IMG/VR virus record: IMGVR_UViG_3300033182_000980
Location: 186,001 to 250,000 of that record
Source of the DNA: a virus
DNA length: 64,000 bases
Strand: one strand, 5' to 3'
Part shown: positions 1 to 64,000 of the stretch, in pieces
How positions within the stretch are numbered: position 1 is the first letter of the stretch
How the letters are laid out: each line of letters starts with the position of its first letter
The notes under the pieces: generated by a model
What the model was told of the DNA's origin: nothing
The model's input: only the letters and a program-made list of their open reading frames with translations
Databases searched by the model: none
Position numbers and translations under genes: made by a program

Positions 1-131
1 TTAGCGATAAGGGGTCGATCACCCCATGTACCTCTTAGTTCATCACCGTCTGTGGTAAGTACACGCCCCTCGAAAGAGGAACGCTTTAAGAAAGCACCGA
101 GAACTTTTTTATCTGAAAGGGCGATCTTCAC
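1..131 (-). CDS. Partial hypothetical protein (N-terminal 43 residues)
   Basis: A minus-strand reading frame opens with GTG at 129-131 and runs off the left edge of the window without a stop. An AGGAG sequence lies about ten bases before the GTG, and the gene follows the stop of the next gene (160-837) by about 28 nt, as is usual in this tightly packed operon. The visible start reads V/M-K-I-A-L-S-D-K-K-V-L-G-A-F-L-K. I do not recognise a family. Position after three paralogous virion-like genes suggests the same operon. Start choice and reality of the gene are moderately supported. Confidence 0.5.
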   Translation of the reverse strand, partial: MKIALSDKKVLGAFLKRSSFEGRVLTTDGDELRGTWGDRPLIA

Positions 132-159
132 CTTATCTCATCTCCTATTGAGTTTATGA

Positions 160-837
160 TTATTGTGCAACGCCTGCACCATCATATACTACCACATAAG
201 GATCAAGAGTAACATTATCAACTACTCGACTGCTCTTAAGTCCGAGGAGATCACCCTGTGCGAGAGAAATCCAAAAGCTAGAATCCTCTTCAACGATTGG
301 GTTGAAGAAAGCACTAAAGCTAGATGCTTGATCTTCAACAGAGAGCCACTGTGGGTTGTTAACATTGTCCTCAAGGTCATAACCTGCTGGTACTGTAAAG
401 GTAGCACCACCAAGAATCTGAAGGATGTTATTTACAGTAGCAGTTGAAGCTCCAAGACCAATGCCTGTACCTGCAAGACCTGGTAAAGCTGTGATGATTG
501 GGTTGATGTCGCCAACTTCAAGATCGTTGCCTGCTCTCATCTCGGAAATCAAAGCCTCTGCAATAAGAACAGACTCGGCAGGTGTGATGTTTGCACCTAA
601 AGCACCTTGGTCAAAAGTGACCAAGCAATAAGCGGCAAGACCACTTACAGTGCGAGAAACTACAGTACCATTAAGTACAGGTAGGGTAGGTGTCTCTACA
701 ACACGAAGGTAGCGAGGACCTTGTGGTGCAGGGTCAACTACAGGGTTCGCCTGTGATCTGTTAGGCCACATATCTTTAACGATGAGTTGACCATTTGAAA
801 TAGCTGTATCACGAATACAAATTACTGGACTAGCCAT
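160..837 (-). CDS. Putative virion protein, paralog 3 of 3
   Basis: 225-residue protein with a good AGGAG ribosome site before the ATG at 837. It is the third of three tandem paralogs (with 850-1569 and 1583-2317). All three share an N-terminal block of the form D-x-(W/L/F)-P-N-x-(S/T)-Q-(A/S)-N-P followed by P-Q-G-P-x-Y-(L/V)-R-V, a central Ala/Gly-rich helical part, and a C-terminal block S-(F/W)-(W/K)-I-S-x-x-x-G-x-L. It lacks a signal peptide, membrane segments or catalytic motifs. Low complexity, Ala/Gly/Asn richness and tandem amplification fit an abundant structural protein, but that role is inference; no family was recognised. Confidence 0.7.
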   Translation of the reverse strand: MASPVICIRDTAISNGQLIVKDMWPNRSQANPVVDPAPQGPRYLRVVETPTLPVLNGTVVSRTVSGLAAYCLVTFDQGALGANITPAESVLIAEALISEMRAGNDLEVGDINPIITALPGLAGTGIGLGASTATVNNILQILGGATFTVPAGYDLEDNVNNPQWLSVEDQASSFSAFFNPIVEEDSSFWISLAQGDLLGLKSSRVVDNVTLDPYVVVYDGAGVAQ

Positions 838-849
838 GAGTTAATCTCC

Positions 850-1569
850 TTATTGAATGAGTGAACCATCGTCTGCATAGCAAACAACGATTGGGTCTGG
901 GTTGCCGTCTGAGTCCACAGCGGTTTGAGCCTTCTTGAGCTGACCCTTACGAGCAGAGATATAGAAGGAATCATAGAACTTGTTAAACAAGCTACTCGCA
1001 TCTGCTGGGTCAGAGAACCCATTGGCTACAGGTGCCGCAAGATCAGCTTCGGTAAATGCACCTGCGGCTGTCTCCACACGAGTGTTAGCAGGCAAGGTGA
1101 AAACCTTGTAACCCGAAACGATCTGCAAGATTTCTAATACAGTTGCAAAGGAATCCCCGTTACTTAGACCAGCACCAGCATCAACACCGTTAATGATGGC
1201 ATTGATGTCTTCTGCTGTAAGGCTTTGACCACTCCGAGTACGAGCGATGATCTGTGTAGCCATGTTGCTTGCGTCAGCAACAGCAGTAGCACCACCAGCC
1301 GCTGACTCAATAGTGCCAAGAAGGTAAGCCGCTAGACCTTGATACTCTGCGTCAGTCTCAACATCGTTATTTCCACGAAGCTGTGTGGCAACATCTTCGG
1401 TCACATCACGACCATGTGCGTAGAGGTACTGTGGTCCTTGGAAGTTAGGAGTGTAAACAGCACTTGATTGAGTCTTGTGAGGGAACAGATCGGTGATCTG
1501 AACAGCAACACGATGTTGACGCTCACCAGCAACCGAGTTAAGAACTTTATTAGCGATAAGAAATGGCAT
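850..1569 (-). CDS. Putative virion protein, paralog 2 of 3
   Basis: 239-residue middle copy of the three-gene tandem family. The ATG at 1569 is preceded by an AGGAGA ribosome site. The conserved N-terminal block (ITDLFPHKTQSS, then GPQYLYAHGRD) and C-terminal block (DSFYISARKGQLKKA) align with the neighbours, while the middle is divergent and Ala-rich. The copy has lost the PQGP box of the other two (FQGP here). Separated by only 13-14 nt from both flanking paralogs, so co-transcribed and probably made in similar amounts. Function is unknown; structural role inferred from amino-acid composition and context. Confidence 0.7.
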   Translation of the reverse strand: MPFLIANKVLNSVAGERQHRVAVQITDLFPHKTQSSAVYTPNFQGPQYLYAHGRDVTEDVATQLRGNNDVETDAEYQGLAAYLLGTIESAAGGATAVADASNMATQIIARTRSGQSLTAEDINAIINGVDAGAGLSNGDSFATVLEILQIVSGYKVFTLPANTRVETAAGAFTEADLAAPVANGFSDPADASSLFNKFYDSFYISARKGQLKKAQTAVDSDGNPDPIVVCYADDGSLIQ

Positions 1570-1582
1570 GGTTTATCTCCTA

Positions 1583-2317
1583 TTATCCTGCGTAGATTGT
1601 ACCGTCATCATTGTAGACGGTAAGTAGAGGGGTAGCAGACTTAACACCTGCAAAAGCAAGGTTAGCGTTCTGAGCACCGACAAGACCTGAGAGTACACCC
1701 TCGGAGAAAGAAATCTTCCAAGAGCTATCTTGGGGAACAAGAGTTCTCATGGTTGTGCCAAGAGTACCAGGAGCGATGACAGGGGCAAAGACACCACCAG
1801 CAGTCTGAATAGCAACACCACCGTTGATGATGTAATCTTCACCTGCAAGGATAGCGAGGACTTCTACAAGTGATCCTGTAGAGTTTGAGTTTCCTGCCGC
1901 TCCATCGAGGTCAGTAGCTCCACCAGCAACTGCTGTGAGGTCAGCGTTTACATTAGCGAGAGTAACAGTCCCACCTGCTCGAACACGAGCGAGGATACGA
2001 TCAGCAACTTCTTCTGCTTGAACAACAGTAAAAGCTGGACCGTCATTACCATTACCACCTGGATCAACTTCAACATGAGCGATGAGGTAAGCAACTAGAC
2101 CATTGCATCTTTTCAAGAACTCAAGAGAACCATCTGCATTGGTCTTGATGAAAGGACGAGTCTGCCCCGATGATCCGATGTTCGGAACACGAACATAGAA
2201 CGGTCCTTGTGGGCGAGGATCAATGCCAGGGTTTGACTGAGTGGCATTGGGGAAAAGGTCAGTGATCTGAATAGATCCGTTTTGGATCTCAGACCTTCGT
2301 GCGAGAATGAAAGGCAT
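1583..2317 (-). CDS. Putative virion protein, paralog 1 of 3
   Basis: 244 residues, first of three tandem paralogs and the operon-leading gene. The N-terminal block (IQITDLFPNATQSNPG, PQGPFYVRV) and the C-terminal block (SSWKISFSEGVLSGL) match the copies at 850-1569 and 160-837. The start is fixed by AAGGAG eight bases before the ATG. A candidate phage promoter (2365-2380) and a short TTTCATCT/AGGTGAAA inverted repeat lie in the 80-nt gap upstream. No enzyme motif is visible. Likely a virion component; the three paralogs could form a hetero-oligomer. That is inference only. Confidence 0.7.
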   Translation of the reverse strand: MPFILARRSEIQNGSIQITDLFPNATQSNPGIDPRPQGPFYVRVPNIGSSGQTRPFIKTNADGSLEFLKRCNGLVAYLIAHVEVDPGGNGNDGPAFTVVQAEEVADRILARVRAGGTVTLANVNADLTAVAGGATDLDGAAGNSNSTGSLVEVLAILAGEDYIINGGVAIQTAGGVFAPVIAPGTLGTTMRTLVPQDSSWKISFSEGVLSGLVGAQNANLAFAGVKSATPLLTVYNDDGTIYAG

Positions 2318-2364
2318 AGTCTTTCTCCTTAATAGTTAGGGTTTCACCTATATACAGATGAAAT

Positions 2365-2380
2365 ATAAATAGACTATTAA
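2365..2380 (-). promoter_or_regulatory. Candidate phage promoter element, TAGT type
   Basis: On the minus strand reads TTAATAGTCTATTTAT, a match to the recurrent 16-mer GTAA-TAGT-TTAT-TTAT found before many genes here. It ends 48 nt before the ATG of the 1583-2317 gene and is followed by an 8-bp (one G-U) inverted repeat. Confidence 0.55.
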
Positions 2381-2396
2381 AGAGTCGGACTGCTAT

Positions 2397-3125
2397 TTAA
2401 CCTCTATTGACGACAGAACACCGAATAGTGAACAAAGGTGTTCCTGTTTGACCGGCTAAGAAGAACTCTCCGACAGCACCCGATGTTAAAGTTAATGACT
2501 CTCCTGGTCTCAAGATCGAGGGCGACATACCTGGATTAAATGAGATGAAGAGGTTAGAACCACCTTGAGGGTTATCTAGGTTTTGGATGTTGAGGGTCTG
2601 ACTAAAATTAGGGAGGTGGAAGTTAATCGCCCCTGTACTTAGCGTGTCGGGTATATCATTAGCCGCCCCTAGATTTGGTGCGTTCCCAATAGTCGTAAAG
2701 ATGGGTGCTGTAAGGGAGAAGAAATCGTAAGGTACGACACCCACTACTGGTCCAAAGTCTGTGTTCTCTTGTGTGGCACGAATTCGACCTCTGACTCTGA
2801 TATATAACATCTCGTCATCGGTCGGGATGCGAGGAGTGTTTGCCTTGAATGTGGTTGAATACTCATTAAGGTTAAACACAAATCGAGTTTGATCTCTCTG
2901 TGTCTCTTCAACGCCTAGTTTCGCCTGTGTGATAAACTTGCTTCTAAAAGTCTTATCATAAGGCACAGAGAACATCTCTACAGGGTTGTTATATGCGTCA
3001 TTGAGGTTAGATGCACCAAACACAGTAATCTGATCCATACCTCTAAGATTTGCGTTGTGTACTACCATGTCTATAAGACCTTTCGATCTATAGATAAGAC
3101 TCGGTATTAAGCGGCCTCTACTCAT
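2397..3125 (-). CDS. Hypothetical protein, possibly structural
   Basis: 242 residues, overlapping the stop of the upstream zinc-ribbon gene by 4 nt (ATGA), so translationally coupled to it. The sequence is soluble and beta-rich: alternating hydrophobic stretches such as TRFVFNLNEYSTTF, MLYIRVRGRIRA and SLTLTSGAVGEFFLAG suggest a beta-sandwich. No signal peptide, transmembrane helix or catalytic motif is visible. Beta-rich composition and location beside the triplicated virion-like genes suggest a virion surface or decoration protein, but I recognise no family. An internal ATG (MVVHNANLRG, 20 residues in) is an alternative start. Confidence 0.65.
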   Translation of the reverse strand: MSRGRLIPSLIYRSKGLIDMVVHNANLRGMDQITVFGASNLNDAYNNPVEMFSVPYDKTFRSKFITQAKLGVEETQRDQTRFVFNLNEYSTTFKANTPRIPTDDEMLYIRVRGRIRATQENTDFGPVVGVVPYDFFSLTAPIFTTIGNAPNLGAANDIPDTLSTGAINFHLPNFSQTLNIQNLDNPQGGSNLFISFNPGMSPSILRPGESLTLTSGAVGEFFLAGQTGTPLFTIRCSVVNRG

Positions 3126-3526
3126 TTCTTACTCTCTTTCTCTTTAGCAATCATTGGCTCATAGGACTCGGTACTCTTGCCCTTAGATTTGGCGAGCTTT
3201 TGAGCTTCAGCCCAAGAGTCTACACGCTCACCATCAACATTGGGAGCAAGGGTAACATTAGGGGCATCACGCTTCATCTCGGCAGTTCGTGCGTCTAGTC
3301 TCTTGTTCTTCTCACGCATCTGATTCTTGATGCGATGGTTCTTCCCCGCCCAACCGTCACCTTTGAGGATAAAGTTGGTAGTTGGTCTAAAAACCTTTTT
3401 GTTTTTAGTCTCACACTCTGGACAAGGTTGAGGTTCGTCATGTCTATCCATAGGCACACGACAGTTGTATTCTTGATCAAACTTTGTGCAGTCATTGTTT
3501 TTGCAAAGGTAGGTGTAAAAGGGCAT
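3122..3526 (-). CDS. FmdB-like zinc-ribbon protein
   Basis: 134 residues. The N-terminus (MPFYTYLCKNNDC, then a CPEC about 35 residues on) has the FmdB/CxxC_CxxC_SSSS zinc-ribbon layout: MPxYxYxC, a first Cys pair (C8, C13) and a second pair near residues 35-38, followed by the usual K-V-F-R-P. The C-terminal half is a charged, Lys/Glu-rich helical tail without recognisable fold. Small zinc ribbons of this type are common in phages and usually annotated as putative regulators; the actual role is unknown. GGAG eight bases before the ATG; 4-nt overlap with the next gene. Confidence 0.7.
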   Translation of the reverse strand: MPFYTYLCKNNDCTKFDQEYNCRVPMDRHDEPQPCPECETKNKKVFRPTTNFILKGDGWAGKNHRIKNQMREKNKRLDARTAEMKRDAPNVTLAPNVDGERVDSWAEAQKLAKSKGKSTESYEPMIAKEKESKK

Positions 3527-3529
3527 GGT

Positions 3530-3904
3530 TTAAGCTCCAAAGAAATCTCTTAAGACCGCATAGGCGTGTTTGCATATTTTGTGCGTACCTTTAGGGTCTT
3601 TCTTAGTGGGTTGTTCTGCTGTACCTCTCACTTTACCGAACAAGTAATCGTTTTGGACTGCATGGTACTCTGGCCCTTGATACTGCCAATAGTTGCAAGT
3701 GCAAGTGAGGTGGAGATCGGGGTTTGATCTCTCTCCCTTAGCTTCAACTGTAACTACATAATCACCTACCTCAAACTCGATAGGCTCTTTAAGTACCTTC
3801 TCCTCAAAGCCATTTACGACAGCTTTGACAGAAGAAGCGTTGGACTTAACTTTAGAGTCGAGTCCATTTGTAATCTGATTAAGATATGCAGATGATCTAC
3901 GCAT
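3530..3904 (-). CDS. SWIM zinc-finger-like protein
   Basis: 124 residues starting MRRSSAYLN. The last third carries L-T-C-T-C-N-Y-W and, further on, H-K-I-C-K-H-A-Y, i.e. the CxC...CxH signature of SWIM zinc fingers, which bind DNA or proteins. The central part (FEVGDYVVTVEAKG) looks beta-rich. A second SWIM-type protein is encoded at 27835-28143. The Arg/Ser-rich N-terminus resembles the beginning of the leader carried by several neighbours (MRRSASE) but does not continue into its coiled coil. Preceded by a 7-bp hairpin and a candidate promoter, so it probably heads an operon running to the left. Confidence 0.65.
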   Translation of the reverse strand: MRRSSAYLNQITNGLDSKVKSNASSVKAVVNGFEEKVLKEPIEFEVGDYVVTVEAKGERSNPDLHLTCTCNYWQYQGPEYHAVQNDYLFGKVRGTAEQPTKKDPKGTHKICKHAYAVLRDFFGA

Positions 3905-3913
3905 GATTTCTAA

Positions 3914-3937
3914 CCTCTCTATTGTTGCTAAGAGAGG
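3914..3937 (-). promoter_or_regulatory. 5'-UTR inverted repeat next to the ribosome site
   Basis: Perfect 7-bp arms CCTCTCT and AGAGAGG with a 10-nt loop, lying between the promoter element at 3945-3960 and the ATG at 3904. In the transcript the downstream arm AGAGAGG is the purine-rich ribosome-binding stretch, so pairing would mask it. Confidence 0.5.
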
Positions 3938-3944
3938 CTAGATC

Positions 3945-3960
3945 ATAAATAGACTATTAC
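3945..3960 (-). promoter_or_regulatory. Candidate phage promoter element, TAGT type
   Basis: Minus strand reads GTAATAGTCTATTTAT, the consensus form of the recurrent element. It ends 41 nt before the ATG at 3904 and begins next to the stop codon of the upstream gene (3957-4253). Confidence 0.6.
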
Positions 3961-4253
3961 TTAACAGCGACAAACTTAACCTTATCCCCGACTCTTTCCA
4001 TCCGAAAGTTTCCAGGGAATTTGAATGTCTTACCCTTGAGATCAACGATAGCTATTTCAGAGATCGACCCATCGACAATGGCAGATCCTTCTGGAAGAAC
4101 CTCTTGCTTGAGTGAGAAATCTCCATTCATGTGCTTGAAGTTAAATTCACCCCAAACTTGGTTTTCTTGCTCTTGTGTTCGATCATCCCAACCTTCTGGC
4201 TTCGGGTTTAGGATCGCATCAACCATGTCTTTTATCTTAATATCATCGCTCAT
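3957..4253 (-). CDS. Hypothetical small protein
   Basis: 98 residues (MSDDIKIKDMVDAIL...). N-terminal helix followed by a beta-rich second half (AIVDGSISEIAIVDLKGKTFKF, FRMERVGDKVKFVAVK). No Cys motifs, membrane segments or catalytic signature seen, and I do not recognise a family. GAAAGGA lies before the ATG at 4253. It is divergent from the plus-strand gene at 4360, and the shared intergenic region carries a 15-bp direct repeat and a plus-strand promoter element, so the two may be controlled together. Confidence 0.55.
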   Translation of the reverse strand: MSDDIKIKDMVDAILNPKPEGWDDRTQEQENQVWGEFNFKHMNGDFSLKQEVLPEGSAIVDGSISEIAIVDLKGKTFKFPGNFRMERVGDKVKFVAVK

Positions 4254-4289
4254 GTGAGTGTCCTTTCATTTGTGCTTTTGCATCATACC

Positions 4290-4328
4290 ATATAGATCAT
4301 TGTAACCCCTTAAATATAGATCATTGTA
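4290..4328. repeat. 15-bp direct repeat bracketing a promoter (operator-like)
   Basis: ATATAGATCATTGTA occurs exactly twice, at 4290-4304 and 4314-4328, a period of 24 bp. The nine bases between are the core of the promoter element at 4302-4317. I saw no other copy in the window. The arrangement suggests a repressor or activator site for the divergent genes 3957-4253 and 4360-4809. Confidence 0.55.
4302..4317 (+). promoter_or_regulatory. Candidate phage promoter element, CCCC type
   Basis: GTAACCCCTTAAATAT, 43 nt before the ATG at 4360. Same spacing and overall form as the CCCC-type sites at 28842, 29216, 29438 and 35724. Confidence 0.55.
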
Positions 4329-4359
4329 GCCCAACTCTCTCCCGAAAGGAGAACCCACC

Positions 4360-4809
4360 ATGAACATCGCAGTACCACTCAACCCCACACCCATCACCGT
4401 CCAAGAGTTTGAGGCTCTTTGCTCAAACCACGACTGGACATTCGAGTGGTCAGATGACCGCTCGGTGTGGGCAGACGGTCATCGAACACAACGGCAGATT
4501 GAGTCTCATCTCCGTACAGGGGACGAGGGCTTCAAGGCGATCTACCTCAAGTATTGTGTCCTCCCTTGGGAGGAGTCTCAAGTGGTTGAGGCTTATGGGA
4601 AGGTACGCACCATGACTGATGAGCGAGTCGGTGTTGAGGCTCGTAAGGCATGGGAGTCTCGCACTACCCTTGACCCTCTCTACGCTACCCTCCCTCGCCA
4701 CAAGCAAGGCTGGTGGTGGCTCTGTGAGCTTTCACGCTTCCTAGAGCAAGAGACAGGGGAGACGGCCTCAAAGCTCGGTACTTGGAACTACAAGCACTTG
4801 GACTCTTAG
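4360..4809 (+). CDS. Hypothetical protein, Trp-rich
   Basis: 149 residues. AAGGAGAA lies eight bases before the ATG. The protein is rich in Trp and charged residues (DWTFEWSDDRSVWADG, KQGWWWLCELSRFLEQE) and predicted soluble and helical. No catalytic or metal-binding motif is recognisable. It is a single plus-strand gene between minus-strand neighbours and carries its own CCCC-type promoter with a flanking direct repeat, so it is likely expressed separately from them. Function unknown. Confidence 0.65.
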   Translation: MNIAVPLNPTPITVQEFEALCSNHDWTFEWSDDRSVWADGHRTQRQIESHLRTGDEGFKAIYLKYCVLPWEESQVVEAYGKVRTMTDERVGVEARKAWESRTTLDPLYATLPRHKQGWWWLCELSRFLEQETGETASKLGTWNYKHLDS

Positions 4810-4823
4810 GGTCGGACGAAAGG

Positions 4824-5192
4824 TTAAAAGAGGTATGCTGATTCTTCTTTAGCACCTACCGAAGTAAGTAATGCCCGACAAATATCTTGGAGCGACACCT
4901 CGAACCTCTCTATGCCCTTAAATTGATCTTCCTCTGCATACTGATTGTAGGTTTCCCAATCAACATTGTTGTGCCAATCAATGTATTCCTTAGTCAGAAT
5001 GACAATCCCCTCGCCATAATCCTTTAACTCAAACCTTCCACCCTTGGCGAGCTTCACAAACTTCTTGAGCGGGATCTCTTCAAAATCATATCCATAGTCA
5101 CTAGGTATGGTGATTTGGATCTTACTACCTTTAGCTTCTTTTTCAAGGCTTGCCACTCGCATTTCAAGCTGTTTAATCATCTCGTTAAGCAT
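4824..5192 (-). CDS. Hypothetical leader-type protein
   Basis: I place the start at the ATG at 5192, giving 122 residues, because AAGGA lies seven bases upstream and overlaps the stop codon (TAA) of the preceding gene. The N-terminus then reads M-L-N-E-M-I-K-Q-L-E-M-R-V-A-S-L-E-K-E-A, a divergent member of the leader shared by several proteins here. The frame stays open further upstream inside the previous gene, and a start there (M-Q-R-I-S-K-I-A-L-K) is possible but has a poor ribosome site. The body is acidic (GEGIVILTKEYIDWHNNVDWETYNQY) with no known motif. Co-transcribed with 5203-5916. Confidence 0.6.
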   Translation of the reverse strand: MLNEMIKQLEMRVASLEKEAKGSKIQITIPSDYGYDFEEIPLKKFVKLAKGGRFELKDYGEGIVILTKEYIDWHNNVDWETYNQYAEEDQFKGIERFEVSLQDICRALLTSVGAKEESAYLF

Positions 5193-5202
5193 GGTGTAAT
5201 CC

Positions 5203-5916
5203 TTAGAAGCGAATGTAGAGTCCTGTGCCATCTTCAAAGCGATCTTTGAGATCCTCTGCATAGACATCGTTGAACTCTTTAACAACCTTTACGCTACGAC
5301 CATGAGTACGAATGAACTCCATGTCATAAAGGTCAAGACCATTAAGGGTGATACGCACTCTGTTCACAGCACCCCTGTGCTTAGGCTTTGGGAACACGAG
5401 TGTAACACCATTAGGCTCATTGATGAGTTGCTTGAGTCCAATCATCATCTGTAGCTTACGACCACCGCCGAGCTGATTAACGATGGTAGCCGCAATCGAA
5501 TTGGCTTGTCTCTCAAGACGAGCAACCTTGACACCTCTAGCTGTGGCAGAGATACCTTTGGAAGCTAACCAGTTCATCACTGCCGTGAAATCACCTCGAT
5601 AATCATTAACTTCCATTAACTCTGCGAAGCCCATGTTTTGATTTGCTTTGGAAATCAAAGCCTTTTTAATCCCTTCTTTTCTGACCTCAACAGATTGGTC
5701 TGGCAATCTACTCTTAGACCACTCTTTCCAACTGACTGGCTTAATTGAACCATCAAATCCTACAAAAGCAAAAAATAAAGTTTCACCTCTTGAAAGGTTT
5801 ACTTTTCTCCCACTTCTTGATGCAATCGTCTTGTATTCAAATGCAGACGCTTGTCTCTCAAGACGAGCAATTCTCATCTCAAGATTTCTAATAATCTCAC
5901 TAGCTGATCTTCTCAT
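5203..5916 (-). CDS. Leader-bearing protein with an internal second leader core
   Basis: 237 residues. The first 24 (M-R-R-S-A-S-E-I-I-R-N-L-E-M-R-I-A-R-L-E and on) form a basic amphipathic helix with a heptad-like I/L pattern, shared with 9282-9608, 10166-10648, 10704-11372 and others. Around residues 130-138 the core VARLERQA occurs again, encoded by a 22-bp exact repeat of the first copy, 345 bp (115 codons) away. The protein therefore looks like two leader-plus-body units fused in frame. The second body (NQLGGGRKLQMMIGLKQL..., VNRVRITLNGLDLYDMEF) is beta-rich. Function unknown. Preceded by a promoter element and an inverted repeat. Confidence 0.7.
   Translation of the reverse strand: MRRSASEIIRNLEMRIARLERQASAFEYKTIASRSGRKVNLSRGETLFFAFVGFDGSIKPVSWKEWSKSRLPDQSVEVRKEGIKKALISKANQNMGFAELMEVNDYRGDFTAVMNWLASKGISATARGVKVARLERQANSIAATIVNQLGGGRKLQMMIGLKQLINEPNGVTLVFPKPKHRGAVNRVRITLNGLDLYDMEFIRTHGRSVKVVKEFNDVYAEDLKDRFEDGTGLYIRF
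5504..5870. repeat. 22-bp exact direct repeat within one gene
   Basis: The 22-mer beginning GCTTGTCTCTCAAGACGAGC (plus strand) is at 5504-5525 and at 5849-5870. Both copies encode the leader core (A-R-L-E-R-Q-A) in the same frame, 345 bp apart. Exact DNA identity suggests recent duplication or recombination. Confidence 0.7.
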
Positions 5917-5922
5917 AGGTCA

Positions 5923-5963
5923 TTCTCCATTGGTTAAGGGTTAAAGAGATCACCTATGGAGAA
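5923..5963 (-). promoter_or_regulatory. 5'-UTR inverted repeat masking the ribosome site
   Basis: Arms TTCTCCAT (5923-5930) and ATGGAGAA (5956-5963), 8 bp, extendable by GGT/ACC. In the transcript the arm nearest the start codon is ATGGAGAA, which contains the GGAG ribosome-binding sequence of the gene starting at 5916. Confidence 0.55.
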
Positions 5964-5966
5964 CCT

Positions 5967-5982
5967 ATAAAGAGACTACAAA
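5967..5982 (-). promoter_or_regulatory. Candidate phage promoter element, TAGT type
   Basis: Minus strand reads TTTGTAGTCTCTTTAT; 51 nt before the ATG at 5916 and directly after the stop of the actin-like gene. Confidence 0.5.
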
Positions 5983-6981
5983 TCAATCCTCGTCATATTC
6001 CTGCTGTGCGAGGATCAACATACCCTTAGAGACAGCATGGAATGGGTCAGAGGCATGGCGTACCTCTGAAATCTCAATGGGGAAACGCTTACGCTTAGTC
6101 TCAAAGACCTCCCTAAAGAAATCCATGAAGCCACCAGCTAGGCTCGTACCCCCACCCACTACGATTGGAATGGGCTTGTTAAGGGTGAGGTGTCCACCCT
6201 TCATTACAAACTGTTGTGCGATGTTATCCAGAGCGTGTTCAATAAGAGCCTTATAATAGAACGAGATCGCTTCTTCTTCACGATTGGTAGGTGCATTAAG
6301 GTCAATGCCCTTCTCTTTAATAGCACACATCTTAGAGGCTGTTGCACCCACAGATCGAGCCGCACCTTGGTCGATCCAATCGCCACCACGAGCAACCGAG
6401 AATGAAAGACCTTCAATGGTGTTGATAGCAAGGGCGATGTTAGTCATACCCGAACCAAAGGAGATGCCGATACCACTGAAGCCTTCCTTAGCAGTCTCTG
6501 CGAATACGATAGCCATAGCTTCGTTAGCTGGATGAGCTGTATAACCACACTCTTGAACGATGCGTGTAAAGACACCCTTGTGATAGACGACATCCATGTT
6601 AGCGTCCACAGGGGCGGCAGGGATTGAGAAGTAGCAGTGTTCACCCTCATGGCTAGGCTCACCGAGTACATCTTTAACCATGTGTCCGAGAACGGTGAGT
6701 GAGTCAATCTCATCAGCAGAAATCAAACCCGCTTTGAGGGGTCTACGACCTTCTCGTCCGAACATATTGGCAACTTCCATAGCCTCATCACCAAGTACGA
6801 GAAGATTGTCATCCGCTTCAATGTATGAAACAGATCCGAGTTTGAGCATCTTCTTTGCAGACTGTGGGAGATCAATAAAGAGATCACGCATACGCCTAAG
6901 AGTGACCTCGTTCTTCTTGCCACTCATTCGGGCAGATACGAGGTTCATAGTTCCAATGTCAAGTCCTACGCCTTTACTCAT
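5983..6981 (-). CDS. Actin-like ATPase (ParM/MreB-fold)
   Basis: 332 residues. The three nucleotide-binding signatures of the actin/Hsp70 fold are present: phosphate-1 GLDIGTMNLVSAR (6-18), phosphate-2 GIGISFGSGMTNIAL (170-184) and adenosine motif IVVGGGTSLAGGFMDFF (273-289). Length matches ParM/Alp-type filament proteins. Such proteins polymerise in an ATP-dependent way to move plasmids, and in some phages to position DNA or the replication site. No signal or membrane segment. It is the last gene of a three-gene operon (8194 to 5983) with 4-nt ATGA overlaps, so its partner proteins are probably 6978-7625 and 7622-8194. Polymerisation itself is inferred. Confidence 0.8.
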   Translation of the reverse strand: MSKGVGLDIGTMNLVSARMSGKKNEVTLRRMRDLFIDLPQSAKKMLKLGSVSYIEADDNLLVLGDEAMEVANMFGREGRRPLKAGLISADEIDSLTVLGHMVKDVLGEPSHEGEHCYFSIPAAPVDANMDVVYHKGVFTRIVQECGYTAHPANEAMAIVFAETAKEGFSGIGISFGSGMTNIALAINTIEGLSFSVARGGDWIDQGAARSVGATASKMCAIKEKGIDLNAPTNREEEAISFYYKALIEHALDNIAQQFVMKGGHLTLNKPIPIVVGGGTSLAGGFMDFFREVFETKRKRFPIEISEVRHASDPFHAVSKGMLILAQQEYDED

Positions 6982-7625
6982 TGTTTATTTGCCTTTCTTA
7001 ATGCTTTCAAAGCAGAGAGTGCGTCCGAGAGTTCGTCTGAACCCTCTGACTTTGTTTCATTCGCCAGAGACTCGGAGGAGGCTATGGTCTTATTAGAGAT
7101 AATGTTGGAGGGGATAAAGGTCAATGCTTCATCTGTGTTCATATTACCCATAGGTTGATTGGTTTGAGCGTTATTATTCACAACCACCTGTTGAGCTGGC
7201 ATCTGTTTGGCGACTGCTTCTGCAATCGCTTCGGGAGAAATCATCGTACCGAGCTGTTGGATGAGGACAGAAGCTAGAGCATTCATATCGAGTTGAGGTT
7301 GTTCTGCTGGTTTCTCAATCACCTTTTCCACCACGACTTCTTTTTCTACTTCAACGATCTTCTCTACCAGAACAGGTTTTTCAACAACCTCTTTAACTAC
7401 CTTTGACTCCCGAACCACTTGAAATCGGTTGCTGTGTACTCCGAGTCGTGATCTATTCTGGCTATTTTTCACCTTGAGGGAGATCACTCCTGTGTTAACC
7501 AGAGACTTCAGCTCTTGGTTTGAGTCGTACTGAGCTTTCGTACAATCAAAGGTCTGACCTTGTTTGAGTTTGAGTCGGAGGCTCTTAACCTCTATGTCTT
7601 TAAGACATTGTGCTACATAAATCAT
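6978..7625 (-). CDS. Hypothetical protein with coiled-coil, partner of the actin-like gene
   Basis: 215 residues, coupled by ATGA overlaps on both sides. The N-terminal 50 residues look like a small beta domain (SLRLKLKQGQTFDCTKAQYD). A Val/Glu/Lys-repeat linker follows (KVVKEVVEKPVLVEKIVEVEK), typical of an extended or coiled-coil stalk, then a helical part (LASVLIQQLGTMISPEAIAEAV), a Asn/Gln-rich stretch and a C-terminal SDALSALKALRKANK helix. Position next to an actin-like ATPase suggests an adaptor that links a filament to a cargo, as in ParR-type systems, but no ribbon-helix-helix or DNA-binding motif is seen. Function inferred from context only. Confidence 0.7.
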   Translation of the reverse strand: MIYVAQCLKDIEVKSLRLKLKQGQTFDCTKAQYDSNQELKSLVNTGVISLKVKNSQNRSRLGVHSNRFQVVRESKVVKEVVEKPVLVEKIVEVEKEVVVEKVIEKPAEQPQLDMNALASVLIQQLGTMISPEAIAEAVAKQMPAQQVVVNNNAQTNQPMGNMNTDEALTFIPSNIISNKTIASSESLANETKSEGSDELSDALSALKALRKANKQ

Positions 7626-8194
7626 CTATTGTCTCCGCTCATCTGCTTAGTGAGAAAGAAAGTTGCTCTGCGTATGGCTTTCATTCTACCCTTCTCAATC
7701 CCTTGCTCAATAAAGTTAAACTTATAGACTGCTGGATGTATCCACTTGTTTTCAGTCCTAAGAGGGAGATTTCTAAATACAACCTCACCACTCTTGGTCT
7801 TAATCGGAACGACTTTCTTCTCCATGTTAGATTTACGAGTGAGCCAGCTCATCTCATAAGGCTCTTTGCGTTCAAGATACTTTTTAACCCATTGCCAATC
7901 AGACTTGAGCTTGATAGCTCCACCTTTAGTGATCTCGTAGTAGAACGAGTCTAAAAACTCTTTTGTGCGTGGAATACCCGTCCCCATTCCTGCCGCTTTC
8001 TTAGCCGACTCCTTAACTGCCTTGACTATTTCTTCACCGAAGATCTCCAAGACCTTTTTAGAGATGTCTTTACCCTTCAGATCAACATTCTGAAACTGAT
8101 TTTTACGCACTCTATAAGTACGAAGATCCCAAGGTCTGTTTGGATCTCTGTTCTTCGGTGGGTTTCTTCTTGCTCGTCTTGGGTCAAACTTCAT
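7622..8194 (-). CDS. Hypothetical basic protein
   Basis: Start placed at the ATG at 8194 because GGAGG lies seven bases upstream; 190 residues. Strongly basic N-terminus (KFDPRRARRNPPKNRDPNRPWDLR) followed by a mixed alpha/beta body (VLEIFGEEIVKAVKESAKKAAGMG, WVKKYLERKEPYEMSWL). The FxxSFYYEI and FIEQGIEKGRMKAI segments resemble small phage tail-completion/connector (HK97 gp10-like) proteins, but the match is loose. First gene of the operon ending in the actin-like ATPase, with ATGA coupling. Could bind DNA or be a virion protein; undecided. Confidence 0.65.
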   Translation of the reverse strand: MKFDPRRARRNPPKNRDPNRPWDLRTYRVRKNQFQNVDLKGKDISKKVLEIFGEEIVKAVKESAKKAAGMGTGIPRTKEFLDSFYYEITKGGAIKLKSDWQWVKKYLERKEPYEMSWLTRKSNMEKKVVPIKTKSGEVVFRNLPLRTENKWIHPAVYKFNFIEQGIEKGRMKAIRRATFFLTKQMSGDNR

Positions 8195-8221
8195 ATCTAT
8201 GCCTCCTACTACAAGTAGCTG

Positions 8222-8255
8222 ATAAACAAAGTACAAGGGTCAATAGTCTTTTTAT
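8222..8255. promoter_or_regulatory. Divergent pair of candidate promoter elements, TAGT type
   Basis: The minus-strand site 8222-8237 (CTTGTACTTTGTTTAT) is 28 nt before the ATG at 8194. The plus-strand site 8240-8255 (TCAATAGTCTTTTTAT) points to the plus-strand gene at 8436, leaving a leader of about 175 nt that includes the inverted repeats CTCCCA/GGGAG and CTGTTTG/CAAACAG. Both are imperfect matches to the consensus. Confidence 0.4.
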
Positions 8256-8435
8256 AACTGGTCGTTAGTGATTGTATCCCCTGTTCCCGATATGTGTATC
8301 TCCCATTGGGAGTCCGAAGAAGAAGGGTGACAGGACATATAGGGGGCAGAACTCCTTTGATCTGTTTGGTTTTCACCCTTTCTCAAACAGCTAGGAAACA
8401 GGACACAATCGCTTGCTCATACAAGGACTTATCCC

Positions 8436-8723
8436 ATGTCAGATAAAGAACCAGAAATAGACCCGATAGAAATTGAGATCAACCTCTTACATGAGTTGAT
8501 CGAGGACAACATCCTCATAGTCATTCATAGGAACGGTATGTCCATTATGATGAATGAAGATGAGGAGGATAGAACCGAAGAACAGATGAGGCTATTTTCT
8601 CGCCTCTATGTAGCGGCTAACCCTAGCTTTGTCCTTCGGTTCTTTTTGATCTTAGAGGTTTTCTTGCTCTTAACTTGGGAGACTCTAGCCTATTTCTACG
8701 AAACAAAGATCAAGAAAAGGTAA
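8436..8723 (+). CDS. Small acidic protein with one C-terminal membrane helix
   Basis: 95 residues. The first 60 are acidic and helical (EPEIDPIEIEINLLHELIEDN); residues about 66-84 (FVLRFFLILEVFLLLTWETL) form one hydrophobic segment, followed by a basic tail (YETKIKKR). This is a tail-anchored or N-out single-pass topology. No signal peptide. Size and layout would suit a small inner-membrane effector such as a holin-like or superinfection-exclusion protein, but nothing in the sequence decides this. A long leader (about 175 nt) separates it from the nearest candidate promoter. Confidence 0.55.
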   Translation: MSDKEPEIDPIEIEINLLHELIEDNILIVIHRNGMSIMMNEDEEDRTEEQMRLFSRLYVAANPSFVLRFFLILEVFLLLTWETLAYFYETKIKKR

Positions 8724-8789
8724 GAGTCTCACCTCCAAATTGTATAAGGGTAGTGTTCACATTAACCCTTAACCACATGGAGGTCGCAC

Positions 8790-9260
8790 ATGAGCGATAA
8801 GTGGAAAGCAGGACCAGAAGTCCAAGAGCAGATCAATCATCTCATCGGAAACGCACACCCTCATCTCGTAGACATTATGGATGACATCGTAGTCATCTTC
8901 AAAGAGAAGTGTTCACGCAAGGGTGGTCGCCCTATTCTCGGTAAAACCTCGAAAGCACCGGCTATCTTGTCAGTGCTTGGGGAGCATACCTACGAGTTTG
9001 TCATTGAGCTTGGAGCAGACTGTTGGAACAATCTCAATGAGGCACAGCGTCTTGCTCTCCTCGATCACCTTCTCTGCTTCATCGGTGGTGAGGAGGACGA
9101 GAAGTCGGGTGAGATGAAGTATTTCCTCTCCACTCCCGATGTCTACTATTTCTCTGAAGAGGTAGAGCGTAATGGGAGCTGGCGAGAGGACATGATGCCC
9201 GATGGTGTACCCGAAGAAGAAGAAGGCTCGGACGCACCCCTTCTTGACCCTATCGGTTAA
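8790..9260 (+). CDS. Degenerate phage metallopeptidase-like protein (active site lost)
   Basis: 156 residues matching the layout of the 'putative phage metallopeptidase' family: GKTSKAP, then YEFVIELGADCWNNLNEAQRLALLDH, then a C-terminal VYYFSEEVERNGSW that corresponds to the family's HDVEEFxxIIxRxGxW. In family members I know, the central motif is LDHELCH (HExxH zinc site). Here it reads H93-L-L-C-F97, so both the catalytic Glu and the second zinc-binding His are replaced, and the downstream His is missing too. It is probably not a peptidase and may act as a binding protein or decoy. GGAGG seven bases before the ATG; acidic C-terminus (PEEEEGSDAP). Confidence 0.65.
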   Translation: MSDKWKAGPEVQEQINHLIGNAHPHLVDIMDDIVVIFKEKCSRKGGRPILGKTSKAPAILSVLGEHTYEFVIELGADCWNNLNEAQRLALLDHLLCFIGGEEDEKSGEMKYFLSTPDVYYFSEEVERNGSWREDMMPDGVPEEEEGSDAPLLDPIG

Positions 9261-9270
9261 CAATGAGGAA

Positions 9271-9296
9271 GAAGCTCGTTTTCACATACGAGCTTC
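9271..9296. terminator. Hairpin between convergent genes, possible terminator
   Basis: Perfect 9-bp arms GAAGCTCGT (9271-9279) and ACGAGCTTC (9288-9296), loop 8 nt, just after the plus-strand stop at 9260 and overlapping the end of the minus-strand gene 9282-9608. Neither side has a run of T, so a classical intrinsic terminator is doubtful. Confidence 0.35.
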
Positions 9297-9608
9297 AAAT
9301 TCCCTACTGCTTTTTCTATATACTTTACCCACCGACATAGTGTCCATTGATTCGTCACTCCATGAATCAAGAGATACTTTAACGGCCTTATTTCCTTTTA
9401 AGGGTACTTCTAAGACGATCTTCCCCCCTCTTGACATTTCAAAAGGTTCAAGGTCAGTATTTACATTTTCGTTAGTTAAAATCGACACTTGATTCTTAAA
9501 AACCCTCATTAGATATGAGTCTTTGAGGTCAACTTTGCTCGCTTGACGCTCTAATCGAGCGATACGAGCTTCAAGATTTCTGATTATTTCTGACGCTGAT
9601 CTTCTCAT
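9282..9608 (-). CDS. Leader-bearing small protein
   Basis: 108 residues. The leader (M-R-R-S-A-S-E-I-I-R-N-L-E-A-R-I-A-R-L-E and on, first 24) differs by one residue from that of 5203-5916, although the codons differ at many third positions, so conservation is at protein level. The remaining 84 residues are beta-rich (SYLMRVFKNQVSILTNENVN, GKIVLEVPLKGNKAVKVSLDSWSDE) with no recognisable family. AAGGAA before the ATG at 9608 and a promoter element at 9664-9679. Being short, it shows best that the leader is a separate module joined to a small domain. Confidence 0.7.
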   Translation of the reverse strand: MRRSASEIIRNLEARIARLERQASKVDLKDSYLMRVFKNQVSILTNENVNTDLEPFEMSRGGKIVLEVPLKGNKAVKVSLDSWSDESMDTMSVGKVYRKSSREFEARM

Positions 9609-9663
9609 GGTCTGTTCCTTTCATGTAAGAACGATGGTATAAAAAACACATCTAATGTTGACA

Positions 9664-9679
9664 ATAAATAAACTACAAA
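9664..9679 (-). promoter_or_regulatory. Candidate phage promoter element, TAGT type
   Basis: Minus strand reads TTTGTAGTTTATTTAT; 56 nt before the ATG at 9608. It lies between divergent genes (the plus-strand MazG-like gene starts at 9695). Confidence 0.5.
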
Positions 9680-9694
9680 TAAAAGGAGTTTCAA

Positions 9695-10162
9695 ATGAAG
9701 TACACACGCATGGAAACTGTTGACGGACAAGAGCAGAAGCTCGTTGTCACTCTTGATGAGATCGTTCGCCTTGTAGGTGAGGATGGTGTTTATCAATACA
9801 TCACAGAAGGTGGCTGGGAAGTGTTCTCTGATGAGACATTCAACAACTATCAACAAGCTACAGCACAGACTGCCAAGTACCCACCCGACCAAGCCCTTGA
9901 GTACCTTTCACTCGGTATTGCAAGTGAAGCAGGCGAGGTTGCTGGTAAGATGAAGAAGTGGATTCGTGATGGGGATAGCAAGATGACTCGTGAGGAGTGG
10001 GTTCAAGCTATGTCATCAGAAATCGGTGATGTGCTTTGGTACGCCGCTCGCCTCGCTGATGAGCTTGGTCTAAGCCTCTCACAGATTGCAGAGGACAATA
10101 TGGATAAGCTCTTAGACCGTAAGGCGAGGGGTGTTATCGGAGGTAGTGGGGATAACCGTTAA
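9695..10162 (+). CDS. MazG-like nucleotide pyrophosphohydrolase
   Basis: 155 residues. The C-terminal hundred show the MazG/all-alpha NTP-PPase pattern: GIASEAGEVAGKMKKW (74-89, E78 and E81 as the first metal ligands) and SSEIGDVLWYAARLADELGLSLSQI (107-131, E109 and D112 as the second pair), ending in the usual N-x-x-K-L-x-x-R. These enzymes hydrolyse nucleoside triphosphates to monophosphates; phage versions may lower (p)ppGpp or remove modified dNTPs. The N-terminal 55 residues are extra compared with minimal MazG. AAAGGAG eight bases before the ATG. It stands alone on the plus strand. Confidence 0.85.
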   Translation: MKYTRMETVDGQEQKLVVTLDEIVRLVGEDGVYQYITEGGWEVFSDETFNNYQQATAQTAKYPPDQALEYLSLGIASEAGEVAGKMKKWIRDGDSKMTREEWVQAMSSEIGDVLWYAARLADELGLSLSQIAEDNMDKLLDRKARGVIGGSGDNR

Positions 10163-10165
10163 GGT

Positions 10166-10648
10166 TTACCCAATCCACCTTGTCAGATCGCCCCAGTCTA
10201 ACCAGACTCTCTTTTTCTTAGGGTCAATTTTGATGCCGAGAGCTGAACCTATACTAGTACGATCTCGCTCATCAAAGTTGAATGGGATGCTTATGGTGTT
10301 TGGTCTACCCCCTCCACCAAACGATGGGAAACCTCTTAGTGCCATAAAGTGTTGAGCACCAGCTTGCTTAAACCATTCATCTGCACCAGTGTGAGTTTGT
10401 ACATACCCATAAACAGTCACTGTTCTGCCATTTTTTGGGTTTTCAAAAGTGACATCCACATTATTAAGGCTTTTTACTTCAACATCGACAACTTCAAATA
10501 GACCTGCATCGGTCTTGTAAAGGAGTCTCTCTAACTCTTGGAGGGTTAGTCTATTGTCCTTAAAGATGTCAAAGATACCTGCTTGCTTTTCAAGCTGTGT
10601 AACTCTTGACTCAAGGTCATGGATGATTTCTGATGCAGTTCTTTTCAT
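10166..10648 (-). CDS. Leader-bearing hypothetical protein
   Basis: 160 residues. Leader M-K-R-T-A-S-E-I-I-H-D-L-E-S-R-V-T-Q-L-E and on (first 24), then a body with beta-rich parts (LFEVVDVEVKSLNNVDVTFENP, RTVTVYGYVQTHTGADEW) and a C-terminal RTSIGSALGIKIDPKKKRVWLDW. The body is unlike those of the other leader proteins and I recognise no family. Convergent with the MazG-like gene (3-nt gap). The upstream region holds the inverted repeat CCATAGGT/ACCTATGG that pairs over the ribosome site, and the promoter element at 10692-10707. Confidence 0.7.
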   Translation of the reverse strand: MKRTASEIIHDLESRVTQLEKQAGIFDIFKDNRLTLQELERLLYKTDAGLFEVVDVEVKSLNNVDVTFENPKNGRTVTVYGYVQTHTGADEWFKQAGAQHFMALRGFPSFGGGGRPNTISIPFNFDERDRTSIGSALGIKIDPKKKRVWLDWGDLTRWIG

Positions 10649-10658
10649 GGTAGGTTCT

Positions 10659-10707
10659 CCATAGGTTTGAGTTAATACCTATGGGGAGACAATAAATAGG
10701 TTATTAA
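10659..10707 (-). promoter_or_regulatory. Promoter element plus ribosome-site hairpin
   Basis: Element 10692-10707 (minus strand TTAATAACCTATTTAT; the TAGT core is here TAAC). Downstream of it, arms CCATAGGT (10659-10666) and ACCTATGG (10677-10684), 8 bp perfect, extended by TCT/AGA after a 2-nt bulge. The start-proximal transcript arm runs into GGAGAA, the ribosome site of the gene at 10648. Confidence 0.5.
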
Positions 10708-11372
10708 AATCTGACCCTATACTTTTTGAGGGTCGGGGTCATACCTTTTTCAACGCTCTTAGCAATGGATACAACCTCTTCAGCTAATCTTACATTCTCT
10801 TCTGTCGAGTCGAGTCTCTTTACAAGACTGAGGCTAAGTTCGCTCCCTCCCTTAGACCAGTCATTTAGACGGTCTTGGAAATGATTTTTTAGTTCCACAT
10901 AAAGAGGATCGGGATCATACCCCGTAGCCCCTTGTGTGAATAACTCTATATTCATGGTTAGAGGAGAGTCTTCTTCTTCTCGCAAGTGTAGGAAAAACTG
11001 AGTGTCTTGCGATTGGAAGTGAAGCAGAGTTATCTCATCTTCATCAAGAATGTCATAGTATTGGTAGGGAACATCGCCAAGTTCAATCAACTCTATGACA
11101 GATTTCTCAACTTTGATGGGTGCAACTAAAGAGAATGTCCCTTGAGCTGACATCATCTTGTTATTTTGTTTGAGCTTGAAGTCAGTTATTTGAAACTGAA
11201 CTGTCCCATCAAACATATCTTGAAGCTCACCCTCTAACTCAGAGGACATTTCATCTTGAGTGAGCTTGGAAGGAACTTTGAAGTCATCAATGATGTAGTT
11301 TCTGCTCGCTTGTTTTTCAAGACGAGCGAGCCTACGCTCAAGACCTCGAATGATTTCTGATGCTTTTTTCAT
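10704..11372 (-). CDS. Leader-bearing hypothetical protein
   Basis: 222 residues. Leader M-K-K-A-S-E-I-I-R-G-L-E-R-R-L-A-R-L-E-K and on. The body (FKVPSKLTQDEMSSELEGELQ, TVQFQITDFKLKQNNKMMSA, FFLHLREEEDSPLTMNIEL) is acidic, with an N-terminal helix and several predicted beta strands; no known domain. The C-terminal VVSIAKSVEKGMTPTLKKYRV is basic. The ATG at 11372 directly touches the stem of a perfect 13-bp inverted repeat that contains the whole GGAGAG ribosome site, the strongest example of the masking arrangement seen in this window. Confidence 0.7.
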   Translation of the reverse strand: MKKASEIIRGLERRLARLEKQASRNYIIDDFKVPSKLTQDEMSSELEGELQDMFDGTVQFQITDFKLKQNNKMMSAQGTFSLVAPIKVEKSVIELIELGDVPYQYYDILDEDEITLLHFQSQDTQFFLHLREEEDSPLTMNIELFTQGATGYDPDPLYVELKNHFQDRLNDWSKGGSELSLSLVKRLDSTEENVRLAEEVVSIAKSVEKGMTPTLKKYRVRF

Positions 11373-11425
11373 ATTGGCTCTCCATTTGGTTAATACCTAT
11401 GGAGAGCCAATAAAAAAACTATTAC
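11373..11425 (-). promoter_or_regulatory. Promoter element plus perfect 13-bp hairpin over the ribosome site
   Basis: Element 11410-11425 (minus strand GTAATAGTTTTTTTAT). Inverted repeat arms ATTGGCTCTCCAT (11373-11385) and ATGGAGAGCCAAT (11399-11411) are perfect over 13 bp with a 13-nt loop. The start-proximal transcript arm contains GGAG and ends at the base before the ATG. The distal arm overlaps the promoter element by 2 nt. Confidence 0.6.
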
Positions 11426-11775
11426 TCCTCAGCACCTGCCATGTCAGCAGACCCACCCTCGACTGCCATATCGGTAGTCTCCTCAACTCCACCCTCTGAC
11501 CTTGCGTCTACAGTCATGTCCTCTACACCCATGTCGGTCATGTCTGTACCCGCTTCAACAGTAGCATCCATCTCCATGCCTGCTTCTGTGGTTGAGCCAC
11601 CGTCAGTAGCTCCACCTTCAGCTCCTGCATCAGTTCCTGCATCCATACCACCCTCAGAACCACCCATCTCCATGCCTGCCATATCGCCAGCTACAGGAGT
11701 CTCGGTGGTTTCTTTATCCTTGTCGCAAGCGATAAGGGTAAGAGCAATAACTGCAATGGTAAGTAGATTTCTCAT
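11422..11775 (-). CDS. Small lipoprotein with Asp/Gly/Met/Thr-rich tail
   Basis: 117 residues. MRNLLTIAVIALTLIAC is a short signal peptide ending in a lipobox-like L-I-A-C (Cys at 17). The rest is an extended acidic low-complexity tail with repeats of the type D-A-G-T-D, G-M-E-M, D-M-T. This is the composition of surface lipoproteins in some Myxococcota/Bradymonadota, which is why I suggest such a host; this is a weak inference. A phage lipoprotein could act in superinfection exclusion or lysis. No leader helix is present, yet the gene has the same promoter-hairpin layout as its leader-bearing neighbours. AAAGG eight bases before the ATG. Confidence 0.7.
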   Translation of the reverse strand: MRNLLTIAVIALTLIACDKDKETTETPVAGDMAGMEMGGSEGGMDAGTDAGAEGGATDGGSTTEAGMEMDATVEAGTDMTDMGVEDMTVDARSEGGVEETTDMAVEGGSADMAGAEE

Positions 11776-11777
11776 GG

Positions 11778-11831
11778 TATATACCTTTCGTTGTTAAGTG
11801 TTTGAAAGAAGGTATATAAAGAAACTACAAA
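11778..11831 (-). promoter_or_regulatory. Promoter element plus 10-bp hairpin
   Basis: Element 11816-11831 (minus strand TTTGTAGTTTCTTTAT). Arms TATATACCTT (11778-11787) and AAGGTATATA (11809-11818) are perfect over 10 bp. The start-proximal transcript arm AAGGTATATA contains the AAGG ribosome site of the gene at 11775. Confidence 0.55.
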
Positions 11832-11857
11832 AGTTATTCAAATTTAACTGATAAAGG

Positions 11858-12790
11858 TTATAGGGGCAAGTACCGAGTTCTAGCGTATCGGGCAGACTTG
11901 CTTCCAAAACCAAACCATGACTTGAGTTTACTCACTCCAGTGTTCAAAGCGTCCATCACACCTCGACTTATACTTCTAAATCCACCTAAAAGTTTGTCTT
12001 TAAGCTCTGTAATCTTAACCCCTGTTCGCTGAATAAAGGGTAAGAAATACTTAAAGAAAAAGTTGGCAACTTTAGAGGTAGCCCACCCTAAAACTCTTAG
12101 GGCTAGATAAGCACAAAGCATGATACCCATGACTTTAACTGATCCAAGAGTAATAGCTCCCCACAAAGTCTTGGCAACAGCTCCTCCAGAAGCAAAGACA
12201 GCGATAGCGGCTGCACAAGTATAAACCACGAAAAACATTAGAATCGACCCTAGAGCGTTAAACTCATCTCCAGTATAGTATCGTTTCCCCCCCAAATTGA
12301 GGTGAGCACCCTCAATCGGAGTTCCCTTTTGCTGGAATAATTGTTCTTCGATTTGTTTATGACCCTTATAGAGCCAAGCATAAAAACCTATGGGGTCGTC
12401 CGAGTTATGTCGCTTAATACATTCATCAATGTAGGCATACTTAGCCTTGATTGAGTTTCTGCGATCAATCTCCTCTTTGATCTTTTGGATCTGAGGATTC
12501 TTATCATTGATGATCTTGTCCATGTTCTTATAGGCATTCATAATATCTCTTGGTGAGTTAATGCCAGCCTTCTTCATAGCAATCACAAAACTGCTTGGGA
12601 CATCCTCAAGTTCATTATCAAGCCCTTCTGCAAGCCCAACGAAAGCTGTTTCGATAGTAGCTTTCTCGACCTTATCTGCTTGGTTTGAAGTCTTGATGAC
12701 TCGACCAAGATTGTTGATGTAGGCTTGTTTTTCAAGGCTTGCGACTCGGATCTCAAGATCACGAATATATTGGTGTGCTGTCTTTCTCAT
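11858..12790 (-). CDS. Leader-bearing membrane protein
   Basis: 310 residues from the ATG at 12790 (GGAG eight bases upstream). The leader reads M-R-K-T-A-H-Q-Y-I-R-D-L-E-I-R-V-A-S-L-E and on. A long helical region follows (IETAFVGLAEGLDNELEDVPSSFVIAMKKAGI...), then at least two hydrophobic segments around residues 187-245 (LGSILMFFVVYTCAAAIAVFA and KVMGIMLCAYLALRVLGWA), a basic amphipathic stretch and a C-terminal GVMDALNTGVSKLKSWFGFG. Carrying the shared leader on an integral membrane protein is odd if the leader is a capsid-packaging tag, and points rather to a tag for complex assembly or a protein delivered to the host membrane. Family unknown. Confidence 0.65.
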   Translation of the reverse strand: MRKTAHQYIRDLEIRVASLEKQAYINNLGRVIKTSNQADKVEKATIETAFVGLAEGLDNELEDVPSSFVIAMKKAGINSPRDIMNAYKNMDKIINDKNPQIQKIKEEIDRRNSIKAKYAYIDECIKRHNSDDPIGFYAWLYKGHKQIEEQLFQQKGTPIEGAHLNLGGKRYYTGDEFNALGSILMFFVVYTCAAAIAVFASGGAVAKTLWGAITLGSVKVMGIMLCAYLALRVLGWATSKVANFFFKYFLPFIQRTGVKITELKDKLLGGFRSISRGVMDALNTGVSKLKSWFGFGSKSARYARTRYLPL

Positions 12791-12837
12791 GTTCTTTTCT
12801 CCATAGGTAGAATTAAGGTAAGGACACATATCTCAGA

Positions 12838-12874
12838 ATATAAAGAGCCTATAAATGTTTTAGACTCTTTATAT
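12838..12874. promoter_or_regulatory. Divergent promoter pair in a 10-bp palindrome
   Basis: ATATAAAGAG (12838-12847) and CTCTTTATAT (12865-12874) are a perfect inverted repeat. Each arm is the TTTAT end of a promoter element: minus-strand element 12840-12855 faces the gene at 12790, plus-strand element 12857-12872 (GTTTTAGACTCTTTAT) faces the gene at 12902. Confidence 0.5.
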
Positions 12875-12901
12875 TTCTCCTTAGCAAAAACTGAGGTGAT
12901 T

Positions 12902-13585
12902 ATGAGACTTGTTTGTATTTCAGACACCCACAATCAGCATGATGAACTTGATTTACCCGATGGAGATGTCCTAATCCACGCAGGGGATTGGACAGGCACA
13001 GGTACGCAGAAGCAAGTGATCTCATTTATAAGGTGGTTTGCGAGCCAACCCCATAAGCATAAGATACTGATTGCAGGAAACCATGAAGTGACTCTCGATA
13101 AGTCATTCTATCAGATCAACTGGCCTAGATTTCATCCGAAGCAACCCCACAGATCACATGACATAGCTAACTATGTGTTGAGGGAAGAGGGCATCTACTA
13201 TCTTGAGGACACAGAAGTGGTCATAGAGGGTGTTAAGTTTTATGGTAGCCCTTGTCAGCCCTCATTTGGTGGTTGGGCTTTTAATGTGGATAGAGGCTTA
13301 CCAATCCGAGCTGTGTGGGGCAATATACCAGAAGATACTGATGTGTTGATCACACATGGACCGCCATATGGGTATGGAGATAAGTTAGCCATTGGAGAGC
13401 GTGTGGGCTGTAAGGATTTACTCGATGAGATCACTACAAGGGTACGCCCTAAAGTCCATGTATATGGTCATATCCATGAGGGTTATGGCACATATGACTT
13501 AGAGGGTATTAAGCTCATTAATCCTGCGAACTGTAATGAGGACTACAAGATTACTAATAAGCCTATCGTGTATGACTTAGAATAG
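12902..13585 (+). CDS. Metallophosphoesterase (calcineurin-like)
   Basis: 227 residues from the ATG at 12902, with GAGGTGAT as ribosome site. All signature blocks of the calcineurin-like phosphoesterase family are visible: CISDTHNQHDEL (D-x-H), DVLIHAGDWTGTG (GD), ILIAGNHEVTLD (GNHE), VLITHGPPYGYGD (THGP) and VHVYGHIHEGYG (GHxH). This is the close relative of small bacterial and eukaryotic (MPPED-type) phosphodiesterases of about this length. Phage versions may act on cyclic nucleotides or nucleic-acid ends; substrate unknown. Likely active, since every metal ligand is retained. Convergent with 13577-14152, overlapping by 9 nt. Confidence 0.88.
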   Translation: MRLVCISDTHNQHDELDLPDGDVLIHAGDWTGTGTQKQVISFIRWFASQPHKHKILIAGNHEVTLDKSFYQINWPRFHPKQPHRSHDIANYVLREEGIYYLEDTEVVIEGVKFYGSPCQPSFGGWAFNVDRGLPIRAVWGNIPEDTDVLITHGPPYGYGDKLAIGERVGCKDLLDEITTRVRPKVHVYGHIHEGYGTYDLEGIKLINPANCNEDYKITNKPIVYDLE

Positions 13586-14152
13586 ATCTTCAGACCAAAC
13601 GATGTACTTGTCTCGCATGAACTCGATATAGGCTTTTGCTCTAGGGTTTCGAGCGAGTCTGATCGCTTTTTCAAAGTCTCCACCCCAAAGAGCTTCAAAC
13701 TTGTCCGACAGACCGTCATCATATTCTGGATCAATCTTAGACAGCCCATCAATATGATCAAGGAGGAAGTCCTCGAACCTCATCTTAGCTACTCTTTTAG
13801 CACTGCTCTGTTTACTAGTGGATGGGAAAGGGGTCGGGTTATATTTAGATGCCATATCGACCATCTCCCTATCCTCATGTGTGAGTCGTTGCCTGTACCA
13901 ATCGCTACCCATAGAGATGAGAGCATAGTTAGTACGATCTAAGGAACGCTCTAACTTTGATAAGTGTCTTGGTAGAGCTTCAAAGTTATCCCCACAACGC
14001 TTGTATATTTCCTCAGCGATTTCTGGACTTTCTTTGATCGCCTCGATCATCTGGTTCATGTGTGTACGAACAATGTGAGCTTCAACTCTCGCAGAGGACA
14101 CCCCTTGAGATAAAATAGACCAAGATGCTTGGCTTGAAGATTTCTTTTTCAT
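13577..14152 (-). CDS. Hypothetical helical protein
   Basis: 191 residues. Ser-rich start (MKKKSSSQASWSIL) then a mostly helical protein: SARVEAHIVRTHMNQMIEAIKESPEIAEEIYKRCGD, LSKLERSLDRTNYALISMGSDWYR and FEDFLLDHIDGL. No catalytic motif. The block RVEAH...LxxLExxLDRTxxAL feels like a family that recurs in large phages, but I cannot name it or its function. AGGAGAA before the ATG at 14152 and a TAGT-type promoter element upstream. Its 3' end overlaps the convergent phosphoesterase gene. Confidence 0.6.
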   Translation of the reverse strand: MKKKSSSQASWSILSQGVSSARVEAHIVRTHMNQMIEAIKESPEIAEEIYKRCGDNFEALPRHLSKLERSLDRTNYALISMGSDWYRQRLTHEDREMVDMASKYNPTPFPSTSKQSSAKRVAKMRFEDFLLDHIDGLSKIDPEYDDGLSDKFEALWGGDFEKAIRLARNPRAKAYIEFMRDKYIVWSEDLF

Positions 14153-14188
14153 TACTATTCTCCTTGTCTCTTGGTCTAAGGCAATATG

Positions 14189-14204
14189 ATAGAAAAACTA
14201 TTAC
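14189..14204 (-). promoter_or_regulatory. Candidate phage promoter element, TAGT type
   Basis: Minus strand reads GTAATAGTTTTTCTAT, 37 nt before the ATG at 14152, and contains the TAA stop of the upstream gene (14201-14665). A weaker repeat (CTAT...CCTT / AAGG...ATAG) lies between element and start. Confidence 0.55.
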
Positions 14205-14665
14205 TCTAGCTCTTCTGGTATATCGAACCTTACTGTCCTTCTATACTTATCCCGATAACCAATCTTAGCTTGGACTTGGTGCTTACAGGGGATCATCTTT
14301 CCTGTTTTGATCTTGTGTATGATTAGCTCGTAATCCATGATCTCACCAGGTAATGCCATGATGATATATGGGTTAGCTATATCTGTCGGGAGGTCTTTAG
14401 GATCGACTACAAGTACAACGGCTGTTGGTGTAGAAATCCAACCTTTGATCTGGATCGTTTGACTAGTAGCGAGTATTGAGGTGTATGGTTTTAAGTCGAT
14501 CACAGATCCGTTCGACCCGAATGATTTAAGGACAGCAACAGACCCTTTTTTATTCCAGTAAGAGGGGATCGTGGGAGTGTTAGGTTCTCTTTTCCACCAC
14601 AAGAACAGCTCTTCTGGTTCTCTGATGCAAGCTACTAGGCTAGATACTTTTGTGATTAAATCCAT
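14201..14665 (-). CDS. Hypothetical protein
   Basis: 154 residues, ATG at 14665 sharing one base with the stop of the upstream peptidase-like gene, so the two are translationally coupled. Contains an N-terminal helix with WWKREPN and a beta-rich body (SILATSQTIQIKGWISTPTAVVLVVDPKD, YIIMALPGEIMDYELIIHKI, RTVRFDIPEELE). A single Cys (PCKHQ) and no catalytic motif. Because of the coupling it may form a complex with the HExxH protein 14665-16512, for example as an inhibitor or adaptor, but the sequence itself does not show this. Confidence 0.6.
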   Translation of the reverse strand: MDLITKVSSLVACIREPEELFLWWKREPNTPTIPSYWNKKGSVAVLKSFGSNGSVIDLKPYTSILATSQTIQIKGWISTPTAVVLVVDPKDLPTDIANPYIIMALPGEIMDYELIIHKIKTGKMIPCKHQVQAKIGYRDKYRRTVRFDIPEELE

Positions 14666-16512
14666 TATCTGATCCTCTTAGGGTGTTTGTACTTGGTCCT
14701 CCAAGACGGCTGTATCTGCTCCATTGCTTCAATGCCAACTTTACTCATTATGTCGGGTTCAAAGACACTACCCAAAGAGATGTTAGTTTTGGCTAACACT
14801 TTGTGTTTAGGGGGGTGTGCATAACCATTTGATTTATCCACAACTAGGTAGGTGTGAGTAGAGTTCATCTCCTCATTTTGATAGAGGAAGATGATGACAT
14901 TCTTGAGAACCTTTATTGTCATCCCTAAAGCAGAAGCAATAGCTCTCGATGCTTCAATAATCGCATCTCCATTGCCTTCTGGAGTAGTCGGGATTGTTGG
15001 TTCGGGAGTCTGATCCACGACTTCTGTTTGAGGAGGCTCTTGGGTAGGCTCTGTAATAACATTCATTGTCCTCCAACGAGGTTTTAGGCTACTCATACGC
15101 TCAAACCCTACACAGACATCTAAGTTATCATTAGAGATGTTTGAGAGGTTCACATTAAGGTTTGGCTTAGACTTCGTTTTAGGAGCGAACAGATTACCTG
15201 TGGCATAGTCTATGAACATATAAGCGTGTGTCGAACCTACAGCTTGATTAGTGTAGACGAACAATCCGTACTTACGACCTTTTTTAAATAGGAGTCCAAG
15301 TCTACTTGCCAATGACTCGGAGATCCTAATCATCTCTTGTTTACTTGGGAGAGTTTCTTCAACTTGCGTGGCTCCGGCTTCTTCAGTTTCACTTGGCACG
15401 AAAATATCTGTAAAGTTTGAGCCGTCGGGTTGATACTCTACGCCGTCAACAATGATACTATTAAACGCTTCTAAGGACTTAGGGTGTAGCTTCCCTACTG
15501 CTTTGTACGATAGAGCTTCACAGAAATGCTCTTCAACATCAGTCATAGCATATTTAGTAGGAAAGATACCAGTTTGTGCCTTGATGTATTCTTTAATGTA
15601 TTTCTCTCTATAAACACCGATCTCACTACCGTCGGGCAATACAAGATAGACTCCATGAGATGTTATCCTAGAAATCTTTACAGGGACACCATCACTAGCT
15701 TTGACCCCTATAGATGTTTTTGAACGCTTCTTTTTGGCATATAGATTGATGTCTTTACCGATCCATTCAGATAGACGAATACGCTGTGCATAATGGCATT
15801 TAAGATCATATCTTCTCCACAGTCTCTTTTTATCTTCGGAGAGGATTTTCTGATAGTATCTATGCCCTATCTCATGGATAAAAGTCTTAATGAACTCTGC
15901 TTTATCCCTATCCATGTACTTCATGGTGATCTCGTCTTTTACCGAGTTGTACCATGCGTACCAGCTTGACCTTCCTAGCTTCTCGACTAGTACGACATCA
16001 CCGTAGAGTGCTTGAGGAAAGTTGGGAGCTAGTGAGTTCGTGCATCGAGACAGGGCTTGAGTGCAAGCCTCTTTCATCTCTTCGACCTTATCTTCACCGA
16101 GATTGATTGGGTTCTTTAGAGTAAAAGGACCGACATCGACTTCGTTTTCCCCTTCTTCTCTTAAAGGGTATCGAAGCAGAGCAAGCATATCATCAATATG
16201 TTTCTTCCTAGCTCTAAGCCAATCTTGAGGGCTGTATCTTCTTGAACGAGGGAGCTTAAGTTTATTCTTAATCGCCCGAACTCTCTTCGACTTATTTTCG
16301 GGGAAATTGATCTTATGGAATAAGAAATCGGCTAAGTGTACTGCAAAGACTAATCCTTTACTTTGCACGAATAATGAAGGGTTGAACCTTGCATCTTCAA
16401 GGACATCAATGGCTTCTAACACAGGGGTGTTGTAGTTAGTGTTTCTTATGAGTCCTTGCCATGTACCTATTTCACATCTGCTTAAGTGACTGTAGCTTGC
16501 GTACCTTCTCAT
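14665..16512 (-). CDS. Zinc metallopeptidase-like protein (HEIGH) with duplicated C-terminal domain
   Basis: 615 residues from the ATG at 16512 (AGGTGG eight bases upstream; GTG codons at 16521/16524 are alternatives). E-F-I-K-T-F-I-H-E-I-G-H-R-Y-Y (HExxH at 213-217) is a typical zincin zinc site, preceded by a strand-forming DEITMKYM. No signal peptide. The C-terminal part holds two related ~90-residue units: one with THAYMFIDYATGNLFAPK ending in PRWRT, the other with THTYLVVDKSNGYAHPPK ending in PSWRT, separated by a Pro/Thr/Glu-rich linker. The start MRRYASYS is basic like the other MRR starts. Probably a protease brought to its target by the duplicated domain; substrate unknown. Confidence 0.7.
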   Translation of the reverse strand: MRRYASYSHLSRCEIGTWQGLIRNTNYNTPVLEAIDVLEDARFNPSLFVQSKGLVFAVHLADFLFHKINFPENKSKRVRAIKNKLKLPRSRRYSPQDWLRARKKHIDDMLALLRYPLREEGENEVDVGPFTLKNPINLGEDKVEEMKEACTQALSRCTNSLAPNFPQALYGDVVLVEKLGRSSWYAWYNSVKDEITMKYMDRDKAEFIKTFIHEIGHRYYQKILSEDKKRLWRRYDLKCHYAQRIRLSEWIGKDINLYAKKKRSKTSIGVKASDGVPVKISRITSHGVYLVLPDGSEIGVYREKYIKEYIKAQTGIFPTKYAMTDVEEHFCEALSYKAVGKLHPKSLEAFNSIIVDGVEYQPDGSNFTDIFVPSETEEAGATQVEETLPSKQEMIRISESLASRLGLLFKKGRKYGLFVYTNQAVGSTHAYMFIDYATGNLFAPKTKSKPNLNVNLSNISNDNLDVCVGFERMSSLKPRWRTMNVITEPTQEPPQTEVVDQTPEPTIPTTPEGNGDAIIEASRAIASALGMTIKVLKNVIIFLYQNEEMNSTHTYLVVDKSNGYAHPPKHKVLAKTNISLGSVFEPDIMSKVGIEAMEQIQPSWRTKYKHPKRIR

Positions 16513-16517
16513 CTTAT

Positions 16518-17249
16518 TCACCACCTAATTTTGAACTTAACTTTGATCTGCATATCTTCATTGATGACCTGTTCGGGAGGTCGGGTGTCATAAGCATAGT
16601 TAAGCTCATTGACTAGGGAGAATACTTTGTTGAGAGTGAACTCAAGAGATCCTGTGGTCAAGATACGATAGTCATCTGGGTCTGTGAACAAAGGTTGAAA
16701 GTAAGTGATCAATTGACCCTTAACCTTGTTTTCCCATTCCTTGCCTATACGAATATAGGAAGAGGCTCTAGCATTGATATTTCCTGTCTCAAGAGCTGAG
16801 ATACGCTCATAGTCCGACATCCCACCTATACCTATAGCTAAGTGGTCTTTGAACATGGTGAACCTCAACCCACATCCAGTGAGCTGTCTCAAGGTCAGTA
16901 GTTGGAACTCGGCTGTCTGTACTTGAGTGAATACCTCTGTACCGACATGATTCCACCACATAGCTGTCCATCTAAGGTGAGCATAGGACTGATCTTGGAA
17001 AGGCTCACCTTCGCTTTCGCCATAGGACATTGACCCAATGATGAGTGAGTGGTGTATGTCTTTGATATAGTCAGCTCTTAAACCAAGCTGATACTGAAAG
17101 ACATTTACATTCCCTCTCTGTACAGATAAACCGATTTCATTAGATCCATGTAGACCTTGCTTATCTCCACCACGATCTGACTCGATGTTCACTACTTGCC
17201 CCCAAGCGAGGTATGGGAGCATTACAATAAAGATAAGCAAGGCTCTCAT
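16518..17249 (-). CDS. DUF481-like outer-membrane beta-barrel protein
   Basis: 243 residues. MRALLIFIVMLPYLAWGQV is a clear Sec signal peptide with cleavage about residue 17-18. The mature part is made of alternating amphipathic strands: EIGLSVQRGNVNVFQYQLGLRADY, HLRWTAMWWNHVGTEVFTQVQ, LTLRQLTGCGLRFTMFKDHLAIGIGGM, ending with KIRW, an aromatic-terminated last strand. This matches DUF481 (YdiY-type) outer-membrane proteins, including the L-x-x-R-x-L-x-G-x-G-L-R-F block. Rarely seen in phages; a possible role is receptor masking or envelope modification during infection. It lies in a gene row with a peptidase (downstream) and a Cys-rich protein (upstream), 1-nt overlap. Confidence 0.75.
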   Translation of the reverse strand: MRALLIFIVMLPYLAWGQVVNIESDRGGDKQGLHGSNEIGLSVQRGNVNVFQYQLGLRADYIKDIHHSLIIGSMSYGESEGEPFQDQSYAHLRWTAMWWNHVGTEVFTQVQTAEFQLLTLRQLTGCGLRFTMFKDHLAIGIGGMSDYERISALETGNINARASSYIRIGKEWENKVKGQLITYFQPLFTDPDDYRILTTGSLEFTLNKVFSLVNELNYAYDTRPPEQVINEDMQIKVKFKIRW

Positions 17250-17722
17250 TACAGGATCTCTACAGGATAGTTTTCAAGTAGGAGTCTTGTAAGAGGACAA
17301 CGCTTCTTCTTTGCGTGAGTCTCTAAATAAGGCACATGATTTCTGCTCTTTGAGTGGAGGCTATGAGCTACTTCACCCGAATAGAGAATGAGGTCTGTGA
17401 TTGCCTTGTGTGAAGCTCTTGCACAGCTCGGCTTAAACCCTAGAGGTCCAGCTACCATACGCTTTGGCTTCTGATTGAGTAAGCAAGCACCACCAAGAGC
17501 TTTACTCGCATTACAGTTCGATCCTTGGCATCGGGTACTGAAATAAGTACCCGCTTCTGGATGCTTGCTCTCAACAAAGCGAGCGAGGGCATTAACCTTT
17601 TTCTCTAGCTTACGAAGAGCGACTTCAACATCATTCTGGACAGCTTTGGTGAAACCATAGTTCCCACTTGCCGCAGTCTTATTCATGTAGGCGTTAGCAA
17701 CTCTTTTAATGCTGTTATTCAT
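17249..17722 (-). CDS. Cys-containing hypothetical protein with N-terminal presequence-like helix
   Basis: 157 residues from the ATG at 17722 (GGAG seven bases before it, directly after the stop of 17724-19304). The N-terminus (M-N-N-S-I-K-R-V-A-N-A-Y-M-N-K-T-A-A-S) is a short basic amphipathic helix ending in small residues, like a propeptide. The middle has EVALRKLEKKVNALARFVE, a leader-like amphipathic helix, and a set of Cys (C-x4-C, then two more Cys and KKRC) that could bind metal or form disulfides. No family recognised. Followed with 1-nt overlap by the outer-membrane protein gene. Confidence 0.6.
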   Translation of the reverse strand: MNNSIKRVANAYMNKTAASGNYGFTKAVQNDVEVALRKLEKKVNALARFVESKHPEAGTYFSTRCQGSNCNASKALGGACLLNQKPKRMVAGPLGFKPSCARASHKAITDLILYSGEVAHSLHSKSRNHVPYLETHAKKKRCPLTRLLLENYPVEIL

Positions 17723-17723
17723 C

Positions 17724-19304
17724 TCACCACTCCAAATCGTCAATGATGTCATCGTGATGAGCTAGACGGCTTAGTGCGTCTAAGCCACCACTAGAAGGCT
17801 TCTTTGCAGGTCCAAGACTATCAAGTGCGGATAATCCACCACCAGATCCCCCTGTGTTCTTTTGAACACGAGCTGGATCAATTCCTTTGGAAGTCATTGC
17901 ACCTTCGTACTTAGCCCACTCTTTCCCAAAGTTTTTTTTCTGGGCTTCATAGGAATCTTTTACTTCTTTTGCACTATTGTGCTTGTGGCTTTTGACCCTA
18001 GACTCTTTGTCGAAGTCAGCCGTGATGCCCATATCATCAATGATGTCATCTGCAAACTTAAAGGTATAACCTTCCTCTTCGCCATGTGGGTGATCATCAC
18101 GATAACCACGATAACGAGCTACATCGTTCATAGCGGAGTGTGCGTGAGAAATCTTATCTTCAACCCAGTCGTCAAGGTCGTCCATGCCGATGTCATCAAC
18201 GATGAAATCCGCCATGTCGCTGATCTCTCGTAGGTTCTGTCGGCTCATGTATGATCCGGACTCTTCATGGTCTTTAGCCATACGGCTAGAACCTTTAGGG
18301 ACAGAGCCAATAAGGTCTTCAATGTTTTTTAAGGCATATTCTAAAGTCGGGAGAACTTCATTTTCCATGACTCTATAAACATAACGCTCATTGCCTTCGT
18401 CAGCCAATCCACGATCAATCATAGAGGTGATCTCATGGTTTGCTTCTTTAATTGCCTCTTGGAAACTTTCAAAAGCTCCAGACACCTCTTCATGGTATGG
18501 AGCAAACAAAGGATGTCCATCTACATCTACGAAAAGTTCACCCCAACTGTTTTGGCTTTTAATCAGAGCTGATTCTACAGCATTCATATCTTCAACAGCA
18601 TCGGAGAGATCATCAAGAGTTATTTTACTTAATAATCTGTCAATATGAGATACAGAATTCACTAGTCGTTTCTTTAAAGATGAACTGATCTCACGATCTG
18701 ATAGATCACCTGCTATACGACCAAGACCAAGGTCATCAATGATCTCGTAATGTGCAGTTTTACCCGCATCTTCTACGATCTCTTCTTTGTCCTCTTTGAT
18801 GTCCTCAAGTTTCTCTTCAAGCTCTTTTTGCTCGGAGTCTAACTCTTGGAAGTCCTCGGAACTCATCGCCTTAGCTCTGTTCTTAACGACATCCTTGTTG
18901 ATCTCGGTCTGCTCATCAAAGGTTTCAGCGGCATCGGGGTTGTCTTTCTTCCACTGCTCAAACTCTTTCTTACCTTTAGGTCCAGAATGAAAACGAGACT
19001 CTTTCCAGAAATCAGACATACGATCAAGACCGATGTCATCTACAATCTCGAAGCCCTCAAGCTCCTCGGCTTCAAAGTCATCCGAGAGAAAGTCAGCTTC
19101 AAAGTCATCTGCGATCACTTCATCTTTGACATTACCTGGACCACCTCTTAATGGCTCGATCCCCATATTTACTTGGACGACATTCTCACCCAAGAAATCA
19201 GCGGCGTTTCTCTCACCATAGTCGGGCTGTAGTCGAAGGGGTTGCTGTGGGTATCGAATCTCCATGTGCTTCTGTGCGATTTTTTTAGCTAGTCTTTTAA
19301 GCAT
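17724..19304 (-). CDS. Acidic multi-motif protein (five I-(I/V)-D-D-(I/L/M) repeats)
   Basis: 526 residues, very acidic, with a basic N-terminal helix (MLKRLAKKIAQKHM). A short motif (E/F/D)-I-(V/I)-D-D-(I/L/M)-G recurs near residues 87, 188, 368 and 421, and again at the extreme C-terminus as D-I-I-D-D-L-E-W. Between the copies lie coiled-coil (FQELDSEQKELEEKLEDIKEDKEEIVE), helical and KESR-x-x-S-type segments; the C-terminus also repeats GGL-(S/D)-A-L. This is the layout of a scaffold or of a substrate with repeated docking or processing sites. No enzyme motif. AAAGGAG before the ATG, promoter element upstream. Confidence 0.65.
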   Translation of the reverse strand: MLKRLAKKIAQKHMEIRYPQQPLRLQPDYGERNAADFLGENVVQVNMGIEPLRGGPGNVKDEVIADDFEADFLSDDFEAEELEGFEIVDDIGLDRMSDFWKESRFHSGPKGKKEFEQWKKDNPDAAETFDEQTEINKDVVKNRAKAMSSEDFQELDSEQKELEEKLEDIKEDKEEIVEDAGKTAHYEIIDDLGLGRIAGDLSDREISSSLKKRLVNSVSHIDRLLSKITLDDLSDAVEDMNAVESALIKSQNSWGELFVDVDGHPLFAPYHEEVSGAFESFQEAIKEANHEITSMIDRGLADEGNERYVYRVMENEVLPTLEYALKNIEDLIGSVPKGSSRMAKDHEESGSYMSRQNLREISDMADFIVDDIGMDDLDDWVEDKISHAHSAMNDVARYRGYRDDHPHGEEEGYTFKFADDIIDDMGITADFDKESRVKSHKHNSAKEVKDSYEAQKKNFGKEWAKYEGAMTSKGIDPARVQKNTGGSGGGLSALDSLGPAKKPSSGGLDALSRLAHHDDIIDDLEW

Positions 19305-19342
19305 TTCAGATCTCCTTTAGATTGTTCATTTAATCTCTAGCA

Positions 19343-19358
19343 ATAGATAAACTATTAA
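19343..19358 (-). promoter_or_regulatory. Candidate phage promoter element, TAGT type
   Basis: Minus strand reads TTAATAGTTTATCTAT, containing the stop of the upstream gene (19355-21262), 39 nt before the ATG at 19304. Followed by a short AGATT/AATCT repeat. Confidence 0.55.
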
Positions 19359-21262
19359 ATGTTAGGTAGTCCTACGAGGTACTTAACTACATCGCCTTTA
19401 CCTTCTAGGTTTCGGGTGTAGCACTTCTTGTCATCATCCCATTCGAGAGGTTTGTTGAGGACTGCTCTTACTTGAGTCTCATCTTGGATGTGATTGACTC
19501 CGAGTCGCTTCTTTAAGAGTCGGGCGAACCTTGCATCAACCTCTGCATACCAACCTCTCTTTAAGAGGAGTTCTGCACCTTTCATCAACATAGCGTTCCT
19601 ACCCTCGCTTGTGCCATCAGACCCAATGAGTCCGATCTTCTTCCCGAAGCGTGTAGTGCTATAACTAACGAAAGCGTCTATCTCATCATCTCCAGCAACA
19701 TCAACGACCCAGAAGATGTCGTAGTTTCTCATAAGCTCGGACTTGGAGCTTATGTGCTTTCCTACTTTGGAGTAGGATAGATCATAAATGACCCACAGTT
19801 GTTCCTGTTGATCTTGGGAGAATTGCTTAGGGGGTGCTTCAACCCACTTTTTACGGTCAAGGTGAACAAGAGCGATACGCTGTGCCATCCTTTGATGTGC
19901 AAATGATCTGAACACGAGCTTGTATGCTTCGCCTACAGCTTTAGAGTATTTGTCTTTAGCTTTACGCTTAAGTGAGAGGAAAAAACCAATGGGTCTGACA
20001 TAGTTTAAGAAGTCTGCCCTTCTTCTTTCTTGTCTGCCGATGTCTTGACCCACAAGAGCCTTAAACAATAAGTTCTTATCTTGGACAGTAAGTTTTCTGT
20101 GCTCTCCGTGGTAATCGAACTTTGACATAATCTCACGAACAGCATCCCTAAGATCAGTATAAAACTCAACATCATCTAAATGATGCTTTTCAAGATCAAG
20201 TCTCCTACCACTATCCTCTTGATTTTGCTTGAACTGAGGCGTTCTGATCTTCTTTGAGGGCAGTCCTGCTAGATTGCTTTGGTTTCTTAGTCTTGCATAA
20301 TCACTGAAGAAATCTTTTAGCTTTAATGAGATGTAAGACAGGATTGTTTGACCAGCGTGGGTCATCTCGTGAACCACAACCCTGTGGATATGCTTAACTA
20401 TATACCGTGCCTCTGGAATTATACCAGATCCATCTACAGCTTTTTCTGCATCACTAATAGGCATGAAGAAAGTGTTAGCTCCTGCTTGCCAATGTGGGTT
20501 TTCGTTTGAAACTTGTATCCTCACATTGATATGAGCAAGGCTCTCTATTTCGTCCTCAAGATTGTTGGCTCTCTCTATAACCCTTTCAAGCTGTTCGGTT
20601 AAGAAATCACTTGCGTCATCGGGTACGGTCTCAAGCAGACTCGTCATGCTTGACTTCATTTGATCCAACTCTTCTAACTTTGTTTGCTTGACCCTCTCTC
20701 TATGCTCTTCAAGAGACTGCTGATCGACATACCATTCATCAAGATAGATAGGGAACTGCACATATCTTACTTCGCCTTTTTTCATGGGCTTCAGCTTAAC
20801 TGTGATGAGCTTCTTAAATCCTTTAATCTTCTCCTTAACATTAGGGATCATTCTCTCGCCATAAGCAAGACGACCCTCCATAGATTCGAGGTTCTTCTCA
20901 ATCTGTTCCTCGATTAGTGCTTTAACAGCTTCCCTTCGCTCCGAGGACTTTACTCCAGAGAAGGCTTTCATCTTAAAATCTGAAAAGTAGCCATACCCAA
21001 AAAAGCCTCTCGACACCTCTCCGAACTCTTTGTATTTACTGTAGATGTCTCTTGTGCCTTTAGAGTCAGCGGCATCTCTTAGCTCATCAATCGCAGTTAA
21101 AAGAGGCTCATATCTTGGCTCTTCCGTAACTCTGAACTTTTTAAGCTCCCTAACCTTTCGGTTGAGGGCTTTGACATAGTTAGTCGCTACTTGTGAGATG
21201 ATATGCTCATACACATCTTGAGTGAGCATAGGGGGTGGCTTCATTAGTCCTGCATATTTCAT
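19355..21262 (-). CDS. Zinc metallopeptidase-like protein (HEMTH) with shared C-terminal domain
   Basis: 635 residues. HRVVVHEMTHAGQTILSY carries an HExxH zinc site at 298-302. Upstream are long helical segments (residues 20-240) with charged coiled-coil character. The last ~145 residues (LWVIYDLSYSKVGKHISSKSEL..., FGKKIGLIGSDGTSEG, LLLKRGWYAEVDARF, GKGDVVKYLVGLP) are homologous to the C-terminus of the next gene upstream (21274-22512), which carries a cysteine-peptidase-like N-terminus instead. So one accessory domain is joined to two unrelated protease folds. AGGAG before the ATG. Role unknown; could mature virion proteins or attack host proteins. Confidence 0.7.
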   Translation of the reverse strand: MKYAGLMKPPPMLTQDVYEHIISQVATNYVKALNRKVRELKKFRVTEEPRYEPLLTAIDELRDAADSKGTRDIYSKYKEFGEVSRGFFGYGYFSDFKMKAFSGVKSSERREAVKALIEEQIEKNLESMEGRLAYGERMIPNVKEKIKGFKKLITVKLKPMKKGEVRYVQFPIYLDEWYVDQQSLEEHRERVKQTKLEELDQMKSSMTSLLETVPDDASDFLTEQLERVIERANNLEDEIESLAHINVRIQVSNENPHWQAGANTFFMPISDAEKAVDGSGIIPEARYIVKHIHRVVVHEMTHAGQTILSYISLKLKDFFSDYARLRNQSNLAGLPSKKIRTPQFKQNQEDSGRRLDLEKHHLDDVEFYTDLRDAVREIMSKFDYHGEHRKLTVQDKNLLFKALVGQDIGRQERRRADFLNYVRPIGFFLSLKRKAKDKYSKAVGEAYKLVFRSFAHQRMAQRIALVHLDRKKWVEAPPKQFSQDQQEQLWVIYDLSYSKVGKHISSKSELMRNYDIFWVVDVAGDDEIDAFVSYSTTRFGKKIGLIGSDGTSEGRNAMLMKGAELLLKRGWYAEVDARFARLLKKRLGVNHIQDETQVRAVLNKPLEWDDDKKCYTRNLEGKGDVVKYLVGLPNI

Positions 21263-21273
21263 CTTATTTCTCC

Positions 21274-22512
21274 TTATAGAACGGGGCTACCGAATAATGC
21301 TTTGGTGTGTCTGCCGATAGATCCCAATGACCTACTGTAGTAGCCATCACCTTCAAGGATGATGTCTCCTTTACCACCCATAATAGCCATGATCGTATCT
21401 GGATTCTTTATGTTGTCTAACCCTCCCCTTCTTAGGATTTCTTCAACCTTGTCAGACGCTTCTGTGTAGTATCCTCTCTGTTTGAGGAGCTTGAGCATCT
21501 TAACTATGACTGCCTTTTTGGACTTCCTTGTTCCATCATGCCCCATAGCCGCGATCTTCTTACCGAATGGTGTGTCTTTCATGGCAATGAAGATGTCAAT
21601 ATCTGGATCATCATCGTTGTCAATGACCTCGAAGATCGGGTACTTTTTGATTAGCTCCTCTTTAGACCCTATGTGCTTGCCGATAGCTCCATAAGCAATG
21701 TCATATAGAGTCCAAAGATCTCCCTCTTGCTCGGAGTCGAATCGGTTATTCTTTGTCTCTAACCATTTATCCTTCTCCAAAACGACTCTAGCAAGTCTCT
21801 CTGCCATGCGTTCTCTGCGTAAGTCTTTCTTATGCTTCTCTTTACGAGATCGACCCTTAGCGACATCTTTATCCCTATTCTTGTGCTTGCCTTTACCAGA
21901 ACTGCCGACACCTGTACCATCGAACATTCCTTGTGCGTTAGGATCACGATACTTAGGGATCGAGGGTTCTTGGTTTTTCTTCTTTTTGCTTGCCATGATC
22001 TGGCGACCATTCTCACAGACCTCACGCTCAATCATAAGAGCGGGTCTGCGTACAAGATAGTTCGGCCATTTCTCGAACCACTTAGAGTAGAAATCATCTT
22101 CGGAGACTTCACGAGTGGTCTTGTCGGGGTTAGGCATATTGGGGTCAGCTACATGAACAACATAGCTTCCCTTTTCACCAGTCACATCAAAGATTAAGCT
22201 CGCATGACTCCAATCCCTACCTTCTGGATTCCAAGCGATGAGGACAGGCTTACCTTGATCAGTCCATGATTTTACTTGGGTGAGTGTAGCTGGTGTAGTG
22301 AGTGTAGCTCTGCAACCAAAGTATTGAGCACAGGCTAATACCTCTTCCCATCTCGCACCTTGCATGGGTTTCGCACCAATAACTTGATTGACTTGATCTT
22401 CGTTGCATTTAACCCCTACAGCATTGAGTGCCATACAGGTGGAGGTTGCAACGCAACTAAACTGTGACCGCTGTCGTATTGGGTTCACATCAGCTTTTGC
22501 TAATCTTCTCAT
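21274..22512 (-). CDS. C39-like cysteine peptidase fused to shared C-terminal domain
   Basis: 412 residues. The N-terminus has the papain-like C39 layout: Q17-F-S-C20-V-A-T-S-T-C (oxyanion Gln and catalytic Cys), W-S-H103-A-S-L-I-F-D-V (catalytic His) and V-A-D123-P-N (third residue). A Lys/Arg-rich linker (residues about 175-240) leads to a ~145-residue C-terminal domain with LWTLYDIAYGAIGKHIGSKEEL, FGKKIAAMGHDGTRKS and LLKQRGYYTE, homologous to the end of 19355-21262. No transporter domain, so it is not a bacteriocin exporter. Starts MRRLAKAD. A 15-bp hairpin and a promoter element lie directly upstream. Confidence 0.72.
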   Translation of the reverse strand: MRRLAKADVNPIRQRSQFSCVATSTCMALNAVGVKCNEDQVNQVIGAKPMQGARWEEVLACAQYFGCRATLTTPATLTQVKSWTDQGKPVLIAWNPEGRDWSHASLIFDVTGEKGSYVVHVADPNMPNPDKTTREVSEDDFYSKWFEKWPNYLVRRPALMIEREVCENGRQIMASKKKKNQEPSIPKYRDPNAQGMFDGTGVGSSGKGKHKNRDKDVAKGRSRKEKHKKDLRRERMAERLARVVLEKDKWLETKNNRFDSEQEGDLWTLYDIAYGAIGKHIGSKEELIKKYPIFEVIDNDDDPDIDIFIAMKDTPFGKKIAAMGHDGTRKSKKAVIVKMLKLLKQRGYYTEASDKVEEILRRGGLDNIKNPDTIMAIMGGKGDIILEGDGYYSRSLGSIGRHTKALFGSPVL

Positions 22513-22513
22513 A

Positions 22514-22566
22514 ATAGGTAGCCCTTTCTATTGTTAGGAAAGAGCCACCTATAAAGAGATTACAAA
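22514..22566 (-). promoter_or_regulatory. Promoter element plus 15-bp hairpin
   Basis: Element 22551-22566 (minus strand TTTGTAATCTCTTTAT) overlaps the stop of the upstream gene. Arms ATAGGTAGCCCTTTC (22514-22528) and GAAAGAGCCACCTAT (22538-22552) pair over 15 bp in RNA; the two non-Watson-Crick positions are G-U in the minus-strand transcript. The start-proximal arm contains the AAAGGG ribosome site. Confidence 0.6.
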
Positions 22567-22991
22567 TCTATCACCACACAAAGGCCGGAGCTAGGGTGCT
22601 TTCTTTTAAGAGACTCCCATACCCTCATAGCCATGTCGCTAGTTGACCCCGACACGCTACATTTTTCGGGTATGATGACAAAGGGTTTCCTCACCCTCTT
22701 TGACCACCCCTCTATGAGCTTTTGGTAAATCTCTGACCCGACACCTTTGCCTTGGTACTCTTTACTTAGGCTGACTACATTGACTTCTAATATGCGTATG
22801 TCCTCACCGTCCATGACTTGAGGATACTCATAACTAATATCTATGAGATCGTCCGAGCATTGATAGGTATGTACGACCTCCATCATAGAGATGGAGTCGC
22901 CATAAGCCCTAGCAAGCCCTATGACTTCACCTTGGTCTTTAACCTCAACAAAGACGGAGGTTGATGTGGTCTTGGTGGAGAAATCGAGCAT
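22560..22991 (-). CDS. GNAT-family N-acetyltransferase
   Basis: 143 residues. Motif A of GNAT enzymes is visible as ILEVNVVSLSKEYQGKGVGSEIYQKLIEGW (67-96), with the acetyl-CoA pyrophosphate loop Q-G-K-G-V-G at 80-85. The N-terminal strand-helix part (VFVEVKDQGEVIGLARAYG) also fits. The acceptor is unknown; phage GNATs may modify proteins or small molecules such as aminoglycosides or nucleobases. The ATG at 22991 overlaps the stop of the upstream gene (TGATG), so the two are coupled. Confidence 0.75.
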   Translation of the reverse strand: MLDFSTKTTSTSVFVEVKDQGEVIGLARAYGDSISMMEVVHTYQCSDDLIDISYEYPQVMDGEDIRILEVNVVSLSKEYQGKGVGSEIYQKLIEGWSKRVRKPFVIIPEKCSVSGSTSDMAMRVWESLKRKHPSSGLCVVIDL

Positions 22992-23746
22992 CAGCTTCTC
23001 TTAAACTTCGACTTGTTGAGATGAATCTCAATGTGACCTTTTTCTCCTATATTAATCGTATAGTCCTTATCGTAGCCAGATTTGAGTTTTTTAAATGCTG
23101 GGTACTTTGTGGTTAGGAGTTTTTTAAGGTCATTGGTTAGAGGACCAGCCCATTCGTCCCACCACCCCTCTTCATCCCAACCCTCTGGATCACAATCGGG
23201 ATCGTCCTCATCACAGTCATAGTACGCACCAACATAGTGGTCGAGTCTTTGTCTGTTCATAGGCTCTATCTCTAGGAACCAGGTGTTTCCATCGTCACTT
23301 AGACCCATACCTTTCATACGACCACCATTGGGGGTACTTGACCTGCTCAAGAAATAGTAGACCTCTTGAGCTGTCGGTAGTTGTTCTTCAACTGTAGGTC
23401 GAGATCTCGGTGCTGATCTAGTAGGTGTTCGTTGTCGAACAGGTCTTGGAGGCTCGTTAACCACACGAGGAGAGGGTTGTCTACCTGTTGGGTTAGACCT
23501 AAACGAGTCAGCCAAGTCAGATGCGTTGTTTCTGTGCATTACTTTTCTGATGTTTTTAAGATCTCGCTCACTAAGATCACCCCCGTCTTTGAGGGTCTGA
23601 AGGTATCCCCCAAGCTCAACGATCATTCTTGTGTTGTTTCGATTTTGGGACAGGAAGCCCCTAAGAGCTTCATAAGCCTCTGACTTAGTGGCGGCCTGTC
23701 TTTCGAGTCTGGCAACCCTCATTTCGAGGTTTCTTAAGATACTCAT
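22991..23746 (-). CDS. Leader-bearing protein with Pro/Arg linker
   Basis: 251 residues. Shortened leader M-S-I-L-R-N-L-E-M-R-V-A-R-L-E-R-Q-A, missing the S-A-S-E-I part. A helical segment follows (EAYEALRGFLSQNRNNTRMIVELGGYLQTL), then a Pro/Arg-rich linker (PRPVRQRTPTRSAPRSRP) and a C-terminal domain with an acidic patch (CDEDDPDCDPEGWDEEGWWDEW) and a beta-rich end (DYTINIGEKGHIEIHLN). The Asp/Glu/Trp-rich part may bind metal. ATG at 23746 shares one base with the stop of the upstream gene. Function unknown. Confidence 0.65.
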   Translation of the reverse strand: MSILRNLEMRVARLERQAATKSEAYEALRGFLSQNRNNTRMIVELGGYLQTLKDGGDLSERDLKNIRKVMHRNNASDLADSFRSNPTGRQPSPRVVNEPPRPVRQRTPTRSAPRSRPTVEEQLPTAQEVYYFLSRSSTPNGGRMKGMGLSDDGNTWFLEIEPMNRQRLDHYVGAYYDCDEDDPDCDPEGWDEEGWWDEWAGPLTNDLKKLLTTKYPAFKKLKSGYDKDYTINIGEKGHIEIHLNKSKFKRS

Positions 23747-24441
23747 TATTGTTGCTCCAAGTCAGCAGAGTCTGTGTGGAGGATCGCTTTGAAAATAGAG
23801 TCCTCGTCATAATAGCCATCTCTGTCCTGTTTGATAGATCTACTAGGAACAGTAAGGTGGAATACAGTTCGCTCTGATTTCTCTCGGTCGTCAGCTCGGT
23901 CAATATACTCAAGCTCAACATTTAGTTTCACATAAGTACCATAGAACTCGACTTGATCTTCAACATCCACAGCAACATATTGCTTGCGATCATCTCCGTA
24001 AGACCCAAGCCATTCAAAGACTTGACTGTTTAAATAATCTCGTCCTCTACGACCTAGCTCAACGAGGGCTTGAGGGGTTTCTCTCCTAGCTGATTTCTCA
24101 AGTCGAGCAATGCGACCCTCTAGCTCATAGATGACATCAGATGCCCTACGAGTCCTAATGCCGCTGAGTCGATCTTCGAGGTCTTGCAGTTGTAGGGCAT
24201 CAAGATTGAGGCTTTGTTCTTGAGCTTCAAGTGCTTCAAGACGCTCTTGCTCTCGGATCAGAGGCTCAAAGTGCTGAATGTCAGCAATGAACTCTCTGAC
24301 CCTTCTGATTTCTTCTTCAAGGTCTTCGGTGTCAAGACTCTTGATATATCCGACATTAACTTTACCAGCATCGCCATCAAGTTGTTTGTATAGCTTGATG
24401 AGATTGTAGAGGTCGATTCTTTTACCCGCGTTTCTTCGCAT
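23746..24441 (-). CDS. Protein with internal leader motif
   Basis: 231 residues starting MRRNAGKRIDLYNLIKLYK. Residues about 40-95 form a charged coiled coil (DLEEEIRRVREFIADIQHFEPLIREQERLEALEAQEQ). Around residue 97 the leader reappears inside the chain: R-R-A-S-D-V-I-Y-E-L-E-G-R-I-A-R-L-E-K-S. A beta-rich domain follows (KQYVAVDVEDQVEFYGTYVKLNVELEY, RTVFHLTVPSRSI). This looks like a fusion of a coiled-coil protein to a complete leader protein, parallel to 5203-5916. AAGGAG before the ATG at 24441. If the leader is a cleavage tag, a product starting near residue 120 would be expected. Confidence 0.65.
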   Translation of the reverse strand: MRRNAGKRIDLYNLIKLYKQLDGDAGKVNVGYIKSLDTEDLEEEIRRVREFIADIQHFEPLIREQERLEALEAQEQSLNLDALQLQDLEDRLSGIRTRRASDVIYELEGRIARLEKSARRETPQALVELGRRGRDYLNSQVFEWLGSYGDDRKQYVAVDVEDQVEFYGTYVKLNVELEYIDRADDREKSERTVFHLTVPSRSIKQDRDGYYDEDSIFKAILHTDSADLEQQ

Positions 24442-24452
24442 GATTATTCTCC

Positions 24453-25013
24453 TTAGTATTTGAGGTCTATTCCGAGTTTGCCGTCAGAGCCTGGCACTTT
24501 ACAGCAGATACCTACGACAGTGGGGTTAACACCGAGAGCGGCGTTGAGGTTAGCATCAGGATCATTGCATAACAATCCATTCTCGCTGATTTTGAGTGGG
24601 TCATTAAGGTTGTAGGTAATAGGGCCAGCGTTGCGTACTCCGTTTACAGCTAAGGCAGTCGTTTCAAACTCTTTGAAGAGTATTCTAGCACCACCATTAA
24701 CAAGTGTGAGTACGGCCGCACCAGAGGCAGATGCTAATGCCCCTGTGTTTTGATACGAGGTGAAGTTTCGATAAGTAGACTGTCGGGCAGATGCGTAGTT
24801 CTCTGAACCATACAAGACAAATCCTGCCACATATCGCCCATCAGATTTCTCTACTGTGAACTCGGACACATTATCATCATTAGGCACATAATAGACCCAA
24901 GTGCCACCTTTCCAACCTGTCCTACGCATAATAGGACCTGCTGTGCAGGGAGTCTTATCACCATTCTTTAAAACATCAATGTCATCTGTGGTTAGATTTA
25001 GATCAATAGACAT
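24453..25013 (-). CDS. Putative virion/decoration protein
   Basis: 186 residues. The sequence is Gly/Asn/Thr-rich and beta-rich (GTWVYYVPNDDNVSEFTVEKSDGRYVAGFVLYGSENY, AAVLTLVNGGARILFKEFETTALAVNG) with two Cys near the C-terminus (VVGICCKVPG). No signal peptide, no membrane helix, no enzyme motif. Its composition resembles phage head or tail decoration proteins, but I recognise no family. GGAGG lies in the end of the upstream gene, 8-9 bases before the ATG at 25013, and the two genes overlap by one base. Confidence 0.55.
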   Translation of the reverse strand: MSIDLNLTTDDIDVLKNGDKTPCTAGPIMRRTGWKGGTWVYYVPNDDNVSEFTVEKSDGRYVAGFVLYGSENYASARQSTYRNFTSYQNTGALASASGAAVLTLVNGGARILFKEFETTALAVNGVRNAGPITYNLNDPLKISENGLLCNDPDANLNAALGVNPTVVGICCKVPGSDGKLGIDLKY

Positions 25014-25531
25014 TACGCTTTACCTCCATTCTCTAGCTCACCTTTTTGCTTTTTGTCTTGTAGGACTTGTTTAACCGCCTTTGCCTGTTCTTTTTTAGAG
25101 AGGTGTCTTTCAACGACTCTCTCTACAAGATCTTTTTTCACCTCTACTTTGGTCTTATCTTTGGTGATAGGCTTGGCTTTAGGGATCTCTTCGTGGCTGG
25201 TAGGCACACCTTCGATCTTTTCTTCAGTCTTAACGATAAACTGATTGAGTGTACTCAACTCTTTGCCGCCTGGCTTCTTAATGATTTCTTCGGGAGGGGG
25301 AGGGGCAATGACAGCTTCGCTTTCTATGAGCGTGTCATCTTTCTTCATCTCACCTGACTGGATGGCTTTTTCAACAGTATCTACTTTGTTAGTGATCGCC
25401 TTTGACTCGGCAAGATTTCTAACAGACCTCTTGGTTGGATTATCGAAAAAAGCAGACTCGGCTGATTGTGCTTGTTCCAGCTCTGCTACTCGCCTCATTA
25501 GTGAGGCTATTCTATATCTAAGATCATTCAT
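25013..25531 (-). CDS. Lys/Glu-rich coiled-coil protein, divergent leader
   Basis: 172 residues. N-terminus M-N-D-L-R-Y-R-I-A-S-L-M-R-R-V-A-E-L-E-Q is an amphipathic helix reminiscent of the shared leader but diverged. A low-complexity charged region follows with a Pro-rich box (VIAPPPPEEIIKKPGG), then a basic helical C-terminus (LVERVVERHLSKKEQAKAVKQVLQDKK). The layout suggests an extended scaffold-like or DNA-binding tail protein. GGAG before the ATG, promoter element at 25567-25582. Function unknown. Confidence 0.6.
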   Translation of the reverse strand: MNDLRYRIASLMRRVAELEQAQSAESAFFDNPTKRSVRNLAESKAITNKVDTVEKAIQSGEMKKDDTLIESEAVIAPPPPEEIIKKPGGKELSTLNQFIVKTEEKIEGVPTSHEEIPKAKPITKDKTKVEVKKDLVERVVERHLSKKEQAKAVKQVLQDKKQKGELENGGKA

Positions 25532-25566
25532 ACTAAACTCCTATCGGGTCTAGTGTAAGCAACCTT

Positions 25567-25582
25567 ATAAATAAACTATTAC
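25567..25582 (-). promoter_or_regulatory. Candidate phage promoter element, TAGT type
   Basis: Minus strand reads GTAATAGTTTATTTAT, the exact consensus. 36 nt before the ATG at 25531; the TAA of its GTAA is the stop codon of the upstream HTH gene. Confidence 0.65.
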
Positions 25583-26148
25583 TTTAGCCACCGATACGCT
25601 GTGGCTTCGGAGACTCCGTATAAATCCATGACTTGCTTTACATTCAAACTATAATCGAAGTCATGGGGTTTGCTAGATTTTCTATTTTTGGGCCTCATCT
25701 TAACGCCATATTTTTTAAGCCTATTTCTAAGTGTCTTTGGGTCAACATCGTATTTTTTGCAGATGTCTTTAACCTTTATACTTGAGTCTTGATACATCCT
25801 TATTATGTGTTCCATATCTTCTTCAGGTATTTTTTCTAACGGTTGTTCATATCTTAATGGGACATTAAACTCGTGTATCATGTTATAAACATGGGGCTTA
25901 GATACCCTATGCTTTCTAGCTATCTCGGAGACACCCATACCTCTTTTATAGTCTAAGGCGATGTCAGCACCCTCAAACTTATATGCTTTTGAGGGTTTTA
26001 TTTGAACACCCTCTTCTCTTAGCCTATTGATGATCGTTAGATAACTCACACCATAAAGTTCACCTAGCTTGGTTGAGCTGATGTTATTCCGATAACTACG
26101 AACAATTTGATCTACTGGTAGATCTATATAGCCTCCAACTTTTTTCAT
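25579..26148 (-). CDS. Tandem helix-turn-helix protein
   Basis: 189 residues composed of four HTH-like repeats: IVRSYRNNISSTKLGELYGVSYLTIINRL (about 16-44), ALDYKRGMGVSEIARKHRVSKPHVYNMI (65-92), IIRMYQDSSIKVKDICKKYDVDPKTLRNRL (115-144) and VKQVMDLYGVSEATAYRWLK at the C-terminus (170-189). Each has the resolvase/Hin-type I-x2-x-Y-x5-(S/G)-x3-(I/L)-A/G-x2-(Y/H)-x-V-S pattern. There is no recombinase catalytic domain, so it likely reads a long DNA site through several HTHs and acts as a transcription regulator. Overlaps the upstream gene by 4 nt. A good candidate to bind the promoter elements, though that is only a guess. Confidence 0.72.
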   Translation of the reverse strand: MKKVGGYIDLPVDQIVRSYRNNISSTKLGELYGVSYLTIINRLREEGVQIKPSKAYKFEGADIALDYKRGMGVSEIARKHRVSKPHVYNMIHEFNVPLRYEQPLEKIPEEDMEHIIRMYQDSSIKVKDICKKYDVDPKTLRNRLKKYGVKMRPKNRKSSKPHDFDYSLNVKQVMDLYGVSEATAYRWLK

Positions 26149-26474
26149 GTCTGATCCCCCTCTCTATTTGCATAGCGTGGGGAGTCAAAGCTACTATGGA
26201 TAAACTCATCAAAGGGAACACTCCATTGATATTCAGAGTAGTATTCCTCGACTAGATGTACCGTATTCCCCCTCGACCACACCACAGTATCACCAAACTC
26301 ATCAGCCCAAACAGGGCAAGAGCAGATATACTTAGTATCGGACTCTTTTAGGAGTCCTCTGATTGTGTCCATAAAGTCTTTGGGTTCAACCCACCCTATT
26401 TCTTTACCATGTCCGAAAGTGCCTTTTGGCTGATACTCGCTGATGTGATAGCATTCGTCTTGGTCATAAGTCAT
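26145..26474 (-). CDS. Hypothetical acidic protein
   Basis: 109 residues in the overlapping row 27580-25579 (4-nt overlaps on both sides). Soluble, aromatic and acidic (HLVEEYYSEYQWSVPFDEFIHSSFD), with C-S-C in the middle (TKYICSCPVWADEFGDTVVWSRG). The C-x-C and the Cys/His near the start are too few to call a zinc site. No family recognised. Coupled translation with an HTH protein (downstream) and an AcrVA2-like protein (upstream) may mean a regulatory unit, as anti-CRISPR operons often carry an HTH regulator. Confidence 0.55.
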   Translation of the reverse strand: MTYDQDECYHISEYQPKGTFGHGKEIGWVEPKDFMDTIRGLLKESDTKYICSCPVWADEFGDTVVWSRGNTVHLVEEYYSEYQWSVPFDEFIHSSFDSPRYANREGDQT

Positions 26475-27580
26475 ACTCGATACCTCTCGATCTCTTGGGT
26501 TGGGGCTAGGTTAGGGTCTTGGGTGAACTCATGCCACAGCTTGATTTTGACCCATGTTTTGGTTGCATCTCCTGCTTTATAGGTTCGGGTGCGATCCTCG
26601 ATGTCGATGATGTCATCGTCTATTACTTGGTGCTTTTCTACATAGGCTAAGGTTACCCATCGCTCTCTGTAGTGGCTACGCACATTACGAGGGGTGTAGT
26701 GTTCGGGTGCTGTGTAGCTCCTAGCATCAGTCTCTTTTGGGTCGCTATCTACATGGCGAAAGTAGGTAGTGCGAAACTCCCTGTACTTCTGCTTGAACCT
26801 TGCACCTTTTGGCTTGCCTTTGCCTTTAGACTTGATCTTTGTTCGCCCACAGGGGAAGCGATTGTCTTGGTGGACGCTTGTTTCCTTGACGAACTGACCC
26901 TCATGGATCATCTCAAGTGCTGTTAGTCCAAAGGCGGCTACTTTAGCGTAGCCCATCTTTGGTGAGATCTCACCTCGCTGTTCGTGAGCTACAAACTCAC
27001 CAAACGAAAGCTCCTTATTCAAAGGGAAAGCATAAAAGTATCCGTTGGTAGCGTGGACATAGCACCAATACTCTGGCATAGCATCTGCGTACTTTTCTTG
27101 AGAAAGTTCAGACACATAGCCATAATAACCTTTCTCTACCCACGATGGTGTTTTCACTAGAAGGATGCCTTTCACCCTTTCAAGAGTTTCATTTTCACCT
27201 GTTCTGTCGGGGTTTATAGGAAAGCCCCAACTTGAGAGGTCAATCCATACCATTCCTTTATCAAGGTGTGGGATGGTGATCTCCTCTTTTAGAGGTGTGT
27301 TCTCAAGATACTCTTTGACGCTACGATCAAGAGCGAGGTCAGCAGGTCGCTTTTTGAGGTAGTTTAAGGCACAGTACAAGTCCATTAACGGATTAGTTGC
27401 CCCCTCAACAAACTCATAAAAGTCATCAGAGTGCTTTTTAAACCCTGTGATTGATAGAGCGTACTCGGCTTGATCTTTGGTTGTACCCTTGTGCTTTAGG
27501 GCTTCATTGAGCACACCGTGGGGGATCGTCTGCTTGAGATGTGCAAGGTATGAACCTCGTGGTAGCTTGTGTGAACGCAT
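26471..27580 (-). CDS. AcrVA2-like protein (possible anti-Cas12a family member)
   Basis: 369 residues. Several blocks follow the order remembered from AcrVA2: a VWIDLSS strand (family: VYVDISS), then a VKGILLVKTPSW strand (IKGFWAIYD...), AFPLNKELSFGEFVAHE (PFILSSGQSVAEVLDYG), a hydrophobic helix AAFGLTALEMIHEG, a basic Lys/Gly linker, and a C-terminal VRSHYRERWVTLAY...KTWVKIKLWHEF (RRGHWHGYW...FRVRWQPAVF). AcrVA2 blocks Cas12a production by triggering decay of its mRNA during translation; homologs are widespread in phages, and many may have other targets. The assignment is from pattern memory, not from a search. First gene of a row that ends in an HTH protein. Confidence 0.5.
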   Translation of the reverse strand: MRSHKLPRGSYLAHLKQTIPHGVLNEALKHKGTTKDQAEYALSITGFKKHSDDFYEFVEGATNPLMDLYCALNYLKKRPADLALDRSVKEYLENTPLKEEITIPHLDKGMVWIDLSSWGFPINPDRTGENETLERVKGILLVKTPSWVEKGYYGYVSELSQEKYADAMPEYWCYVHATNGYFYAFPLNKELSFGEFVAHEQRGEISPKMGYAKVAAFGLTALEMIHEGQFVKETSVHQDNRFPCGRTKIKSKGKGKPKGARFKQKYREFRTTYFRHVDSDPKETDARSYTAPEHYTPRNVRSHYRERWVTLAYVEKHQVIDDDIIDIEDRTRTYKAGDATKTWVKIKLWHEFTQDPNLAPTQEIERYRV

Positions 27581-27604
27581 ATTGGTTCTCCTTTCAGAGT
27601 GGCT

Positions 27605-27620
27605 ATGGTTAAGGGGTTAC
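27605..27620 (-). promoter_or_regulatory. Candidate phage promoter element, CCCC type
   Basis: Minus strand reads GTAACCCCTTAACCAT; its TAA is the stop codon of the upstream gene 27617-27838. It lies 25 nt before the ATG at 27580, closer than other sites. Confidence 0.5.
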
Positions 27621-27838
27621 AGTCTTTTGTGCCTCTGCTTATATGACTTTAGGTCAAAGCCTTCATCTCTTAGGGTTCGCCTAATCTTCTCAAGAGCCTT
27701 AGCTACAACCCGATCACCTTTAGGGTAGTAATCTCCATTGGCTTCAAGCCATGCAGAGACTCGGCTCTTGTCTTTAAAGGAGCAAATGACCACCCTAGCT
27801 AACTCGCTAGACTCGTGGCTGATCTGTTCGGCTGTCAT
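27617..27838 (-). CDS. Small basic helical protein
   Basis: 73 residues, coupled by a 4-nt overlap to the SWIM gene upstream. Helical and basic (SHESSELARVVICSFKDKSRVSAWLEANGDYYPKGDRVVAKALEKIRRTLRDEG). The C-terminal half, with ALEKIRRTLRDEGFDLKSYKQRHKR, could contact nucleic acid. No family recognised. The stop codon is built into the CCCC-type element that serves the next gene. Confidence 0.55.
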   Translation of the reverse strand: MTAEQISHESSELARVVICSFKDKSRVSAWLEANGDYYPKGDRVVAKALEKIRRTLRDEGFDLKSYKQRHKRL

Positions 27839-28143
27839 ACACCAACCATCCTGTACTCAACAGCCTCACCGCACTTAGGACACTTACCATCTGGTGTAGG
27901 CTCACCTCCATCATGGAACTGATGCCATTGACAGATGTGAGGCTCAACCGACTTGATGTGCTTACAAGGGCTTTTATCGTAGTCCTCTCCCTTCTGATAG
28001 AAGAAGGCCGGACAAGTACAAGTCCATACTCCAAGACGCTCTAAGAGCTGTACCTTGTAGGCCTTACCTTTGCTTCCCTGTACCTCATAGGTCTTAAAGG
28101 GAGCTTGGCATTGTGCGTATGGGTGGTAAGTTAAGTCGGGCAT
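27835..28143 (-). CDS. SWIM zinc-finger protein with zinc ribbon
   Basis: 102 residues. GVWTCTCPAFFYQKGEDYDKSPCKHIKSVE is a clear SWIM finger (C-x-C-x16-C-x-H), here with the CPAF/CKHI spelling typical of bacterial and phage SWIM proteins. A second metal site C-P-K-C-G-E-A near the end (with HICQWHQFH before it) may form an extra ribbon. SWIM domains bind DNA or partner proteins, e.g. in recombination mediators. AAAGGAG before the ATG at 28143; 4-nt overlap with the next gene. A second, less typical SWIM protein is at 3530-3904. Confidence 0.75.
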   Translation of the reverse strand: MPDLTYHPYAQCQAPFKTYEVQGSKGKAYKVQLLERLGVWTCTCPAFFYQKGEDYDKSPCKHIKSVEPHICQWHQFHDGGEPTPDGKCPKCGEAVEYRMVGV

Positions 28144-28180
28144 TGGTGTTCTCCTTTAAGGATTATTATATGACAGAGAC

Positions 28181-28801
28181 TTAGGCGAGTCGGATGTTTG
28201 CCCTCACATCCCAATACGCCTTAGACACCTCCATTTGAGCGTTGTACTCGTCCTCACTCATATCGGTGAGCGTACCTCCATCAAGACCCTTATAGTTAGC
28301 CTCTAGTGCTGTGGGGGTGATGGGTGGAGCGTCCATGCACTCGTCCTCTGAAGCGTTGATGCTGACCAACTGCCAACTAGTAGGGTCAAGCGTGGAGAGG
28401 TCTACATCTTCACCCTGTGCGAGAGCGACATCGTTGTAAAACACGAGATCGACCGTCTTGGCGAGTGGCTTAGAGTCTCGGATCACCTCACGATAAGGTC
28501 GGGGATCTTCACCCTCCACACGAGAACGGAAGCCTTCAAGGACCTCCTCACCCTCACGAACAAGAGTGATTGCAGAGAAGAAGCGATCCCTCACTTGCTC
28601 ATCTGTAAGACGAGCGAGGATGACTCGACCACCCTGGTCGTAGCTTGCAGGTCGGTAGCCTTCGGACAGGTTTTTTGACTCGACCTCATGCAAGAGAAGG
28701 GCGACCTCTTCAAAGGTCATGGAGCTGTGAGAGAAAGGACTCTCAGCAGTTTGTCGTTGGCAGAAGGGGTTTACGGTTGCGTTGTTGATTGTGATGTTCA
28801 T
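28181..28801 (-). CDS. DUF3228-family protein
   Basis: 206 residues with the recognisable DUF3228 C-terminal half: KTVDLVFYNDVALAQGED, SWQLVSINASEDE...PPITPTALEANYKGLDGGTLTDMSEDEYNAQMEVSKAYWDVRANI. The family's V-D-(I/L)-V-x-Y, E-x-V-S-I-N-A-S, P-M-x-P, G-G-T and W segments are all present. Function is unknown in cellular organisms and phages. The N-terminus (ITINNATVNPFCQRQ) corresponds to the family's VNPFxR start. Own CCCC-type promoter 41 nt upstream; isolated cistron. Confidence 0.7.
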   Translation of the reverse strand: MNITINNATVNPFCQRQTAESPFSHSSMTFEEVALLLHEVESKNLSEGYRPASYDQGGRVILARLTDEQVRDRFFSAITLVREGEEVLEGFRSRVEGEDPRPYREVIRDSKPLAKTVDLVFYNDVALAQGEDVDLSTLDPTSWQLVSINASEDECMDAPPITPTALEANYKGLDGGTLTDMSEDEYNAQMEVSKAYWDVRANIRLA

Positions 28802-28841
28802 CTTGTCTCCCTTTCGTGGAGTGGTTGATTGATGCTTTGTA

Positions 28842-28857
28842 ATAGATAAGGGGTTAC
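28842..28857 (-). promoter_or_regulatory. Candidate phage promoter element, CCCC type
   Basis: Minus strand reads GTAACCCCTTATCTAT, identical to the plus-strand sites at 29216 and 35724. 41 nt before the ATG at 28801. Confidence 0.6.
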
Positions 28858-28909
28858 GCTTTACCTAACGACTCGACAGAGAGCTTTCGGACAGCGAACC
28901 TAAGTTTTT

Positions 28910-29089
28910 TTATCCGAGATCGTGTGCGAGGTCATTCGCCTCAATCTCTGCGTGGATCTCCTCGTGGTCAAAGATGACCACACGCTCTGCTTTGAGCTTG
29001 GCTCGCATCTCTTTGACGGTGTAGACCTCATTGAGATGGAAGAGAAAGAGTCGGCAGAGTGCATTGATCTCGTTCATTGTGTATGTCAT
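28910..29089 (-). CDS. Small hypothetical protein (59 aa)
   Basis: 59 residues, starting at the ATG at 29087-29089 with GGAG six bases upstream and ending in TAA at 28910-28912. Sequence M-T-Y-T-M-N-E-I-N-A-L-C-R-L-F-L-F-H-L-N and on; helical, with a His/Glu-rich acidic second half (VVIFDHEEIHAEIEANDLAHDLG). Codon use matches the neighbours, and a CCCC-type promoter lies at 29148-29163. No family recognised. The 50 nt after its stop hold only the next promoter element. Confidence 0.65.
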   Translation of the reverse strand: MTYTMNEINALCRLFLFHLNEVYTVKEMRAKLKAERVVIFDHEEIHAEIEANDLAHDLG

Positions 29090-29147
29090 GTGTGTCTCCT
29101 TTGGGAGTTGAGGTTGGGGTTGGTCATCAGCCCCTCGATACTATGGT

Positions 29148-29163
29148 ATAAATAAGGGGTTAC
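29148..29163 (-). promoter_or_regulatory. Candidate phage promoter element, CCCC type
   Basis: Minus strand reads GTAACCCCTTATTTAT, a hybrid of the two subclasses (CCCC core, TTAT-TTAT end). 59 nt before the ATG at 29089. Confidence 0.6.
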
Positions 29164-29215
29164 CGATTAGCTTTTGTGAGCCAAATCAAACACTTACGCA
29201 AGTTTGTGGTGGGTC

Positions 29216-29231
29216 GTAACCCCTTATCTAT
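29216..29231 (+). promoter_or_regulatory. Candidate phage promoter element, CCCC type
   Basis: GTAACCCCTTATCTAT, 60 nt before the ATG at 29291; divergent partner of the site at 29148-29163. Confidence 0.6.
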
Positions 29232-29290
29232 TGTTTCTTATCGGGGCAGACGATGCCTCACTAACCCTCACTCCCGAACGGAGAACAGAC

Positions 29291-29434
29291 ATGACAGTTT
29301 CACAAATCATCCTCGCACTCATCGCACTCATCGGAACTGGCTTCTTCATGGTCGTCATGTACGCCGCATGGCTGGGTCTGATGGAGGACACAGCGAGGCT
29401 TGTGATTAAGGTTCGCAACCACACTAAGAGGTAA
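29291..29434 (+). CDS. Small single-pass membrane protein (47 aa)
   Basis: 47 residues from the ATG at 29291, with CGGAG seven bases upstream. M-T-V-S-Q-I-I-L-A-L-I-A-L-I-G-T-G-F-F-M and on: one membrane helix of about 25 residues (5-29) and a short basic C-terminal tail (RLVIKVRNHTKR). Looks like a tiny phage membrane effector; holin, host-takeover peptide or lysis regulator are all possible. The next plus-strand gene is a lysozyme-like protein, which makes a lysis role a reasonable guess but no more than that. Confidence 0.6.
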   Translation: MTVSQIILALIALIGTGFFMVVMYAAWLGLMEDTARLVIKVRNHTKR

Positions 29435-29437
29435 AGC

Positions 29438-29480
29438 GTAACCCCTTAATCATATAACTGTGTAGGTATGATGCCTACAC
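29438..29480 (+). promoter_or_regulatory. CCCC-type promoter element plus hairpin
   Basis: GTAACCCCTTAATCAT (29438-29453) overlaps the last codons of the preceding gene's end region and lies 54 nt before the ATG at 29508. Arms GTGTAGG (29460-29466) and CCTACAC (29474-29480) form a 7-bp hairpin; here it lies upstream of, and does not include, the AAGGAG ribosome site. Confidence 0.55.
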
Positions 29481-29507
29481 CTTCCCCACTCTAACAAGGA
29501 GATCAAT

Positions 29508-30209
29508 ATGAGTGCCGAGACAATCCTTTACATAATCCTATCGCTCTTAAGAGCAGACAACGCAACCAACCTCACCGACCCTGTGGTTCATAACCACTTG
29601 GTCGAGGTAAGTGAGGCTATCGAGGCTCACGCTTCACGAACAGTACCTGCCGAGCGTCTTATAAGCCTTGCGTATAATGAGAGTCGCTTTGGGTATCGCC
29701 ATGTTCAGCGTGGCACTTTCCCAAAGAGCAGTTGGAATGCCTGTGGCATCTATCAGCAAGTCCCTCGCTACAGTCGTATCGAGACGACCTGTGATCGACT
29801 AGGGACAGATGTTGACCATGCCACAGAGGTAGCTGTTGCTTACCTTGACTACATGATTGATCGCTGGTCAATCAGAGGCTCACGCAATATGGACACTCGT
29901 ATGTGCCACTACTACAGTGGCAACCGATGTGATGCCGAAGCTAGAGCTTACTCGAAGCGACATCGTAGGGTTCGTTTAAAGGCTCGTAAGCTACGCTCTA
30001 AGGCTCGCAGAGCTTCGACCCCTCGCCCTACTACTCGCAGAGCTACAAACGCTCGTAGGATCACAAAAGAGAGCCTTTTCGCAGGTGTCTCACCTCGCAG
30101 AAAGACTCTACAAGAGATGACTCGTGAGGAGTGGGTACACGCTCTCCGACATGAGACGAATGAAGCTCGTAGACGAGAGCTTGCTCTCCCACCCTTAACC
30201 TTAGACTAA
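29508..30209 (+). CDS. Lysozyme/transglycosylase-like protein with Arg-rich tail
   Basis: 233 residues. RLISLAYNESRFGYRHV (51-66; catalytic Glu candidate E58 followed by Ser) and ACGIYQQVPRYS (78-89) reproduce the E-S...G-x-(M/Y)-Q pattern of SLT/goose-lysozyme-like enzymes; MCHYYSG near 137 corresponds to the third conserved block. Residues about 150-200 are very Arg/Lys-rich (KRHRRVRLKARKLRSKARRAS), then a C-terminal EWVHALRHETNEARRREL helix. The N-terminus is moderately hydrophobic but no firm signal peptide is seen. Acts on peptidoglycan if active. AAGGAG eight bases before the ATG. Related to 33831-34628. Confidence 0.65.
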   Translation: MSAETILYIILSLLRADNATNLTDPVVHNHLVEVSEAIEAHASRTVPAERLISLAYNESRFGYRHVQRGTFPKSSWNACGIYQQVPRYSRIETTCDRLGTDVDHATEVAVAYLDYMIDRWSIRGSRNMDTRMCHYYSGNRCDAEARAYSKRHRRVRLKARKLRSKARRASTPRPTTRRATNARRITKESLFAGVSPRRKTLQEMTREEWVHALRHETNEARRRELALPPLTLD

Positions 30210-30219
30210 GGGGGTGGGT

Positions 30220-30771
30220 ATGAGGTTCATGCAAGCATCTGACATATACGAGGTCTTGATGACCTACACTTTGCCCTTTGCGTTGAAGGAAAGCGACCTA
30301 GAGGAAGATGAGGTTTTAGACTATATACATGACTTTTACATAGACCTCCAAGACAATGAGGTGCAATGGGTAGACGGTGTTCGTCAAGGTACTTACGACC
30401 TTGAGAAGTTGAGTCCTAAGACCATGAAGCCAATCATCACTCGGTTCTTCTTTCAGTATGTAACGAGAGCCAAGTACACAGAGGGTAGGTGGGTAGATCG
30501 GAGACTATTGGGTCGAAGGACTCATGCGGAGGTGCTCAATGGATCACAAGCACCACATCATCTTCCACCACCAACGAGCTATGAGATGCACCTAAGAACA
30601 GACTGTGAGCTGTTCTTCAACTCGCTATCTCAAGATGAAGCTCTGGTGTTAAATCAGCTTGTTCGGGGAGAATCAGTAAAAACCCAAATGGAAACCATAG
30701 GTAAATCTTATAAGAGATACCGTAGGGTACTTAAAAGCCTACAGGCTAAAGCAAGAGAGCAGTTAATGTAA
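30220..30771 (+). CDS. Sigma-70-like protein (divergent)
   Basis: 183 residues from the ATG at 30220 (AAGGGGG just upstream; a GTG at 30214 is possible). The C-terminal 50 residues, LSQDEALVLNQLVRGESVKTQMETIGKSYKRYRRVLKSLQAKAREQL, look like sigma region 4 (L-x-x-x-E-x-x-V-L-x...G...I-G-x-S...R-x-x-x-x-L-x-x-A-x-x-x-L). The N-terminal half (VLDYIHDFYIDLQ, PIITRFFFQYVTRAKY) fits a diverged region 2. Region 3 is lacking, as in ECF-type factors. If correct it would redirect RNA polymerase to phage promoters. Co-directional and 10 nt from 29508-30209. Confidence 0.5.
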   Translation: MRFMQASDIYEVLMTYTLPFALKESDLEEDEVLDYIHDFYIDLQDNEVQWVDGVRQGTYDLEKLSPKTMKPIITRFFFQYVTRAKYTEGRWVDRRLLGRRTHAEVLNGSQAPHHLPPPTSYEMHLRTDCELFFNSLSQDEALVLNQLVRGESVKTQMETIGKSYKRYRRVLKSLQAKAREQLM

Positions 30772-30782
30772 GGAGAATAACT

Positions 30783-31220
30783 ATGAAAACAATAACTAAG
30801 AAACAGGACGGCAAGCGTTGCATGAAGAAGATGAATCAATGGTATGGGTGCAATAAAAGCACAGCAGTAAACTGGTTTTCGAGGTGGGACGAGTTTACGA
30901 ATGACCTTATGCTTGAGCTTGGTTTTGTAAGAACAAAGTGTAGCCCGATTGAAAAGATCCCACGAAAAGATTGGGAACAAGAGCTGACTTACAGCCACAA
31001 TGTTCTTGGTGAATACACATTCCACCTAAAGAGGAAGCGTAGGCAAGAGGGTGGGCGTATCTATGTGTCTTGTGGTGATAAGGAAGTTATGGTAGATACT
31101 GTTAGTTATATCGCTTACCCCATAATGTGTCGGACAACAGTGGGTGATAAAATCTTGGAGATCATCCGTACTAACTGGGAGTCTCAAAACCTTGAGTCAA
31201 AGCCTAACGAAGAAGATTAA
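30783..31220 (+). CDS. Hypothetical protein, tandem paralog A
   Basis: 145 residues with AGGAG before the ATG. Shares with the next gene the blocks KK-x-x-GKR-x-M, W-(F)-x-(R/K)-(W/Y)-D-(E/R)-F, E-L-G-(F)-x-x-x and VGD-(K/W)-I-(L/I)-x-x-I-R-(T/D)-(N/H)-W. The middle is beta-rich (GEYTFHLKRKRRQEGGRIYVSCGD). No family or catalytic motif recognised. The tandem arrangement behind a sigma-like gene suggests a duplicated early or regulatory protein. Confidence 0.6.
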   Translation: MKTITKKQDGKRCMKKMNQWYGCNKSTAVNWFSRWDEFTNDLMLELGFVRTKCSPIEKIPRKDWEQELTYSHNVLGEYTFHLKRKRRQEGGRIYVSCGDKEVMVDTVSYIAYPIMCRTTVGDKILEIIRTNWESQNLESKPNEED

Positions 31221-31605
31221 AGGCAAGCGAGTAATGAGGAGTCTCCCTGTGTGGAGATGCGTGAATAAGACGACACCATTTAGCTGGTTCGAGAAATATG
31301 ATAGATTTCTCACAGAGCTTGGGTACGAGTTGGGGTTTACCTCCATAGGTGCAACGGAGATAGAGGAAATCACCGACAGCTATTACATTACGATGACTTT
31401 TCGCCACAGCTCTGATAAGTATTTTTCTTTTACGCTTATGAGGGGCAAACAGTTTTTCGGTGGTGGCATTAGTCTTAGGTTAGACAACCATCAAACAGAG
31501 TTGCTTGTAACAGCGATCCCTCATAACAACAAATTTGTAGAGTCAAGGACAGTGGTTGGGGACTGGATTATAAATCAGATCCGAGATCATTGGGATCTAG
31601 TTTAA
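31192..31605 (+). CDS. Hypothetical protein, tandem paralog B (TTG start)
   Basis: 137 residues if it starts at TTG 31192, overlapping the previous gene by 29 nt. This start is chosen because alignment with paralog A then begins almost at the same residue (M-S-Q-S-L-T-K-K-x-x-GKR against M-K-T-I-T-K-K-x-x-GKR), and GGGAG lies about ten bases upstream. ATG 31234 would remove the conserved KK..GKR block. Body: WFEKYDRFLTELGYELGF, YFSFTLMRGKQFFGGGISLRL, VVGDWIINQIRDHWDLV. Unknown function. Confidence 0.55.
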   Translation: MSQSLTKKIKGKRVMRSLPVWRCVNKTTPFSWFEKYDRFLTELGYELGFTSIGATEIEEITDSYYITMTFRHSSDKYFSFTLMRGKQFFGGGISLRLDNHQTELLVTAIPHNNKFVESRTVVGDWIINQIRDHWDLV

Positions 31606-32178
31606 GCCAAACTTCTTTCTCGACACAGGTAGAAATCCAAAGCCTGGTGAGATGGAGTCTCCTGTTGAGATTTGATTTCCACCCTCATCAATCTTCATAT
31701 TGAATGTAGCTTTCTCCACAGTCCCTGGAGAGAAGGTAGCCACTTCTTCAATGTGATCAGCCCATGCGAGAAGGTAGCGACTACCTTCAAATGGTTCGCC
31801 TTTGAAGTCGGTTCGTAGCCCATAAGCGAATACGGGTATTTCTAGCTCATCGACAATCTTTGTTAGACCGAGAACTTGCTCACGATTAAAGAACTGAGCT
31901 TCGTCAACAAAGACGACTTGGATTCCCTCTGATCCAACATCTTTTCGGAAGATGACCTCTTGCATGATGAGGCTGAAAGGATCTTCCCCTGTTCCGACAG
32001 TGGTAGCCTTTTGTTCAAAGCCGATTCGTGATGCGACCTTAGATTTCCCATCACGATCTTGAGCCACTTCTGGTACAAGGATACGAAACTCGATGTCTCT
32101 TTCTTTGCATGAGTGTGCCCTCATTATGAGGTTAGCAGATTTACCTGCGTTGACGGTTGAATAGATAAAGTTTAACAA
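31597..32178 (-). CDS. tdk: Thymidine kinase, lid zinc site lost
   Basis: 193 residues. Close to the E. coli-type Tdk: Walker A FIYSTVNAGKSANLI (4-18), VASRIGFE (48-55), Walker B VVFVDEAQFF (88-97) with the catalytic Glu in DEAQ, YGLRTDFKGEPFEGSRYLLAWAD (119-141). Phosphorylates thymidine to dTMP for phage DNA synthesis. In typical enzymes four Cys in the C-terminal part bind a structural zinc (CFCGRKA... and VCRKHY). Here those positions read TFSPGTVEKA and VSRKKFG, without Cys, so zinc is not bound although the fold seems kept. Overlaps the sigma-like gene upstream by 7 nt, so the two are co-transcribed. Confidence 0.85.
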   Translation of the reverse strand: MLNFIYSTVNAGKSANLIMRAHSCKERDIEFRILVPEVAQDRDGKSKVASRIGFEQKATTVGTGEDPFSLIMQEVIFRKDVGSEGIQVVFVDEAQFFNREQVLGLTKIVDELEIPVFAYGLRTDFKGEPFEGSRYLLAWADHIEEVATFSPGTVEKATFNMKIDEGGNQISTGDSISPGFGFLPVSRKKFGLN

Positions 32179-32777
32179 GGCAGTAAGTCCTCTCGTTCAA
32201 GTAAGTAAGCGACCTTTTCACGCACCTGCTTAACATACTTATTAACGAGTCTGATCTCCCAACCGTACTCACGACTGATGTGGGCTTTCTTTAATCCGTT
32301 CATAAGTGCATCATATACCTTGAGCAGAACTCCAGAGAAGTTAGCTCTGATTTCTTGTAAGAAGATAGCGTCCGAGGGGTCTTCCTCATAAGACGCATTA
32401 TATGAGCAAGCCACATCATCTTCCACACCAGTGACAAATCTATCACTGATGCGATTATACTTATTCATGTAGTTCATGGTGATGCAATCAACGACCATCA
32501 CAATATAAGTAGACATTGCAGACTTCTCTGGATCAAAGGGGCATGATCCTCTATTTCGGATAAGGATGCCTTTGTAGACCTCTTGTAGCACCTCTTCGGT
32601 GTCCACACCTGTTTTCATCAACTTCTGCCCTTGTCTTTTATAGAACAGGTTTTTGATGTCTTCTTTGTGTTTTTCTATATCAATACCTAGTGTCTTTACT
32701 TTGAAAGAATAGGAAAAAATAGTCGGTAGCCCCTCTTGCCACTTAAATTGTGGCGAGAGGTCAGTATAATCATACAT
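32172..32777 (-). CDS. ECF-like sigma factor (divergent)
   Basis: 201 residues. Residues about 58-105 (DTEEVLQEVYKGILIRNRGSCPFDPEKSAMSTYIVMVVDCITMNYMNKYNR) reproduce sigma region 2: the D-x-E-(D/E)-(L/V)-x-Q-E-(V/T) start, the F-D-P-x-(K/R)-x-x-x-x-T-Y core and the N-x-x-N-x-x region 2.4 end. Near 150-195 (LLKVYDALMNGLKKAHISREYGWEIRLVNKYVKQVREKVAYLL) is a region 4-like HTH. Such small sigma factors in phages direct middle or late transcription; T4 gp55 is a distant comparison. A phage-specific promoter motif occurs all over this window, which makes this protein its best candidate reader, by inference. Confidence 0.65.
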   Translation of the reverse strand: MYDYTDLSPQFKWQEGLPTIFSYSFKVKTLGIDIEKHKEDIKNLFYKRQGQKLMKTGVDTEEVLQEVYKGILIRNRGSCPFDPEKSAMSTYIVMVVDCITMNYMNKYNRISDRFVTGVEDDVACSYNASYEEDPSDAIFLQEIRANFSGVLLKVYDALMNGLKKAHISREYGWEIRLVNKYVKQVREKVAYLLEREDLLPC

Positions 32778-32835
32778 TAAACCCCCTTTGCGTCTGGCTG
32801 GTGGATGTATTCTTCATGTAGAAAGGTTGTTGTCA

Positions 32836-33822
32836 ATGAAAAAGACATCTCAAATAGAAATCTTACATTGGGCCAAGTCTAAGCACAATGTAGACACTAA
32901 ATATATACATAAATCTCTTTCTGACAAGGATTTTAATAATCTTTGCTTACTTTTGCAGAAAAATAAGTACATTGGCTCGGTGGTAGACACTAAAGAGATG
33001 GTAAGTGAATACATCAAGGAACATGGCATACAGTACATACCTCAATCCTTTAAAGGGGTAGATGTAGACCTTACTTTCTTCTTTAATACCCATCCCCTTC
33101 AAGAAGATGAGTCGATTGAGGTCGATCTGTACCACATACTTTTACAATCGTGGTGCAAGCCAAGTAGAACGAACTACAGGACACTTAAGAAGCATCTTAA
33201 AGAGCTAGGGTACGATTTAAAGACTACATCTCCTACCTACTCTAGTCGCACAGAAAACTGTGTCGTGTCTCTCAAAGCCAACTACCCTCTAAGTTTGCCA
33301 AAGACTTTGGTAAGGTGTACCAAAGCTATCAAATGGTACACCGAGATACACAGTTGGCTGTATTTGGACTCGCCTAAAATTGAGTTGAGAGGTGAACTAT
33401 ATACTTTGAGGAGCTTAGGAGATAGGTGGGAAGCCTACTTTACGAAGCGTTTTATAGATCTTTTTGATATGTCGGAAGCACCTTATCTACATAAGCACCC
33501 TCAAGTGAGGGGAGCTTATGAGAATGCTCCTCCAGTATTGGCATTGTGTGAGCTGACCATTCGAGATGTTTTCAAGCCGACTAAGTTAAGAGACTGGATA
33601 GATACAGCTCTACGAACTTCTTACCTTGAGACTTACGGTAAGGAGTCCGAGGTGGACGAGATCTTTTTGGAAACCGTTTATGAGGAGGTGTGTGGCAAAC
33701 TCTCTAAGACTATGATAAAAGGCAACCCGATAAAAAGTTTCGATGTTGTTGGGGGTTGGATTTCTATAATAGTGATTGCTTACCTCAATGACATTCTGAA
33801 TGAATACCGGTCACTACTATAA
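32836..33822 (+). CDS. Hypothetical protein
   Basis: 328 residues from the ATG at 32836 (AAAGG nine bases upstream), inside a 90-nt gap after the divergent sigma-like gene. N-terminal helical segment (TSQIEILHWAKSKHNVDTKYIHKSLSDKDFNNLCLLLQKNKY), then a mixed body (HILLQSWCKPSRTNYRTLKKHLKELGYDLKTTSP) and a helical C-terminus. SQIEILHWAKSKHN might be an HTH start, but this is weak. No catalytic motif. A TATAAT sequence at 32765-32770 could be a host-type -10 box for it. Confidence 0.6.
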   Translation: MKKTSQIEILHWAKSKHNVDTKYIHKSLSDKDFNNLCLLLQKNKYIGSVVDTKEMVSEYIKEHGIQYIPQSFKGVDVDLTFFFNTHPLQEDESIEVDLYHILLQSWCKPSRTNYRTLKKHLKELGYDLKTTSPTYSSRTENCVVSLKANYPLSLPKTLVRCTKAIKWYTEIHSWLYLDSPKIELRGELYTLRSLGDRWEAYFTKRFIDLFDMSEAPYLHKHPQVRGAYENAPPVLALCELTIRDVFKPTKLRDWIDTALRTSYLETYGKESEVDEIFLETVYEEVCGKLSKTMIKGNPIKSFDVVGGWISIIVIAYLNDILNEYRSLL

Positions 33823-33830
33823 GGAACAAG

Positions 33831-34628
33831 ATGAATATACTTTTAATTTTAGGACTCTCTTTTCAATGTATGTTGAACCATATGTCGTATGCGTCCTCTA
33901 TACATATAGAGCCTGGTTGGAAGATGATCCAGTCAAGACCTACCTCCGAGAGACAATTAAGGCGATTTCTAAGAGAGCTGACAAAAGACGATGATGAATA
34001 TGTTGACCCACGCATCCTCGCATTGTCTTGGATTGAGTCTCGGATCAGACCTCGTATAAATAGAGGAGATCGTGGCAAAGCCTGTGGGATGTTCCAAATC
34101 CATGCTCGTTATTCTTACCCTATGTTCAGAAGGCGAAGGGGCTTCAATGGATGGGTTGAAAGTGAAGAACAACAAACAATCAGCCGTGAATGTAGGCGAT
34201 TAGAATCTATAAGGTACTCTGTAAACACTATGGAGCGATACCTCACAAAAATGGATGAGAGAGGTTTACATCCTTGTCATCATAATAGTGGCTTCTATGG
34301 TCGATGTAATACATGGTATAAACAACGAGTCGATTATTGGACTGCTTACTTTGAGATCGCCAACTTCATGTGCAATGAAAGGACAATAGAGATTATGGCT
34401 ATGATGAGAACAGGAAACCCTATCCCGACAGCACCAGCTACAATGATGCAAGGTTATCTTGATGCGATGGGTGATAGAGAACCACAAAACGAAGATGACC
34501 CCACTTATAAGGCTGGGTACGACCTCGCAAAGCTCGTTCAAGAGGGTAAGGCTCAAGCTCCCTCTTGGGCGACTGAAAGCTCAAACAACACCTCGACAGC
34601 AAGCGAGGAAACTGAGCGTGAAGGATGA
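33831..34628 (+). CDS. SLT-like transglycosylase/lysozyme with signal peptide
   Basis: 265 residues. MNILLILGLSFQCMLNHMSYA is a likely signal sequence. ILALSWIESRIRPRIN (62-77; E69-S70 as catalytic Glu-Ser) and KACGMFQIHARYSYP (83-97) are the SLT signatures, followed by RLESIRYSVNTMERYL and a CHHNSGFYGRCNTWYKQRV block. The order is the same as in 29508-30209, so the two are paralogs, but this copy has the clearer export signal and a longer C-terminus (NPIPTAPATMMQGYLDAMGD...). It would cut peptidoglycan in the periplasm. Its 3' end overlaps the start of the next gene by 11 nt. Confidence 0.68.
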   Translation: MNILLILGLSFQCMLNHMSYASSIHIEPGWKMIQSRPTSERQLRRFLRELTKDDDEYVDPRILALSWIESRIRPRINRGDRGKACGMFQIHARYSYPMFRRRRGFNGWVESEEQQTISRECRRLESIRYSVNTMERYLTKMDERGLHPCHHNSGFYGRCNTWYKQRVDYWTAYFEIANFMCNERTIEIMAMMRTGNPIPTAPATMMQGYLDAMGDREPQNEDDPTYKAGYDLAKLVQEGKAQAPSWATESSNNTSTASEETEREG

Positions 34629-35289
34629 TTGGATAAGACAAGGTTTGATAGGGGCGAACCCTATACACCTACCTTATCTCGTATCAAGAGGGGTGGGCGA
34701 AGGTTGTCGGGTAGATTTCTATTCGTGGCAACCCCACCCCAATGTTCAATGTCCTAAGTTCAAAGCTAACTTCGGACAGTCGGGTGAGCGTATAAAGGAC
34801 TCACTTATCATCCCTATCACATCACCTCGTGGAGAAATCATAGGGATGGAGACTCGTCAGATTAAAGAAGATGGCTCTAAAAAAGTCCATCAGTACCGAA
34901 CCCTTAATGCTCAATGGAATCCCTACGCACTTGGTGCTGAAGAAGGCTTTAAAGCTCTATGGGATCAAGGAGACTTATGGGTAGTCGAGGGGATCTTCGA
35001 CAAGGTGGCTCTGGATAAAGTCATACCTAGATGTGATGCTGTGATCTCCACACTAAGAGCGGGCATGGACGCTAACACTATGGACATGATTGAACGCTTC
35101 TATACACCTGCCTCAACCATATACATCTGTTATGACAATGACGAGACAGGTCAGAAGAAATCAGCTTGGCTTCAGCGTGAGATGAAGAAGCGAGGTATGC
35201 GATCTGTTGTGTGGAGGTATCGAGGGAAAGATCCTAACGATGTCTGGACACAAGGTGGGGATCAAGCTCTAAGGAGAATGTTCCTTTAG
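34618..35289 (+). CDS. Toprim primase core without zinc finger
   Basis: 223 residues if it starts at GTG 34618 (V-K-D-D-W-I-R-Q-G-L), which overlaps the stop of the preceding gene; an upstream TTG at 34459 would overlap that gene by 170 nt. The sequence follows the DnaG catalytic core: LIIPITSPRGEIIGMETRQI and HQYRTLNAQWNPYALG (DnaG: KYLNSPET...LYG), then Toprim LWVVEGIFDKVALDKV (E), TIYICYDNDETGQKKSAW (DxD) and a VWRYRGKDPNDVW end (DnaG: KDPDE). No N-terminal CHC2 zinc finger and no helicase-binding domain. Short primase of this form may need a separate zinc-binding partner. Convergent with 35286-35720. Confidence 0.7.
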   Translation: MKDDWIRQGLIGANPIHLPYLVSRGVGEGCRVDFYSWQPHPNVQCPKFKANFGQSGERIKDSLIIPITSPRGEIIGMETRQIKEDGSKKVHQYRTLNAQWNPYALGAEEGFKALWDQGDLWVVEGIFDKVALDKVIPRCDAVISTLRAGMDANTMDMIERFYTPASTIYICYDNDETGQKKSAWLQREMKKRGMRSVVWRYRGKDPNDVWTQGGDQALRRMFL

Positions 35290-35720
35290 AGGCTAGAAGC
35301 CCAAGTCTCTCTGATGAACTTAGGTAGCTTGAACCAATGCTCGCTATTAGGCTCTCTAAGGATATGAGCTTGACCGATGACCCCTTTAAGTCCGTCCGAT
35401 TTCTTACCCATGATGCGTATCTCATACGCTTGCTCATGGACGAAAGCAAAGGTCTGTCCAGGATTGGGGGTGGTGTAGGGGCAACCATCCCAACCATGAA
35501 AACCTGTCGGGCATGGTACAGCGATGACGATCTTACGAGAGTCAATGTGTGTGAATAAGATAGGGCTATCCCATCTAGTTTTTCCACACCCGAAGGTCAT
35601 CTCTCCGAGCATATCCATGAGGATTGCATCTTTGCAATCTATGGGTGCGTTTTTAAAGTCATTCTTAGCCGAAGCTGAAAATAGGGTATGTCCGTGTTCG
35701 TCTTTAGTCAAGTAGCTCAT
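35286..35720 (-). CDS. Hypothetical protein
   Basis: 144 residues. Mixed sequence: KDAILMDMLGEMTFGCGKTRWDSPILFTHIDSRKIVIAVPCPTGFHGWDGCPYTTPNPGQTFAFVHEQAYEIRIMG and HILREPNSEHWFKLPKFIRETW. The Cys (CGK, PCP, GCPY) could coordinate metal, but spacing follows no known finger. AAGGGG seven bases before the ATG at 35720; the same bases are the complement of the CCCC-type promoter that drives the divergent gene 35778-36122, so promoter and ribosome site overlap on opposite strands. No family recognised. Confidence 0.55.
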   Translation of the reverse strand: MSYLTKDEHGHTLFSASAKNDFKNAPIDCKDAILMDMLGEMTFGCGKTRWDSPILFTHIDSRKIVIAVPCPTGFHGWDGCPYTTPNPGQTFAFVHEQAYEIRIMGKKSDGLKGVIGQAHILREPNSEHWFKLPKFIRETWASSL

Positions 35721-35723
35721 GTA

Positions 35724-35739
35724 GTAACCCCTTATCTAT
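35724..35739 (+). promoter_or_regulatory. Candidate phage promoter element, CCCC type
   Basis: GTAACCCCTTATCTAT, 39 nt before the ATG at 35778. Identical to the sites at 29216 (plus) and 28842 (minus). Confidence 0.6.
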
Positions 35740-35777
35740 TAGATACTGTTGATAGTTTATATGAAAGGGGATGTACT

Positions 35778-36122
35778 ATGGCTAAAAAGAAGGTTTGGAG
35801 AAGAAGGTTGAAAGCATGGGAAAGAAAGTTTTACTGCTCTAAGCACGATAGTGTTATATCGTGCGAGATGTGTCATGGAGTGTTTCATGGCACAGTAAAA
35901 GAGCTTGCTGGTAAGCTCAAGGATCACGAGCTAAGAGGGAAGCTCATAGGGGATCACTTTGTTTTTGATGTGGTCGAGTATGGCCACAGAGATGGATCTG
36001 TGACTTGGGCTAGAACCAAGTCATATGTGGGAGGACGACAAGAGACAGGTCGTTGGGTAGAGATAGATACTGATATGTGGTTCAGAGAAGAGATTGCTCA
36101 AAAGAGTGAGTGGATCTACTAA
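35778..36122 (+). CDS. Small basic protein with CxxC
   Basis: 114 residues from the ATG at 35778 (the frame is open upstream but this start fits the promoter and the GGGG ribosome site). Strongly basic N-terminus (MAKKKVWRRRLKAWERKFYCSKHDSVISCEMCHGVFHG) with C-x2-H and C-x2-C-H that could bind zinc. The rest is mixed (HELRGKLIGDHFVFDVVEYGHRDG). Possibly nucleic-acid binding. No family recognised. Confidence 0.6.
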   Translation: MAKKKVWRRRLKAWERKFYCSKHDSVISCEMCHGVFHGTVKELAGKLKDHELRGKLIGDHFVFDVVEYGHRDGSVTWARTKSYVGGRQETGRWVEIDTDMWFREEIAQKSEWIY

Positions 36123-36226
36123 TAGTCCTTGAACCACATAGAGATAAACCCAATCCCCAAGATGACCATGACAGGCCATAAATCAAGCAAGGTAAGGTCA
36201 GTCCATAGGGTTGGGTTAAGGTGCAT
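36119..36226 (-). CDS. Tiny membrane protein (35 aa)
   Basis: 35 residues: M-H-L-N-P-T-L-W-T-D-L-T-L-L-D-L-W-P-V-M and on, with one hydrophobic segment (about 12-31) and a short charged end (WFKDY). The ATG at 36226 overlaps the stop of 36226-36354 as TAATG, so it would be made by termination-reinitiation. Too short for strong coding statistics. With its neighbour it forms a pair of single-pass membrane peptides after a peptidase-like membrane protein. Confidence 0.4.
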   Translation of the reverse strand: MHLNPTLWTDLTLLDLWPVMVILGIGFISMWFKDY

Positions 36227-36354
36227 TATCTATTGCTCTTGATCGTAAAGTAAGTGATGGATGCAAAGAATAAGATCAGCATGAATACGCTCCCGACAGT
36301 TATTTCGGGTTCTTGTTCGTTATAGATCAACCAAGCTGTCATTGCCTTAAACAT
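36226..36354 (-). CDS. Tiny membrane protein (42 aa)
   Basis: 42 residues: M-F-K-A-M-T-A-W-L-I-Y-N-E-Q-E-P-E-I-T-V and on, then GSVFMLILFFASITYFTIKSNR, one membrane helix with a basic cytoplasmic end. The ATG at 36354 overlaps the end of the upstream gene by 8 nt in another frame; no Shine-Dalgarno is seen, so translation would depend on coupling. Holin, antiholin or spanin-like roles are conceivable but not shown. Confidence 0.42.
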   Translation of the reverse strand: MFKAMTAWLIYNEQEPEITVGSVFMLILFFASITYFTIKSNR

Positions 36355-36805
36355 GAGGGGGTGTATCATCATCTTTATCAAACAACTGTGGTGTGTTGTC
36401 TAATGGGATTGGCGGTGGTGTGCTATCGTCTGGTTCACCACCTAAAGGGTAATCTCTCCAAGCGTATGCCCTTCTAATGTCAAGGTAGTTGAAGTAGTCA
36501 TCACAATGCCATGCCTCTTGCTCAAATCGGATAGCGAGGTAAGCATCTCTGGTAAAGCCTTTCTTTTTGATGACAGCGGCGTACAAGAAATCGAACACAT
36601 AGATGACCAAGAACCCAATGAAAAACAGCTCTAGGTACTGCTGATAATGGATCGTCTCGTGTCGTTTGGTCTTGTCGGAGATCTTACCTCTTGAGAACAC
36701 GAATGGACCAAGGGTGATTGCGTTGATCTCAATGGGAGCGAGCTTTGAGAGCCAAACTGGTACTTTTGAGTTCTCAAAGAAGAATGGTTTTGCTTTCTTG
36801 AACAT
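36347..36805 (-). CDS. Membrane-associated HExxH protein
   Basis: 152 residues from the ATG at 36805 (AAGGAG eight bases upstream). K-R-H-E-T-I-H-Y-Q-Q (HExxH at 49-53) is followed directly by a membrane helix LFFIGFLVIYVFDFLYAAV (60-78), then FEQEAWHCDDYFNYL (third-ligand candidates E and H) and a Pro/Asp-rich tail. This layout, a zinc site immediately before a membrane segment with downstream EQEA, is found in small uncharacterised bacterial and phage proteins. It may be a membrane peptidase. A weak promoter-like match lies 36 nt upstream. Confidence 0.55.
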   Translation of the reverse strand: MFKKAKPFFFENSKVPVWLSKLAPIEINAITLGPFVFSRGKISDKTKRHETIHYQQYLELFFIGFLVIYVFDFLYAAVIKKKGFTRDAYLAIRFEQEAWHCDDYFNYLDIRRAYAWRDYPLGGEPDDSTPPPIPLDNTPQLFDKDDDTPPHV

Positions 36806-36840
36806 AATTTTTACTCCTTGTTTAGACATATAGACAAGAC

Positions 36841-36855
36841 ATATTTAATCCTTAC
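36841..36855 (-). promoter_or_regulatory. Possible degenerate promoter element
   Basis: Minus strand reads GTAAGGATTAAATAT, one base shorter than the CCCC-type site GTAACCCCTTAAATAT. 36 nt before the ATG at 36805, the usual spacing. Low certainty. Confidence 0.3.
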
Positions 36856-36912
36856 AAAAGAGTATTTGGGTGGTATAGATGATCTACACTATCTTAAAGG
36901 AGATGAAAGATC

Positions 36913-37170
36913 ATGGGGCGACCAAAGCAGAATAAGAAGGCAGAGATCAGAGCAAGGCGTAAGGCTCGTAGAGCACATGAGCGTATTGCTGATCTCAAGC
37001 GTAGGGAGAAGATGATTAAGGCTTATCTAAAAGTCATTGCGGAGAACGCACAGACTTTACAACAGCTCGCTGACTCGGAAGCCCAAGAAGCTACAGGAGA
37101 AGCTACCGACATTTCTGACGAGTCTTCTTCTTCTCCAGACGATCAAAGTAGCCAATCGCCTTCCGAATAG
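36913..37170 (+). CDS. Small Arg/Lys-rich protein with acidic Ser tail
   Basis: 85 residues, AAAGGAGATG before the ATG at 36913. Basic N-terminal half (GRPKQNKKAEIRARRKARRAHERIADLKRREKM), a helical middle, and a Ser/Asp/Gln-rich tail (TDISDESSSSPDDQSSQSPSE). Highly charged bipartite composition suggests nucleic-acid or ribosome contact. Overlaps the convergent gene 37103-37294 by 68 nt; both reading frames are intact there. Confidence 0.55.
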   Translation: MGRPKQNKKAEIRARRKARRAHERIADLKRREKMIKAYLKVIAENAQTLQQLADSEAQEATGEATDISDESSSSPDDQSSQSPSE

Positions 37171-37294
37171 TATAGAGGCACTTGGCACACATACCAGTGC
37201 CATCTTGCCAATTTAACCCCCAACCTCTAGTGCTTTCGGGGAGCTTATGACCACAGCAAGTACAATGTCCTGGTACTCGTTTGTCCTTAGCCAT
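37103..37294 (-). CDS. Small zinc-ribbon protein
   Basis: 63 residues with two Cys pairs, GHCTCCGHKLPE (C11-x2-C14 or C-x-C-C) and TGMCAKCLYT (C-x2-C), spaced as in a short zinc ribbon, plus a basic C-terminus (LEKKKTRQKCR). Probably nucleic-acid or protein binding. The 3' third overlaps the end of the plus-strand gene 36913-37170. Confidence 0.6.
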   Translation of the reverse strand: MAKDKRVPGHCTCCGHKLPESTRGWGLNWQDGTGMCAKCLYTIRKAIGYFDRLEKKKTRQKCR

Positions 37295-37305
37295 GACATA
37301 GGGCT

Positions 37306-40300
37306 TTAGTTGCTAGAGTTGTATGGGGCAGGTACTACATTTAAGTTAGATGCTTGACTGTAGACCTTAACTAGAGGTTTACCTTTGATCCTAAAGCGAT
37401 CAGCAGCCGCTAGACCCTCACCATATCCCGATGGAGATATATCTCCACCAAGTGTGATTGACGATGTTCCTCCGTCTACTGCGTGGGTGACAACAACTAA
37501 CTGAAGCTCACTCCCATAGCTCTTAGGGTTTGAGAAGCTATCCTCTTCATAGTTATTGGACACGAGTAGTGCTCTACCGACTAACGCACTTCCTTTCAGC
37601 ACAGGCTGTAAGGACTCATTAAATGAGGTCGCAAGGAAGCTCAAAGGTCCTCCTGGTATATTCCCTCCTGCGTTGAATACAGCACCACCACCTCTTGCGA
37701 TGGTGAACTTAGGGTCAGATGCAGGGGTTGCTCCATTAAAGATCTTGCCGTCATTCATCTGAAGTGTGTCTCCGCTGACACCAAGAGCGGCAGTATAAGG
37801 GATACCATTGGGGTTTACAGGTACAGGATTAGAAATCGTGGAGTATGATCCCGAAGATGAGAACAGATAGCTAGAGCTATTGTTTAAGATGTCCTCACAC
37901 ACAAAGTCGGAGTCTCTTACGAGTGATCCGAGAGGCAATCTTGATGTAATCCCTGTTAGAGAGATTGGGGTATTACCATCACCTGCGTTGATCTTTGGTG
38001 CGTTGACTCCAGAGAAGTGAACACGACTCATGCTTCGAGAGTTGAGTACAGACTCTTTGTTATAAACAAAAGGATTCACCTCAAACCACATCTCGAAGCT
38101 CATGGGTGATTCTCTAAGACCCTCAAAGATTTGAATGTCTTGACCGTTCCTCAAGTCTTTCCATAGAACTGCTAACTCAAAGGTGTCTGTTGGGTTAGGA
38201 GCTTGGATTAAAACACCGAGGTAGGTTTGATTGTCCACATTGTTTTGCTTCATTTCCCCACGAGTCTGGAAGCAGTTATACCCTAAGCTCTGTAGCCACT
38301 CCATAGTCAATGCTACTTGTGTTTCAAGAACCCGACCATTTCCATTAGCAGATAAGGTGATCGTGTCTACAAGAGAGCCATTTTTGTAGAGGTTAAGGTC
38401 TACAACTGACTGTACGATAGTTTCAGCTTGCTCGAATAGGAATAGGCTCGCCCAACCTCCTCTTAGAGTAGACTCACCGGTAAAAGTAGAAGTCCTTAAG
38501 GGGATATAGTTAAGACCTTCTGCCAATAAATCGGTGGGATCTCGATTGATAGGGAATGGTGTGTGTCCGACATCTGTGATTGTTGTCGGGTAGACCTCAC
38601 CTCCAATCTTACCTGTACCTAAAGTGGTGTAGAAATCCATACTTGCGAGCACTTCTACATTACGCTTATTGGTATTCGAGAGGTCTACTGGTTGTGTCTT
38701 AGATCCTAGCCTTAGTTTGTTGAGGCTCTTTCGACCTTGAGGTACCGTTTGGTCTGATTGTCCGAGTGTACCTAAAGGGTCGCCTTGATACGGAGTACGC
38801 TTGTAAGCAACAGTAATGTGAGATCCGATGGGAGGGGCGAAAGGAATAACTGTGGACACAACAGCTTTCTGGGCATCTGTCGCAAGTAAAGCAAACCCCG
38901 AACCATTATGCTTTCTAGGCAGTACATATCTGTTATGAGAAATAAATCCGTCAGCAAACATGAACACGACAGCTTCAACGACATAGTTAAAGTCTGTAAA
39001 GGTAGAACCCTCAACCCAACCAGCACCTTTATCTTTTAGTCGTGTGATGTCGATAGCGTGTTCGGTGAGCATATAGGTATGTGCGTGTTGATAATCTGGA
39101 TTAGACCCATCATCACCATTTACAAGCTCTTGACCACCATTTTGTCGGATATACATGGTGAACGCAGAGGTATCTGTCCTAAGTAGGTTAGGGCAGTTCC
39201 CATTCGATACATTAGTCGCAACAGTAACACGATCACTTGCGTGTCCTGCGAGTTGGTTTTGGTTAGTCAGATGAGCGTGGAAAAGATCTCTCTCATAAAC
39301 ACCATAGACTCGAACGATGCCATAGTAAGGTGGAAGCTCAATACCGTTAAGGGTAGACCCAAAGTCGCTTGTAGGCACATCGGTAAATGTTGTTCTTCTA
39401 GCACCAATACCGATCTTGCTGTTTATGGTGTTGATCGCTTGTCTTTGACCCCATGCAGTATCTGGATCTCCTGTGACAAAGAGAACATTCTTAGTACCTG
39501 GACTCCCTTCATTATCAAGACCCCCGATGATGTTAAATACTTGATCAGTGCCAGATAGGGGCTTATCTATAAAGATGTGGTTTAGGCCGTTTCTAAACTG
39601 ATCTTCTGTCCCTGTATAGGTATGTAAGGGGATGTCTTGTCTACCGAAGCGAGGCATGATTGCTTCGGGTAGAACAAAGGCGGCGTTTTTAGTTGGGAGG
39701 AACATCTCGGCAGTTTCAAGGTCTACATCAATCTGTGATGAGTTCCAATGCTCTGGTACTAGAGGTAGGGTAACCCCATTCAACGCTAGGTTATCAGAAG
39801 TCGCTTTGTTGATGATGACTGTTTTATTTTGAAACGGTCGGAGGACGACAGTCTTGCTGTTTTCGTCAGTAAAGGCTTCTGCTTCACGATCCGCTTCCTC
39901 GTTGATGATACGACCACCCATTTGGTTAGGTTGAGCAACACCGATAGGGAGATTTGATGAGGGCAGTCTGTTCCAAAGGGAAATATGATTCTTTGTCGGT
40001 AAGTCGATCTCGTTTCCTACAAGGGGTAGGTTAGAGAAATCATTCCCATGTAACACGGACTTAGAGTTGTTAAGGAACTCACCTGTAGAGATGTCGGGGA
40101 TTAAGCCGATTTTGTGGATGTCCTCTGCAACATTAGCTGTGCCACCAGTTGCAGATGGGTATAGGACAGACACTCCAAGTTGGAACTCGTTTGTGATTTG
40201 AAGTTTACCTAACCCCGTGATTGGAAGTGTGCCTGTGTGGGCCTCTGACTCTGTAATGGCGATCATAACCTCATCATCTTGATTGGAGAGGTCTTGTGTT

Positions 40301-42630
40301 CTGAACTCGATTTTCAGAGTTGTATTGGTGGTCAATCCTGCTGATCGTAGTATGTTGTCGATAGGTTTAAGTATGATCCAACCTACTTTCGAGTTTGGAG
40401 TCCAAAGATCAGCTGGATTTGTTGAGTCATAATAAGTAGCACTAGCAGTGTCTGCATCATCGTTTAATAGGTCTACTACTTTGAACACACCGTTGTTTTG
40501 TTGGTGGTTGTCTCTAGGGTCGCCATAGATGACAGCATAGAGGCTAGAGTGATCCCCACTCGTGTCATACCCATTGTTTGTAACGAGGCTTTCAAGATTT
40601 CTTAAAGCGAGAGGTAAATCATCTCCACTTGCACCCAATCTGACAGCAACGACTTTCTCGGAAGCGACAAAAGCGTTTGTGCTTTGTTCAGATACAATAC
40701 TTGATTGGCTGGCTGCGAGTGGTCGATACAAGTAGCGATAGTTCTGAGTTACATTATCGGGCACAGTGTTTGATGTGAATGTATCGCTATACTTTGACTT
40801 CCCTAGAACAATGAATGGTTTTTCAAAGTTTGAAGCGAGGGTCGGGGAGTATAACTGACCGTGAGTTTCACCGACCTCTTCGATAGTGAAGGGTGCTCTT
40901 TTTGTAGATGTGTCTCTGATCTCTCTAGGGGCTATAAAGCGAACCCCTCTTTCTTCGGCGGTAGTCGCACCGTCAATCTCATTGACTCCATAAGCTAAGT
41001 TTGAGGTTGTTGAATCAAGAGTGAGCTTAATCCAAGACCCCGACTTAATTGAGTTGTCCTCATAAATAAATGCACTAGGTTCAAGGTCTGGTCCTATAGT
41101 CCATGATGCAAGGTTAGCTTGATTGAGGTTTGTTGTGGTTACCCCAAACCCATCTCTAGCACTAGGGAGGTTAAGATACAGAGTCAATCCCATTTGAGGA
41201 ACAGAGGCATCTGACCATGTATCTCTAAAACCGTTGGGCCAATCCATAGGGTGCGTTTGAGCAGAAACATCTTTGTCGATCATAGAAACTTCTTCTACTG
41301 TCGTTCCCGCCGAAGTGATGTTGTTTTGGTTCTGCTTGTAGGCTGTCTTTAGGTTTCCGAACAAGAGGTCAGAGAGAGAGCTTTCAAGAAGGGACTGATA
41401 ATCCCACTCACCGATAGTGGTCGCATGACGCATATCGAATAGATCTTCGGTATGGATCTGATCGGCATATTTACCATCGGGTCGGTTGTTAAAGAGAACA
41501 ACATTTGTGCCTGCCGAGTGATACTTAGTTTGTGTACCACCCTCACCTCTAGCTTCAATCGTGATGTTGGGGTCTGCGAAACCACTTACTCTGATGATTT
41601 CTCTGTTAAGACCTTCACCAAGCACCAAGTATCTTTCAGACCCATAGAGGGATGCGTCATCAAGACCCGAACCAACACCGTTAAGGAGTGCGACATTACC
41701 TGTATGACCTGCGTCTAAGGGGTCAACAAGAGTTGCTTGTAGAAGAGTCGTAGCGTCTGTGCTTGTGGTAGAGGACGGCTTACGATTTATCGCTCCATTC
41801 TGATTAGCATTACCTGCGTTTGTAGAAGCGACATAAGCGTTATCATTCCTACGAGTGATTGCACAGATCGGGATGCCATAGACGATGTTCTCGGACAAGA
41901 AATCACTTAGTGGTGTACCTGTTGCAGTACCGTCATCGGTCATGTGAGCGACCCAAAGACCTGCATCTCCATTAGCCCACTGGTTATTGAAGCTCACATT
42001 GCTAACAGCGTCTAGCGGCCCTTTAGCTTTAACGAGGTTGCTAGACATACCCTCTAGGTGAGAATAGATGTCGATGTTATCAACTACTCTGAAGCGATAC
42101 TGAACTTGAACACGCTTTGTGGTTTCAAATCCAACATTAGAGTCCACCATCTCATCGTCTAGCCCAGCACCACTGAGATTACCGTTGGAATAAACGGTCG
42201 TGGTAGTTGGTTTAACTTTTTCTAAGGTCGCATCCGGTAGTGCGTTGTCAGCAGAGATGATTGTTTTCCACACCTCAAGGAATACGAAGTCTACTCGGTT
42301 ATCTTGGGTAGGGGGAGGTGATAGGTTGATGGTAGCTTCTTCAATGTCGAGGACGAGTCCGTTGACAAGGGCTTTAAGTGGCTTGACCTTTAAGAAGTTT
42401 GACCACAGGGGATTAAACTCAAAGTCTCGGTCAGCAGTTCTAGGGTTCATTAAGATACCACTATGTGCTGTTGCCGATACTGTCTTTGAGAGGTTATCTG
42501 TAGCGATTTGACCTATAAGGTTAAGCTCACTATCGAGAGGTGGCTTACCTGCTTGCCACACAACATTTGTGTATTGGCGATTGGTCGTGTCTAGTGTTCT
42601 ACTAACTGTACTCTTAAAGTCGTCAGCCAT
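37306..42630 (-). CDS. Very long tail/fibre protein with shared attachment domain
   Basis: 1774 residues. The N-terminal ~120 residues (YTNVVWQAGKPPLDSELNLIGQIA, FLKVKPLKALVNGLVLDIEEA, RVDFVFLEVWKT) are homologous to those of 49667-52921. This module likely anchors both proteins to the same baseplate site. The rest is beta-rich, Asn/Thr/Gly/Ser-rich and without coiled coil or catalytic motif, typical of long fibres or baseplate-associated receptor-binding proteins. AAAGGGG before the ATG. Last gene of the structural row. Specific function inferred from length, composition and location. Confidence 0.72.
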   Translation of the reverse strand: MADDFKSTVSRTLDTTNRQYTNVVWQAGKPPLDSELNLIGQIATDNLSKTVSATAHSGILMNPRTADRDFEFNPLWSNFLKVKPLKALVNGLVLDIEEATINLSPPPTQDNRVDFVFLEVWKTIISADNALPDATLEKVKPTTTTVYSNGNLSGAGLDDEMVDSNVGFETTKRVQVQYRFRVVDNIDIYSHLEGMSSNLVKAKGPLDAVSNVSFNNQWANGDAGLWVAHMTDDGTATGTPLSDFLSENIVYGIPICAITRRNDNAYVASTNAGNANQNGAINRKPSSTTSTDATTLLQATLVDPLDAGHTGNVALLNGVGSGLDDASLYGSERYLVLGEGLNREIIRVSGFADPNITIEARGEGGTQTKYHSAGTNVVLFNNRPDGKYADQIHTEDLFDMRHATTIGEWDYQSLLESSLSDLLFGNLKTAYKQNQNNITSAGTTVEEVSMIDKDVSAQTHPMDWPNGFRDTWSDASVPQMGLTLYLNLPSARDGFGVTTTNLNQANLASWTIGPDLEPSAFIYEDNSIKSGSWIKLTLDSTTSNLAYGVNEIDGATTAEERGVRFIAPREIRDTSTKRAPFTIEEVGETHGQLYSPTLASNFEKPFIVLGKSKYSDTFTSNTVPDNVTQNYRYLYRPLAASQSSIVSEQSTNAFVASEKVVAVRLGASGDDLPLALRNLESLVTNNGYDTSGDHSSLYAVIYGDPRDNHQQNNGVFKVVDLLNDDADTASATYYDSTNPADLWTPNSKVGWIILKPIDNILRSAGLTTNTTLKIEFRTQDLSNQDDEVMIAITESEAHTGTLPITGLGKLQITNEFQLGVSVLYPSATGGTANVAEDIHKIGLIPDISTGEFLNNSKSVLHGNDFSNLPLVGNEIDLPTKNHISLWNRLPSSNLPIGVAQPNQMGGRIINEEADREAEAFTDENSKTVVLRPFQNKTVIINKATSDNLALNGVTLPLVPEHWNSSQIDVDLETAEMFLPTKNAAFVLPEAIMPRFGRQDIPLHTYTGTEDQFRNGLNHIFIDKPLSGTDQVFNIIGGLDNEGSPGTKNVLFVTGDPDTAWGQRQAINTINSKIGIGARRTTFTDVPTSDFGSTLNGIELPPYYGIVRVYGVYERDLFHAHLTNQNQLAGHASDRVTVATNVSNGNCPNLLRTDTSAFTMYIRQNGGQELVNGDDGSNPDYQHAHTYMLTEHAIDITRLKDKGAGWVEGSTFTDFNYVVEAVVFMFADGFISHNRYVLPRKHNGSGFALLATDAQKAVVSTVIPFAPPIGSHITVAYKRTPYQGDPLGTLGQSDQTVPQGRKSLNKLRLGSKTQPVDLSNTNKRNVEVLASMDFYTTLGTGKIGGEVYPTTITDVGHTPFPINRDPTDLLAEGLNYIPLRTSTFTGESTLRGGWASLFLFEQAETIVQSVVDLNLYKNGSLVDTITLSANGNGRVLETQVALTMEWLQSLGYNCFQTRGEMKQNNVDNQTYLGVLIQAPNPTDTFELAVLWKDLRNGQDIQIFEGLRESPMSFEMWFEVNPFVYNKESVLNSRSMSRVHFSGVNAPKINAGDGNTPISLTGITSRLPLGSLVRDSDFVCEDILNNSSSYLFSSSGSYSTISNPVPVNPNGIPYTAALGVSGDTLQMNDGKIFNGATPASDPKFTIARGGGAVFNAGGNIPGGPLSFLATSFNESLQPVLKGSALVGRALLVSNNYEEDSFSNPKSYGSELQLVVVTHAVDGGTSSITLGGDISPSGYGEGLAAADRFRIKGKPLVKVYSQASNLNVVPAPYNSSN

Positions 42631-42650
42631 TTTTTATCCCCTTTATGTTA

Positions 42651-43478
42651 TCAATACATCAATGTGTATGAGAGAAGTGTGAGATCAGCGTCTGTGTAGT
42701 TTACCCATGCTAGTCTGATCGTATCGACCGCACCATTGAATGAGAAAACAGATAGGTTGTCGATCTCTTGGTATGTACTACCATCACTAGATATAAAACA
42801 TCTAAGACGATTAGACGCATCATATTCGGTGTTTGTGTAAGCCACTGAACCTTTTCGGTTTGCTGTCTTTGCTGTTTGTGGTGGAGTCGTTTTCTCTTTG
42901 TCAGATAAAGAGCGATCTTTAGTGTAGCTCTTTAAGGCACTCCTAAAGTACACAAAGAAATCGTTTCTACCTAGACCATCTGATGTGCTTCCAGCTATAT
43001 CTATCTCTTGTGTGAGAATGCACCGATTACCCGGAAGAGTTTGATCTGATGTGATTGTAGCTCCCTCTGTATGACCCATGTTCGGGAAACGACCCATCAC
43101 AGAGGTAGTGTTCGGAGCATCCCCATTTTTATAGGAGTTGAGGAAGTTATATTCGGGGTTCGCTGAACTCACAGGGAGGTATAGGTTATCAACGACAGAG
43201 ATCGACTGACTCGCACTCGTCTCAAAGTTATCAGTGAAGTCAGCCTCACTTAAAAGGTTGTTCGTAATGAAGTAATCAAACGCTACAAACCTTTCCCTCA
43301 TCATCTCGTTGATCTTGTTGATGACATCAGCCCTAGTAGGCTTTGTTGTATTGAGCTTTAGATCAAAGTGGTCTGGAAAGTCCACCACATACCGACCAGA
43401 GATCGGGAGGGTGTTTGGGTATGTGGGAATGATTTCTACTAATGTATCTGTAGCATCTCTATGAAATATAGCTGGCAT
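42651..43478 (-). CDS. Putative tail/fibre-associated protein
   Basis: 275 residues between two giant structural genes (3-nt and 20-nt gaps). N-terminus TLVEIIPTYPNTLPISGRYVVDFPDHFDLKLN, then helical (RADVINKINEMMRERFVAFDYFITNNLL), then a beta-rich C-terminus (SSDGSTYQEIDNLSVFSFNGAVDTIRLAWVNYTDADLTLLSYTLMY). No known domain. Likely a virion protein or an assembly chaperone of the neighbouring fibre proteins, on context alone. Confidence 0.6.
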   Translation of the reverse strand: MPAIFHRDATDTLVEIIPTYPNTLPISGRYVVDFPDHFDLKLNTTKPTRADVINKINEMMRERFVAFDYFITNNLLSEADFTDNFETSASQSISVVDNLYLPVSSANPEYNFLNSYKNGDAPNTTSVMGRFPNMGHTEGATITSDQTLPGNRCILTQEIDIAGSTSDGLGRNDFFVYFRSALKSYTKDRSLSDKEKTTPPQTAKTANRKGSVAYTNTEYDASNRLRCFISSDGSTYQEIDNLSVFSFNGAVDTIRLAWVNYTDADLTLLSYTLMY

Positions 43479-43481
43479 ATT

Positions 43482-46400
43482 TTACCCCTTACCCTTGTTA
43501 GTTAATGTCTTTTGAACACCACCACCTATTGGTGTAATCACATCACCTGCGAAGGTATATGTTTGCTTGTTTGTCTTAATGACATTAGTACCATCATGGC
43601 TTAAAGCAGTTGCACCTCTCAGGTATCCAGAAGCATTTGTGCCTGTTTGTTGTGCATCATCATAATGCAACATATACAGAGTCCTGTCATCTTCACCATT
43701 TGATGTAGTTGTATCTATATCCCCAAATAAGTTGATCTTTGTGTATTCTGGTCTATCAATCACTTCGTCTCGATCAAAGTTAGAACCGTCTGGACGAAGC
43801 ACTTCAATACCCATTAAGCCACGCCTTGCCCATGTAGGAGCACGATCATCGGGTGGGAATGAATGTCCTCTATAAGATTTGTTCGGAGAGGGCCAGATGT
43901 CATATACTTCCCGTGTTCCATTTGGGTACACATTCGCTTCTAGTACGAGCAGGTTGTCCAAGTCCACCCTGTCTACAAGAGCCGTAGGGTCATTGGGGTG
44001 TAGCTCATAACTAGGGTTGTCTGGATCGCTAAGGATTACCTTAACGAGTATTGGAGCTTCTTTATTTCCAGCCCCCCACTTTCTGTATATGGTATCCCCA
44101 TAGTGTCGAGTAGAATTACCCACCCAAATGGTCTTTGCCTTTTCTCCTAGATACTCATCATGTGATCCTAGCCACTCATACTCGTTGGCAGAACCCTCAA
44201 AGTTTTCTGTTCCAAGCGTGTTGAAGGCTGGCACAAACCCGACATCAAGTTCGAGATCAAGTGCGACAAGACCTTCTTCGACAAGGAAGGTTTCTTTGTA
44301 AGATACACAACAACCAGCACCGTCAATGCTTGGGTGTGTCTTATCAGAGGTAGCACCACCCTCGTTCATCCCCCCAAATGTTCCTGTCGGATCACCTGCG
44401 TATTGAACATAGGACTCACCAACCTCTCCGTTCATCACACCCACATCAAGCCAAGTGGTTAATCCTGGTACTTTGACGAACACACGCATAACACGCTTAC
44501 GCATAAGATACTTCTTAGAATCTATCGTGTAGACAGTACCATCCCTTCGAGCGTTAGGGAATTTAGGGTCTACATAAGAAATCATGTCCCAATCTATCCC
44601 GACAAGTCTCAACTTGATTGGGGTAAATGAAGTGTTGCCTTGATCGTCAACTTTATATCTGACCCATTCTCCAGACTCGATTAGACCTTGTGGATCGGCA
44701 TCCTCTGCAAGCCTATCAACTTGATTACCATTCGCAGTTTCAGTCCAATCTCTGTTCCAATAAGGAATGTGAGGGCTTCTTTCGTTGCTCTTTCCAAAGT
44801 TTAGATCAAATGCTCTTAGGTATCCCACATCTGGCTTTACAGGTAGCGAACTGTAGTCGGGCTGGGCGTGTCTAATGAGTGGCAGAGTAGCTACACCATC
44901 ATCAACCCACCCAAATCCAGAGTCGATTTTATCTGCGTTGCCAGGGATCAAGTTAGTTGGGTGGATGTCTGTATTAGGGAGATACCAACCAACATGAGAG
45001 TCTATTAAAGGATTTCTATTAGCCGCACCATTGGTCGTATAGTTAAGGTCATATCCAAACTCTGTGACAGTGGGTCCGAAGAAGTTTTGGGAAGGGTAAA
45101 CCAAGATACCTCGTGGTGGTGTTCCATACTTTGAACCGGACAAGTGATTTCTTGTCATGTTTGGAAAACCGCTGACTTGAGCTTCGAGCCAATCAAGAGG
45201 GTCTAAAGGATTGGTGGTTTTGATCCTTCTAAGGTGTAAGTTATTTCGTAAATAACCTGCATACCCATGATGAGAGAACTTCATTAGGTTTGGTAGTGGG
45301 TATGTTGCTGGATCAAAGCGATTGTTGTTTTTATCTACCCTAGCCATACGAGGTGAGTAGTTGACCTCATCTCTGACAGGGAAAGAGATATACCCACCAT
45401 TGACACCCGAACCAAAGTGAGGAAGACCTGGGCCGACTAGATTTGATCTCAACTCGGTGTTACCCACTGCTGGTGTAGCACCACTTACATCGCTGTGGTT
45501 GCCGAACTGATAGCTCGTATCGGGATCGTTGTTGTCCAAGACAGATAAGAGGCTATGCTCTATACGATAAGATTCGTCTAAGAAACGCTCTTGTGTATCT
45601 TTCCTTGGGGTGAGCAACGATGTAAGAGGAAACCTAGTCTGAGTGTCTACTGCGTGTAGATTGTAGGTAGTACCTGCTTGTCTGTTCCCTTGTCCACTGA
45701 ATGTAATATACCCTAAAACATCTTGAGTAAAGTTTCCATACTCTGGAAGCTCCTTTCTTCCAGTAGGTATAACCTCTACAATCCTCTCACCAAAGTTTCT
45801 AATGCCATCTTTGGTAAGACTTAGAGCGGGGTGTGGGTGTTCTTTCACTTGGCGTAAAAAGTTTGCAAATCTGATTTCTTCGGGGTCGGTTGAACTATAT
45901 GTCTGAAGATAGCTACCACATAAGTGGACAGTAGCACCTAACTGACAGTTAACAAAAACACCAGCAGAGTGAGTGTTGGTATTGATGCCCTCACCATAAT
46001 AAGGTCCTAAGGCATTACTCTGAATATAAGTGGTGTTGTCTCCCATGTTCTCATAGAGATATATACGATTTACACCAGAAGTAGATTGAAAGTCTAGGTA
46101 GAGGTCGGCTTTCCTTGCGGCGTTCCCATAGCCCCATGTTTGACCGAGTTGGTAAATGCCTGATTTCTGCTTGGTCGATTTATTCCACGCACTAGGTACA
46201 ACTTGGAACTCTGGAATGACCGTATTTGGAGGTAGGTTTAGACCTTGAGTATCTTTGATGCCATTGATACCAATATCGTGGTCGTAAGGCACACTTGGAT
46301 GACACTCAATGTAGTAATCAACATCTTTGATTGCGATGTACTTTGCATCCATGTGAGAGGTAGCCGCTACTCTTGTAGGGGTGTTTTCTACAGGGCGATA

Positions 46401-49400
46401 AACAGGAACATCACTACGATAGTAATAGTCGGCATCTACACCAGCTAAGAGCTGTGGCTCTTGTTGTGTGTTCCTTACCCAATCCCAACCTGTGCATAGT
46501 TCAAGGGCATACCCATTAGCCTCATCTCCGCCGATAGGTAGGAGTTCTAGTTCAACATAAACTTTGTATCCCTCCTCATCATATCTATAGATGGAGAATG
46601 CTTGTCCACATGACTTTGGAGTTAATACGCTTGATATAGGATCATTGTTTTCCCAACGAGCTTGTAGGAACACTTCTGCAAAGCTCTCTTTATTTCGGTA
46701 CTCTTGACCTACTATATCATGCGACTCGGCATATACTTGAACACCTGTGCCAAAAGGGTCAACACCTGTAGGGCCTTTTTTATCCATAACATAGATGTTG
46801 GCATTAGCGATTGCAGACCCTCCACCTAATGTAGTGCCTGTAGGGATGAGTCGATCTCCATATAACTCAAGCAAAGAGAGTTTTCTCGAAGAGTGGTATA
46901 AGACTTTTTTTGTAAATCCCAAAGAGTTGTTGGAGAGATCATCCTTGACTGAAATGACACCTAAGTTCTCAAACTGCTTGTGAGGGTTGTTTAGCAAGAC
47001 ACTAGGTCTGAACCCTACTGTGGTAAAGGTACATAGACCTTGCTTCGAGTCATATAGTGTCAGATCATTTACAGCTTTGACAGAATCGCCTGTAGGGATA
47101 ACAGCTATATTTCCGTCTACCACGCCACCTTTTAAGTCTGTGGCGTTCGCCCATACTTGCTGGTGTTTTGTAGTGATCGTATATTGTGGTAAAGTGTCGT
47201 TATCAAAGTATTCAACGCTGTTTGCTACTAGGTTGTTTGAAGCTGTAAGATCACTTGTTAGGATTTGGAGTGTAGGTCTGATTGTTTCAAAAGGTACGCT
47301 AGGGTTAGCCTCTGTGTTTGTCCAGTCGGACATAGAGTCCGTACCTTGAACAAATTTCTTTGTGATCTCGATTTCGACTCTGAACTTAGTGTTTTGAGTT
47401 TCGGTTGCTCTATTTACTGAGCCTCCAAAATGACTTGTTCCATGCCCTTTATAAGAGAACCAAGAGTTAGGGTGTGCATAAAGGACACCAGACACCCATG
47501 AGAAGTAGGTGTCATCTCTGCTAAGTGTATCAATGTCTCCTTCTGTCGGGTGTATGCCATAGGACTGAGACTTTGACTTGATCCCAAAAGATGCAAGGGA
47601 TGACTTTTGAAGGAAGTTCAGATTGGGTCGGAATACCGAGAGTGACTTACTTGGCTGGTATGATGCTTCTGTGTCAGTGAGTCCATCTCCACCTGTCATG
47701 CCTAGATACTCACCTACATTGTTATTTAAGGTCGAGTAATCCACTAAACTTTGACTGTAGAGATCACTTTCAGAGGGTGCTACACCGTCACGAACAAAAG
47801 ATTCAAAAGCCCTCTCGGTCTTAAAGTGCATAAGTGCGATAGACCCAAAGTTAAATTCGGGTTGAGCAGAGTCAAGAGCTAGACCACCATTCACACCTGT
47901 GCTTGTTGTGCCATCAAGTGTGTATTCGTTGGTTAATGTGATGACCTGTCTGTATCTCGCTACTTGGAAAGAGTAGTTATCTTGTTCACCAAAGGTGGTA
48001 TATCCACCAGCCGTTGTGAATCTATTAGCGTAATCAGCCGAGTCTTGGTCTTGGTTCGGTTTACGCTTTATGAAGAACCGATCTCTTTCGAGTGGTGGTG
48101 TTTGTAGCCCATTCGGAGAATAATCTCTTAACACAGGCATACGATATGAAAGGAAGTTTCGCTCCTCTTTTAAGACATACGCATAGTAGGTGAAAGGGGT
48201 ATTCACATTAGCGGGATCTATGTCGATCTCACTAGTGCCTGTATTTATAGTTGCTTGTATTGTTGCCCCTGTACTGTCAATAACATACGCACCGAGAGAA
48301 GGTTCTGGATCTGATTCCGAGTAAAAATCGGCCCAAGGTAGAGAGGTGAGGTTGCTCTGTTTAGAAATCTTCTCGAAGGGTGAGAAGAGAACAGGGATAC
48401 CACCGACTCTTGTCGTTGATCCATCAAAAGCATTAGCGTTTGTTAGCAGTCTGACTTTCCCTATAGAAGTCTTATCGGGGACACCTACTAAGTCGGCTAT
48501 CGGACCAGATCTTGTAGACTCTGTGGTGTAGTTTCCTGTGTGTAGCTCGTATAGATCATACTGACCTGTTTTCCTAGAAGGGAATGTATCACTAGATGTG
48601 TTATTAAAAATAACATCACCTGGAGACCCGTCATTAGGTCCTGCACCTTGACCGAGATTGATTGCACCAATAACTCTTGATTCTATATCGTCAACAGTCG
48701 TAGCTGGAGAACCTACAAAACTTGTTGCCACTCCATAGGGATCACTAGCAAACCTTACAAGTGCGACCACACCACGATCAGCAGGGAAGAGTACACCCGA
48801 AACAACAATACCTACATCTTGAGGTAATGGCTCGGACACTGTTAAATCTGTCAGACCTTCTGTCAAACTAGGCAAGTAAGTGGTTGTTCTAAAAGGAGAA
48901 CCTAAACTTATAGACGCTTGCCCTTCTTTTACCGATAAAGAAGAAGTACCTGTGCCCGCATTAAACCCAAGCGTAATCCCTGTTGCCGAGTTGAAGAAAT
49001 CGCTTACACTTTCTTCGGACACAGACGAGTTTTTGTATGAGAAGGGGTAAATCTCGGTAGCTTCGATGTTTTGGAAAGCAGTTCTTGGTACAGATTGTTG
49101 AACCCCACCATACCCATTCTCAAACTCATATGGTGTTCCTTGACCATGAGTCACCGTGTTTACGCTTAGACCTTGATCCGAGTTGATGTCCGAGTTTCTG
49201 TAGTTAAAGTTGACTGTATCGTATTTACCTAGAGGGTTTATGTACTTAGCATCGTATGTGGAGCTTGGATTCTCGGTCATATCTGTGCCATAATAATAGT
49301 GTGGCATCTCAAATCGCTCTGCCCATTTTTTACGCTGTGTCAGCCAAGGTGGGTTATCCACGACTTTTGCTTGACCCCAATCGGGTCGTCCATCATGTGT

Positions 49401-49664
49401 AGATGAAACAGATCCATTTGAGAAGGTAATCGGTCCGAATCCTAGTCTTGGGGGTTGACCTTCAAGTGCGTCAGATGTGAGGTCATCTAAGTTGAGCTGG
49501 ACATTGTAGCCTAAGTATTCATTAGTATTGTTTGAGGAGATGACTTCCGAAGCTACTACGCTTGTGTCGAGACTCCCAATCAAAGATGTGTCTGACCCCG
49601 AAGCATCAGTGCCTTGACTTGAAACGATTGTGATTGGGTTTCTATCTATGGACTTCTTAGGCAT
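43482..49664 (-). CDS. Giant tail/fibre protein (2060 aa)
   Basis: 2060 residues, the largest product in the window. Entirely Asn/Thr/Ser/Gly/Tyr-rich and beta-strand-like, with no coiled coil, membrane segment or catalytic motif. The first ~150 residues differ from the shared N-terminal domain of 37306-42630 and 49667-52921. Located between those two fibre-like genes with 2-nt gaps, so probably part of the same tail-tip structure. Composition and size suggest a receptor-binding or baseplate-surrounding protein; there is no family match I can name. Confidence 0.68.
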   Translation of the reverse strand: MPKKSIDRNPITIVSSQGTDASGSDTSLIGSLDTSVVASEVISSNNTNEYLGYNVQLNLDDLTSDALEGQPPRLGFGPITFSNGSVSSTHDGRPDWGQAKVVDNPPWLTQRKKWAERFEMPHYYYGTDMTENPSSTYDAKYINPLGKYDTVNFNYRNSDINSDQGLSVNTVTHGQGTPYEFENGYGGVQQSVPRTAFQNIEATEIYPFSYKNSSVSEESVSDFFNSATGITLGFNAGTGTSSLSVKEGQASISLGSPFRTTTYLPSLTEGLTDLTVSEPLPQDVGIVVSGVLFPADRGVVALVRFASDPYGVATSFVGSPATTVDDIESRVIGAINLGQGAGPNDGSPGDVIFNNTSSDTFPSRKTGQYDLYELHTGNYTTESTRSGPIADLVGVPDKTSIGKVRLLTNANAFDGSTTRVGGIPVLFSPFEKISKQSNLTSLPWADFYSESDPEPSLGAYVIDSTGATIQATINTGTSEIDIDPANVNTPFTYYAYVLKEERNFLSYRMPVLRDYSPNGLQTPPLERDRFFIKRKPNQDQDSADYANRFTTAGGYTTFGEQDNYSFQVARYRQVITLTNEYTLDGTTSTGVNGGLALDSAQPEFNFGSIALMHFKTERAFESFVRDGVAPSESDLYSQSLVDYSTLNNNVGEYLGMTGGDGLTDTEASYQPSKSLSVFRPNLNFLQKSSLASFGIKSKSQSYGIHPTEGDIDTLSRDDTYFSWVSGVLYAHPNSWFSYKGHGTSHFGGSVNRATETQNTKFRVEIEITKKFVQGTDSMSDWTNTEANPSVPFETIRPTLQILTSDLTASNNLVANSVEYFDNDTLPQYTITTKHQQVWANATDLKGGVVDGNIAVIPTGDSVKAVNDLTLYDSKQGLCTFTTVGFRPSVLLNNPHKQFENLGVISVKDDLSNNSLGFTKKVLYHSSRKLSLLELYGDRLIPTGTTLGGGSAIANANIYVMDKKGPTGVDPFGTGVQVYAESHDIVGQEYRNKESFAEVFLQARWENNDPISSVLTPKSCGQAFSIYRYDEEGYKVYVELELLPIGGDEANGYALELCTGWDWVRNTQQEPQLLAGVDADYYYRSDVPVYRPVENTPTRVAATSHMDAKYIAIKDVDYYIECHPSVPYDHDIGINGIKDTQGLNLPPNTVIPEFQVVPSAWNKSTKQKSGIYQLGQTWGYGNAARKADLYLDFQSTSGVNRIYLYENMGDNTTYIQSNALGPYYGEGINTNTHSAGVFVNCQLGATVHLCGSYLQTYSSTDPEEIRFANFLRQVKEHPHPALSLTKDGIRNFGERIVEVIPTGRKELPEYGNFTQDVLGYITFSGQGNRQAGTTYNLHAVDTQTRFPLTSLLTPRKDTQERFLDESYRIEHSLLSVLDNNDPDTSYQFGNHSDVSGATPAVGNTELRSNLVGPGLPHFGSGVNGGYISFPVRDEVNYSPRMARVDKNNNRFDPATYPLPNLMKFSHHGYAGYLRNNLHLRRIKTTNPLDPLDWLEAQVSGFPNMTRNHLSGSKYGTPPRGILVYPSQNFFGPTVTEFGYDLNYTTNGAANRNPLIDSHVGWYLPNTDIHPTNLIPGNADKIDSGFGWVDDGVATLPLIRHAQPDYSSLPVKPDVGYLRAFDLNFGKSNERSPHIPYWNRDWTETANGNQVDRLAEDADPQGLIESGEWVRYKVDDQGNTSFTPIKLRLVGIDWDMISYVDPKFPNARRDGTVYTIDSKKYLMRKRVMRVFVKVPGLTTWLDVGVMNGEVGESYVQYAGDPTGTFGGMNEGGATSDKTHPSIDGAGCCVSYKETFLVEEGLVALDLELDVGFVPAFNTLGTENFEGSANEYEWLGSHDEYLGEKAKTIWVGNSTRHYGDTIYRKWGAGNKEAPILVKVILSDPDNPSYELHPNDPTALVDRVDLDNLLVLEANVYPNGTREVYDIWPSPNKSYRGHSFPPDDRAPTWARRGLMGIEVLRPDGSNFDRDEVIDRPEYTKINLFGDIDTTTSNGEDDRTLYMLHYDDAQQTGTNASGYLRGATALSHDGTNVIKTNKQTYTFAGDVITPIGGGVQKTLTNKGKG

Positions 49665-49666
49665 TT

Positions 49667-52600
49667 TTATTCTCCGAGCAAAAGCTGGTTGCGTGTTCTA
49701 TAAACACAAGCGGCGACATAGTTGTCAGCTAAATTTTCTCTCATATCAACAGCGACACCTTGACCCCATTCGTTTGTCTTGACGAATACCACTAGGACAA
49801 CCTCACCTTTACGATAAAGAGTGTGGTTGTCATCTACGACTCGCATAAGACATGGAAGTGCAGTCTTGTAGTTGCTGTGTATTCCACCCATATTCTTGGC
49901 AAAAGCAGAAGGGAAATAACTAGCGTCTTCCATAGTAGGGTAGTACGCCCTACTCTCATTGTCTTTAAGAGGAGGTTGACCTACATTTGTATCTCCCAAA
50001 GCTACATTTACCGAAGAAACGAACGGTACAAATGAAGGTAGGTTGATAGATCCTGTGTTGATCTTGAGGTCATCAAGAATAACTTCGGGAGAACTTAGAG
50101 TTTGGTACTCCTCATAGTTAGACGCATTGTGGTGTGTAGCAAGTTGATCAGTTGGGTTGAAGAACGGATAATGCTCCCCTGTCTTTAAGTAAGCTCCGAT
50201 TTCTTTACCTATGACTAATGGTTGTAAGTTCAACTCATCTGGTATAACACCACCTGCATTAACTCCTACATCTGGAACAGTGATCGCAAAGTCTGACCCA
50301 ACAGTTTTAGGTGCGTGTCTACGATAAGACACAAAGATCGTGCTATCTGTAGGTGCATCGGGATAAGGCTCAAGAGGATAGGCACTTATTTCGATCAATC
50401 TTTGCCCTGAGTTCCAAGCAGGGCCAGAGTCTACATTCCAACCAATCTTTGACTCTGCGTGTTGATAATTGGTGTTAGCGTTATCAAGAGTAAGGTTAGT
50501 TCCTGCATTACTTCGGTCTGTAATCGTAGGGGCTAGGTCAGCGTTGTAATAGAGTCTCCAAGGTAAATAAGAGCTTGTAGGACTGCTTGACACTAGTTGT
50601 ATCGTTTGCTGTGCGTACACATACTCTAACGATACTTCTTTGGTGTTAGGGATCACATTTGAGATAGGAGGGGCGTTCCCATTCCCTTGACCTGGATATG
50701 GGTCGTAAGCGTTCGTGGGTGCTAACTCTGTGAGTACAGCAGAACCTGTGGGGTATCCCGATCTGTCGGGTATAGGGGCTTCGGCAACAGTGCCACTAAG
50801 ACCACGATCAATAGAGGAGTAGTCAAAGATAAGCTCAATAAAGATTTCTTTGTCACTGTTTGTAGACTGTCCGTCAGCATCACCTACGAGCAAATAGTCA
50901 CCAGCACCAATGATACCACCGTTGACTAAGACTCCTGGGTTTGCATCTAATGTGATCACAACTTGGTTTGAACCTAGACCTGTGATGCTTTGAATACGAA
51001 CTTGTTGTTCAATAGCGTTAACAAAATGTCCATCGTTGTGCCAGCAATACCCAATGTCGATGAGCTTAGGTAGGATTGTATTATCATCAGCAGGTAGTGT
51101 ATCTCCACTGTTGCTCGCCCATCCTAAATGCCCCGATATATCAAGAGTAGTCAGATCAATGGTTATCTGATCTCCCTCATACCAATAGTCTCCAGTACCT
51201 CCAGCATGAGATACAGAGATACCAGTTGACGGTTGATTAGGGGTGTTAGACGGTTTAGCTGTGATGTAAATTCGTTCTGTGGTTGGTTCGTTTGACCATC
51301 TACGAGCGATGTGGTCAAAGTTTTGCCTCCACTGACCAGCTCCCCCGATGTTTGCTGGTTCATTTCTCCCATATACATCACACACAAGTGGAGTGTGGCT
51401 CACACCACCCGAACCATTCCCTGTGGTCTGTAAGTTATCAGCACGAGCAAACCAAGTTCTATTAGTGTCGTCTAAGAGAGAGTGGTACTGATAGTCTAAT
51501 TCTGCCGAGAAATCGAGTCCTCTAGGGTAGACCCTTCTCCTTAGATCGAGGACATCGTACTCGGAGATCTGATCTGCAAACAAGCCATCTGGTCGGTCTG
51601 AATGTCCTACAGATACATTATCAACATAGTTGTTAGCACCTAGAGTTGTACCATTATGGTCATGGAGAGCACCTGTGTTGAAAGAGCCTATTGGGTTGAA
51701 CCCATTTGCTCCATCGTTCGCATTTCTACGAAACACATAACAGATAGGGATAGCATATACATACCCATCAACAGTTCCAAGGTCTTGAGCGGCAGCTTCT
51801 GACCCATCTCCAGCATACCATAGACCAGTATCGGTATCATGTCTTTCAAAGGGGTATCCTGCAACAGCTCCACCTTGTGATCCTTGAGCTAAAACAGTGT
51901 TGCTTTCAAACCCAAAGATTTCTTGAGACAAGTCAGTAGAGATACCGTCCATCCTAAGTCGGTATTGGACTTGGATTCTACGAGTGGACGACACATTTAC
52001 ATTTGGGTCTTGGATGTTGTCATCAAGATGTGTAGTGGGGTCGGAGAGTACATTCCCCGCAAAGTAAACTTTATTTGCATTGGGCTTACCCTCACCATCA
52101 GAACCACCTGCTGGTTGGTTGAGGATACGAATACCTGCTGTATTTGAGCTTACAAGAGTGAAACTATTTGGGTCTGTGCCTACATGATTTCCACTCGCTC
52201 CCCCATTATGGTTGAGGAATAGATACTCTGTACCTCTTGTCTCAGCGAATGTGGTAACACCATCAACAGTCAATCCAAGATTAGCTCCGTCATAATCATT
52301 AATGGCTTGAGCCATATTGCGAGCTGTCTCGGCGGGGGTCACGCCTTTCTGAAAGTCAACCCCAACAGTAAGGGTGATCGTATTATTAGCTGGAGGTGGA
52401 GTTGGGTTTACCCCTTTTGTGAATTTAAATGTGTCATTGGGTTGAGCGGATATGATCTTGACCCTAGACTTTGACTGCATAGCAGGAGTGACTTCTCGCC
52501 TCCATACTTCAAGGAATACAAAGTCTCCTCTAGTGCCTGGTCCTGCACCTACATCTGGCACTGCTAAGGTGATCTTGTTCGTACCGTCTGTGGCATCGGT

Positions 52601-52921
52601 GTTGCGAACATCAATAACCATCCCATTAACCATTGCTTTGAATGGGTTAATGACGAAGCTGTTTGCAGTAAAGTTTGGATTTAGATTAGGTGGGTCTGCA
52701 TCATCATAAGGATCTTCAAAAGAGAATGACCCAATAGACTCATCTTGCCCTTGATAAGAAATCATGCCACTAGGGAGCGTGTTCTTCTTATTGAGGATGT
52801 CTTGGGTAAGATTAAGTTCACTATCAAGCATGGGTCTTCCAGCTTGATATACGACACTATCCCACGCATAGTTTGTGGGGTTGAGATCCCGACTTGTAGA
52901 GGGTAGGTATTTTTGAGACAT
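49667..52921 (-). CDS. Long tail/fibre protein with shared attachment domain
   Basis: 1084 residues. Starts with the domain shared with 37306-42630: NYAWDSVVYQAGRPMLDSELNLTQDIL, FVINPFKAMVNGMVIDVRNTD, RGDFVFLEVWRREV. Further shared blocks (RRIQVQYRLRMDGISTDLSQEIFGFESN against KRVQVQYRFRVVDNIDIYSHLEGMSSN; VYAIPICYVFRRN against VYGIPICAITRRN; RPDGLFADQISEYDVLDLRR against RPDGKYADQIHTEDLFDMRH) extend the homology over at least the first 450 residues. The remainder is unique. Two fibres sharing one mount may give the phage two receptor specificities. Confidence 0.74.
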   Translation of the reverse strand: MSQKYLPSTSRDLNPTNYAWDSVVYQAGRPMLDSELNLTQDILNKKNTLPSGMISYQGQDESIGSFSFEDPYDDADPPNLNPNFTANSFVINPFKAMVNGMVIDVRNTDATDGTNKITLAVPDVGAGPGTRGDFVFLEVWRREVTPAMQSKSRVKIISAQPNDTFKFTKGVNPTPPPANNTITLTVGVDFQKGVTPAETARNMAQAINDYDGANLGLTVDGVTTFAETRGTEYLFLNHNGGASGNHVGTDPNSFTLVSSNTAGIRILNQPAGGSDGEGKPNANKVYFAGNVLSDPTTHLDDNIQDPNVNVSSTRRIQVQYRLRMDGISTDLSQEIFGFESNTVLAQGSQGGAVAGYPFERHDTDTGLWYAGDGSEAAAQDLGTVDGYVYAIPICYVFRRNANDGANGFNPIGSFNTGALHDHNGTTLGANNYVDNVSVGHSDRPDGLFADQISEYDVLDLRRRVYPRGLDFSAELDYQYHSLLDDTNRTWFARADNLQTTGNGSGGVSHTPLVCDVYGRNEPANIGGAGQWRQNFDHIARRWSNEPTTERIYITAKPSNTPNQPSTGISVSHAGGTGDYWYEGDQITIDLTTLDISGHLGWASNSGDTLPADDNTILPKLIDIGYCWHNDGHFVNAIEQQVRIQSITGLGSNQVVITLDANPGVLVNGGIIGAGDYLLVGDADGQSTNSDKEIFIELIFDYSSIDRGLSGTVAEAPIPDRSGYPTGSAVLTELAPTNAYDPYPGQGNGNAPPISNVIPNTKEVSLEYVYAQQTIQLVSSSPTSSYLPWRLYYNADLAPTITDRSNAGTNLTLDNANTNYQHAESKIGWNVDSGPAWNSGQRLIEISAYPLEPYPDAPTDSTIFVSYRRHAPKTVGSDFAITVPDVGVNAGGVIPDELNLQPLVIGKEIGAYLKTGEHYPFFNPTDQLATHHNASNYEEYQTLSSPEVILDDLKINTGSINLPSFVPFVSSVNVALGDTNVGQPPLKDNESRAYYPTMEDASYFPSAFAKNMGGIHSNYKTALPCLMRVVDDNHTLYRKGEVVLVVFVKTNEWGQGVAVDMRENLADNYVAACVYRTRNQLLLGE

Positions 52922-52933
52922 CTTTCACACCCC

Positions 52934-53575
52934 TTAAAAGGTCAATCGCCAAGTGATTGCTAAGATAGCTCCACTTGGTTTATTGATGACAGGGAATGTG
53001 AGGTAGTTTACGAGGATGTCGCTACCTGTGATGTCAGTGGTTAAATCACGAGAGGGGAATACATCAGCGAGCTGACTGAACTCTGCTGATCCTCCCGACA
53101 CACCCGAAACGGTACACATCAGGCCCATCTCTGTTAACGCACCCACAGCATCTGCCGACTCAAATGTGGTTGTAAAGTCAACGATGTTTGTAGGCACATT
53201 AGCTAGGCTACCATCGGAGTTTCGATACACAACGCTCGTAAATGTTTTTCTGAACAAAGGCACATTGATCTTGCGTTGTCTGTAGTCAGCAATGTCGGGG
53301 CTTGCAGAAGAACCCGAAGCACCTGTTCCAACAGCGAGCATATCAACGCCACGAGCGAATCCAGCCCCTAAGTTTCTTGAGAACAGAATCGCCGCTAAGA
53401 TACCACCGTCAAGCGTATAGACATTGGACTTGTCTAAAACGATTTCTTCTCGTCCGTCCTCATATTGAAGGACTCCAAAGACATCACCTTTAACTTTGAT
53501 TCCGAGATTATCTTCAAAGCCAAGTCCGAAGTTTACAGCAGTTGTCTTAGGTGGTGGGATTTTTGTAGAGATCAT
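52934..53575 (-). CDS. Putative tail/baseplate protein, paralog A
   Basis: 213 residues from the ATG at 53575, where GGAGG lies in the stem of an upstream inverted repeat. The N-terminal block (KVKGDVFGVLQYEDGREEIVLDKSNVYTLDGG) corresponds to KGFVEVTLKDRNGNVISHEKGENTVVEM in the next gene upstream, and the ends (LAITWRLTF, LDISYTLTF) also agree, so 52934-53575 and 53657-54370 are diverged paralogs. Small, beta-rich, without enzyme motif. Both have their own promoter elements in an otherwise continuous structural row, implying a higher copy number. Confidence 0.65.
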   Translation of the reverse strand: MISTKIPPPKTTAVNFGLGFEDNLGIKVKGDVFGVLQYEDGREEIVLDKSNVYTLDGGILAAILFSRNLGAGFARGVDMLAVGTGASGSSASPDIADYRQRKINVPLFRKTFTSVVYRNSDGSLANVPTNIVDFTTTFESADAVGALTEMGLMCTVSGVSGGSAEFSQLADVFPSRDLTTDITGSDILVNYLTFPVINKPSGAILAITWRLTF

Positions 53576-53580
53576 ATTTT

Positions 53581-53633
53581 CCTCCATTTGAAGATATGGG
53601 GCTGATAATGGAGGGTTATTTAAGACTTACAAA
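53581..53633 (-). promoter_or_regulatory. 8-bp ribosome-site hairpin with diverged promoter element
   Basis: Arms CCTCCATT (53581-53588) and AATGGAGG (53607-53614), perfect; the start-proximal transcript arm contains the GGAGG used at the ATG 53575. Upstream, 53617-53633 (minus TTTGTAAGTCTTAAATA) is a diverged TAGT-type element. Confidence 0.5.
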
Positions 53634-53656
53634 TCTCCCACCCTCCTCACCTTAAT

Positions 53657-54370
53657 TTACGCACCGAAAGTTAAGGTGTAGCTGATGTCTAGTGTACCAT
53701 CGTCAGTCTTTGTGATGGTGTTAGCGAGAACTTTTCTTGCGAACATTCTCATGTTCGTAGTTGTGGTAGGTACTTCAGCATTAACAAACCCTTCAGTGTC
53801 AACATTGTCTCCTACTGTCCAGAGTGCGATTTCTGAAATCCCATTGGCAATGTTTCCTTGGTCGGTAGCGAATGTGGTTGTGAACTTGATTGACTTAGCA
53901 CTAGGGAAAGTCACCGAGTCAATGATACGAGTCCTAACATTCACATCAAGGTGGTTATGGTTATCATCAACCATGCTGACTTGTGTTCCAGGGCTTGCTA
54001 CATCTGCATTTGCGTTTGCGTGAGCATTACCAGCCGAGTCATTACCTAAGTTGTCCCCAACACAGATATACCCGATCTGATTCACATTTGATGTCTCTTG
54101 AGTATGGAGTAAACCATTACCTACACCTGTCGGACCAATGTAGTTTGCACCAGTAGGGTGGGTGGTGTTGTCTGTCATGTTAGTGGATTCTGGTCTGTCA
54201 GCGGCATCAATGCCATTTCCAGCAGAGCCAAGACGAGGGTATATAGCGTCCATAACGATGTTATTGGACATCTCAACGACTGTATTCTCTCCTTTTTCGT
54301 GAGAGATCACATTGCCATTACGATCTTTTAGGGTGACTTCTACGAAGCCTTTGATTACGAGTCCATTCAT
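53657..54370 (-). CDS. Putative tail/baseplate protein, paralog B
   Basis: 237 residues from the ATG at 54370, with GGAGG eight bases upstream (an ATG at 54385 lies inside that ribosome site and is less likely). Diverged paralog of 52934-53575. Its middle has a His/Asn-rich stretch (VDDNHNHLDVNVRTRI) that may be a loop or metal site. Ends in a typical beta strand (GTLDISYTLTFGA). Probably virion, near the fibres. Its own promoter and a 7-bp hairpin lie upstream. Confidence 0.65.
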   Translation of the reverse strand: MNGLVIKGFVEVTLKDRNGNVISHEKGENTVVEMSNNIVMDAIYPRLGSAGNGIDAADRPESTNMTDNTTHPTGANYIGPTGVGNGLLHTQETSNVNQIGYICVGDNLGNDSAGNAHANANADVASPGTQVSMVDDNHNHLDVNVRTRIIDSVTFPSAKSIKFTTTFATDQGNIANGISEIALWTVGDNVDTEGFVNAEVPTTTTNMRMFARKVLANTITKTDDGTLDISYTLTFGA

Positions 54371-54385
54371 AGTATCTTCCTCCAT

Positions 54386-54432
54386 TTAAGGGTGGTGTTT
54401 CATCTTAGTGCCCTTAATAAATAAAGTATTAA
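54386..54432 (-). promoter_or_regulatory. Promoter element plus hairpin
   Basis: Element 54417-54432 (minus TTAATACTTTATTTAT), containing the stop codon of 54429-60137. Arms TTAAGGG (54386-54392) and CCCTTAA (54411-54417), perfect 7 bp; the ribosome site GGAGG lies just outside the stem. Confidence 0.55.
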
Positions 54433-57400
54433 GGTCTTGAGTCGGGGTCTTGTTCCCATACTACAAAGCCGTCTCTGCGAATATAGAAATAATGTCTATA
54501 AGTCACATTGGCGATGTTGTCTTGCTGGAACAAGTTAGTGTAGGTGATGTTAGATTGTGCATTATACTCTGTGTTGTAGCTGTTACCAACATCATTGGTA
54601 GGGTTCACCCTAATATGTAGTTCGACATCAGGCCCTACATGATCCTTTGTATAAGTAATGAGTTTATACCTCTGAGTTCTTGGGAGAGTGTAAGAAAGTC
54701 GAGCTACATTGTCCACATTGGTGTCTGTGTTATACCCATAGGTAAAGTTATAGTCAGTCACACCTGGATTATTGTAGTTGATGTAAGTGCTGTTAGGAGC
54801 ACCAGCGTGTAAAGTCGGAGTATACCTTTGATCCAAAACATCCTCGTTGTTTTGAGGGTTAGCGTCTGTCTCTGTGTTGTTCGCCTTGTTCAGTATTATG
54901 TGGTAATACTCGCTGTTATTATTCGGAGTGAGTCGAGTATAGAAGTAAACAGATGTTGGATTGCCCACGGAGGTGAGCTTATCTGGAACAACATCTTGGG
55001 TGAATACGACATCTTGTTGAGCAGACCTAAGCCTAATGTTGTGGTAATAGAAATAGTATCCTCCCTGTAAGGTATTTGTATCGCCAGTGTTATTACTCGC
55101 TAACTCATAATAAGTTTCCCCACTACAATAGCCTGTCATGGTTTCATTAGAACCACCCCTCTTTAACGCCATCTTACATACATCGACTTGGCTAGAGTTC
55201 TTTTGGCTATGGAAGTAAAGCGTATAGTCTTTATCGTTATCTAAAGGGCCAACCTTGACATGAGCGTCCTCGTTTTGATTTTGGTTGGCATTACTATTTA
55301 CAAGATACAAGTATGGAGAAGTCGGCCCACTCCAACCAGAAACATTATCGGCAGAGGATCGGTAAGGTGATGACACTGTTGTGGTGTAGCTGTTAACATA
55401 GACTAAGCTATCCATTTCACCACCTGCTTCGTACAAGTGGATCTCAAAGCCATTCGTGCCATTTGGGTGTTTGAACGAGAGATATAGATAATCTTGAGGT
55501 ACAACGAAGTTTGCCTCGACATCATCTGTGATAGAGACGGTACTTGGGTCTAACTGATTAGTGCTAGAGATAAACGCTGTCGCATCTGCATTGAAAGACA
55601 GAGTATCGGATAAGGTAATCGTGAGGTTGGTGTCCGCATCATCAGATATGCCTGTCAGCAAATCACTAGCGTTATGTGAGGAAATATATGCCTCTGTAAA
55701 GTCGTTAAAGAAAAGAGGCATCGTGTCCTCTACATAGAGGGCTAAAGAGGTCGCAACAGCGTCAGTTATCGTGGCGAAATCGCTTGTTGGTGCTAGTGAT
55801 TGATAAAGAGGTACAATCACATCATCTTCAATGTTGGGGAATGTACTTGACTCATCTAAGCTACCTAAAGAGTAGTTGGCTTCTATCGCATCAGAGACTT
55901 GGAAAGTGTCGCTGACATTTATTGATGAGATAAAGGCTATGATCTCATCATTGATTGGGTCAACAGAGTCGGTTTCAAGTACATCTACGAAGCTCTTAGT
56001 GTAATCAACGAGATCAGTAATCTTGGGTACATTGCTGTCTGTGGATCTGGGTAAGAAGATATAACTCGCTAAGAGTGCGTCTGGATTACTATCCGACACA
56101 TTAGGTACATCAGACCTTACCCCAATGCCTTTGATCCTTGCTTCAACATCGTCAGAGATGATCGACACTGTGGACGAAGGCACGATCCTTTGGAAGATAG
56201 GCACTTCCACATTTTCCACTATGTTGGGGAAGATGTCGGAAAGGTTAATCTTATTGAGTATGTAGTTGTACTCCAAGCTGGCTTCTATCGCAGGGAAATC
56301 TGACTCATTTCTAACAGCGACATAGTTTAACGCCCAAGATACCGAGTCTGTAATGTCAGCTACACTTTGGGTGATTGTAGAGGGTAAGAGTAATAATGAG
56401 GTTGAGACTTGATCTGTGGGGAGTGTAATCGCAGATGCCTCGTCAATGTAGGTAAGTCTTTGCTCATACTCTATATCTTCGGAGATTTGAGGTACTTTGT
56501 CATCCACGCTTGTAAAGACAAACCCTGGAGTTTCAAAGTTGTTCTTCCATGAGAAATCAAACCCTAAGTTTGGAAGGGCATAGTTATCGTTCGTGACAAC
56601 TGATTCACTTATGGCATAAGTGTGAGTGGGGGTGGAAACGACCTCTATCTCTTTAGTCGCTGTTGGGTTAGGGTCTGCCGAGGGGTTAAAAGAAGTGACC
56701 TCACCTGGATTTGTGGCAAATGTGACAGCGTGTAAATAGTATCCAGGTGCGTAAACATCATCATCAAGGTCGAGTTGGTAAGTTTCTGCCGAGCTGGCCC
56801 AATCTGTATTAAGAGAGTAGGGTGCATCTGTGCCTTGTGAGAAGAAATGCACTTGCGTTACATCAGCTAAATCAATCTCAAGCACCATTTCAATGTAATA
56901 GGTTTCGTTAGGTAAGTGATTGAATACAGCGTTGATTTCTGCCGTGTAGTCGGGTCCTGTTCCATTAGTGTAGGTAAATGGGCTTGGAGGGCTTTCGTCC
57001 ATGAGTCTATAAGCGAGGGGGGCACCCGTAGTGGTAGGTAAAACTGGCCATTCTTCTATGGCATTGAACCCATTACTATCAGCCCTTGGTGTGAGAGTTT
57101 GATAGTATTTAACTCCGTCTGAACCAACCCTATATATTGAGAAGTAAGCATAAGTACCTACAACACCTTGTTGCTCTATTTCACCTGGACCTGCCGCATT
57201 GTTCCATACACCTGTATAGTTAAAATAAAGGTATGTAGGTATTGTATTGACTGTGGCTGTCTCAATAACAGACCTCGGTCCTAAGATGTAAAGCGAAGGG
57301 TCGGGATAAAGCCATTCGTCTTGTGGTACATGAGGGTTGTAGTCGTTTGTAAATCCGTCTCGACCATCGAGTTCATAACCTGTGATCACATCCTCATAAA

Positions 57401-60137
57401 AGGTCAGCTCACCTTCAACACCCGAAGTTTGAGTGTCGATCATAGAATAGACAGATCGGATTTCATCCGTTGTTGCAGTATTACCCTCAACGATTACGAC
57501 ATGATCCCCGACTGAAACGCCTGTTACTTTGTCGTTTGTATATGTATATGTCGTTTCAATCTCTGGTAATGTATCAAGAATCCTAGATGCCAAACCTAAA
57601 GGGTTCTGCATATATCTTTCAGATGTGGACTCTGTAAAGTCACCCAAATCAAGTGTTGTGGTATGTCTAAAGAAAGCTCCTCCCTCACCTAGTTTATCTC
57701 CTTTGTACCAATCGAGGTCAGCACTAAAGGGGTTAGAGGAAAGCCCCGAAACTGTGAGTGTCTTTTCGGAATCAAGACCACTTACGAGTACATGATCTTG
57801 ATTGAGTGTGTATGAGTAGCTCGTACCCTCGCTGTCTACAACAGATGTGATATAAGAGGGTCTAAACCCTAGCTCGTAAAAGGATATGCTAGGGTTTGAT
57901 GTAGTGAGGGTCTTGGTAGCTGGCTTGAAAACTTGGTCTTGAGTAGCCGTCTGGTTGAGAGAGAAGTTATTAAGTGTGTATGTGGTGTTGAGCGTTTGGT
58001 TGCTCGTATTGAGAAGGTCAGAGCTACCCGCCGAATAGGTGGCAATCTTTTGCTCTTGTGTATAGGGGGTGACAGGTTGTGGTTCATTGAGTACATAAGA
58101 AATCGGAGAGGTTGTCTCAATGACCCTGTTTTGACCGATGCCTCGACCAGACTCTGAAACCTTTCTTCGAGGTCTAGCGGCGTTAAGGGTCATCTCTAAG
58201 CTATTGAGTTCACGGAAGCGTCTAATCTCTGACTTAGCTTTAGGGTATGTGAGGGTGATTGTATCTCCGGAACTAGATAAAGGATTTCCAGAACCTCCTA
58301 GATCCACAATGACTCTTGAAAAGTCGCTTTGATTTCTTATCGTATTTGAATAGAGAGTTTGTTCGGTTAAAGAGATGAACTTTAACTTTCTTATAGAGTA
58401 GTCAACAGGTGTCCCATTGACGCTAATCTCAAGGTCGAAGATAGATAGTGGGAGTCCATTTATTGTTTTCGCCATGCCCTTTACAATATACAAAGGAATG
58501 GGGATATAAGACTCTCCGATAAAGGACGCGGCACCTTCGGGGTAATCTTGCTTGATGAACTCGACAGTCTCATACAGGTTTTGATCTCGGACTTGCCATG
58601 TAGATGAGGCGTTTTTTACCTCTTGTAGACCACTCAATGAGATTTGTGCGTCAACAGTGACCTCGATATAGCTCAGTTTTATCAAGTGTCCATAAGTGTA
58701 TTCGTATTGTGCCCCTGGAGTATAATATATAGCTTCTTCGCCCATGAGGTCGCAGAAATATATTTCCCCACTAAGAGAGAGGGGTTCACCGTCATTGAAC
58801 AAGTCGCTGTGATTGAAGTAGTTGGGGTCTTGTCCAAACATTTCAATCCTAGATACGATTGCGTTCTTCACCTCCACAGGGAAGGTGTTCACTAAATAAC
58901 CCTCATGGTTATCTCCTCTAACGAGGGGTCTTACATTTTTCGTGATGTAGTTTACACCAAGATTTTCGTCAAAGACTAGATCAAAGTATGTTCCGTCTTC
59001 AGGAACAATCCTATCTGAAACAGAGATGACCCTTAGCTTTTGAGTGCCGATGACAAGAGTATCAGCGACCTTAATGTTGGTTCTCCAAAAGCGTATCTTC
59101 TTACCCGAAACATACCCATAGCTGTTTGGCTCATAAACGCCCTCTCTAGCCCTCCTCATATCCTCTTGGTACAAACCCCCTAGTGAGAGTCCAACGAGGC
59201 CATACCGAGCGTTTTGGTTGTAGTACGGAAGTGATGGGTCAATCTTGTTAGCCTCAATGATTTCTTCGTCCGGCAGAGCAGAGTCGATACCGAGAATGGG
59301 GCTAAAGACATCTCCTTTCCCTTGAGCGAGGATAGGTATGTCCTCATCAATGATGGAGGCAATCTCTCCTGTCTTAATGTGAGCAGGTTTGGTGATGCTG
59401 AAAACTTTGCGTAAGTTGTTCTGTAGTCGGACTATGTTTTCTGGAATACCGAGATAAACTTCATGGGAGTGGGAGTTCCCTTCACTATCTGTCCAAGGTT
59501 GTATGACACCATCAATGATGTCATGTGTGTGAAGTTCATCTCCCCATTTGTACTCAATGGGTTTGTTGGTAGAACCTAATCCAGATTCGTCTGTGAAAGT
59601 AAAGTGTCGGTGTTCGGGGAACACACCATCTGTGTTGTATTCTGTTGTCGCTAAGATGGCTGACTTGATGTTAGCAATATACCCCTCAACAGTGCTGACA
59701 ACAACTGCGTTTCCCTCTGCAATGTCGTTCAGCACCTCATCCACAGATTTCTTGGTTGCCCCTTGTAGTAGGGCTTCATAAGTCTGTAAAAGAAACGAGA
59801 TAGTCTCTTCGTGTGTATCACCGACAGGTACAGAGTCCTCATCGGGGAAAACAAGGTACATGAGTCGAGTGGCAACAAACTCGGCTCGTAGTTGTGAGTA
59901 TTCTACATCTTCAAGGTTATCTAAGGTGTCTACTAATAGCTCTGCGAGGAGTCTACCCACACCTTCATAAATGATCCTATGGTTTGGGCCATAGCTACGG
60001 GTAAAGTAGTTTGAAGCAGTACCGAAAGACATGGAGTCTACGATTTTATTGGTGAGAATGTCTTCAAGTAGCCTTCTTGGATAAGACTTAGAGTTTAGGT
60101 TTTCCCTGTTTGTGCGTGGGTCAAAATCATAAACCAT
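54429..60137 (-). CDS. Giant tail protein with repeated IxDxVxA segments (1902 aa)
   Basis: 1902 residues, overlapping the Baseplate_J gene upstream by one base. The N-terminal ~250 residues are helical and acidic (VGRLLAELLVDTLDNLEDVEYSQLRAEFVATRLMYLVF, LLQTYEALLQGATKKSVDEVLNDIAEGNAVVV), suggesting a baseplate-bound domain. The C-terminal third (encoded at about 55500-56520) contains about ten ~30-residue units of the form S-D-x-F/V-P-x-I-x-D-x-V-x-A, likely a repetitive shaft. The last 250 residues (YLYLSFKHPNGTNGFEIHLYEAGG...) look like an adhesin tip. Probably a baseplate-attached fibre or tail-tip protein; no named family. Confidence 0.7.
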   Translation of the reverse strand: MVYDFDPRTNRENLNSKSYPRRLLEDILTNKIVDSMSFGTASNYFTRSYGPNHRIIYEGVGRLLAELLVDTLDNLEDVEYSQLRAEFVATRLMYLVFPDEDSVPVGDTHEETISFLLQTYEALLQGATKKSVDEVLNDIAEGNAVVVSTVEGYIANIKSAILATTEYNTDGVFPEHRHFTFTDESGLGSTNKPIEYKWGDELHTHDIIDGVIQPWTDSEGNSHSHEVYLGIPENIVRLQNNLRKVFSITKPAHIKTGEIASIIDEDIPILAQGKGDVFSPILGIDSALPDEEIIEANKIDPSLPYYNQNARYGLVGLSLGGLYQEDMRRAREGVYEPNSYGYVSGKKIRFWRTNIKVADTLVIGTQKLRVISVSDRIVPEDGTYFDLVFDENLGVNYITKNVRPLVRGDNHEGYLVNTFPVEVKNAIVSRIEMFGQDPNYFNHSDLFNDGEPLSLSGEIYFCDLMGEEAIYYTPGAQYEYTYGHLIKLSYIEVTVDAQISLSGLQEVKNASSTWQVRDQNLYETVEFIKQDYPEGAASFIGESYIPIPLYIVKGMAKTINGLPLSIFDLEISVNGTPVDYSIRKLKFISLTEQTLYSNTIRNQSDFSRVIVDLGGSGNPLSSSGDTITLTYPKAKSEIRRFRELNSLEMTLNAARPRRKVSESGRGIGQNRVIETTSPISYVLNEPQPVTPYTQEQKIATYSAGSSDLLNTSNQTLNTTYTLNNFSLNQTATQDQVFKPATKTLTTSNPSISFYELGFRPSYITSVVDSEGTSYSYTLNQDHVLVSGLDSEKTLTVSGLSSNPFSADLDWYKGDKLGEGGAFFRHTTTLDLGDFTESTSERYMQNPLGLASRILDTLPEIETTYTYTNDKVTGVSVGDHVVIVEGNTATTDEIRSVYSMIDTQTSGVEGELTFYEDVITGYELDGRDGFTNDYNPHVPQDEWLYPDPSLYILGPRSVIETATVNTIPTYLYFNYTGVWNNAAGPGEIEQQGVVGTYAYFSIYRVGSDGVKYYQTLTPRADSNGFNAIEEWPVLPTTTGAPLAYRLMDESPPSPFTYTNGTGPDYTAEINAVFNHLPNETYYIEMVLEIDLADVTQVHFFSQGTDAPYSLNTDWASSAETYQLDLDDDVYAPGYYLHAVTFATNPGEVTSFNPSADPNPTATKEIEVVSTPTHTYAISESVVTNDNYALPNLGFDFSWKNNFETPGFVFTSVDDKVPQISEDIEYEQRLTYIDEASAITLPTDQVSTSLLLLPSTITQSVADITDSVSWALNYVAVRNESDFPAIEASLEYNYILNKINLSDIFPNIVENVEVPIFQRIVPSSTVSIISDDVEARIKGIGVRSDVPNVSDSNPDALLASYIFLPRSTDSNVPKITDLVDYTKSFVDVLETDSVDPINDEIIAFISSINVSDTFQVSDAIEANYSLGSLDESSTFPNIEDDVIVPLYQSLAPTSDFATITDAVATSLALYVEDTMPLFFNDFTEAYISSHNASDLLTGISDDADTNLTITLSDTLSFNADATAFISSTNQLDPSTVSITDDVEANFVVPQDYLYLSFKHPNGTNGFEIHLYEAGGEMDSLVYVNSYTTTVSSPYRSSADNVSGWSGPTSPYLYLVNSNANQNQNEDAHVKVGPLDNDKDYTLYFHSQKNSSQVDVCKMALKRGGSNETMTGYCSGETYYELASNNTGDTNTLQGGYYFYYHNIRLRSAQQDVVFTQDVVPDKLTSVGNPTSVYFYTRLTPNNNSEYYHIILNKANNTETDANPQNNEDVLDQRYTPTLHAGAPNSTYINYNNPGVTDYNFTYGYNTDTNVDNVARLSYTLPRTQRYKLITYTKDHVGPDVELHIRVNPTNDVGNSYNTEYNAQSNITYTNLFQQDNIANVTYRHYFYIRRDGFVVWEQDPDSRP

Positions 60138-63100
60138 TATCTTCTCTCCTCTTCATAAGTGAAGCTGAGATCGCCCACTTGAAAGTAGCTAAAGTTGTTT
60201 AATCTGATCTCACCCACCACCCCTGTACCGTCTCCACAGGTGTAGTTGACCTCAATCTCATAATCCAAAGGTGTTTCCCCTAATGGTAATGAGAGCATAA
60301 GTTTTCGAGCTGAGTTGGGGATCTCTGTTAGAACTCCGTTAGTGCTGATGTGGGCTTTCTCCAAACCTACGATGCTCCCTTTCACTCCGACCCAGTTGGA
60401 GGCAGTTTCCCTTTGTCCGAGCGATAGTGTTTCGATTTCTTTTCGGTTCAAAAATACCCTAGCATTTGATCCACCACTAGAGGCTGGTACATGGTCTAGT
60501 TGCACATCCATGAGCCACACTTTATGACTAGAGCTTGTAAACTCCGTGATCTCTATCGGCACTGTCGGGTTCACTTCTTCACGAAGGATCTGATCTCCTT
60601 CGGTCAATGAAAGCTCGGTCAAAGGAACAGACACATAAGAAACACCTCGTACAGAGTCAATCTCCCGAATGAAATCGGAAGGGTAAAGATTACCACCAAG
60701 AGTTGTTTCTGTTATAAGGTTGAACAATGATGCTTTGATAATCGAGTCAACACTTGTAGCAGATGCTCCTTGCTCTAAGTAGACAAGACCTTTTACATTT
60801 ACTCGAACAGGGTTCACCTCTTTTACGAGGACATCAGCCCCCATGTGTTTTTGCTCATCAACCTCTAGCTGTAGGTTAGAGACTACAAGGTTTGTCTGAT
60901 AAGTGACTGTAATGTTTTCTAGGTACTCATAATCTACATAGACCGTCTGACTCGATGTGATTGTGCTTGTTGTTGTCCTCTTAATCGTTGTTAGATCTCC
61001 ATTCACTTCAATAACATAATCTGGTGTCGTAGATGTGAGAGGGCTAGAGAAGATGTTGCCATTTGAGTCTTTGACTACTATGGTCGTGATGTCGATCCCA
61101 CGATTTGATAGGGTTTCGGTGTAGAGTTCATTGAGAGTCTGCTGTTCGGCTGTGATTGAGATGATCTTCTCTAATCCGTCATTATCAATGATGATGTAGT
61201 CTTGAGCTTTTGAGGACTGCCCTTGTACGAGTGGATCTTCAGTTTTGTAGAAGGTGTAGCCGAGATCAGTACCGTCTGCTTTACGGACAGAAATCACTTG
61301 TCGGACAGGTTGTCTATCAAGCACGACTTTATTAGTCACATCGGTTCGGTAGTCTCCTAATATGATGTCGGTCATACGATATGTGGGCTGTGGTATGTCT
61401 TGATTGAGTATGAGGATCTTACCCTCGGAGATCGTTGCTCCTGTAAGGTCGAAGAACTCACCGTTAGTTTGGTTTTTGAGTCCGAATGTACCTGCTCGGT
61501 CAATCATTTGAAACAATGGGTTCTCTGTGGAGGCATCAGACGCTTGGAACTTATACGCACCCTCTGACTGTATCGGAATGAATCTTGATCCCTTTCTCGA
61601 TTTGTAAGACGGAGCATATACATCAGTCACTCGGCTCAACAGTTCCCCTCTAACCCAAATGTCTACCTTACCCCCTTGATCGTTGTCTCGGAGCATATAT
61701 GGACTATCGGCATCTATGATCTCATAGCCCAGCACACCTGCTGATTCTCTAGCTACTCGTTCATAACCAGCTCTTGTGCCGACATCCACAGAGGAGATGT
61801 AAGTCATTGCTCGTGTCATCAGCTCTTGGTTTGTCTCTCTTGTAGACCCCCCAAATGTAGGTGCGTTGTTGATGACGCTTAGTCCTAGTGGAGCACCTGT
61901 TGTGATTTGTCCAGATGTCAGATTTCCACTAAGACCTGCTGTGTCTGCTTGGATTGGCAAGGTGATTTCATATCTGCGTGTGATGGGGTTATAGAAGTTG
62001 GGTGCTTCGGAAACAGAGATTGTTCCTGCTTGGAGAGTCCTAAAACGCACACCTCCACCAGAGATGATCTGTCCAATAGGTACGATGAGGTCAAAAGTAG
62101 GTAAAGACCTTGAATAGAAAGTTGCTTCCCCTCTAGCTACTTGTCCAGATAGTCTGACGATCCCTAGATTAGAAGCCAAGCGATCAAAACAGATGTCGAT
62201 AAGGTTTTGTACCTGTGTGTCTGTATCGAGGAAATAAGCCTCTTTTAAGAGCTGTTTATAGCTAGAGTTCGATACATAGATGGACTCACCCAATCCTGTG
62301 GGGTCGTCTATATCGTTGAGGGAGACAAAGTTAGTCGCCTTGTAGCAGAAATCTAAGAGGACTCTGATGCGAGATACTTCGGAGACAACAGGATCAATGA
62401 ATAAGTCTCTTATAGCTGAACCAGCTTGAACACTCGCTGTGGGGTCAGCATCGTAGATTGCCGAGATCATGCTCTCTGTAAGCTGTGAGTCAGTCACATT
62501 AGGTAATGTCGTGTTGATGAGCTGTAGGTTGATAGGTGCTGACCCGACCTCAACACTAAAAGCAGACTCTACGGATTGGTTGTCTACAACCTTGACCGCT
62601 GTGATGACATAATAAAGAGGAGTGTTCACATTGAGTGAAGCAAACTCGCCTATCTCGATTGTGTTCGCAGAGTTAGGGTTGGTTCGATTGTGTTTGAAAG
62701 ATACCTTTGTCTCCAACTCGATTGCGGATACATTTGTTGCGACTCTTAATCGACCCACGCTCTCTGCGATCTCCTGTGTTCCCACATCACTCTCGGTGGT
62801 GTTCTGTAGGGCTTTTATAGTGAGAACATTCGGATCTTCTCCAATGGCTTCAATGTCGCTAGATAAATCTACTATTGAGGAGACTTTTTCTGACTTAAAG
62901 CCATAGGTGATAGGGTCGATTGGGATCTTGTTGATCTGTTGATAACCATTTCCACCACCACCACTTACAGTTGAAGCGTACACATTATAAGAGCTGATCT
63001 CGGAGTCGGTATGTACCCAACTAAGAACGACATTATCATCAGCTCTCTCGGCTTTTATGTTGATGGGTGGTTGAGGTTTAGCCGTATTTGAGTCTAGGCT

Positions 63101-63406
63101 AGAGATAACAATCAGCGTTAAAGATGTTGTATTTATTCCGTCTGTTGCCGAGATAAGGAAGCTGTTAGCTCCTTGATTTAAGTCGATCCCCTCGGATGTA
63201 TTTGGAAATACCCATGATCCATCAGCGATTGTGATGTCTGCATCTACACCCACGGATGTAAATGTCTCGTCTAAGAATGACACTGTGATTTGGTCATACC
63301 CTTCAACAAGACCATGAATGAATACTTCTTCTTTGTCGGTTGAATAACTAGTTGATGTTGAGGAGCTGACTCCATCTGGCTTTACGATTTTTAAGCTATA
63401 ACTCAT
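60137..63406 (-). CDS. Baseplate_J-like protein with fibronectin type III domain
   Basis: 1089 residues. APTFGGSTRETNQELMTRAMTYISSVDVGTRAGYERVARESAGVLGYEIID (residues about 510-560) is the core of the Baseplate_J/gp47 family (T4 gp6 type), preceded by the usual GLSGNLTSGQITTG loop. At about 113-150 an FN3 domain is visible (KPQPPINIKAERADDNVVLSWVHTDSEISSYNVYAS). It is longer than minimal gp47-type proteins, with an Ig/FN3-decorated N-terminus, as in large phages. It builds the baseplate wedge of a contractile tail. ATG overlaps the upstream gp25-like gene by 4 nt. Confidence 0.82.
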   Translation of the reverse strand: MSYSLKIVKPDGVSSSTSTSYSTDKEEVFIHGLVEGYDQITVSFLDETFTSVGVDADITIADGSWVFPNTSEGIDLNQGANSFLISATDGINTTSLTLIVISSLDSNTAKPQPPINIKAERADDNVVLSWVHTDSEISSYNVYASTVSGGGGNGYQQINKIPIDPITYGFKSEKVSSIVDLSSDIEAIGEDPNVLTIKALQNTTESDVGTQEIAESVGRLRVATNVSAIELETKVSFKHNRTNPNSANTIEIGEFASLNVNTPLYYVITAVKVVDNQSVESAFSVEVGSAPINLQLINTTLPNVTDSQLTESMISAIYDADPTASVQAGSAIRDLFIDPVVSEVSRIRVLLDFCYKATNFVSLNDIDDPTGLGESIYVSNSSYKQLLKEAYFLDTDTQVQNLIDICFDRLASNLGIVRLSGQVARGEATFYSRSLPTFDLIVPIGQIISGGGVRFRTLQAGTISVSEAPNFYNPITRRYEITLPIQADTAGLSGNLTSGQITTGAPLGLSVINNAPTFGGSTRETNQELMTRAMTYISSVDVGTRAGYERVARESAGVLGYEIIDADSPYMLRDNDQGGKVDIWVRGELLSRVTDVYAPSYKSRKGSRFIPIQSEGAYKFQASDASTENPLFQMIDRAGTFGLKNQTNGEFFDLTGATISEGKILILNQDIPQPTYRMTDIILGDYRTDVTNKVVLDRQPVRQVISVRKADGTDLGYTFYKTEDPLVQGQSSKAQDYIIIDNDGLEKIISITAEQQTLNELYTETLSNRGIDITTIVVKDSNGNIFSSPLTSTTPDYVIEVNGDLTTIKRTTTSTITSSQTVYVDYEYLENITVTYQTNLVVSNLQLEVDEQKHMGADVLVKEVNPVRVNVKGLVYLEQGASATSVDSIIKASLFNLITETTLGGNLYPSDFIREIDSVRGVSYVSVPLTELSLTEGDQILREEVNPTVPIEITEFTSSSHKVWLMDVQLDHVPASSGGSNARVFLNRKEIETLSLGQRETASNWVGVKGSIVGLEKAHISTNGVLTEIPNSARKLMLSLPLGETPLDYEIEVNYTCGDGTGVVGEIRLNNFSYFQVGDLSFTYEEERR

Positions 63407-64000
63407 GTCAAACTCCCATCTAATGAAATGCTACCTGGTACTTCAAAAACTATATTTACGCTCACTTGGCGATTAGCACCACTACGAACGACCACATTAC
63501 ACAATAATGCGGTCGCATTGCCATTGAGTGCTGAAACTTCCACAGATTGAACGCTCACTAATCTTTCTTCTTGGCTGAGGTATTGTACCCTCTTGAGGTC
63601 TTGTTGCATCTTTTGCAACTTATCTAGTGCTTGTTGGACGCTCATTCTTAATGCGACCCCTACCGAAGCATTGTTCTTTTGACCGATGAGTCGGTTAGCG
63701 TTTGAACCGTACCAAGGGTGATATGGGTTAGACCCGATCTCTGTTAGTAGGGTCTTAGCTATATTCTGATAGAGCAGGTCTGTGTCTTGTACCTTTTGAA
63801 GATCTCCGTCAGTACCGAACCTAAAGTCGTTCTCTACCCCTGTGCCACCACATCGTCTACAGTATATCTTTTCAGTCGTGTAAGAGATTTCTAGCAAGCC
63901 CTCTGGTTCTAGTTTGCTCTTGAACTGTATATCGTTTCCGTTGAGCCGTGAAACCAACCCCCAAGCAGGAGTGGTCTTTTTAGTCTTAACGACTTGCTTT
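63403..64000 (-). CDS. Partial gp25-like baseplate protein with Cys box
   Basis: The frame is open through the right edge (the first visible residues are K-Q-V-V-K-T-K-K-T-T-P-A-W-G-L), so the N-terminus is missing; a TTG at 63957 is not needed as start. YCRRCGGTGVENDFRFGTDG contains a CxxC-G-G box that may be half of a zinc site. DLLYQNIAKTLLTEIGSNPYHPWYGSNANRLIG resembles the gp25/lysozyme-like baseplate wedge pattern (L-x-Q-x-I-x-x-(I/L)-L-x-T-x-x-G-x-x...P-x-Y-G-S-x-(L/A)). The C-terminal half has a coiled coil and a final beta part. Coupled by ATGA overlap to Baseplate_J, the usual gp25-gp6 order. Confidence 0.68.
   Translation of the reverse strand, partial: KQVVKTKKTTPAWGLVSRLNGNDIQFKSKLEPEGLLEISYTTEKIYCRRCGGTGVENDFRFGTDGDLQKVQDTDLLYQNIAKTLLTEIGSNPYHPWYGSNANRLIGQKNNASVGVALRMSVQQALDKLQKMQQDLKRVQYLSQEERLVSVQSVEVSALNGNATALLCNVVVRSGANRQVSVNIVFEVPGSISLDGSLT

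What the first reader, a model, noticed from the sequence alone, without database searches (positions are those of the whole stretch)
14665..22512. Cluster of predicted proteases; one domain shared by two different protease types
Within 8 kb lie an HEIGH zincin (14665-16512), an HEMTH zincin (19355-21262) and a C39-like cysteine peptidase (21274-22512). The last two end in the same ~145-residue domain (LWxxYDxxYxxxGKHIxSKxEL, FGKKIxxxGxDGT, GYY/GWY), although their catalytic halves are unrelated. The shared domain likely supplies targeting or regulation. Together with the leader proteins and the motif-repeat protein at 17724, they might form a processing system for virion or injected proteins.
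Basis: partly seen in the sequence, partly recalled or inferred. Interest (0 to 1): 0.65.

Follow-up and report, generated by a model that had tools for sequence, protein, structure and literature searches.

The report
Tagged phage peptidases carrying acetyltransferase-like domains
A huge uncultured bacteriophage carries three predicted proteases side by side, two of them ending in the same acetyltransferase-shaped domain, and the short tags on them and their relatives suggest (not yet shown) that they are loaded into the virus particle and delivered into the host cell.

Summary
Three predicted peptidases lie in one minus-strand operon of a 375.7-kb uncultured phage. The C39-like protein is firm: Pfam PF13529 in 26/26 homologues, with Q14/Q17, C20, H103 and D123 invariant. 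The two zincins rest on invariant HExxH plus downstream acidic residues in distant homologues; active-site geometry was not confirmed.

The shared domain (~178 residues, BLAST 1.6e-26) has a GNAT (acetyltransferase) fold: pLDDT ~92, and the 50 best PDB matches are GNATs. It has no Pfam, PHROG or NCBIfam entry. Elsewhere it is usually a stand-alone phage protein, often beside a UPF0227 esterase gene.

It is a swappable module. Two relatives are DNA-level chimeras joining the C39 gene to the zincin's GNAT-fold end at one short tag (MAS-[RK][IL]A). The same genome has another zincin-tag-GNAT protein, with a different GNAT. Short tags recur on peptidase relatives and on many unrelated genes (a 24-residue leader on 31 genes here), resembling T4 capsid-targeting sequences.

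Best reading: peptidase/acyltransferase effectors packaged in the head and ejected into the host, a split-gene counterpart of polyvalent proteins. Packaging, cleavage and targets are inferred. A processing role is possible but less supported.

The parts
21274..22512 (-). C39-like cysteine peptidase with a GNAT-fold C-terminal domain (412 aa)
21985..22512 (-). Conserved C39-like head (residues 1-176) ending in a conserved ERE[IV]..[DN]GRQ[IV]MAS segment; followed by very different tails in relatives
   Evidence: 37 loci; tails listed; PF13529 in 26/26; Q14/Q17, C20, H103, D123 invariant
22453..22455 (-). Predicted catalytic Cys20 codon (partners H103 at 22204-22206, D123 at 22144-22146)
   Evidence: invariant columns
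21778..21810 (-). Tag-like RMAERLARVVL just before the shared domain in the C39 protein
   Evidence: sequence; in relatives this is where modules are joined
21277..21813 (-). Shared GNAT-fold domain, C39 copy (residues 234-412)
   Evidence: fold from the homologous copy
19355..21262 (-). HEMTH zincin-like protein with a GNAT-fold C-terminal domain (635 aa)
20357..20371 (-). HEMTH motif (residues 298-302); Q305 also invariant
   Evidence: invariant in 5 homologues including L027 at 22% identity
20144..20176 (-). DDxEFxTxLxD motif (residues 363-373), candidate third zinc ligand E366
   Evidence: invariant in 5 homologues
19859..19891 (-). Tag-like RMAQRIALVHL at the start of the shared domain in the HEMTH protein
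   Evidence: sequence; corresponds to the junction of the L005 and L014 chimeras
19358..19894 (-). Shared GNAT-fold domain, HEMTH copy (residues 457-635)
   Evidence: pLDDT mostly 86-95; best 50 PDB matches are GNATs, E from 4.4e-4, probability about 1.00; BFVD matches at 1.6e-8
14665..16512 (-). HEIGH zincin-like protein (615 aa from ATG 16512; GTG 16524 also possible)
15862..15876 (-). HEIGH motif (residues 213-217), in predicted helix 204-223
   Evidence: invariant H213 E214 G216 H217 in 6 homologues; helix pLDDT about 88
15517..15534 (-). EEHFCE (residues 327-332), candidate third zinc ligand on predicted helix 326-338
   Evidence: invariant in 6 homologues
14713..15342 (-). Two similar ~90-residue C-terminal repeats of the HEIGH protein (residues about 391-480 and 514-600)
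   Evidence: sequence comparison by eye; same strand order in the model
22560..22991 (-). GNAT acetyltransferase gene next to the C39 gene; homologous to the C-terminal domain of a second zincin protein in the same genome
   Evidence: Pfam Acetyltransf_1 above cut-off; BLASTP E 7e-15 to the C-terminus of G000:C1:72288-74183
17724..19304 (-). Acidic motif-repeat protein; its C-terminal part is fused to the C39 head in L035
17249..17752 (-). Cysteine-containing conserved protein with an N-terminal tag-like IKRVANAYM
16518..17249 (-). DUF481 protein with a hydrophobic signal-like N-terminus; position conserved in relatives
   Evidence: Pfam 2.4e-11; L005-L008 and L014
22991..23746 (-). Leader-tagged protein (MSILRNLEMRVARLERQA) in the same gene run
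23746..24441 (-). Protein with an internal copy of the leader motif

Best explanation
The peptidases are head-packaged effectors that enter the host with the phage DNA. Each is built from exchangeable parts: a peptidase (C39-like cysteine peptidase or zincin), often a GNAT-fold acyltransferase-like domain, and short amphipathic tags (R[IV]AxxYL, or the longer ASEIIRxLExR[IV]ARLERQA leader) that direct the protein into the prohead, as capsid-targeting sequences do in T4. Inside the host the peptidases would cleave, and the GNAT-fold domain would acylate, host or defence proteins early in infection: a split-gene counterpart of polyvalent proteins. Shown: domain identities, GNAT fold, tag recurrence, module swapping at the tag, association with a polyvalent-like protein. 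Inferred: packaging, ejection, catalysis, host targets.
For: (1) The shared domain is a GNAT fold. Its near-invariant residues (D529, G540, K542, G547, D549, G550) fall on predicted strands 3-4 and the strand-4/helix-3 loop, where GNATs hold acyl-CoA, suggesting an enzyme rather than a passive tag. (2) Stand-alone copies carry N-terminal tags found on unrelated genes of the same phage: in L056 the same 17 residues (MSFNLLEYLKNNPLLEE) occur at the start of two adjacent, different proteins; in LR745208 the copy starts LRSKLVRLAHENPALRPHLLPLLKEA, a tag matching 11 places in that record; in LR745206 it starts MKHLKAFEEYE among genes starting MKYLKKYKxFE (11 motif genes of 61 against 1.2 in shuffles). 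T4 IPII and IPIII both start MKTYQEFIAEA, and such short propeptides target T4 ejection proteins to the head (PMC5694885, PMC7411985). (3) In this genome 31 genes carry a 24-residue leader. Peptidase relatives carry tags: C39 proteins end in the R[IV]AxxYL tag in 9 of 27 (shuffle mean 0.03); a HEMTH homologue (L010) ends in the leader motif; other HEMTH relatives (L027, L032) start with the tag. (4) L005 and L014 are DNA chimeras of C39 and HEMTH genes joined within the tag codons. (5) A second HEMTH paralogue in the genome is zincin + RVAHRYL tag + a different GNAT domain. (6) The HEIGH family is embedded in a 2175-aa protein beside the terminase of Virus Rctr197k, with a second HExxH and a Pfam GNAT (profile E 4e-38), the make-up of polyvalent proteins (PMC5512222).
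Against: No virion proteomics was found for any relative. The window's three peptidases do not start with the full leader; their tags are internal or weak. Motif statistics use hand-made patterns chosen after seeing examples, and shuffles ignore relatedness. The operon also holds a DUF481 protein with a signal-like N-terminus that probably acts from the infected cell, so operon membership does not imply packaging. The canonical GNAT Q/RxxGxG/A motif is missing from the shared domain. No head-maturation protease was identified.
Confidence: 0.5

Rival explanations
1. Virion-maturation peptidases: C39 and the zincins cut leaders or module junctions of packaged phage proteins inside the prohead, possibly freeing their own tails at the conserved GRQ[IV]MAS segment.
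For: Classical C39 peptidases cleave amphipathic leader peptides (general knowledge); the leader here is amphipathic and on 31 genes. GRQ[IV]MAS is conserved where the tail begins. Autoproteolysis by zincins is proposed for polyvalent proteins. No other maturation protease was identified.
Against: Leaders end in ..RLERQA, not Gly-Gly. C39 heads occur in deep relatives whose loci did not show this leader. The peptidases themselves are variable, swapped or missing (L005 and L014 lack the HEMTH catalytic part), unlike a core maturation enzyme.
Confidence: 0.22
2. Intracellular enzymes made during infection and not packaged; the tags direct proteins to another phage structure, such as a replication compartment or tail.
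For: No proteomics; a signal-bearing DUF481 gene lies in the same gene run; several stand-alone GNAT-fold genes lie beside tail genes.
Against: Similarity of the stand-alone tags to T4 capsid-targeting sequences and association with a polyvalent-like protein next to terminase.
Confidence: 0.18
3. Envelope or peptidoglycan peptidases for entry or lysis, working with the DUF481 outer-membrane-like protein.
For: Nearest solved C39-like sequence is PeiR, an endoisopeptidase (1e-5; that it cuts pseudomurein is general knowledge); DUF481 neighbour conserved.
Against: No wall-binding domain was found by Pfam and the N-termini are not signal-like; three unrelated peptidase types plus GNAT folds are not a lysis cassette.
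Confidence: 0.08

Closest known systems
Polyvalent proteins of phages and conjugative elements (Iyer et al. 2017, PMC5512222)
   Same: Zincin-like peptidases and GNATs combined; linked to packaging genes in Rctr197k; proposed injection with the DNA
   Different: Here the activities are split over several genes of an operon; a C39-like peptidase and an undescribed GNAT-fold family are added; exchange happens at short tags
T4 internal proteins and Alt with capsid-targeting sequences
   Same: Short N-terminal tags shared by otherwise unrelated proteins (IPII and IPIII share MKTYQEFIAEA)
   Different: Different tag sequence; tags also C-terminal or internal; far more genes; no cleavage site or protease identified
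SPN3US / phiKZ ejection proteins
   Same: Giant phage with many proteins packaged and ejected, propeptides proposed to target them
   Different: Long propeptides cut at AXE by an identified protease; no sequence relationship found here
Peptidase_C39_2 (PF13529), including PeiR
   Same: Sequence family and Cys/His/Asp set
   Different: No ABC transporter; fused to variable tails; a phage clade of its own
GNAT acetyltransferases (RimI, CBU0801, AAC(6'))
   Same: Fold
   Different: No detectable sequence family; conserved GxKxxxxG(H/S)DG(T) instead of Q/RxxGxG/A

Membership tests
Peptidase_C39_2 (PF13529) | Profile match above curated cut-off | tested here: met
   27.6 bits against 24; matched (E<=0.01) in 26/26 homologues
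Peptidase_C39_2 (PF13529) | Catalytic Cys, His, Asp/Asn and oxyanion Gln conserved | tested here: met
   Q14/Q17, C20, H103, D123 invariant in 26
Peptidase_C39_2 (PF13529) | Proteolytic activity | not testable with these tools
   needs an assay
Zincin superfamily (HEMTH protein) | HExxH plus third ligand conserved | tested here: met
Zincin superfamily (HEMTH protein) | Zincin fold and metal-site geometry | tested here: inconclusive
   pLDDT below 50 at residues 298-366
Zincin superfamily (HEIGH protein) | HExxH plus third ligand conserved | tested here: met
   profile also finds relatives in LR745208 and Rctr197k at about 5e-38
Zincin superfamily (HEIGH protein) | Zincin fold and metal-site geometry | tested here: inconclusive
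   motif helices pLDDT about 80-89, but no significant PDB match (best E 0.064), several metallopeptidases among weak hits; Pfam MPTase-PolyVal below cut-off
GNAT acetyltransferase | GNAT fold | tested here: met
GNAT acetyltransferase | Q/RxxGxG/A acyl-CoA motif | tested here: not met
   alignment: loop reads G(S/H)DGT instead
GNAT acetyltransferase | Recognised GNAT sequence family | tested here: not met
   no Pfam, PHROG or NCBIfam match
Polyvalent proteins | Two or more disparate domains in one polypeptide | tested here: met
   C39 + GNAT fold, zincin + GNAT fold; stronger in the Rctr197k homologue
Polyvalent proteins | Linked to packaging or late genes | tested here: inconclusive
   a baseplate gene and a block of giant ORFs, probably tail genes, lie 15-42 kb away on the same strand; terminase linkage only in Rctr197k
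Polyvalent proteins | Transferred into the host | not testable with these tools
   needs virion and infection proteomics
Capsid-targeted ejection proteins (T4 type) | Short terminal sequence shared by unrelated proteins | tested here: met
Capsid-targeted ejection proteins (T4 type) | Head-maturation protease cleaving the tag | tested here: inconclusive
   S78 Pfam model silent while controls rang; S77 model silent everywhere; no cleavage data

The most novel reading that the evidence does not exclude
Huge phages use interchangeable 10-24-residue tags as a delivery code: any module (C39 peptidase, zincins, two kinds of GNAT-fold domain, motif-repeat proteins) joined to a tag is loaded into the head and ejected, and the tag is also the joint at which modules recombine, giving a large, fast-shuffling injected arsenal (at least 31 leader-tagged genes in one genome) of mostly unknown function.
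Probability: 0.35. Interest if true: 0.78.

Novelty: new variant of a known kind. Interest (0 to 1): 0.58.

Why it matters
What huge phages inject beside their DNA is largely unknown. If the tags mark packaged proteins, the injected set can be read from sequence alone, and the peptidase-acyltransferase hybrids become specific, testable candidates for early takeover of the host. The shared domain is also an undescribed GNAT-fold family spread over several huge-phage lineages.

Tried and rejected
Shared domain as a mere targeting signal: set aside as first choice because it is a folded GNAT-type domain and mostly stand-alone. Alignments mixing full-length and fragment sequences (A2, A3, A6) misplaced L010 and L027 and were not used for folding; A7 and A5 were. 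T4-type head protease, major capsid and portal by Pfam: silent, but controls silent too, so no conclusion; the HK97-type protease model was silent with ringing controls. Nucleotide search of phage records: no match. The leader in known phage records: no match. HEIGH Foldseek top hits (lethal-factor-type and other metallopeptidases) are not significant and are not used as evidence of kinship. C39 cleaving the leader at a double glycine: rejected, the leader has none. Paper searches found no report of this tag set or domain.
Full report
WHAT WAS CHECKED. The window is positions 186001-250000 of a 375,691-bp IMG/VR virus record. They belong to a run of minus-strand genes from about 27.6 kb down to 13.6 kb, mostly overlapping or less than about 50 bp apart. 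A baseplate-type gene (63403-63957) and a long block of giant ORFs (37-63 kb) lie on the same strand.

THE C39-LIKE HEAD. Residues 1-176 match Peptidase_C39_2 in 26 of 26 homologues, with Q14, Q17, C20, H103 and D123 invariant; the nearest solved sequence is PeiR. 37 IMG/VR loci encode this head, and one relative is in the 485-kb uncultured phage LR745208. The head is 77-93% identical across the near relatives and ends in a conserved ERE[IV]..[DN]GRQ[IV]MAS segment, after which the tail is different in almost every relative, from 13 to more than 800 residues. In 9 of 27 distinct proteins the last 28 residues hold an R[IV]AxxYL-type tag (shuffle mean 0.03, maximum 2).

THE ZINCINS. The HEMTH family keeps H298, E299, H302, Q305 and DDxEFxTxLxD down to 22% identity. 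The HEIGH family keeps HExGH and EEHFCE down to 26%, and its profile finds relatives in LR745208 and in a 2175-residue protein of Virus Rctr197k at about 5e-38. The models do not settle the geometry: the HEMTH active-site stretch is below pLDDT 50; the HEIGH helices are predicted at about 80-89 without a significant PDB match. So 'zincin' is well supported by motif conservation and not confirmed by structure.

THE SHARED DOMAIN. The HEMTH copy is modelled at pLDDT mostly 86-95. The 50 best Foldseek matches in the PDB are GNAT acetyltransferases (E from 4.4e-4, probability 0.99-1.00, target-normalised TM up to 0.65). In the viral library the best matches are an uncharacterised 183-residue phage protein and a 406-residue protein annotated as an esterase (both 1.6e-8), followed by viral GNATs. 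The domain has no Pfam, PHROG or NCBIfam entry. Outside this lineage it is a stand-alone protein of 174-235 residues, or part of a 1081-residue protein in L059, in other large phages, including the isolate Tenacibaculum phage pT24, where the next gene is annotated esterase. A UPF0227-type esterase gene is beside it again in L042, L055-L058, L060 and LR745208 (the UPF0227 assignment was tested for L056 and LR745208, the others are by sequence likeness). Near-invariant residues lie on predicted strands 3-4 and the strand-4/helix-3 loop, the acyl-CoA site of GNATs, but the classical motif is absent; acyltransferase activity is an inference.

MODULES ARE SWAPPED AT A TAG. L005 and L014 have a C39 head joined to the HEMTH-type copy of the domain. 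At DNA level L005 is 92.6% identical to the L007 C39 gene up to base 524 and 89.5% identical to the L007 HEMTH gene from base 511; L014 switches at bases 1005-1015. Both joints fall in the codons of M-A-S-[RK]-[IL]-A, the tag that precedes the domain. In L035 the C39 head is joined to the end of the motif-repeat protein. A second HEMTH paralogue in the same genome (G000:C1:72288-74183) reads zincin, RVAHRYL, GNAT domain, and this GNAT is homologous to the window gene 22560-22991, not to the shared domain. So [peptidase]-[tag]-[GNAT fold] arises more than once. The tree places the window's C39 copy outside the HEMTH/chimera copies, as expected if the chimeras are recent.

THE TAGS. A 24-residue leader (consensus M[RK][RK][ST]ASE[IV]IRxLExR[IV]ARLERQA) is on 31 genes of this genome, and the L010 HEMTH homologue has it at its C-terminus. 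Stand-alone GNAT-fold proteins carry the tag of their own phage: identical 17-residue N-termini on two adjacent, different proteins in L056; the LAHENP tag found at 11 places in LR745208; the MKYLKKYKxFE-type tag in LR745206 (11 of 61 genes against 1.2). T4 IPII and IPIII share MKTYQEFIAEA, and such propeptides are the known capsid-targeting sequences of ejection proteins (PMC5694885, PMC7411985). The patterns were written by hand after seeing examples and shuffles ignore relatedness, so the ratios are indicative; the identical 17-mer and the 31-gene leader do not depend on them.

BEST EXPLANATION. Rctr197k combines a HEIGH-type zincin, a second HExxH and a Pfam GNAT in one polypeptide beside the terminase. 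This is the make-up of polyvalent proteins, which are thought to be injected with the DNA (PMC5512222). The window operon looks like the same toolkit split over separate genes, each part carrying or joined through a packaging-type tag. The most likely mechanism is: made late, loaded into the prohead by the tag, ejected with the DNA, then cleavage and acylation of host or defence proteins. Steps shown: families, fold, tags, swapping, linkage. Steps inferred: packaging, ejection, catalysis, targets.

NOVELTY. Ejected proteins, capsid-targeting tags and polyvalent proteins are known kinds. New here are the undescribed GNAT-fold family, its fusion to unrelated peptidases, exchange at the tag, and the number of tagged genes; no paper found describes these (the library lacks most subscription papers).

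Noticed in passing
whole genome; e.g. window 5203-5916, 9282-9608, 10166-10648, 10704-11372, 11858-12829, 22991-23746: 31 genes of otherwise different sequence share the 24-residue leader M[RK][RK][ST]ASE[IV]IRxLExR[IV]ARLERQA; it has no match in the phage record collection.
   Followed up: partly
L080:12288-14183 (G000:C1:72288-74183): Second HEMTH-type zincin in the genome, fused through an RVAHRYL tag to a GNAT domain homologous to window gene 22560-22991.
   Followed up: yes
L090:470-6997 (Virus Rctr197k): 2175-residue protein beside the terminase with a HEIGH-type zincin, a second HExxHxxQ and a Pfam GNAT domain.
   Followed up: yes
L042, L055-L058, L060, L084, L088: A UPF0227-type esterase gene lies beside the stand-alone GNAT-fold gene in several unrelated large phages; BFVD lists a 406-residue protein annotated as esterase that matches the domain.
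   Followed up: partly
window 16518-17249: DUF481 protein with a signal-like N-terminus, kept between the 167-residue protein and the HEIGH gene in L006-L008 and L014; an outer-membrane-type protein in a phage operon.
   Followed up: no
L059:3-3248: 1081-residue ORF holding the GNAT-fold domain and an intein/Hint-type segment.
   Followed up: no
window 14713-15342: The HEIGH protein ends in two similar ~90-residue domains of unknown function.
   Followed up: no
window 5983-6981: 332-residue protein with an N-terminus like actin/ParM ATPases (MSKGVGLDIGTMNLVSARM); no PHROG match.
   Followed up: no
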